A stretch of DNA of 21,143 nt from assembly GCA_013139755.1 (NCBI GenBank), contig WTAG01000567.1, positions 1-21,143 of the forward strand. The letters are read 5' to 3'. How positions within the stretch are numbered: the first letter of the stretch is position 1; every line of letters starts with the position of its first letter. Positions 1 through 21,143 of this stretch are shown in pieces. Below the pieces are notes generated by a model, which made no database searches, had not been told where the DNA came from, and was given only the letters and a program-made list of their open reading frames with translations. This stretch comes from Methylomarinum sp. (GTDB lineage Bacteria > Pseudomonadota > Gammaproteobacteria > Methylococcales > Methylomonadaceae). Made by a program: the position numbers and the translations under genes.

Positions 1-1
1 G

Positions 2-127
2 AGAGAAGCATCTCAAATTCTTGCTGAGGGTAACTTTCATTCACTACCTGTTGTAGATCAACAGCAGCAGATTGTGGGAATGGTTACAATGACTGATTTA
101 ATTCAATACCTTAATGACCAATATTAA
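2..127 (+). CDS. CBS-domain protein, C-terminal fragment (5' end outside window)
   Basis: The frame is open from the window edge and encodes 41 residues before a TAA at 125-127. The segment FHSLPVVDQQQQIVGMVT followed by MTDLIQYL is the typical end of a CBS domain: the 'lPVVD..g.ivGivt..Dl' strand-turn-helix. CBS domains usually occur in pairs and bind adenosyl ligands such as AMP, ATP or SAM to regulate a partner domain or a partner protein. Only the last half-domain is visible, so what it is attached to (stand-alone CBS pair, IMPDH, transporter or kinase) cannot be told. It converges on the small minus-strand gene at 354-683. Seen: motif and stop codon. Inferred: the family. Confidence 0.75.
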   Translation, partial: REASQILAEGNFHSLPVVDQQQQIVGMVTMTDLIQYLNDQY

Positions 128-144
128 TGGTCTGATTATAACTA

Positions 145-159
145 TCTAGTCTAGTCTAG
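145..159. repeat. Three tandem TCTAG pentamers
   Basis: Three exact copies of TCTAG lie 18 bases after the CBS gene stop. This is a minor simple repeat with no visible function. It is in the same 226-base intergenic stretch (128-353) as the larger heptamer array; nothing else in that stretch looks like a gene or a terminator. Confidence 0.5.
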
Positions 160-252
160 TAAAGTGGGCTGGGGGAGTGAAAAACCTTCAGCCATTTGTT
201 TGCATTCAGGATGAGTCAATCGTTATTGAATTCTCAGTTCTTAAGCAAAATA

Positions 253-368
253 TCTTTATTCTTTATTCTTTATTCTTTATTCTTTATTCTTTATTCTTTA
301 TTCTTTATTCTTTATTCTTTATTCTTTATTCTTTATTCTTTATTCTTTATTCTTTATTCTTTATTCTT
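253..368. repeat. Heptanucleotide microsatellite (TCTTTAT), about 16.6 uninterrupted copies
   Basis: Perfect period-7 sequence runs for 116 bases with no interruption. It lies between the convergent CBS gene and the minus-strand small gene, and its right edge holds the stop codon and last codons of the latter (354-368). On the plus strand the unit has no stop in any frame and would read as a repeated FILYSLF heptapeptide, but no start context supports translation. On the minus strand every unit contains TAA, so expansion or contraction would not change the neighbouring protein beyond its first repeat unit. Perfect tandem 7-mers of this length are prone to slipped-strand length change, so this is a likely polymorphic locus. 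Confidence 0.95.
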
Positions 369-683
369 GAAGAGAGTTAATAACTCTTCAACCATAGGTC
401 TACAGTTTATATTGACTTCGGAAATATCTAATACGCCTTGACGTAAACCAAAGGCTACGGACAATAATGGATCATTAATATCAACATAGGACTTATATAG
501 TTCAAGTGCAATATCATTATGAAACTGGTGAATTTTATCATTCACATCCCAGACAGTTATTTCATTATTTTCCCATTTGTCAAAACTGTTCTTAACTATA
601 TTAAGACAACGAAATAAATCTCGTTCATAGGCTATTGCAACCAGTTCACGTAGATGTTTTTTTTGACTTTTTGTTATTTCCAT
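354..683 (-). CDS. Small conserved hypothetical protein, 109 aa
   Basis: A soluble, mainly helical, charged protein with no signal peptide or membrane segment. The start is well supported: AAGGGG lies about 8 bases upstream of the ATG. The motif HQFHNDIALELYKSY near residues 52-66, followed by a hydrophobic helix, resembles a widespread family of short uncharacterised proteobacterial proteins that I recognise by pattern but cannot name. No function is claimed. The last residues (TLFKNKE) and the stop codon run into the heptanucleotide array, so the present C-terminus was at least partly set by that repeat. It stands alone, convergent with the CBS gene upstream in window coordinates and followed on its 5' side by a REP-like sequence. 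Confidence 0.7.
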   Translation of the reverse strand: MEITKSQKKHLRELVAIAYERDLFRCLNIVKNSFDKWENNEITVWDVNDKIHQFHNDIALELYKSYVDINDPLLSVAFGLRQGVLDISEVNINCRPMVEELLTLFKNKE

Positions 684-743
684 AAGTTTTCCCCTTTATA
701 TATTAGGGCTGAGGATCAATGCCGTTAAGTTAATAAAATTGAC

Positions 744-775
744 ATAGGATATGCAGAGGAACGAAGCTCATCTTA
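744..775. repeat. REP-like sequence, 'GAGGAACGAAGC' type
   Basis: The first 24 bases match 22 of 24 with the REP hairpin at 5940-5963 (shared core GAGGAACGAAGC, preceded by ATAGGAT). The right arm is more degenerate, so the stem is weak here. It lies upstream of the small hypothetical gene and downstream of the superoxide dismutase gene; both genes read leftward. It is probably a degenerate copy of a dispersed extragenic palindrome. Confidence 0.6.
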
Positions 776-829
776 CGATGTTATGCGCTTGACAACAACT
801 CCAGCTATGCTCCACTACATACCATCATA

Positions 830-859
830 TTGGTATTCCTAGCATCAACCTACCGTGCT
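830..859. repeat. Degenerate RAYT-type palindrome overlapping the sod stop codon
   Basis: The sequence TTGGTATTCCTAGCATCA followed by ACCTACCGTGCT is a shortened version of the RAYT terminal palindrome (2203-2238), including its outer bases ACCGTGCT. The stop codon of the superoxide dismutase gene (850-852, TAG on the minus strand) and its last two codons are inside this repeat. It may serve as a 3' end structure, or the repeat inserted at the gene end and supplied the stop codon. Confidence 0.6.
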
Positions 860-1566
860 TTGATAATACCTTTATACCTACGGTTAACTTCTTCCCAGTC
901 AATATGCCGCATAAATTTTTTAATATACAATTCCTTATTATTCTTATAATCGACGTAAAAAGCATGTTCATAAACATCTATCACGACTAAAGGTGTCGCC
1001 ATCCAAAGTACCCCTGTAGCATGTTTATCACTAACCACATTGTATAGCTTGCCATTAAGCGGATGAAAAGCCAGCATGGCCCAGCCTGAAGCTGATTTGG
1101 CACTTGCTTGAAAATCAGCAGCCCATTTTTCAATCGAACCAAATCGTTTTTTAATTTCTGCGTGGATTTCTTTATTGGGGTTACTAGCTTTGGCAGTCAT
1201 TCCATCGAAATATAGTTCATGTAAAACAACACTATTTGCTTTATTAGTTCTGGCGCGTTGAATTGCTCCGTATGCGCTGGAATCAATTGCAGTACCCTCA
1301 TTAATATCAGACTGTAACTTCATATCGGCAGCAACATACCCCCGCAGAGCCCCGCCATAATGAGCCGTGTGATGTGGTGTAATTTGTTCTTCACTAAGAA
1401 AGCTTGGAATAGATTTGTAACGCAGTGGTTTTAATTGACCAGTAACCAAGCCCCCCTCATATTCAATGCTTTGTTCATTGGTATTAGCATATCCGGATAA
1501 AGGCAATGCCCCTGCAGTTACACCCAATGATGTAACCAGAAAGTTACGACGAGAAATATTTTTCAT
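850..1566 (-). CDS. Tat-exported Fe/Mn-family superoxide dismutase
   Basis: This enzyme family dismutates superoxide to hydrogen peroxide and oxygen at a mononuclear Fe or Mn site. The 238-aa product begins with a twin-arginine signal (SRRNFL at residues 5-10, then a hydrophobic stretch to about residue 28), so the enzyme should be exported folded with its metal to the periplasm. The C-terminal domain is clear: SASGWAMLAF near 158-167, and the signature DVYEHAFYVDY (197-207) with metal ligands Asp197 and His201; His116 in VLHELYF is another ligand. The first ligand is expected at His65 or His66 (PHHTAHYGG). That N-terminal helix differs from the usual HHxxHHxxYV pattern: four extra residues lie between the histidines and the GYV motif, so the usual second-shell Tyr is displaced. 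The RBS AAAGGTGAT precedes the ATG. Standalone gene; its 3' end lies in a degenerate REP. Confidence 0.88.
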   Translation of the reverse strand: MKNISRRNFLVTSLGVTAGALPLSGYANTNEQSIEYEGGLVTGQLKPLRYKSIPSFLSEEQITPHHTAHYGGALRGYVAADMKLQSDINEGTAIDSSAYGAIQRARTNKANSVVLHELYFDGMTAKASNPNKEIHAEIKKRFGSIEKWAADFQASAKSASGWAMLAFHPLNGKLYNVVSDKHATGVLWMATPLVVIDVYEHAFYVDYKNNKELYIKKFMRHIDWEEVNRRYKGIIKAR

Positions 1567-1606
1567 TACATATCACCTTTGTTATTAGTTTTAGCCTGGT
1601 AGGTCA

Positions 1607-2233
1607 GTAGGTTGGGGTGACGATAGGAACCCCAACAAGAATATCAAGACCTCTCTCCACATTCAATTTCAGCTGTACATTCGTACTTACCTCCCCAATC
1701 AGGCTTTAATATTTCTTCAGAAATATACCGGTGAATAGTAGAGTATGGCCAATCTACAGCATGATCAACATAATTATGTTTAACAGGATTGTAATGAATG
1801 TAATTCACATGATTTTCATAATCCAGTTCATCACGAATAAGGTGCTCCCAAAATCGACGTTGCCAAATACCTCGTTCACCTTTTGATTTTCGGCTTTTAT
1901 TAATTCTTTCATTTTTAGGGATTTGCCGAGAAAAGTTGGCTTTAATTAATGCCCAGCGGGTTGAATAGTCGTGATCATCTAATGGCAAGGTTAATAGAGC
2001 ATGGAGGTGTTCGGGTAAAACAACCATTGCATCAAGTTGAAAAGGATGTTGTTTTTTCACCTGATTCAAAACATTCCGTAATATATCAATATTATCTGTT
2101 AATAATGCTTTATTACGCTCAGCCAAATTTACAGTGAAAAAATATGTTCCTCCTTTGATATTGGCTCGTCGATATTGCATATTTATGACCTTGGTTTGAA
2201 GATGTTGGGGTTCCTATCGTCACCCCAACCTAC
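1607..2233 (-). mobile_element. RAYT transposase element bounded by identical 31-bp inverted palindromes
   Basis: The two ends (1607-1637 and 2203-2233) are exact reverse complements over all 31 bases. Each is itself a hairpin, GTTGGGG...CCCCAAC, with the loop region containing GACGATAGGA. They enclose one transposase gene. This is the organisation of RAYT loci, where a single-copy tyrosine transposase is flanked by the REP palindromes it is thought to act on. No obvious target duplication is visible. The intact palindromes and open gene suggest recent activity; a shortened relative lies 155 bp to the right. Confidence 0.85.
1644..2180 (-). CDS. rayT: REP-associated tyrosine transposase (IS200-like Y1 family)
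   Basis: A single-strand DNA endonuclease of the HUH superfamily, of the RAYT branch that processes REP palindromes. In the 178-aa product, strand 1 is GGTYFFTVNL (10-19); the metal-binding HUH motif is PEHLHALLTLP (56-66) with His58 and His60. The C-terminal part has the RAYT pattern GIWQRRFWEHLIRDE (104-118) and HVNYIHYNPVKHN (124-136), where Tyr127 is the likely nucleophile. The length is normal for the family. The ATG has AAGG 8-11 bases upstream. The gene sits between two identical 31-bp palindromes, 6 bases from the left one and 22 bases from the right one. Nearby palindromes at 830-859 and 2388-2584 are probable substrates or products. Confidence 0.92.
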   Translation of the reverse strand: MQYRRANIKGGTYFFTVNLAERNKALLTDNIDILRNVLNQVKKQHPFQLDAMVVLPEHLHALLTLPLDDHDYSTRWALIKANFSRQIPKNERINKSRKSKGERGIWQRRFWEHLIRDELDYENHVNYIHYNPVKHNYVDHAVDWPYSTIHRYISEEILKPDWGGKYECTAEIECGERS

Positions 2234-2387
2234 CGTGCTAATTTCCCACATAGCCCCTCTTTGAAAGCATAACTATTCTTCATAGGTAAATTTTACTTGA
2301 TACTCTGAAAACTAGGAAAACTTACACTAAAATAAAAGCCTGATTCTATTTGCTAGATATTGATATGTCAATTACCAAAACAGTAAG
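2234..2387. other. Spacer between the two RAYT-family elements
   Basis: These 154 bases separate the intact RAYT element from its deleted derivative. I see no open reading frame with a start site, no strong hairpin and no RNA gene. With the two elements it makes up the whole 2181-2588 gene-free stretch. Confidence 0.5.
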
Positions 2388-2584
2388 GTAGGTTGGGGTG
2401 GCGACAGGAACCCCAACAATAAAGATCAAAACCTTTAATTTTATTTGTTAATAATGCTTTATTACGCTCAGCTAGATTCACAGTGAAAAAAATATGTTTC
2501 TCCTTGTATATTGGCTTGTCGTTATTGCATGTTTATGATCTTGGTTTGAAGATGTTGGGGTTCCTATCGGTCACCCCAACCTAC
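2388..2584 (-). mobile_element. Non-autonomous, internally deleted derivative of the RAYT element
   Basis: The ends at 2388-2418 and 2553-2584 correspond to the two palindromes of the neighbouring full element (left end 29 of 31 bases identical; right end with one inserted G). Between them the sequence follows the full element from its left end for about 25 bases, then jumps to the region equal to 2095-2202, so some 430 internal bases are missing. The outcome is a 197-bp MITE-like unit of the same family. Its right palindrome lies 4 bases past the stop codon of permease B, where it can act as the 3' hairpin of that operon. Confidence 0.8.
2443..2530 (-). pseudogene. 5' remnant of a RAYT gene
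   Basis: The segment aligns with the first 30 or so codons of the RAYT gene at 1644-2180 (shared bases GTTAATAATGCTTTATTACG and GTTTATGA upstream of the start). Reading from the former ATG (2528-2530) gives Met-Gln-stop, because the third codon TAT has become TAA. A length change in the A-run after that also shifts the frame relative to YFFTVNL. The rest of the gene is absent. It is a decayed fragment carried inside the deletion derivative. Confidence 0.8.
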
Positions 2585-2588
2585 TTCA

Positions 2589-5500
2589 CTATGCTACAAC
2601 TTGTCTTTCCTTAACCCCTTCCAGCAACAAGTAAAAACAAGGCACCAGAATCAAAGTAATAAACGTAGCAAATAAAACCCCAAAAGCCAGCGAGACGGCC
2701 ATTGGAATTAAAAACTGGGCTTGGGTATTACTGCTAAACATCATAGGCATCAGGCCTATAAAAGTGGTGAGTGAGGTCAGTAATATGGCTCTAAACCGAG
2801 CTCTTCCCGCTTGTACTACCGCATTAAATAAATCCGCGCCTTTTTGCCTGCAGCGATTGATATAATCTACTAGCACCAGGCTGTCATTAACCACTACACC
2901 GGTTAAAGCCAGCATACCTAAAACGCTTTGTATGGTGAGGTCGAGTCCAAGCAACATATGACCTATTACCGCACCAATTAAACCAAAAGGGATAACGGAC
3001 ATGACGATAAAAGGTTGTGAGTATGATTGAAACGGGATGGCTAATAAGGCGTAGATGATAAATAAAACCAAGATCATTCCCAGTCCCAAACTTTTAAAGG
3101 ATGCTCTGGTTTCTTTAGCTTCGCCTTCTTCTACAAATGAAACGCCAGGGTGGTCTTGTAATATTTCATTTATAAAAACATCCATTTCTGCCCGTAGTAT
3201 GGGTAATTGTACGGCTTTCTGATCTGCATCGGCTGTGACATGAATGGTTCTATAACGCTCTGAACGATGAATAACCGCAGGAGCTCGGGTAATTGAAATA
3301 TCTGCCACCTGCTGAATGGGCACTTCATTACCATCGGCCGTACGAATTTTCATAGACTCCAGACTTGCAATCGATTGACGGTCTGATTCGGGGTAACGGA
3401 TATACACTTTAACTTCTTCGCCATCACGTTGCATACGTTGTACTTCCATACCATGAAAGGCTCCTCGTACTTGTAGGCCGAGGTCTCGACTACTTAAGCC
3501 TAAAAGCTCTGCTTCCGGTTTGATTTGTAATTGGACTTGTTCTTTACCTTGCGAGAAATCATCGCCCACATCAAACACCCCCGGGTATTGAGCGAGCTGT
3601 TTCTTTATTTTTGCGGATACCTTATTAAGCTCATCAAAATCATGGCCTTTTAGCATAAAATCGATAGGGTTGGCAGGTCTAAAAATGGAGGCACTAAAGG
3701 TCAGCTTTTTAGCGCCTGCTACAGGCCCAACCATTTTCCGCCATTCTCTGGCCAGTTGCGTACTACTGACGGGATTACTACGCATTTCTTGTGGAATAAT
3801 CTCAAAACTAACACGCCCCTGATTGGGTTTTAATCCCATACGCACGCTACCCTGAATACTTACCGTTGAGTAGACATTGGTGATAATTTTTTCATCTGGA
3901 TTCTGGCTATTATATTTTTCGCGTATTGCCAGCGCTGCTTTTTCAATACGAGCAATATGCTGACTGGTGACTTCATAAGGCGTACCTTCGGGTAGTGTTA
4001 ATTGCGATCTGGCAATTTCACTTTGTACCCGAGGGAAAAAAGTGAATCGTATCCAGCCACTAAAAATAGTGCTACAAATAATCACTAAAACACTAAAAAA
4101 AAGGGCGAGGGTTAGGCCTGGTCTCTTTAGGGCTTTGTTTAAAAAAGGTTGATAGATCTCATTAATAAAGTAATCCAGGTAATAACTGACTTTGTCTTGA
4201 GCCCTTTTTAATAAAGGAAAAGTTTTCTCTTCCCGCATATGTTTAAGATGCGCAGGTAAAATCAGCTTGGTTTCAACTAATGACAGTATCAAGACTGGAA
4301 TAACAATCGCAGGAATCATGGTAAACATCTTACTCCGCGCACCTTCCATGGTTAATAAAGCAGCAAAGGCAACGATAGTGGTTAAGACTCCAAAGGTGAC
4401 TGCTGTCGCAACTTCTTGCGTACCCCGTATAACAGCTTCTGTCGGGTCTTCATCAGTCCCCATATGTTTATAAATATTTTCACCGGTGACAATAGCATCA
4501 TCAACCACAATCCCTAAAACTAAAATAAAGGCAAACATACTGGTGTAATTGATGGTGACATCAAACATCGGCATAAAAGCAAATGCACCAATAACCGACA
4601 CTGGAATACCCAATACCACCCAGAAAGCCAATTCCATACGCAGAAACAGGGTTAACAAGATAAAAACTAAAACAGCACCTTGTATTGCTGTTTGTATTAA
4701 TGATGAAATACGGTTGTTAATATATTTTGAACGATCACGCCAATATTCAATAGTCACGCCTGGCGGCATTCTGGTTTGAGCTTCACTCAAGTAACTCTTC
4801 ACTTGTTGAGATATTTCTAAAGCATCTTGATTACCTAAGCGAAAAATCTCAATCATCACCGAGGGTGAGCCATTAAAGCGAGATAAAATGGGCAGATCAA
4901 CAAAGCTATCATGTATTTGTGCAATATCACCAATACGCAGACTGGTGCCATCAGAACGAGTCTTAACCACAATATCTGCAAAATCAACACCTTTATAAAG
5001 CTGACCTTTAGTCCGCACTAAAAATTCATGATCACCCGTTTTAATAGCTCCTGCTGGAAGGTCTATAGATGAGCGCCTAATTGCTTCTGCTAAATCGAGG
5101 ATACTGAGTTCATATTCACGTAATTGCTGTTCAGAGACTTCGATAGAAATTTCAAAGGGTCTAATACCGGTAAGATCAACTTGGGTAACGCCAGGTAAGT
5201 CAGCAATTTCATCACGCACCTGTTTACCCAATGTACGTAACTCTGTTTCTGGCAAATCGCCGCTGACTGAAATACTAATCACTTCAAAGCGTCTGGACAT
5301 CACGCCAACTTCAAGGTCTTCTAACTCCTCAGGGAAACTGTGAATAAGATCGACTCTGGACTGAATATCAGTCATCACTTCTCTATATTCATAACCGTCC
5401 GCTGATTCCATGGTGACAGATCCGCCGCCTTCACTAGAGGTACTGCGTAATTCTGTTATTCCTGGCAAGTCATATATGGCTTCTTCAATCCGGCTAGTTA

Positions 5501-5693
5501 CTGATTTTTCTATATCTTCAGGGGTCCCGCCAGGATAGTTGAATTTAACAAACAGGCGACTGCGCTCGTATTGAGGTGATGATTCAACAGGCACCATGGT
5601 TATCATAACGAAGAGGCCACTAAGGACAATCACGCCCATTAGCAGGTTGGCGGCAACGCGGTTACGTGCAAACCAGACGATTAGTGAATTCAT
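2589..5693 (-). CDS. RND efflux permease subunit B (AcrB/HAE1-like), 1034 aa
   Basis: Inner-membrane proton-driven pump of the RND superfamily, with normal length for the family. It opens with the characteristic first helix (WFARNRVAANLLM, 7-19), then a porter domain, a TM2-6 block and a repeat of the same fold. TM4 carries the proton-relay pair in GIVVDDAIV (Asp398, Asp399). The second half has LGMLALTGVVVNDSLVLVDY in TM10, where the AcrB-type 'AKN' lysine site reads VND; this is a variant relay. It is the last gene of the pump operon and is 45-55% similar by eye to permease A. The ATG has no good Shine-Dalgarno: the 12-bp repeat ATAGGATGTGCT abuts the start codon. A MITE-like element and REP separate it from the adaptor gene. 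A RAYT palindrome follows the stop by 4 bases. It probably forms a mixed trimer with permease A, as for MdtBC-like pumps (inference). Confidence 0.93.
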   Translation of the reverse strand: MNSLIVWFARNRVAANLLMGVIVLSGLFVMITMVPVESSPQYERSRLFVKFNYPGGTPEDIEKSVTSRIEEAIYDLPGITELRSTSSEGGGSVTMESADGYEYREVMTDIQSRVDLIHSFPEELEDLEVGVMSRRFEVISISVSGDLPETELRTLGKQVRDEIADLPGVTQVDLTGIRPFEISIEVSEQQLREYELSILDLAEAIRRSSIDLPAGAIKTGDHEFLVRTKGQLYKGVDFADIVVKTRSDGTSLRIGDIAQIHDSFVDLPILSRFNGSPSVMIEIFRLGNQDALEISQQVKSYLSEAQTRMPPGVTIEYWRDRSKYINNRISSLIQTAIQGAVLVFILLTLFLRMELAFWVVLGIPVSVIGAFAFMPMFDVTINYTSMFAFILVLGIVVDDAIVTGENIYKHMGTDEDPTEAVIRGTQEVATAVTFGVLTTIVAFAALLTMEGARSKMFTMIPAIVIPVLILSLVETKLILPAHLKHMREEKTFPLLKRAQDKVSYYLDYFINEIYQPFLNKALKRPGLTLALFFSVLVIICSTIFSGWIRFTFFPRVQSEIARSQLTLPEGTPYEVTSQHIARIEKAALAIREKYNSQNPDEKIITNVYSTVSIQGSVRMGLKPNQGRVSFEIIPQEMRSNPVSSTQLAREWRKMVGPVAGAKKLTFSASIFRPANPIDFMLKGHDFDELNKVSAKIKKQLAQYPGVFDVGDDFSQGKEQVQLQIKPEAELLGLSSRDLGLQVRGAFHGMEVQRMQRDGEEVKVYIRYPESDRQSIASLESMKIRTADGNEVPIQQVADISITRAPAVIHRSERYRTIHVTADADQKAVQLPILRAEMDVFINEILQDHPGVSFVEEGEAKETRASFKSLGLGMILVLFIIYALLAIPFQSYSQPFIVMSVIPFGLIGAVIGHMLLGLDLTIQSVLGMLALTGVVVNDSLVLVDYINRCRQKGADLFNAVVQAGRARFRAILLTSLTTFIGLMPMMFSSNTQAQFLIPMAVSLAFGVLFATFITLILVPCFYLLLEGVKERQVVA

Positions 5694-5703
5694 AGGATGT
5701 GCT
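5692..5703. repeat. Short direct repeat ATAGGATGTGCT at the permease B start codon
   Basis: The same 12 bases recur at 5940-5951 as the left arm of the REP hairpin, in the same orientation, on the other side of the MITE-like element. This copy contains part of the minus-strand ATG (5691-5693) and occupies the place of the ribosome binding site. It looks like a half-REP left by insertion or rearrangement. Confidence 0.6.
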
Positions 5704-5720
5704 TATCTCTTGTATTGATT

Positions 5721-5921
5721 GGAAGTGAGGCTTTAGAGGCTGTGAAAGTATTAAGCTCTTATCCCCCTCTTTAGCAAAGAGGGGTTAGGGGAGATTTGAA
5801 TTTATAAAATAAAGTTTTTAAGATCAATGACCTTTTTTTTATAAAATCCCCCTCTATCCCCCTTTTCCAAAGGGGGAGGTCAAAAAGAGAATACTGTCAC
5901 TGCCTCTAAAGCCCCACTTCC
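5721..5921. mobile_element. 201-bp MITE-like nested palindrome inside the efflux operon
   Basis: Terminal inverted repeats of 32 bp (5721-5752 and 5890-5921) match at 29 of 32 positions; the outer sequence is GGAAGTGAGGCTTTAGAGGC. Inside are two more inverted blocks that mirror each other: CCCCTCTTT/AAAGAGGGG (5764-5772 with 5776-5784) and CCCCCTTT/AAAGGGGG (5858-5865 with 5869-5876). There is no coding capacity. A third copy of the 32-bp end lies at 20936-20967, showing that the sequence is dispersed. It falls between the adaptor and permease B genes, so a transcript crossing it would fold into a long hairpin and may lower or process permease B expression. No target-site duplication is clear. 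Confidence 0.85.
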
Positions 5922-5936
5922 TAGCTTAAACTGTTG

Positions 5937-5975
5937 AATATAGGATGTGCTGAGGAACGAAGCCTACCCTATATT
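5937..5975. repeat. REP hairpin, 'GAGGAACGAAGC' type
   Basis: The outer arms AATATAGG (5937-5944) and CCTATATT (5968-5975) pair perfectly. Inner bases ATGTGC and GCCTAC pair in part, around the loop core TGAGGAACGAA. It lies 22 bases downstream of the adaptor stop codon on the minus strand, a usual place for REP elements that protect or end upstream mRNA. With the MITE at 5721-5921 it fills the 304-base gap 5694-5997, which holds no gene. Confidence 0.7.
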
Positions 5976-5997
5976 AATACCTTGACCATTAAGAATA

Positions 5998-7230
5998 TTA
6001 ATGCGAAGTAGTCGGCCGCTTCCCTTTGCCTTTTTTATGATTGTGACCGTGTTTACCTGCTTTAGCGACATCCGAAGCTCGGTTCACTTTGGCATTATTT
6101 GCTGCAAAAGGCACGTAAGTGACACACAACTCTTCTCCTGCTGATAAGCCTTTTTTAACCAGTAACTTATCTTGGGTTTCCCATAAAATCTTGATGGTTT
6201 TTCGTTGTAAGCGGCTTTCTTTGTCAACCACCATAATGGTATCGTTTCCTTGTACTGCTGTACGAGGAAGCGCGTAGACATTTTCTAAAATTTGCCCTTT
6301 AATATCCGCTTTTACAAATTGGCCAATTTCTAGTGGCGGTCTGTTGTCGCTATGTCTTTGATAGGGGTTATCTATCTGTACAATAACAAACACCTGGCGA
6401 GTGGCTCTATCAACACTGCCTTCAGTTCGAACGACCTTACCTTTCCATTCAAAACTTTCACCCCCTATAGTGGCATAAACTGTGGCTTCCGGACCCTTGT
6501 ACGGCTTGTTCGACTCACCACGATAAGAACGCGGTAAATTAATCATGCCACGTTGTTTTTCTGTAATAGGTAGTCGAACTTCCACATAATCAATGGCAAA
6601 AATCTTAGCCAGTGGATTGCCTGGAGAAACGTATTGTCCTCGGTCAACAAATTGTTCCAGAATACGGCCTGCATAGGGTGCTTTGATCCGTGTACGTTTT
6701 AAATCCAGCTCAACGCGTTGCAGCTGTGCTTTTGCCGATGCTACACCTGCCTGGGCTCTAGCCAGTTGAGGTTTATGTAACACAAGATCCGAAGGCGCTT
6801 CGCTTCGCCCTAATCTTTTCCAGTTATCTGCTGCCTGATCTGCTTGCGCCTGTTCTTCTTTAAAATTAAACACCGCTTCAGACAGGGTGGCTTGAGCTGA
6901 TTTTATATCCAGCTTATAGTCTGTTGAGTCTATCGTGATAAGCGTATCGCCTGGCTCAAAAAACCCACCAGGACGAAAATTGGATGATACTTTAATGATT
7001 TCACCCGAGATACGGGGAATCAAGGTTGTTGTTGTCCTTGGTTCAACAATGCCCTGAGTACTAATAAGGATAGGAAAGTCTTGTGCTTGTAATTTGACAG
7101 TTTCAACGGTCAATGTTTTTGGGTGAGAGGGACGGCGTTTGGCAGCAGGTTTATTTATAAAAATTACATAAGCAATCAATAGGGCCACTGCGATAACGAA
7201 AAGAGGAAGTAGTTGTCGAATTAATTTCAT
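5998..7230 (-). CDS. RND periplasmic adaptor (membrane fusion protein), 410 aa
   Basis: This links an inner-membrane RND pump to the outer-membrane channel. The N-terminus is a signal-anchor (LLPLFVIAVALLIAYVIF, residues 7-24) without a lipobox, so it is probably inner-membrane tethered. Next comes a lipoyl/barrel half-motif (LIPRISGEIIKVS, about 70-82), a coiled-coil hairpin rich in Ala, Gln and Lys (about 105-180), the return lipoyl half (IKAPYAGRI, about 184-192) and a beta-barrel to about residue 385. The C-terminal tail is unusual: HGHNH at 394-398 followed by lysines and a terminal His410, a possible metal-binding or disordered tail. The ATG overlaps the stop of the outer-membrane channel gene (ATGA), so translation is coupled. 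It serves both permeases of the operon, as no other adaptor is present. Confidence 0.92.
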   Translation of the reverse strand: MKLIRQLLPLFVIAVALLIAYVIFINKPAAKRRPSHPKTLTVETVKLQAQDFPILISTQGIVEPRTTTTLIPRISGEIIKVSSNFRPGGFFEPGDTLITIDSTDYKLDIKSAQATLSEAVFNFKEEQAQADQAADNWKRLGRSEAPSDLVLHKPQLARAQAGVASAKAQLQRVELDLKRTRIKAPYAGRILEQFVDRGQYVSPGNPLAKIFAIDYVEVRLPITEKQRGMINLPRSYRGESNKPYKGPEATVYATIGGESFEWKGKVVRTEGSVDRATRQVFVIVQIDNPYQRHSDNRPPLEIGQFVKADIKGQILENVYALPRTAVQGNDTIMVVDKESRLQRKTIKILWETQDKLLVKKGLSAGEELCVTYVPFAANNAKVNRASDVAKAGKHGHNHKKGKGKRPTTSH

Positions 7231-8648
7231 TTTGATATTGGGGTAAGTACTGGGCCACCGAGTGCCAAATAAAGGTTTACGCGGTTTTGCAAGCGTTGTT
7301 TACGTAATTCAAGTAAGCTGTTTTCCGAGTTAAATGCACGACGCTGTGCTTCCAGCAGAGTGATAATATCTGTCAGACCTGTAATATAATCATTTTCAGC
7401 TAGGCGTTCAGCTTCATTAGATTCAATGGTTTCAGCTTGCATGAGTATCTGTTGCTTTTGTAACCATTTTTCAGCTGCCATGGTCGTTTCAACCTCTTGA
7501 AAAGCAGTTAAAACAATCTGTGAATAATCCGCTGCCGCTTGTTTTACCCGTGCTTTTGCTTGGCTACGTTCTGCAAATAATTGAGAACCATGAAATAATG
7601 GCTGGGTCAGATTACCCGCTATATTCCAGATTAAAACTTCAGGGTTGAAAATTTCATTTATTTTCTGTGTACTGGTACCGCCGCTACCACTGATTTGTAT
7701 AGTGGGAAACATGTTTTTTCTGGCTTTTATCATCCGTTGGTCAGAAGCAAAAAACCGTTGTTCAGCAGCAATAATATCGGGTCTGCGTTCAAGTAAATTT
7801 GAGGGAACACTGTTTGGCAGAGAATGAGTGACAGAGGGGAGTTGCTCTGGTAATTTCAGGTTTGCTGATGGATAGCGACCTAATAAGGATTCAAGGGTTC
7901 GGGTTGTTTCATCCTGAACTTTAAGAAAGTTCTGCTTGCGACCTTGTGCATTTAATAGACTGCTTCGTGCCAGACGCACATCAAGTGCTTGATAAAGTCC
8001 TCTATCATAACCCCCCTCAATAATATCCAAAGCATTTTGAAAACTAACAATAGTCTTTTCTGCCAGCTTAACCTGTTGTTTAGCAACAATGGCATCAAAC
8101 CAGGTTTTTGTAATATTAGCCGCTAAAGAAAGTTCTGCTGCATGCAAATCGGACTCGGATGCAGTTTGTTCATGTTGAGTGGCTTCCAATTCGTTGCCAA
8201 GCTTATACCAAAGGTCTATTTCCCATATAAAATCCAGACCAAAACCGACATTATTAGTACGTGAAGAGGAGACGGAAAAACCTGCCGCATTACTGCGCTG
8301 GTTTCTACTGGCTCTAACGCCAGCATTTATTTTTGGCGAGAAGGCAGACCATGATAACCAGGTTTGGTCTTCAGCAATTTCAATGCCCGCAATTAAGCTT
8401 TGTATACTTGGGTTTTGGCTAAACGCTTCTGCAACCAGATTATTTAGTTGAGGATCTGAAAATTCATCTAACCAAGGGCGGACTGATGCCTGTCTTTCTG
8501 AGCTTGCAGAAGACCATTGCTCAGGTATTTTTACTGTTTCAGGTGCCGAATCAGTTGGACTAAAATAACTACAACCTGGAAGTGTTAAGCCAAGCGACAC
8601 GATACAGGGAAGTGTTAGTAAAAAGTTTTTATTATTTTTTAATGCCAT
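7227..8648 (-). CDS. NodT/OprM-type outer-membrane efflux lipoprotein, 473 aa
   Basis: TolC-like outer-membrane channel of the pump. A lipoprotein signal ends in LPGC with Cys26 as the acylated residue, and the mature protein begins CSYFSP. Two OEP repeats follow, with the usual long helices (LVAEAFSQNPSIQSLIAGIE near 50-70; RRPDIIAAEQRFFASDQRMI near 288-307, the conserved 'ERRPDI' signature of the second repeat; LLEAQRRAFNSENSLLELRK near the end). The length is normal. The start is 2 bases after the stop of permease A and its RBS lies in the end of that gene. Its stop overlaps the adaptor start. The order permease, channel, adaptor, permease is less common than adaptor, permease, channel. 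Confidence 0.92.
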   Translation of the reverse strand: MALKNNKNFLLTLPCIVSLGLTLPGCSYFSPTDSAPETVKIPEQWSSASSERQASVRPWLDEFSDPQLNNLVAEAFSQNPSIQSLIAGIEIAEDQTWLSWSAFSPKINAGVRASRNQRSNAAGFSVSSSRTNNVGFGLDFIWEIDLWYKLGNELEATQHEQTASESDLHAAELSLAANITKTWFDAIVAKQQVKLAEKTIVSFQNALDIIEGGYDRGLYQALDVRLARSSLLNAQGRKQNFLKVQDETTRTLESLLGRYPSANLKLPEQLPSVTHSLPNSVPSNLLERRPDIIAAEQRFFASDQRMIKARKNMFPTIQISGSGGTSTQKINEIFNPEVLIWNIAGNLTQPLFHGSQLFAERSQAKARVKQAAADYSQIVLTAFQEVETTMAAEKWLQKQQILMQAETIESNEAERLAENDYITGLTDIITLLEAQRRAFNSENSLLELRKQRLQNRVNLYLALGGPVLTPISK

Positions 8649-8650
8649 GT

Positions 8651-11600
8651 TTATCTTCTTAATAATTGTTTGTCTTTGGCGCTAAACTTTCGGACAAAGC
8701 TAAACAAATCTTCTAAAATCATATAATTAATAGGAATCAGTAATAAGGTGATAAAAGTGGCAAACAAAATGCCAAAACCAAGTGAAACGGCCATCGGAAT
8801 TAGAAATTGAGCCTGTACATTTTTTTCAAACATCAGCGGTAATAATCCCGCAAAAGTCGTTAGGGAGGTTAGCATAATTGGACGAAAACGGGCGGCTCCT
8901 GCACGGGTAACGGCAAGGTGAAGATCATCTCCAGCCTGTTTTTTGCGATTGATAAAATCAACCAGCACCAAGCTGTCGTTAACCACGATACCAAGCAGGG
9001 CAACCATTCCGAGAATACTATTAATAGTTAGATTGATACCTAAGATCATATGGCCGAGTACGGCGCCTAATAAGCCAAATGGAATAGCAGACATAATAAT
9101 TAATGGCTGGCTATAGGACCTAAAAGGAATGGCAAGCATGGCATAAATTCCAACTAATGCCAGTAATGTGCCGGATACGGCACTGGAAAATGATTCGGCC
9201 TGGTCTTTAGCTTCCCCTATTAAATTGTATTGTATCCCTGGGTGAGAACCAATGGTCTGTTTAAGCCAGACGTTCAAGTCTCGTTTTAAGACCTCCATCT
9301 GTACCGTCTTTTTGTTGATATCTGCGGTGACATTAAGGGTACGAAAACGATCGGTACGATGGATTGCAGCGGCACTTCGGTCAACGGTTATTTGAGCAAC
9401 ATCGGCAAATGGAATTTCTACTCCTGTTGGCGTACGAATATACATTTGATTCAAGTTAGCAAGTGACTGCCTCTCTGCTGCGGGATAACGTACAACGATA
9501 CGAATGTCATCTCGTCCTCGCTGTATCCGCTGCGCTTGCTGACCAAGAAATGCCTGTTGTACCTGACGAGCTAAATCATCCAGCGTGATTCCCAGAAGTT
9601 CTGCTTCGGGCTTGATGCTGAGCTGTAACTCTTCTTTACCCTGTTCATAGTTATCAGAAATATCAAATACGCCAGGATACCCCATTAGATAACTTTGTAC
9701 CTGCTCAGAAAGTTCAGTTAATAGTTCAAAATCCTGGCCTTTTAATTCGATATCCAGCGGCATACCACCATGACGGATATGACCAACAAAACTGACTTTT
9801 TCTGCACCAGGAATTGAGCCAATCTGTCTTCTCCATTCTTTGGCTAACTGCTGAGAACTAATGCTCAATGAGCGAACTTCTGGTGGCACGATTTGAAACA
9901 TCACTCTGCCAAGATGCGACTGAGGATTACTTGTCCCCCCTGTACTACCAACAGAACTAAAAATAGCAGTAATAATACTTTTACCTGTCTCTGGGTCTAT
10001 ATATTTTTTCTGTAAATGTTCTGCCGCCTTAGCCATTTGGTACACATATTTTTCAGTGGTTTCAAACGGGGTGCCAACAGGCATGGTCAACGAACCTCTC
10101 GCTGTATCGCTTTGAGTTCTAGGGAAGAATGTGAAGCCAATCTGTCCACTGGCAATCAAAGTAACTAATACAATGGCAATGCCCAGAAACACAGAGAGTG
10201 ATAAATATCGCCGCTGGACTATTTTACTTAAAAATGGCGTATAAAAACGCTCAATAACTGATTCTAAACCATCTGCAAAACCACGTTGCCAACGACTCAG
10301 TAGGTGGTCATCGTCATTATCATCAATACGCAGGTATTTAAGATGCGCTGGTAAAATAAATTTCGATTCAATAAATGAAAAAATCAGTACCGAAATAACA
10401 ATAATAGGGACGACATTAAAAATACGGCTGAATGAACCGCCAGTATTCATCATCAATCCATAGAACGCCATGATGGTCGTTAACATACCAAAGGTGACAG
10501 GGACTGCAACATCTTGCGTCCCTTTAATAGCAGCCGTTGTGCCATCAGGGTCTTGTTTATTGCGTAGGCGCGAATAAATACTTTCACCGGTAACAATGGC
10601 ATCATCAACTACCAGTCCCAACACCATAATAAAAGCACCAACACTGGTGTAGTTAATACTTATTCCCATAATCGGCATCATTGCAAAAGAACCAATAATG
10701 GCCACAGGAATACCAACAGATACCCAGATTGCAATGGACAGGCGTAGAAACAAAGTCAATACAATAAAAATAAGAATCATACTCTGCACTGCACTATTTA
10801 ACAGTGTGGATAATCTTATTTTGATTGATTTGGCATGATCTCGCCAATAGGTCAATTCAACACCGGGTGGCAATGTACTTTGTTTGTCGGCTATATAATC
10901 TTTAACCGTTTGTGCAATTTCAATAACACTTTGGGTGCCAACTCTGAATACTTCAATTTTTACACTTCGTTTATCATTAAATGAAGTGGACAAAGGCTCT
11001 TCTTCAAAACCATCAATTACGGTAGCGATATCACCTAACCGCAGATGACTGCCATCTTCACGAGGCAGTAATATAATCCGTTCAAAATCAGCTTTTACAT
11101 AAGCCTGACCTTTAGTACGTAACAAAATTTCACCAGCAGAAGACTTCACCACCCCAGCAGGTAAATTAAGTGATGAGCTTTTAATCGCTTGAGTCACATC
11201 TCCCAGTGTTAAACCATAACGTCGCAGGTTTTTTTCAGATACCTCAATAGCGACTTCATAGGGCCTGACAGAGGTTAATTGAACTAAAGAAACGCCCGGT
11301 AGTGCAGCAATGTCATCACGAACCCATTCACCAATCTTGCGTAATTCACTCTCAGGAATATCCGCAGCAACAATCACGCTAATCACTTCCCAGCGTCTTT
11401 GTGCAACTGCAATCACAGGCCGTTCACTATCATCAGGAAAGGTATTAATGGTATCAACTCGAGCTTTTATATCTTCCAGTAGTTTTCTCGGGTCGTAAGT
11501 TTCAAGCACTTCAAAAGTAACAGTGGCACTACTTTCTACGGCGGAGGAACTGATACTTTTAATCCCCTCAAGGTCTTGAGTAATTTCTTCAATACGAATA

Positions 11601-11794
11601 ACAATACTTTCTTCAACTTCCGCAGGGGTTGCACCTCGGTATGCCACAGTCACAGTAATACTGTCCATTTGTGAGGCTGGGTGGGCTTCAACAATAATTT
11701 TTCCTAATGATGCAATGCCCCATAGCAGAATGGCAAGCATCAGTAAATTGGCTGCAATGCTGTTTCGGGTAAACCAGCTGATAAGGGCATTCAT
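8651..11794 (-). CDS. RND efflux permease subunit A (AcrB/HAE1-like), 1047 aa
   Basis: First gene of the pump operon. TM1 reads WFTRNSIAANLLML (7-20); the porter domain and TM2-6 follow. The proton-relay pair is in GLVVDDAIV (Asp397, Asp398). TM10 reads MVALLGIVVNDSLVLVDFI, so the site of the AcrB TM10 lysine is occupied by Asn with a following Asp, as in permease B. Both genes share this and the block FRPIMLTSLTTFAGLLPLMF or a close form of it, which places them in one subfamily and suggests an ancient duplication. The N-terminal porter regions are the most diverged, which fits different substrate sites. The upstream region is the 571-base divergent intergenic stretch. The SD is weak (GGAT about 11 bases upstream). 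The substrate is unknown. Confidence 0.93.
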   Translation of the reverse strand: MNALISWFTRNSIAANLLMLAILLWGIASLGKIIVEAHPASQMDSITVTVAYRGATPAEVEESIVIRIEEITQDLEGIKSISSSAVESSATVTFEVLETYDPRKLLEDIKARVDTINTFPDDSERPVIAVAQRRWEVISVIVAADIPESELRKIGEWVRDDIAALPGVSLVQLTSVRPYEVAIEVSEKNLRRYGLTLGDVTQAIKSSSLNLPAGVVKSSAGEILLRTKGQAYVKADFERIILLPREDGSHLRLGDIATVIDGFEEEPLSTSFNDKRSVKIEVFRVGTQSVIEIAQTVKDYIADKQSTLPPGVELTYWRDHAKSIKIRLSTLLNSAVQSMILIFIVLTLFLRLSIAIWVSVGIPVAIIGSFAMMPIMGISINYTSVGAFIMVLGLVVDDAIVTGESIYSRLRNKQDPDGTTAAIKGTQDVAVPVTFGMLTTIMAFYGLMMNTGGSFSRIFNVVPIIVISVLIFSFIESKFILPAHLKYLRIDDNDDDHLLSRWQRGFADGLESVIERFYTPFLSKIVQRRYLSLSVFLGIAIVLVTLIASGQIGFTFFPRTQSDTARGSLTMPVGTPFETTEKYVYQMAKAAEHLQKKYIDPETGKSIITAIFSSVGSTGGTSNPQSHLGRVMFQIVPPEVRSLSISSQQLAKEWRRQIGSIPGAEKVSFVGHIRHGGMPLDIELKGQDFELLTELSEQVQSYLMGYPGVFDISDNYEQGKEELQLSIKPEAELLGITLDDLARQVQQAFLGQQAQRIQRGRDDIRIVVRYPAAERQSLANLNQMYIRTPTGVEIPFADVAQITVDRSAAAIHRTDRFRTLNVTADINKKTVQMEVLKRDLNVWLKQTIGSHPGIQYNLIGEAKDQAESFSSAVSGTLLALVGIYAMLAIPFRSYSQPLIIMSAIPFGLLGAVLGHMILGINLTINSILGMVALLGIVVNDSLVLVDFINRKKQAGDDLHLAVTRAGAARFRPIMLTSLTTFAGLLPLMFEKNVQAQFLIPMAVSLGFGILFATFITLLLIPINYMILEDLFSFVRKFSAKDKQLLRR

Positions 11795-11893
11795 TTATAT
11801 TGATCCAGGGTGGTGTATATTTTCAAGACGATACGGTTTTAAATTTATTAGCATATAGAAGGTTATCGGGGCACTGTCTTTAGTGTAGTAAAA

Positions 11894-11967
11894 AACGTAA
11901 CTCAACATTCCAGCTAAAGTGTTGGGTTACGTTATCGCGCTTTGCTTGATAAGCTAACCCAACCTAC
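11894..11967. repeat. Cluster of three REP half-palindromes
   Basis: AACGTAACTCAACA (11894-11907) pairs with TGTTGGGTTACGTT (11920-11933) at 13 of 14 positions. The latter can instead pair with AACCCAACCTAC (11956-11967) around GCGCTTTGC. The three alternating arms give two competing hairpins. The motif GTTGGGTTA...TAACCCAAC is common in extragenic palindromes of gammaproteobacteria. It lies in the divergent intergenic region just upstream of the pump operon, 100 bases from the permease A start. Confidence 0.75.
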
Positions 11968-12352
11968 ATTATTTAAGCAGACCAAAGCCTGCGTCCCAGA
12001 ATACTAATGCTCTGAGTTTTATTAAGAATAGTCAAAATATAAAGCAAATAATGCGCCAATACTTAGTTTATAAGCCTGTGGCTTGTATAGAGCCATGTAA
12101 AGAATAACAAAGACATAATAACAACGAAGTAGCCATAAAAAACTGTCGATATTATTTTTAAGCGTATTGCTGTATAAGTTTCTTGTAAGTCATATCCCAC
12201 AGTAAGTAGGTCATATCCCACATAAAAGGACAGGTTTTCAAGGTCTCTAATATTCAAAATGTTCTGTAAGGCATGCTTATAAGCGAATCTCCCATGTTGG
12301 CTTAAATCCTGCTTTATTCTTTTGAATCACTTTTCTTTAAGTTGAATGGATA
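11968..12352. other. Divergent intergenic region, mostly unassigned
   Basis: Together with the REP cluster this is the 571-base space (11795-12365) between the leftward pump operon and the rightward reductase operon, and must hold both promoters. A short hairpin TATAAGCC-TGT-GGCTT lies at 12070-12084 and the direct repeats at 12190-12222. I find no convincing -35/-10 pair. A 64-codon minus-strand frame (12063-12257) lacks an ATG and an RBS and is not counted as a gene. Confidence 0.4.
12190..12222. promoter_or_regulatory. Direct repeats TCATATCCCACA spaced exactly 21 bp, candidate operator
   Basis: Two identical 12-mers (12190-12201 and 12211-12222), each preceded by a partial GTAAG, start 21 bases apart, two turns of B-DNA, so both would face the same side. 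This is the geometry of sites bound by tandem dimers of a response regulator or similar activator. They lie about 145 bases before the start of the reductase operon and about 400 bases before the pump operon, and could serve either. The regulator is unknown and no regulator gene is in the window. Confidence 0.4.
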
Positions 12353-12365
12353 AGCAGGAGTTACC

Positions 12366-13373
12366 ATGAAACATTCTTTAGCTTTAATATTATTGGGCCT
12401 GGTATTAAGTAGTAAATTATTTGCCAGTACTGAGCAACTCTGGTTTTCTGATCAGCCACCTGATAAGTCGATGATTAAAAAAATGCGAATGCGTCATGGC
12501 GGCTATGTTCATGTCGATAAGGGTGTTGATGTAAAGCAGTTATGGTTAAGACGAGGCGAGAGCCTGCAAAAATCTGCTTATTTAGAATCGGCTGAAGGTG
12601 AGTATCAGGTATTAAATGTTCAGGCAGATTTAGATCAGTCTGAAATCGAGAAAAATTCAAAACAACAGTCAATTCGCTTCCCAATGCCTGATGAAGGGTA
12701 TTACAACGCTTATTTTACTGAGCGCCTGGTTAGCAATAGCATATTAGGGGTGAAAACGGCTAAAGCTGAGATTCTAAAGCATAACTGTAGAAACGGGCAT
12801 AAATACGATAGAAATCTGGTAAATTCACAACAATGGAATGATGCGCCATTGGATATCGTTAGATTGCGCCTGCCAGAGGAGGATTTTCATACCCGTATCC
12901 GATCTGGCACATTAGTAAAATTTCAAGTGTTTCATCAAGGCAAGCCAGTAGTAGGTGCCAATGTAAAACTAGAAACTAAACGGGGCTGGATCAAGTCTAC
13001 CCTAAGTGATAAGCAAGGTATTGCCAGTTTTCAAATTATTCAAGATAACTTCTTTGATGCAGATAAAGCTGAAAAAGAGGGTGAAAAAGTCGAACGTGGC
13101 CATGGCGGGCGGGTACGTATCAGGGATGGTTATCTGGTCACAGCACAGTATCAGACAGATGAGGCGGGTATATTGGCTGACAAAGTATTTAGCAAAACAG
13201 AATATACCGTTTCATCAACAGGGCGTTATTACCCACAACAACTGGCTAAAAAATCTTCAGAACAAGCGCTATGGTTTGCAAGTGCGGGTATGTTGGTCAT
13301 GGGGGTAGGCGGCTATAGCTACCGTAGGCGACGAGTTAAACCTTTCAAGGAGGAACAGTTTGATGAGCATTAA
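12366..13373 (+). CDS. Exported DUF4198-like protein with C-terminal membrane anchor, 335 aa
   Basis: A Sec signal peptide (1-20, ending LFA) is followed by an extracytoplasmic beta-rich region. Residues about 161-225 (PLDIVRLRLP, GTLVKFQVFHQGKPVVGANVK, then SDKQGIASFQI) fit the Ig-like fold of DUF4198 and carboxypeptidase-regulatory domains, seen in envelope proteins linked to metal uptake such as nickel. A His-rich spot (HGG at 44-46, HKY at 145-147, HGG at 246-248) could bind metal. The C-terminus has one membrane helix (about 302-318) ending in RRRR, giving N-outside orientation. The RBS GCAGGAG is 6 bases before the ATG. Its stop overlaps the next gene by 11 bases, so it is the first gene of the coupled operon. 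Role unknown; periplasmic partner or sensor for the membrane ferredoxin is an inference. Confidence 0.75.
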   Translation: MKHSLALILLGLVLSSKLFASTEQLWFSDQPPDKSMIKKMRMRHGGYVHVDKGVDVKQLWLRRGESLQKSAYLESAEGEYQVLNVQADLDQSEIEKNSKQQSIRFPMPDEGYYNAYFTERLVSNSILGVKTAKAEILKHNCRNGHKYDRNLVNSQQWNDAPLDIVRLRLPEEDFHTRIRSGTLVKFQVFHQGKPVVGANVKLETKRGWIKSTLSDKQGIASFQIIQDNFFDADKAEKEGEKVERGHGGRVRIRDGYLVTAQYQTDEAGILADKVFSKTEYTVSSTGRYYPQQLAKKSSEQALWFASAGMLVMGVGGYSYRRRRVKPFKEEQFDEH

Positions 13374-14334
13374 GTCACGGATAGACAGGGTAGATCTACG
13401 CCCTTTTCGCTTCTGGTTTCAACTGCTGGCGTTTATATTTCTGGTTTATGGTGGGCATTTAGCGGTTGATCTTGGGAATAGTTTGCCAACTTTTTCCTGT
13501 GGCTATAACAGTAAAGGTACGGCTGGAGTGTGTTATTTATTACCTTTGCAACATCAATTGGCCCAGCCCTGGGAACGATTGTTCAGTCCAGCGGGTATTG
13601 CGGTACTAAGCGGCTTTGGTTTGTTTATTTTATGGTTTGTGGTGCTTAACAAGGCCTGGTGTGGCTATATCTGTCCTTTAGGGACTATTCAGGACTGGAT
13701 AACAGGGCTACGCAAACGTATGGGGATTCCCTATAGCAACTACAGTGATGATCATTTTAATAAACTTAAAGTCATTAAATATTTTTTATTATTGGCTTTA
13801 ATCTTTATACCGCTGGCGATAGGTGGGCAGTTTATCTCTCATGACTGGGGTGTACCTTTTTGTAAGATTTGTCCAGCCAGAATGATTATTCCAGCATTTA
13901 ATGGCGACTTTTCCCAGTGGACCATCGACTTTTCCAGTAATACCAAAATGGTATTGACGGCATTAGGTATGTTTATCGTCGGTTTATTTTTAGTGGGTTC
14001 TTTTGTAAAAAAACGCTTCTTCTGCTTTTTTTGTCCAATGAGTGCTTTTCATTTTATTTTTTCAAAACTATCCATCTTAAAGTTAAAAAAAGACGGCTCA
14101 AAATGTACTGTGTGTGGGGATTGTTATCGTGTTTGTGATATGCAAATCAAGCCTATTGCAGACGATATTAAGAGTGTAGATATTTTAAAAGATGATTGTA
14201 TTTTTTGTTTAAAGTGTGTTGCAGCCTGCCCTGAAGAGGGCGCGCTAAAAGTTGATATATTAGGGGAAACAGTATTTGAAGCAACCCGAGGTGGCTTTAA
14301 TAAACGCATGGGGAACGAAAAAAATGACAGTTGA
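13363..14334 (+). CDS. NapH/MauN/NosR-type membrane 4Fe-4S electron-transfer protein, 323 aa
   Basis: A polytopic membrane protein (helices near 17-35, 76-97, 138-157, 195-213) with cytoplasmic iron-sulfur sites. It has the family motif CGYICPLG (100-107), CKICPAR (167-173) and CFFCPMS (221-227), then two ferredoxin-type [4Fe-4S] sets: C248xxC251xxC254xxxC258 and C279xxC282xxC285xxxC289P. NapH-like proteins take electrons from quinol or a periplasmic donor to a cytoplasmic or periplasmic acceptor. Here the acceptor is probably the ATPase activator two genes downstream (inference). The ATG at 13363 is preferred over the TTG three bases earlier because AAGGAGGA lies 8 bases upstream. It overlaps the previous gene by 11 bases and the next by 11 bases. 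Confidence 0.88.
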   Translation: MSIKSRIDRVDLRPFRFWFQLLAFIFLVYGGHLAVDLGNSLPTFSCGYNSKGTAGVCYLLPLQHQLAQPWERLFSPAGIAVLSGFGLFILWFVVLNKAWCGYICPLGTIQDWITGLRKRMGIPYSNYSDDHFNKLKVIKYFLLLALIFIPLAIGGQFISHDWGVPFCKICPARMIIPAFNGDFSQWTIDFSSNTKMVLTALGMFIVGLFLVGSFVKKRFFCFFCPMSAFHFIFSKLSILKLKKDGSKCTVCGDCYRVCDMQIKPIADDIKSVDILKDDCIFCLKCVAACPEEGALKVDILGETVFEATRGGFNKRMGNEKNDS

Positions 14335-15607
14335 AACCGAGCAGAGAGAGATTGAAGATAGTCAGCAAAAGCATATTCGTCATCAGGGTATGGAAGCAAT
14401 GCAGGTGTTAGATGTTATTGAAAAAGATTTTTCTGATAACCCTGAAGCTATGCAGTATTTTTACGATTTATTCAGAGATGTCTATTGCAATGGTATCAAG
14501 CCTCATCCTGATAAAGAAATGATTGGTACCATGTGTGTGCAAGTCCCTGATGAAATTATTCATGCAGCGGGAGGAATTCCTGTACGCATGTGTAATGGTT
14601 TTTATAGAGAGGAAGAGGCGGGGGGCGAGTTTATGCCCGCTAAGTCCTGCTCATTAGTCAAAGCCTCACTGGGTATGCTGAAAAGTAAAACTAACCCTTA
14701 TAGTGACGGTATTAAAACCATCGTAAATCCTACCACTTGTGACCAGAAAAAGAAGTCTGCAGGTATGATGCGTGAAATGGGGTATAAAATTTACGATATG
14801 GAACTACCCCCTGTTAAAGAATCAGAAATTGGTCGGGAATATTGGCGACGTTCGGTAAGGTTGTTTACTAAAGAAGTTGGTAAAATCACGGGCAAGAAAG
14901 TGACTCGAAAACGGCTAAAAGAAACAATCGGAAAAATTGGTCGTGCCCAGAATGCTTATCACCGATTAAACGAAGCTCGTAAATTAACGCCTTTACCCTT
15001 TTTAGGTAAAGATATGTTTGTGGTTACCAATGCTTTCTTTTTTGATGATCTTGAGCGATGGACATTAGCAACAGAAAAACTGGCTGATGAAATTGATAAG
15101 CGAGTTGAAAATAAATATAACACGGCGGGGAAACGCTCCCCGCGTATTGTATTTACAGGTTCACCTCCTGTATTCCCCAATTTAAAAGTGCCATTAATGA
15201 TAGAGCAATCAGATGCAGTGATTGTGGCAGATGAGACCTGTTCTTCTAATAGATTATTAAACGATATGGTCTCGGTAGATGAGTGGTTTATGTATGACAT
15301 GGTGGATGCGGTGGCTGACCGCTATTTAAAATCCTGTACCTGTCCGATTTTTACTATGAATGATGACAGAATTCGTCGTTTAATAGAGTTAGTACGTTCA
15401 TCAAATGCAGACGGGGTGATTTATCAGGCGTTTGCGGGCTGTGGCGTTTATGAAATGGAACAGCGCAGTGTGGCCAAGGCAATGGAAAAAGAGGGTATCC
15501 CCATGTTGTACATAGAAACAGATTACAGCCCCAGTCAGGGAGGGCAACTATCAACAAGAATAGAAGCCTTTGTTGAATCATTAAAAGCAAGAAGCAGGAG
15601 GAAGTAA
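14324..15607 (+). CDS. 2-hydroxyacyl-CoA dehydratase D-type / double-cubane cluster protein, 427 aa
   Basis: Substrate-reducing component of an ATP-dependent low-potential reductase. The HgdB/FldB/BcrB/YjiM family fold is clear: CVQVPDEIIHAAGGIPVR (71-88), PAKSCSLVKASLG (105-117), PTTCDQKKK (136-144), ADETCSSNR (302-310), CPIFTMNDDR (340-349), AGCGVYEME (371-379) and ETDYSPSQGGQLSTRIEAF (398-416). Six Cys (71, 109, 139, 306, 340, 373) sit in two sets of three at similar spacing, as expected for a homodimer binding an [8Fe-9S] double-cubane cluster. True 2-hydroxyacyl-CoA dehydratases need two different subunits, and only one is here. The ATG at 14324 is chosen (SD GGGGAACGA); an upstream TTG lies inside the ferredoxin gene. 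The gene is followed by its activator with a TAATG overlap. The natural substrate is unknown; known members reduce small molecules such as acetylene or azide in vitro. Confidence 0.85.
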   Translation: MTVETEQREIEDSQQKHIRHQGMEAMQVLDVIEKDFSDNPEAMQYFYDLFRDVYCNGIKPHPDKEMIGTMCVQVPDEIIHAAGGIPVRMCNGFYREEEAGGEFMPAKSCSLVKASLGMLKSKTNPYSDGIKTIVNPTTCDQKKKSAGMMREMGYKIYDMELPPVKESEIGREYWRRSVRLFTKEVGKITGKKVTRKRLKETIGKIGRAQNAYHRLNEARKLTPLPFLGKDMFVVTNAFFFDDLERWTLATEKLADEIDKRVENKYNTAGKRSPRIVFTGSPPVFPNLKVPLMIEQSDAVIVADETCSSNRLLNDMVSVDEWFMYDMVDAVADRYLKSCTCPIFTMNDDRIRRLIELVRSSNADGVIYQAFAGCGVYEMEQRSVAKAMEKEGIPMLYIETDYSPSQGGQLSTRIEAFVESLKARSRRK

Positions 15608-16542
15608 TGGAGTATTTTGCAGGTATTGATATAGGTTCAACAGCCGTAAAAGTTGCTGTCATTGATGCGGACAGACAGATTTTAGGTAGTAAAGTAGCAA
15701 AAACGGGAGCTTTAGTTTATAAGAATGCACAAACCGCCTTTCTGTCTTTACTCGCCGAAATAGGATTAAAAAGAAAAGATATTACTTATTTAACCACCAC
15801 AGGCTATGGACGAAAATTATTTGAAGATGCCGATGAAACGATTAGTGAAATCACCGCTAATGCTATTGGAGCCAAGCAGGTGGGGAAACCGTTTGGAACC
15901 ATTAGAACCATTATTAATATAGGTGGGCAGGACTCCAAAGCGATTAGTCTGGATGAAGATGGCAATGTCTCTAATTTTGCTATGAATGATCGTTGCGCAG
16001 CAGGTACGGGGCGGTTTTTAGATATGGCTGCGCGTAACCTGGAAATTGAAACCACTGATTTAGGTGAGTTTCATTATAATGCCCAAGGCACGCCAGCAGC
16101 GGTTAATGCAACTTGTGCGGTGTTTGCCGAGTCTGAGATTATAGGCTTATTGGGTAAAGGCCATGAGCGAGAAGAAATTGTTAAAGGGATTCATTTTTCA
16201 ATCGCCAAACGCACCATTCGATTAGTTAAGCGCGTTGGGGTGCAAGAATTACTCTATTTCGACGGTGGTCCAGCACTTAATAAAGGCTTGGTGGCTTCAT
16301 TAGAAGATGAATTGGGTAAACGATTGGTTATCCCTGAATTTCCACAAGTAACAACAGCTTATGGGGCAGCCATTATTGGTCAGGAATCTTATCAATATGA
16401 AAAAGAAGAACAGGAACAGCTCTCCTCAGAAACAGAAAATCAAAGTTTAGAGCTGGCTGAGCAATATAAATCAACACTGGATCCTAAGTTTTCTAAAACA
16501 ACTGGCGGTGCTTGTGGCACCAGTAGTTGCAGCAGTTGCTAA
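15607..16542 (+). CDS. ASKHA ATPase activator (HgdC/BadF-type) of the reductase, 311 aa
   Basis: Homodimeric [4Fe-4S] ATPase that injects one electron at a time into the partner upon ATP hydrolysis. ATP-binding motifs are GIDIGSTAVK (6-15), NIGGQDSKAI (104-113), and FDGGPALNKG (218-227). The bridging cluster ligands are Cys130 (NDRCAAGTGRF) and Cys170 (NATCAVFAESE), as in HgdC. The body ends near residue 262; a charged linker and a Cys-rich tail GGACGTSSCSSC (300-311; Cys303, 308, 311) follow, which the basic family fold does not need. The TAATG overlap at 15605-15609 couples it to the reductase gene, and another TAATG at 16540-16544 couples it to the next gene. Low potential electrons must come from a ferredoxin or flavodoxin; the NapH-like protein is the local candidate. 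Confidence 0.9.
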   Translation: MEYFAGIDIGSTAVKVAVIDADRQILGSKVAKTGALVYKNAQTAFLSLLAEIGLKRKDITYLTTTGYGRKLFEDADETISEITANAIGAKQVGKPFGTIRTIINIGGQDSKAISLDEDGNVSNFAMNDRCAAGTGRFLDMAARNLEIETTDLGEFHYNAQGTPAAVNATCAVFAESEIIGLLGKGHEREEIVKGIHFSIAKRTIRLVKRVGVQELLYFDGGPALNKGLVASLEDELGKRLVIPEFPQVTTAYGAAIIGQESYQYEKEEQEQLSSETENQSLELAEQYKSTLDPKFSKTTGGACGTSSCSSC

Positions 16543-17198
16543 TGGAAAATTATCTGCTAAATTTACCCACCGTTTTTTTCATCGGTTTAGTCTTTGGTAT
16601 CGGTCCTTGTACTATCACCTGTTTACCTTATTTAGGTCCGGTATTTTTATCCAAAGAAGGAGGGATAAAAGATTCCTGGAAAATTATTTTACCTTTTTCC
16701 ATGGGGCGTATGAGTAGCTATACCGCGCTGGGTGCTTTGTCAGGTTATGCTGGTGAGTCAATAGAAAAGGTGATTCACACACCTATGGTGGCATGGGTAT
16801 TAGGCGGAGCAACCGTCGCAGTGGGTCTGCTTATATTTTGGCGATCATACCGGAATAAGCCGGGCTGTGGTTCTCATGGTAATCGACACAAACTACAGGA
16901 CAATCCTTTTTTACCCGGCGGTCTGTTTTTTATGGGTGTGGGTATGGCTGCAACGCCTTGTGCGCCACTGGCTACCATTATGTTAACAGCTGCCGCAACG
17001 GCCAGTACTTTTTCAGGTTTTTTACTGGGTTTTAGTTTTGGTGTCGGGGCGGTACTGGTTCCCGCTTTAGTGTTTGGAATAGGGATGGCTTATTTCGGGC
17101 AACGGATTAGAGAAATCATGCAGGTCTGGCGATCTGTATTAGAGCGAGCCAGCGCCTGTTTATTAATTATATTAGGGGTTGGAACTATGACGGGATAG
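16542..17198 (+). CDS. CcdA/DsbD-like or SafE-type integral membrane protein, 218 aa
   Basis: Six or so membrane helices with internal symmetry: GIGPCTITCLPYLGPVF (19-35) in the first half and VGMAATPCAPLATIM (133-147) in the second half, each with the Pro-Cys turn seen in CcdA/DsbD transmembrane domains and in SafE-like proteins. Cys23, Cys27 and Cys140 could form the thiol pair that carries reducing equivalents across the membrane. A cytoplasmic or periplasmic loop holds GCGSHGNRH (108-116), a possible metal site. The ATG at 16542 overlapping the activator stop (TAATG) is chosen over a TTG five codons upstream. Last gene of the coupled operon. A role in thiol/electron export or in sulfur handling for the double-cubane system is an inference; general 'sulfite exporter' labels for such proteins should not be read as function. 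Confidence 0.8.
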   Translation: MENYLLNLPTVFFIGLVFGIGPCTITCLPYLGPVFLSKEGGIKDSWKIILPFSMGRMSSYTALGALSGYAGESIEKVIHTPMVAWVLGGATVAVGLLIFWRSYRNKPGCGSHGNRHKLQDNPFLPGGLFFMGVGMAATPCAPLATIMLTAAATASTFSGFLLGFSFGVGAVLVPALVFGIGMAYFGQRIREIMQVWRSVLERASACLLIILGVGTMTG

Positions 17199-17228
17199 TT
17201 GATAACTATGTTATATAACTGTTTTGTA

Positions 17229-17244
17229 TGTGTTAAATGACACA
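17229..17244. promoter_or_regulatory. Short palindrome TGTGT-N6-ACACA
   Basis: Five-base arms around TAAATG resemble the spacing of CRP/FNR-like sites (TGTGA-N6-TCACA) but differ at one position in each arm. It lies 145 bases before the TonB receptor. Weak evidence; could be chance. Confidence 0.25.
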
Positions 17245-17257
17245 CTTTTTTAAGGGA

Positions 17258-17282
17258 ATTGTTTTTTACTCCAAAAAACAAT
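17258..17282 (+). terminator. AT-rich hairpin after the reductase operon
   Basis: ATTGTTTTTT (17258-17267) and AAAAAACAAT (17273-17282) pair perfectly over 10 bp around ACTCC. It lies 60 bases past the last gene of the operon. The stem has almost no GC and no T-run follows, so it is a poor intrinsic terminator; it may be an end-processing structure. Confidence 0.35.
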
Positions 17283-17341
17283 CATATTAATCCTTGTATC
17301 CATGATTAGCCCTAGCTTTATCTATTGTTGGTATGACCTTT

Positions 17342-17373
17342 GCATTATGTCGGTAATAAATGACATAGTATGC
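17342..17373. promoter_or_regulatory. Inverted repeat TATGTC-N10-GACATA before the TonB receptor
   Basis: TATGTC (17346-17351) and GACATA (17362-17367) are perfect arms. The dyad extends outward as GCAT...ATGC with a two-base offset. Its right edge is 14 bases from the ATG at 17388, so a bound repressor would block RNA polymerase or early elongation. It does not match a Fur box (GATAATGATAATCATTATC) by eye. Confidence 0.35.
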
Positions 17374-17387
17374 TCAATAGGTAAAGA

Positions 17388-19442
17388 ATGAAAAAAAAAC
17401 TAAGTATTGTTATCCCTCTATTAACACTTCCATTTTCAAGTGCTGTCTTTGCTGAAGAACCCGTAAATACGGTTTCAGATGAAGAAAGTGTTGGCTCTGT
17501 ATTAACATTAGATAGTATGGCGGTTACAGCAACTGTCGGAGACGCAAAATTAGGAGGCATTGATATAAAGTCTCTGCCTATTGCTTCTACAATTGTGAGT
17601 CAAGAAGAAATTAAACGTTTAAAATATGTGAGTCCAGATGAGTTACTGGATAGAATTCCTGGGGAATCTACATCTAGGAATCTTCGTATACCCGCTGGTG
17701 GTAAATCATACACTATTCCTCTTATCGATGGTGCGGCCTTAGGAAGTCCTTTAAGTGGGTCAACTCAAGCGTTTGGTGACACGGTAAATTCACAAGATAT
17801 TGAACGAATAGAAATTTTCAAAGGACCTGTTTCTGCTTTGTACCCCAACAACGCTTTTGGTGGCGTGATAAACGTCGTTAGTAAAGGGTCTACACAATTA
17901 CCAGAACAGAATACACGATTATGGGCGGAAGCAGGTAATTACGATCGGTATCGTGGTGGTGTGAGCACTCAAGGTAATATAAATGACATAGGCTATATGT
18001 TTGATTTTAGCAGCTGGAATTTGAGTGCTTATCGCGACCAAGCCTTGATTGATGGAATTGAACATGAGGTGGGGGAAGAAAGGCAACAAGCCAGTGGTAA
18101 ATTTATTTTTCACCCAGATGATGTTTCTTCATTAGTTATTCGTGGCTCATATTTAAACATCCATTCAACAAGCCCTGGAGAACTTGATCAATCAGAATTT
18201 GATGCGGATGATGCTCAAATGGGGGCAGAAAGTGGTTTTTTTACCAATGAAGAAAGCTATTTAACTTCGGCAATTTATAAAAGAGATATTACCGAATCGG
18301 ATCATTTAGAGGCCAATTTTACTTTTAAATATCATGATGAAGACGGTGATTCTAGGTTTGGAGGTGTTAGTGCCGATATTAATACTGACTATAATGGAAA
18401 GGTCAGCTTAAAACATGATTTTGATTTTTGGGATGCTAATTTCATCATTGGTACTGATATATATATGGGGTTTAATGATGACTTTAATCCTGATGATAAT
18501 GATTTTGATTATGCAACAACTGATATTTATGCTGGTTTTGCTCAAATACAATTTTCACCTATAGAAAACCTGCAAATTACTGCAGGTGTACGACATGAAA
18601 GTATTGATTTGGAGCATCGTAACTCTACAGATCGTGTTCAGAATAGTAAATCATTTTCAGCTACCTTACCTAAAGTAGGTATTAGTTATGACTTCTTGGA
18701 TACTCAGCGTATTTGGTTTGCTTATGGCGAAGGATTTTTAGTTCCGACTACAGGTTCATTGTGGACAACCAGTAGAGGAGCAAATCCCAACCTAAACCCT
18801 GAAGAAGCAGAGCATTTTGAAGTTGGCTTGCGAGGTGTGTTGCCAGTATTTGGAGCAGACTTAACTTATGATACTTCGTATTATTATCAGGATATTAAGC
18901 AATATGTGGTGTCTACGCTTATAGATGGTCGCAGGGCTACACAGGAAAATGCAGGGAAAGTAAATTTTCAAGGGGTAGAAACCGTTATAGAGTACCAGCC
19001 TTTTGATTATATCAGGTTTGGAGTGACTCATACTTTTGCCAGCAATACTTTTAAAGAGTATGTCGATAGTAAAGGTAATGATTTAAGTGGGGAGGAGTTG
19101 AGAGGTTCTCCTGAGCACCATATTAATGGCCGAGTTGCTGTTATGCCTATGGAAGGATTGGCAATTGAAGTAGGCGTTGATTCTACAACATCGTATTCCA
19201 CAGTAGAAAACTCGTCATTTGATCCAAAGGGGCGCTTTGAACGAGATGAGCGAATTAATTTACGGTTAACTTATGATAAAGGTCCTTATGAACTTTGGTT
19301 TCATGCCTTAAATATTGGCGATGTTAAAGAAGACAGAGTCAGTTATAGCACTCCTCGGAGAGGAGACCCTCGGAGTGGAGAGCGATCAATCAGAACAGTA
19401 GATGGTCTGCAATTATACGGTGGTATTGCTTATAATTTCTAA
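17388..19442 (+). CDS. TonB-dependent outer-membrane receptor, 684 aa
   Basis: Energised uptake channel. A Sec signal peptide (1-22, ending VFA) is followed by a likely TonB box near LDSMAVTAT (41-49). The plug domain covers about 50-165: LPIASTIVSQEEIKRL, SPDELLDRIPG, VNSQDIERIEIFKGPVSALY, and FGGVINVVSKGS. A 22-strand barrel follows, with many Asp-rich outer loops (DDDFNPDDNDFD near 363-374), and ends in the C-terminal aromatic signature YGGIAYNF. The length is normal. The plug lacks an N-terminal signalling extension, so no sigma/anti-sigma partner is expected. A strong terminator follows. Acidic loops fit a cationic or metal-chelate ligand, but the ligand is unknown. The PepSY protein next door suggests a metal complex reduced in the periplasm. 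Confidence 0.92.
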   Translation: MKKKLSIVIPLLTLPFSSAVFAEEPVNTVSDEESVGSVLTLDSMAVTATVGDAKLGGIDIKSLPIASTIVSQEEIKRLKYVSPDELLDRIPGESTSRNLRIPAGGKSYTIPLIDGAALGSPLSGSTQAFGDTVNSQDIERIEIFKGPVSALYPNNAFGGVINVVSKGSTQLPEQNTRLWAEAGNYDRYRGGVSTQGNINDIGYMFDFSSWNLSAYRDQALIDGIEHEVGEERQQASGKFIFHPDDVSSLVIRGSYLNIHSTSPGELDQSEFDADDAQMGAESGFFTNEESYLTSAIYKRDITESDHLEANFTFKYHDEDGDSRFGGVSADINTDYNGKVSLKHDFDFWDANFIIGTDIYMGFNDDFNPDDNDFDYATTDIYAGFAQIQFSPIENLQITAGVRHESIDLEHRNSTDRVQNSKSFSATLPKVGISYDFLDTQRIWFAYGEGFLVPTTGSLWTTSRGANPNLNPEEAEHFEVGLRGVLPVFGADLTYDTSYYYQDIKQYVVSTLIDGRRATQENAGKVNFQGVETVIEYQPFDYIRFGVTHTFASNTFKEYVDSKGNDLSGEELRGSPEHHINGRVAVMPMEGLAIEVGVDSTTSYSTVENSSFDPKGRFERDERINLRLTYDKGPYELWFHALNIGDVKEDRVSYSTPRRGDPRSGERSIRTVDGLQLYGGIAYNF

Positions 19443-19466
19443 CTAGCTCTTTATCTATTTACAATA

Positions 19467-19507
19467 ACAAGACAGGGTTACCGTTTAGGTAGCCCTGTCT
19501 TGTTTTT
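19467..19507 (+). terminator. Strong rho-independent terminator after the TonB receptor
   Basis: The arms ACAAGACAGGGTTACC (19467-19482) and GGTAGCCCTGTCTTGT (19488-19503) pair over 16 bp with one mismatch-type G:T, loop GTTTA, then a T-run to 19507. It begins 25 bases after the stop codon. The PepSY gene starts only 38 bases later, so it must rely on readthrough or on its own promoter inside this short gap. Confidence 0.92.
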
Positions 19508-19544
19508 AGCGATGTAAAATCCTTATTTTTAGAAGGTGATTATC

Positions 19545-20924
19545 ATGACAAACTCATCAACTTCAAGTGCTGTAATCTCAAAACGTGCAGCCAGCCGTAA
19601 ACTTTATCAATTAATAATCCGCTGGCATTTTTTCTGTGGCTTATTCTTTATCCCTTTAATTTTGGTAATCAGTATTAGTGGTTGTATTTATCTATTTGAA
19701 GATGAGTACGAAGAATATATGTATCAAGATTTATTATTTGTAAATCCGGCTGAGACAGTGTTGCCAGCCTCCATCTTGATGGCTAAAGCAAAATCAGCTG
19801 TATCAGGAGGCTTAAGAGCCAGCCAGTTTAAAAGTTTTGAAGAAAAAGACCGTAGTATAGAAATTATTTTTAAAGCCAAGCCAATGAAACATGCCAAGAC
19901 CAGCATGGAATGGGCGGGGGATGGTCCAGAAAAAGTGCCTATGGTAATGAATGAAGAAAGAACCAGTGTTTTTCTTAATCCCTACACCGGCGCAATATTA
20001 GGCAGCATTAAAAGTAGTGATCGCTTAATGGGTTTTATGAAAGATCTGCATGGTAATTTATTAACCGGGAAAGTGGGAACCAAGTTGGTTGAATTAACTT
20101 CCTGCTGGGTGGGGATGTTGATGACCACAGGCTTGATTATGTGGTGGCCCAGAGGGAAGACAGGGGTGATGGGAACCTTAATACCTCGGTTAAATAAAAA
20201 CAAACGATTGTTTTGGCGCGATTTACATGCAGTCCCCGCTTTTTACTTTTCATTTTTTATTATTTTTTTGATTATCAGTGGCTTGCCGTGGACTGATGTA
20301 TGGGGCGAAGCTTTTCACACTATTCAACGTGATTTCAAAATGTCTGCCCCTGCTGGGTTTCATTCCAGAGAATTAAAATCTAAATATTTTATGGGAGCTG
20401 AACAAATCTCAATTGATACGGTGATATCTGAGGCTAAAAGCCGCGGTTATCAAGGCGAGTTGAATGTCAAAATCCCTAAAAGCATGCGGGATACTTATGC
20501 CATTCAGCGCAACTCTGATGATCCGGCAGAAAGGCCTTCTATGCATTTTGATCAGTACACTGGAAAAGTTTTAGCGGCGAGTGACTGGGATAAAGTACCG
20601 TTGTTAGCCAAATCGGTCAGCTATGGCATTAAACTACATAGAGGGGAATATTTTGGGGTGTGGAATTTGGTGCTGGTTTTAGTGACCACCTTAGTGCTTA
20701 TTTTTATGGCAATATCAGGCATTGTTTTATGGTTACAAAGAAGACCTAAAGGTAAATTAGGTGCACCTAAATATCCCAGAGATTATAAGCAACCTCGTTG
20801 GCTTATTGGGACTACCATAGGATTTTCTCTGTTTATGCCATTACTGGGTGCGTCTTTAGTTATATTTGTTTTAGGCGACTGGGTTTATACAAAGAGTATT
20901 AGTTTTAAGTTAAAAACCAGTTAG
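19545..20924 (+). CDS. PepSY-domain membrane protein (PiuB/iron-uptake reductase-like), 459 aa
   Basis: Inner-membrane protein of the PepSY-associated TM family, which is linked to siderophore or other metal-complex reduction and usually pairs with a TonB receptor. Four membrane segments carry conserved His: RWHFFCGLFFIPLILVISIS (26-45, His28), MKDLHGNLL (165-173, His169), RDLHAVPAFYFSFFIIFLII (225-244, His228) and KLHRGEYFGVWNLVLVLV (363-380, His365); these are candidate haem ligands. The periplasmic part has PepSY-like strands (FLNPYTGAILGSI, 143-155; HFDQYTGKVLAASDW, 334-348). A final helix pair spans about 420-447. The ATG at 19545 is preferred to the upstream GTG because AGAAGG lies 8 bases before it. 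The neighbour upstream is the TonB receptor. Function as a metal-complex reductase is from family context. Confidence 0.88.
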   Translation: MTNSSTSSAVISKRAASRKLYQLIIRWHFFCGLFFIPLILVISISGCIYLFEDEYEEYMYQDLLFVNPAETVLPASILMAKAKSAVSGGLRASQFKSFEEKDRSIEIIFKAKPMKHAKTSMEWAGDGPEKVPMVMNEERTSVFLNPYTGAILGSIKSSDRLMGFMKDLHGNLLTGKVGTKLVELTSCWVGMLMTTGLIMWWPRGKTGVMGTLIPRLNKNKRLFWRDLHAVPAFYFSFFIIFLIISGLPWTDVWGEAFHTIQRDFKMSAPAGFHSRELKSKYFMGAEQISIDTVISEAKSRGYQGELNVKIPKSMRDTYAIQRNSDDPAERPSMHFDQYTGKVLAASDWDKVPLLAKSVSYGIKLHRGEYFGVWNLVLVLVTTLVLIFMAISGIVLWLQRRPKGKLGAPKYPRDYKQPRWLIGTTIGFSLFMPLLGASLVIFVLGDWVYTKSISFKLKTS

Positions 20925-20935
20925 CGTGTAAAAAA

Positions 20936-20967
20936 GGAAGAGAGGCTTTAGAAGCTGTGAAAGTATT
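20936..20967. repeat. Solo copy of the 32-bp MITE end
   Basis: It matches the left terminal repeat of the element at 5721-5752 at 30 of 32 positions (GGAAGAGAGGCTTTAGAAGC...). It begins 11 bases after the PepSY gene stop codon, and no second terminal repeat is found in the remaining sequence. It is a fragment or an end-only copy beside a REP palindrome. Confidence 0.8.
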
Positions 20968-20971
20968 CAAT

Positions 20972-21001
20972 GTAGGCTGGGTTGAGGTACGAAACCCAGC
21001 A
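20972..21001. repeat. REP palindrome GCTGGGTT-GAGGTACG-AAACCCAGC
   Basis: CTGGGTT pairs with AACCCAG around a loop with GAGGTACGA, which resembles the GAGGAACGAAG core of the REP copies at 744-775 and 5937-5975. It follows the MITE end by 4 bases and may form the 3' hairpin of the PepSY transcript. Confidence 0.7.
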
Positions 21002-21143
21002 ATAATATTCTGTAAGTAACGCTAAATGTCAACCAACCTGTCGCTTTTTGTTACCTTATGTGTGTTTTTCAAATGTATTGTTTTTTATCGAACCATTTTT
21101 TATCGTCATTGGGTTGAGATAAACTTCTTCTATAGGTGTTAGG
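21002..21143. other. Unassigned AT-rich end of window
   Basis: No gene with a start is visible. Two minus-strand frames are open from the window edge for about 24-28 codons, so the end of a leftward gene cannot be excluded, but nothing recognisable is encoded. No terminator-like hairpin was seen. Confidence 0.3.

Follow-up and report, generated by a model that had tools for sequence, protein, structure and literature searches.

Which way do electrons run, and onto what, where an ATP-driven double-cubane reductase is encoded together with a membrane ferredoxin and envelope proteins? We examined this question in a window of 21,143 nucleotides, the whole stretch of Methylomarinum sp. DNA that was analyzed (contig WTAG01000567.1), for which a sequence-only reading had described five genes joined by two 11-bp and two TAATG overlaps. 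These genes and overlaps are real, as confirmed on the window, which contains the following features:

12366..13373, + strand: gene 1, exported DUF4198-fold protein with a single transmembrane (TM) anchor
13363..14334, + strand: gene 2, NapH-like membrane polyferredoxin
14324..15607, + strand: gene 3, double-cubane cluster protein (DCCP) of the HGD-D family, envelope-linked clade
15607..16542, + strand: gene 4, ASKHA ATPase activator
16542..17198, + strand: gene 5, CcdA/DsbD-type membrane protein (PF13386), annotated SafE-like elsewhere
17388..19442, + strand: TonB-dependent outer-membrane receptor, starting 190 bp past gene 5
19536..20924, + strand: PepSY_TM membrane protein, accessory
2589..11794, - strand: RND permease, membrane-fusion, outer-membrane efflux, and second RND permease genes
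12298..12313, + strand: sigma-54-like -24/-12 site upstream of gene 1, TGGCTTAAATCCTGCT, noted post hoc
17329..17344, + strand: sigma-54-like site upstream of the TonB receptor gene, TGGTATGACCTTTGCA, noted post hoc

Gene 3 passed the curated equivalog cut-off for DCCPs (NF040772; 358.5 versus 350 bits), which bore out the double-cubane type that had been proposed for it. Its residues C71, C90, C109, C139, C306, C340, and C373 align with cysteines of 7yyl and are invariant in 30/30 rows of the clade, making them candidate cluster ligands. The activator (gene 4) reached 230 bits against TIGR00241 with a cut-off of 125, and its C130 and C170, which we take to be candidate [4Fe-4S] ligands, are kept in 77/77 aligned rows. 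Class I benzoyl-CoA reductase and the 2-hydroxyacyl-CoA dehydratases have a D-type subunit and an activator homologous to the window pair, but gene 3 scored far below their cut-offs (HadC 86 of 700, BzdN 77.9 of 453.8, BcrC 76.3 of 421), and a second HGD-D subunit was absent among the 14 window ORFs scanned. Gene 3 is thus not part of a two-subunit dehydratase. With the DCCP of Carboxydothermus hydrogenoformans (6eno, 7yyl), the window shares the HGD-D fold and the adjacent ASKHA activator, whereas its own clade branches separately in the DCCP tree (support 100/100), is firmly linked to NapH and DUF4198 genes, and has a TonB receptor close by in nearly all cases. What double-cubane proteins do in the cell is stated to be unknown in a 2025 paper (PMC11971306).

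We compared 79 loci from Campylobacterota, Methylococcales, Bacteroidota, and one Calditrichota MAG, with neighbors counted from a six-frame HMM pass. A NapH-like gene lay directly upstream of the clade DCCP in 69/69 testable loci, and the activator directly downstream in 76/76. The 42 loci with long flanks contained a DUF4198 gene in every case, a TonB receptor in 39, and SafE in 37. The receptor was not within reach in L020, L040, and L068, the last of which is among the nearest relatives of the window; SafE was not found in L033, L071, L074, L077, and L081, and a CcdA/SafE-type protein is usual outside Bacteroidota. As a control, we inspected 20 regions around other Campylobacterota DCCPs, all of which had the activator and none NapH or DUF4198; a receptor was present in two, on the other strand and not adjacent, and SafE weakly in one. 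Wherever the clade DCCP was found, the genes adjoin one another (SafE in 37 of the 42 long-flank loci), which supports the earlier claims that the five genes form one functional unit and that this unit belongs to the envelope. In agreement with that reading, we found no described pathway to match it. The two observations that it had named as refuting it, a rare adjacency of the five genes in related genomes and a match of gene 3 to a true two-subunit dehydratase, were not made. As far as gene content tells, the conserved unit is a DUF4198-fold protein, a NapH-like polyferredoxin, the DCCP, and the activator, accompanied in nearly all cases by a TonB receptor. Mean identities between the Methylococcales (8 loci) and Campylobacterota (51 loci) were 59% for the DCCP, 62% for the activator, and 59% for NapH, compared to 27% for SafE, 27% for DUF4198, and 20% for the receptor. 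Judged by these sequences, the engine of DCCP, activator, and NapH is conserved and the periphery is variable.

At the genome level, the unit is rare and patchy (17/298, 5/201, and 1/296 genomes, where the 298 represent the phylum of the Sulfurimonas genome and the 201 the order to which the L068 genome belongs). The same 17 of the 298 genomes held both the clade DCCP (above 740 bits at 20 places) and its NapH (above 500 bits at 23 places), and both profiles likewise shared the five of 201, one genome (G020) having partial matches on two contigs. Such a spread, as is seen for transferred gene clusters, would suit an ordinary DCCP pair that came to lie beside envelope genes by chance or for historical reasons alone. 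We regard this explanation as hardly credible, as it is strongly disfavored by the overlapping genes, the invariable adjacency on both sides of the DCCP, the co-occurrence in two phyla, and the lack of NapH in all 20 control regions. Carriage on mobile plasmids was also rejected, since only that of Sulfurovum mangrovi among 24 plasmid records with a DCCP-like match had a NapH-like gene; in strain ST1-3 of this species, the unit is plasmid-borne. Nitrogen fixation was dismissed as a specific partner: nifH was over the cut-off in 10/17 clade genomes versus 35/281 others and seems to follow lifestyle, as it was also found in 15/30 genomes that had only another DCCP. A PADLOC search for anti-phage defence gave no match.

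The membrane protein that accompanies the DCCP has properties of its own. Gene 2 shows four clear TM peaks, a C-terminal dicluster ferredoxin, and two cytosolic CxxxCP-type motifs, in which it resembles the NapH, NosR, and CcoG polyferredoxins; its cysteines were aligned with E. coli NapH, and CcoG and NosR were likened by description only. In contrast to that family, it stayed below the NapH/MauN cut-offs (TIGR02163 77.3 of 213; NapH 75.9 of 234) and carries four extra cysteines. Sixteen cysteines are invariant in 51/51 aligned NapH rows, twelve of them common to E. coli NapH, where the remaining C46, C57, C167, and C170 are missing. From hydropathy and charge, these four are predicted to be periplasmic, as the loops that hold them are poor in K/R (0.04 and 0.05 versus 0.14-0.24 elsewhere). 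Hydropathy also shows a weak fifth peak at 221-239 (value 1.48), which, if counted as TM, would flip the side of the ferredoxin domain. The structure model was of moderate quality (pLDDT 74.6, below 50 around C46 and C57), and no PDB fold match was obtained with it.

The sequence-only reading had assumed that this membrane relay feeds the activator from the respiratory chain. This part was not supported, as NapH-DUF4198-receptor modules duplicated beside one DCCP in several loci, genomes without a DCCP match, and the four predicted periplasmic cysteines fit outward electron flow better. Two NapH genes accompanied a single DCCP in 9/79 loci, seven of which also had two DUF4198 genes, while the second NapH of L077 and L081 came without a second DUF4198. 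Three of the 17 clade genomes likewise had two NapH and one DCCP, with an in-frame stop in one such NapH (G456). Five further genomes, all those with a middling NapH score (209-342 bits), had no DCCP match at 1e-60, although receptor, weak DUF4198 (14-46 bits), NapH, and SafE stood in a row; NapH was broken in one of them (L178). As at most 7-11 NapH candidates were scored per genome, these copy counts are lower bounds, and misses are possible. The two-NapH loci and the five genomes indicate that the outer module can stand alone and that the DCCP-activator pair looks like an add-on power source.

It is also conceivable that electrons enter the NapH-like protein from the quinol pool, or from a different membrane donor, and go on to the activator, with the DCCP reducing a small molecule in the cytoplasm. 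Quinol is the usual electron source of NapH and NosR relatives, and the fixed position of NapH just before the DCCP would suit such a supply line. It also speaks against outward flow that the DCCP may be the terminal enzyme, because DCCPs are reported to reduce substrates themselves, namely acetylene, hydrazine, and azide (PMC11971306). Inward flow would leave the DUF4198 protein and the receptor without an evident role, and it does not account for outer modules that are duplicated beside one DCCP or occur with none. As quinol is, in addition, a poor donor to a very low-potential activator unless further energy is put in, we consider this explanation unlikely.

We tentatively favor, at close to an even chance, the view that the locus encodes an envelope-spanning, ATP-boosted reductive uptake unit. 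A complexed metal would enter the periplasm via the TonB receptor, and the membrane-anchored DUF4198 protein would take over the metal and dock at the inner membrane by its conserved C-terminal tail, which lies beyond the TM segment (YRRRRVKPFKEEQFDEH in the window) and would be cytosolic. In the cytoplasm, the activator would hydrolyze ATP and load the double-cubane protein with very low-potential electrons, which NapH would then accept at its cytosolic ferredoxin domain and conduct through the membrane as far as a site at its four periplasmic cysteines. There, the metal (or its ligand) would be reduced and so released for ordinary ion uptake. SafE would supply a thiol reductant or handle the metal, and the ligand left over may be expelled by RND pumps where these are encoded nearby; an RND gene was near the unit in 15/42 long-flank loci, and the RND/efflux genes of the window are possibly accessory to it. 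PMC11971306 puts the potential attainable with one ATP per electron at about -1 V and describes the double cubane as a possible electron relay. The direction of electron flow and the substrate are what we infer here; the cargo is most likely a ferric chelate so stable that ordinary reductants fail on it, with copper as the second choice. With slightly less confidence, we suggest that one nitrogenase-like, ATP-driven double-cubane engine in the cytoplasm charges a transmembrane Fe-S wire, which would bring electrons of a potential well beneath the usual biological range to the periplasm and so serve interchangeable TonB receptor modules for different metal chelates.

All loci examined encode the clade DCCP together with a membrane Fe-S relay, and nearly all of them with a TonB receptor as well, which offers a concrete and testable role for these proteins. 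In a methanotroph-like bacterium, the gene set suggests that strong reducing power is pushed outward onto an imported, probably metal-bearing compound. If true, this would exemplify the export of ATP-derived low-potential electrons through the inner membrane, and it could explain how methanotrophs and sulfur-oxidizing Campylobacterota might exploit metals that are bound in highly stable complexes. A literature search whose reach ended before the primary DCCP papers returned no paper linking DCCP to TonB.

Several peripheral genes bear on the metal role. Gene 1 showed the DUF4198 fold in the fold test, albeit below the Pfam gathering score (22.7 of 34), and this fold counts for the metal role, as do the NosL domains at the loci. 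Counting against the reductive uptake unit are the mixed receptors, L020, L040, and L068 with no receptor within reach, the lack of Fur enrichment described below, and gene 1 itself, in which no His was seen by eye at the likely mature N-terminus; such a His is present in 79% of DUF4198 proteins according to PMC12537917. Across the loci, the receptors were of mixed types, and that of the window passed none of the specific family cut-offs shown, so that its matches assign no substrate. Gene 5 scored 81.3 bits against PF13386 (cut-off 24.9), and its paired TM cysteines C28, C32, C114, and C145 (residue numbers count from the TTG at 16527) are present in 53/53 aligned rows. The PepSY_TM family is known for metal-chelate reductases, and an ORF homologous to the window gene also follows the receptor in L003. 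The TonB-linked PepSY_TM reductases FoxB, FpvG, and CrpH resemble the window in combining a receptor with a periplasm-facing inner-membrane redox protein, and the window even has a PepSY_TM gene behind its receptor. Unlike in these systems, the conserved redox protein here is not a heme reductase; it is an Fe-S polyferredoxin of NapH-like type, partnered by the ATP-driven double-cubane protein.

The NosL domains could also point to a unit that helps a periplasmic metalloenzyme, N2O reductase for instance, to mature or to regain activity by supplying low-potential electrons via a NosR/NapH-type wire. A NosL domain is fused in L018 (Pfam, 60.9 bits), and NosL occurs fused or separate in 8/42 long-flank loci according to a home-made model. 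Campylobacterota also have fusions with Fer4_5, presumably a NosR/NapH-type domain, and nosZ was over the cut-off in 9/17 clade genomes versus 78/281 others. The remaining 8/17 had no nosZ over the cut-off, for which reason we rejected N2O-reductase maturation as the general role, and beyond the families named, none recurs in most neighborhoods. Metalloenzyme maturation is therefore very improbable.

Another possibility is that the DCCP itself is the terminal reductase and acts in the cytosol on an organic ligand that has been imported, such as a tetrapyrrole or siderophore scaffold, with NapH and SafE serving redox balance or transport. This idea draws on genes of the CobN family and of MotA/ExbB-like type next to the unit in L005-L008, as in the hmu operon, whose CobN-family protein HmuS pulls iron from heme (PMC12583661), and on the Birch-type reductions described for double-cubane relatives in PMC11971306. 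L006, the only locus where Pfam confirmed CobN, ExbB-like, and DUF2149, shares all of these and the TonB receptor with the Hmu system, and the CobN likeness extends to L005, L007, and L008. However, the available part of PMC12583661 mentions no DCCP, NapH, or DUF4198, the window has no CobN, and CobN was seen in Methylococcales loci alone (3/42 long-flank loci). As, moreover, the conserved core has no inner-membrane importer and the engine is conserved while receptors and DUF4198 vary widely, we regard a cytosolic ligand reductase as quite unlikely.

Regulation of the reductive uptake unit that we favor was examined at the starts of the clusters and receptors. Fur boxes were not enriched upstream of 90 such starts compared to 85 control starts (mean best match 11.8 versus 11.75, p 0.33), and strict patterns for FNR, NikR, Zur, and CueR had no match in 92 starts, so that the Fur, NikR, Zur, and CueR patterns gave no sign of metal-dependent regulation; a loose FNR pattern matched 3/92 starts and 1/85 controls. 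No riboswitch was found in eight sources (window, L003, L004, L009, L068, L011, L018, and L039), for which the RNA search returned only RNase P and tmRNA. Sigma-54-like sites had been spotted by eye in Methylococcales and were scored afterwards: scores of at least 12.5 were obtained for 8/92 starts versus 3/85 controls (whole-set p 0.26), with only 11.0 in L006. A site similar to the one upstream of gene 1 is present in L068, and we keep the sigma-54 sites as a lead.

The five-gene order seen in the window proved real, specific and conserved across phyla. Using a profile of the double-cubane cluster protein (DCCP, gene 3) built from 30 sequences, and scanning a one-genome-per-species collection via two conserved peptide patterns, we found 79 loci with a DCCP of the envelope-linked clade, mostly in Campylobacterota but also in Methylococcales, Bacteroidota, and one Calditrichota MAG. 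In the six-frame HMM annotation, the next labelled feature upstream within 400 bp was the NapH-like gene at all 69 loci with room for it, and the next downstream was the activator gene (76/76). Among the 42 loci whose flanks reached 6 kb or more upstream and 5 kb or more downstream, counted over the entire fetched stretch (up to 10 kb per side, both strands), the DUF4198 domain was present in 42, a TonB receptor in 39, SafE in 37, ExbB and ExbD in 20 each, TonB in 18, an RND gene in 15, a separate or fused NosL domain in 8, and CobN in 3; as the HMMs were made from the same loci, such counts measure neighbourhood and are no independent discovery. The fetched stretches of L020, L040, and L068 contained no receptor, although L068 is one of the window's nearest relatives, and SafE was absent from those of L033 and four Bacteroidota loci. 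Campylobacterota often carry the DUF4198 domain at the C-terminal end of a 720-919 aa protein with Fer4_5 at the N-terminus, and the L018 fusion protein carries a NosL domain between the two.

As a control, the gene-3 profile was searched against 298 genomes from the phylum of the Sulfurimonas genome G004, which carries L018. It matched 52 places in 47 genomes, and the scores fell into two groups, with 20 places above 740 bits (17 genomes) and 32 below 290 bits. Twenty control regions, spanning 21 of the 32 low-score places with about 8 kb per side, all contained an activator, and none contained NapH or DUF4198; a TonB receptor occurred in two, both times on the opposite strand and non-adjacent, and a weak SafE match in one. 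Eight of the 11 places outside these regions had in-frame stops. These eight are ordinary DCCP-like genes, each interrupted once within the match (seven by TAG, one by TAA), from the Campylobacterota genomes G238, G258, G288, G319, G324, G362, G419, and G421. In a tree of 53 rows hand-picked from 91, for which the program gave a long-branch warning and the midpoint root is only a drawing aid, the envelope-linked clade (39 rows) was set apart with support of 100/100.

Run against these 298 genomes, the NapH-like profile scored above 500 bits at a minimum of 23 places, and the 17 genomes concerned were exactly those with a DCCP above 740 bits. Among 201 genomes of the order to which the L068 genome belongs, presumably Methylococcales, both profiles matched the same 5, one of which (G020) had partial matches split over two contigs; in both sets, at most 7 to 11 NapH candidates were scored per genome. 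Of 296 genomes searched in the order that includes the Lutibacter genome, the seed genome alone matched. The DCCP-NapH unit is thus rare and patchy, yet kept together.

The sequence-only reading had the NapH-like protein relay electrons inward from the respiratory chain to the activator. This direction is less favoured, as NapH modules are doubled per DCCP in some loci and also present in five genomes without a DCCP match. Two NapH-like genes accompany one DCCP in 9 of the 79 loci (L033, L036, L039, L050, L053, L075, L077, L078, and L081), seven of which also have doubled DUF4198 genes, and 3 of the 17 clade genomes (G345, G456, and G457) have at least two NapH genes and one DCCP each, with an in-frame stop in one G456 copy. 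Five further genomes (G250, G423, G440, G063, and G142) gave a middling NapH score and no DCCP match at 1e-60; in all five, a receptor, a DUF4198-like ORF (weak matches of 14 to 46 bits), NapH, and SafE lie in a row, although the NapH reading frame of one such module (L178) is broken. The outer module can therefore exist in the absence of DCCP and recurs with each receptor, which is what one would expect if NapH sits on the substrate side and the DCCP-activator pair is an optional supply of stronger reductant. By gene order, the window is such a module with DCCP and activator inserted between NapH and SafE. Identities between 8 Methylococcales and 51 Campylobacterota loci (rows missing a component dropped) agree with this arrangement, being 59% for DCCP, 62% for the activator, and 59% for NapH versus 27% for SafE, 27% for DUF4198, and 20% for the receptor. 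With moderate confidence, we favour a model in which electrons run outward to a metal compound imported via TonB.

The NapH-like protein has 16 invariant cysteines (51/51 rows). E. coli NapH matches 12 of them but lacks counterparts of C46, C57, C167, and C170, which are sited in two K/R-poor loops and may form a periplasmic-side cluster or metal site. The structure model of gene 2 is weak precisely around C46 and C57, and a weak fifth hydropathy peak (residues 221-239) leaves the predicted topology ambiguous.

A metal substrate is suggested by the gene 1 fold, by the NosL domains in some loci, and by a PepSY_TM gene downstream of the window's receptor. Some ferric chelates have very negative potentials, where an ATP-driven donor would pay, and we therefore lean towards these as substrate. 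No Fur boxes were found, which speaks against a simple iron role. Members of the PepSY_TM family reduce metal chelates in the periplasm, among them CrpH, which is linked to copper (PMC13038864). DUF4198 genes also point to a metal: in Caulobacter and Alteromonas they adjoin TonB receptors under iron regulation (PMC3751524, PMC7190382), and they are found next to NikR and TonB receptor genes as well (PMC12537917). The presence of nosZ (9/17 clade genomes) and nifH (10/17) is non-specific. In the Bacteroidota loci L069 and L071 (CDS near 8102 and 17832), a Met/His-rich lipoprotein, with a weak YtkA match in L071, is encoded ahead of a TonB receptor, and a family of small proteins with Cys (~125 aa) precedes receptors; this may point to copper. 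In L005-L008, CobN-family and MotA/ExbB-like genes adjoin the unit (in L006 also DUF2149, by Pfam), an arrangement similar to that of the hmu heme dechelatase operon.

Within the literature searched, no description links double-cubane with TonB, or 2-hydroxyacyl-CoA dehydratase with TonB-dependent and Sulfurimonas, and the unit is novel within that scope; related terms led to a paper on riboflavin and iron in Vibrio cholerae but to none on the unit. According to a 2025 paper, DCCPs have no known biological function, and spending one ATP per electron makes about -1 V theoretically reachable (PMC11971306); another describes an electron path of complex Fe-S clusters in the ATP-driven MCR activation complex (PMC12176620).

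Sigma-54-like -24/-12 sites lie in the window at:
12298-12313, upstream of the unit
17329-17344, upstream of the receptor

Similar sites precede the unit or receptor in L003, L004, L008, L009, and L068. Among 92 starts scored, seven of the eight best belonged to the window or Methylococcales, L006 scored low, and the loci of other phyla did not share such sites as a group. A direct repeat, TCATATCCCAC, occurs upstream of gene 1 in two copies 21 bp apart (window 12190-12221) and is not present in L068.

Two further features of the window are:
850-1566, superoxide dismutase of the Fe/Mn type, whose match to a TAT signal falls below threshold
1644-2180, ORF with an IS200-like transposase domain (Y1_Tnp)

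Elsewhere, downstream of the unit, L034, L039, L050, and L075 have a block in common that includes an integrase family (confirmed by Pfam in L034), which suggests a genomic island.
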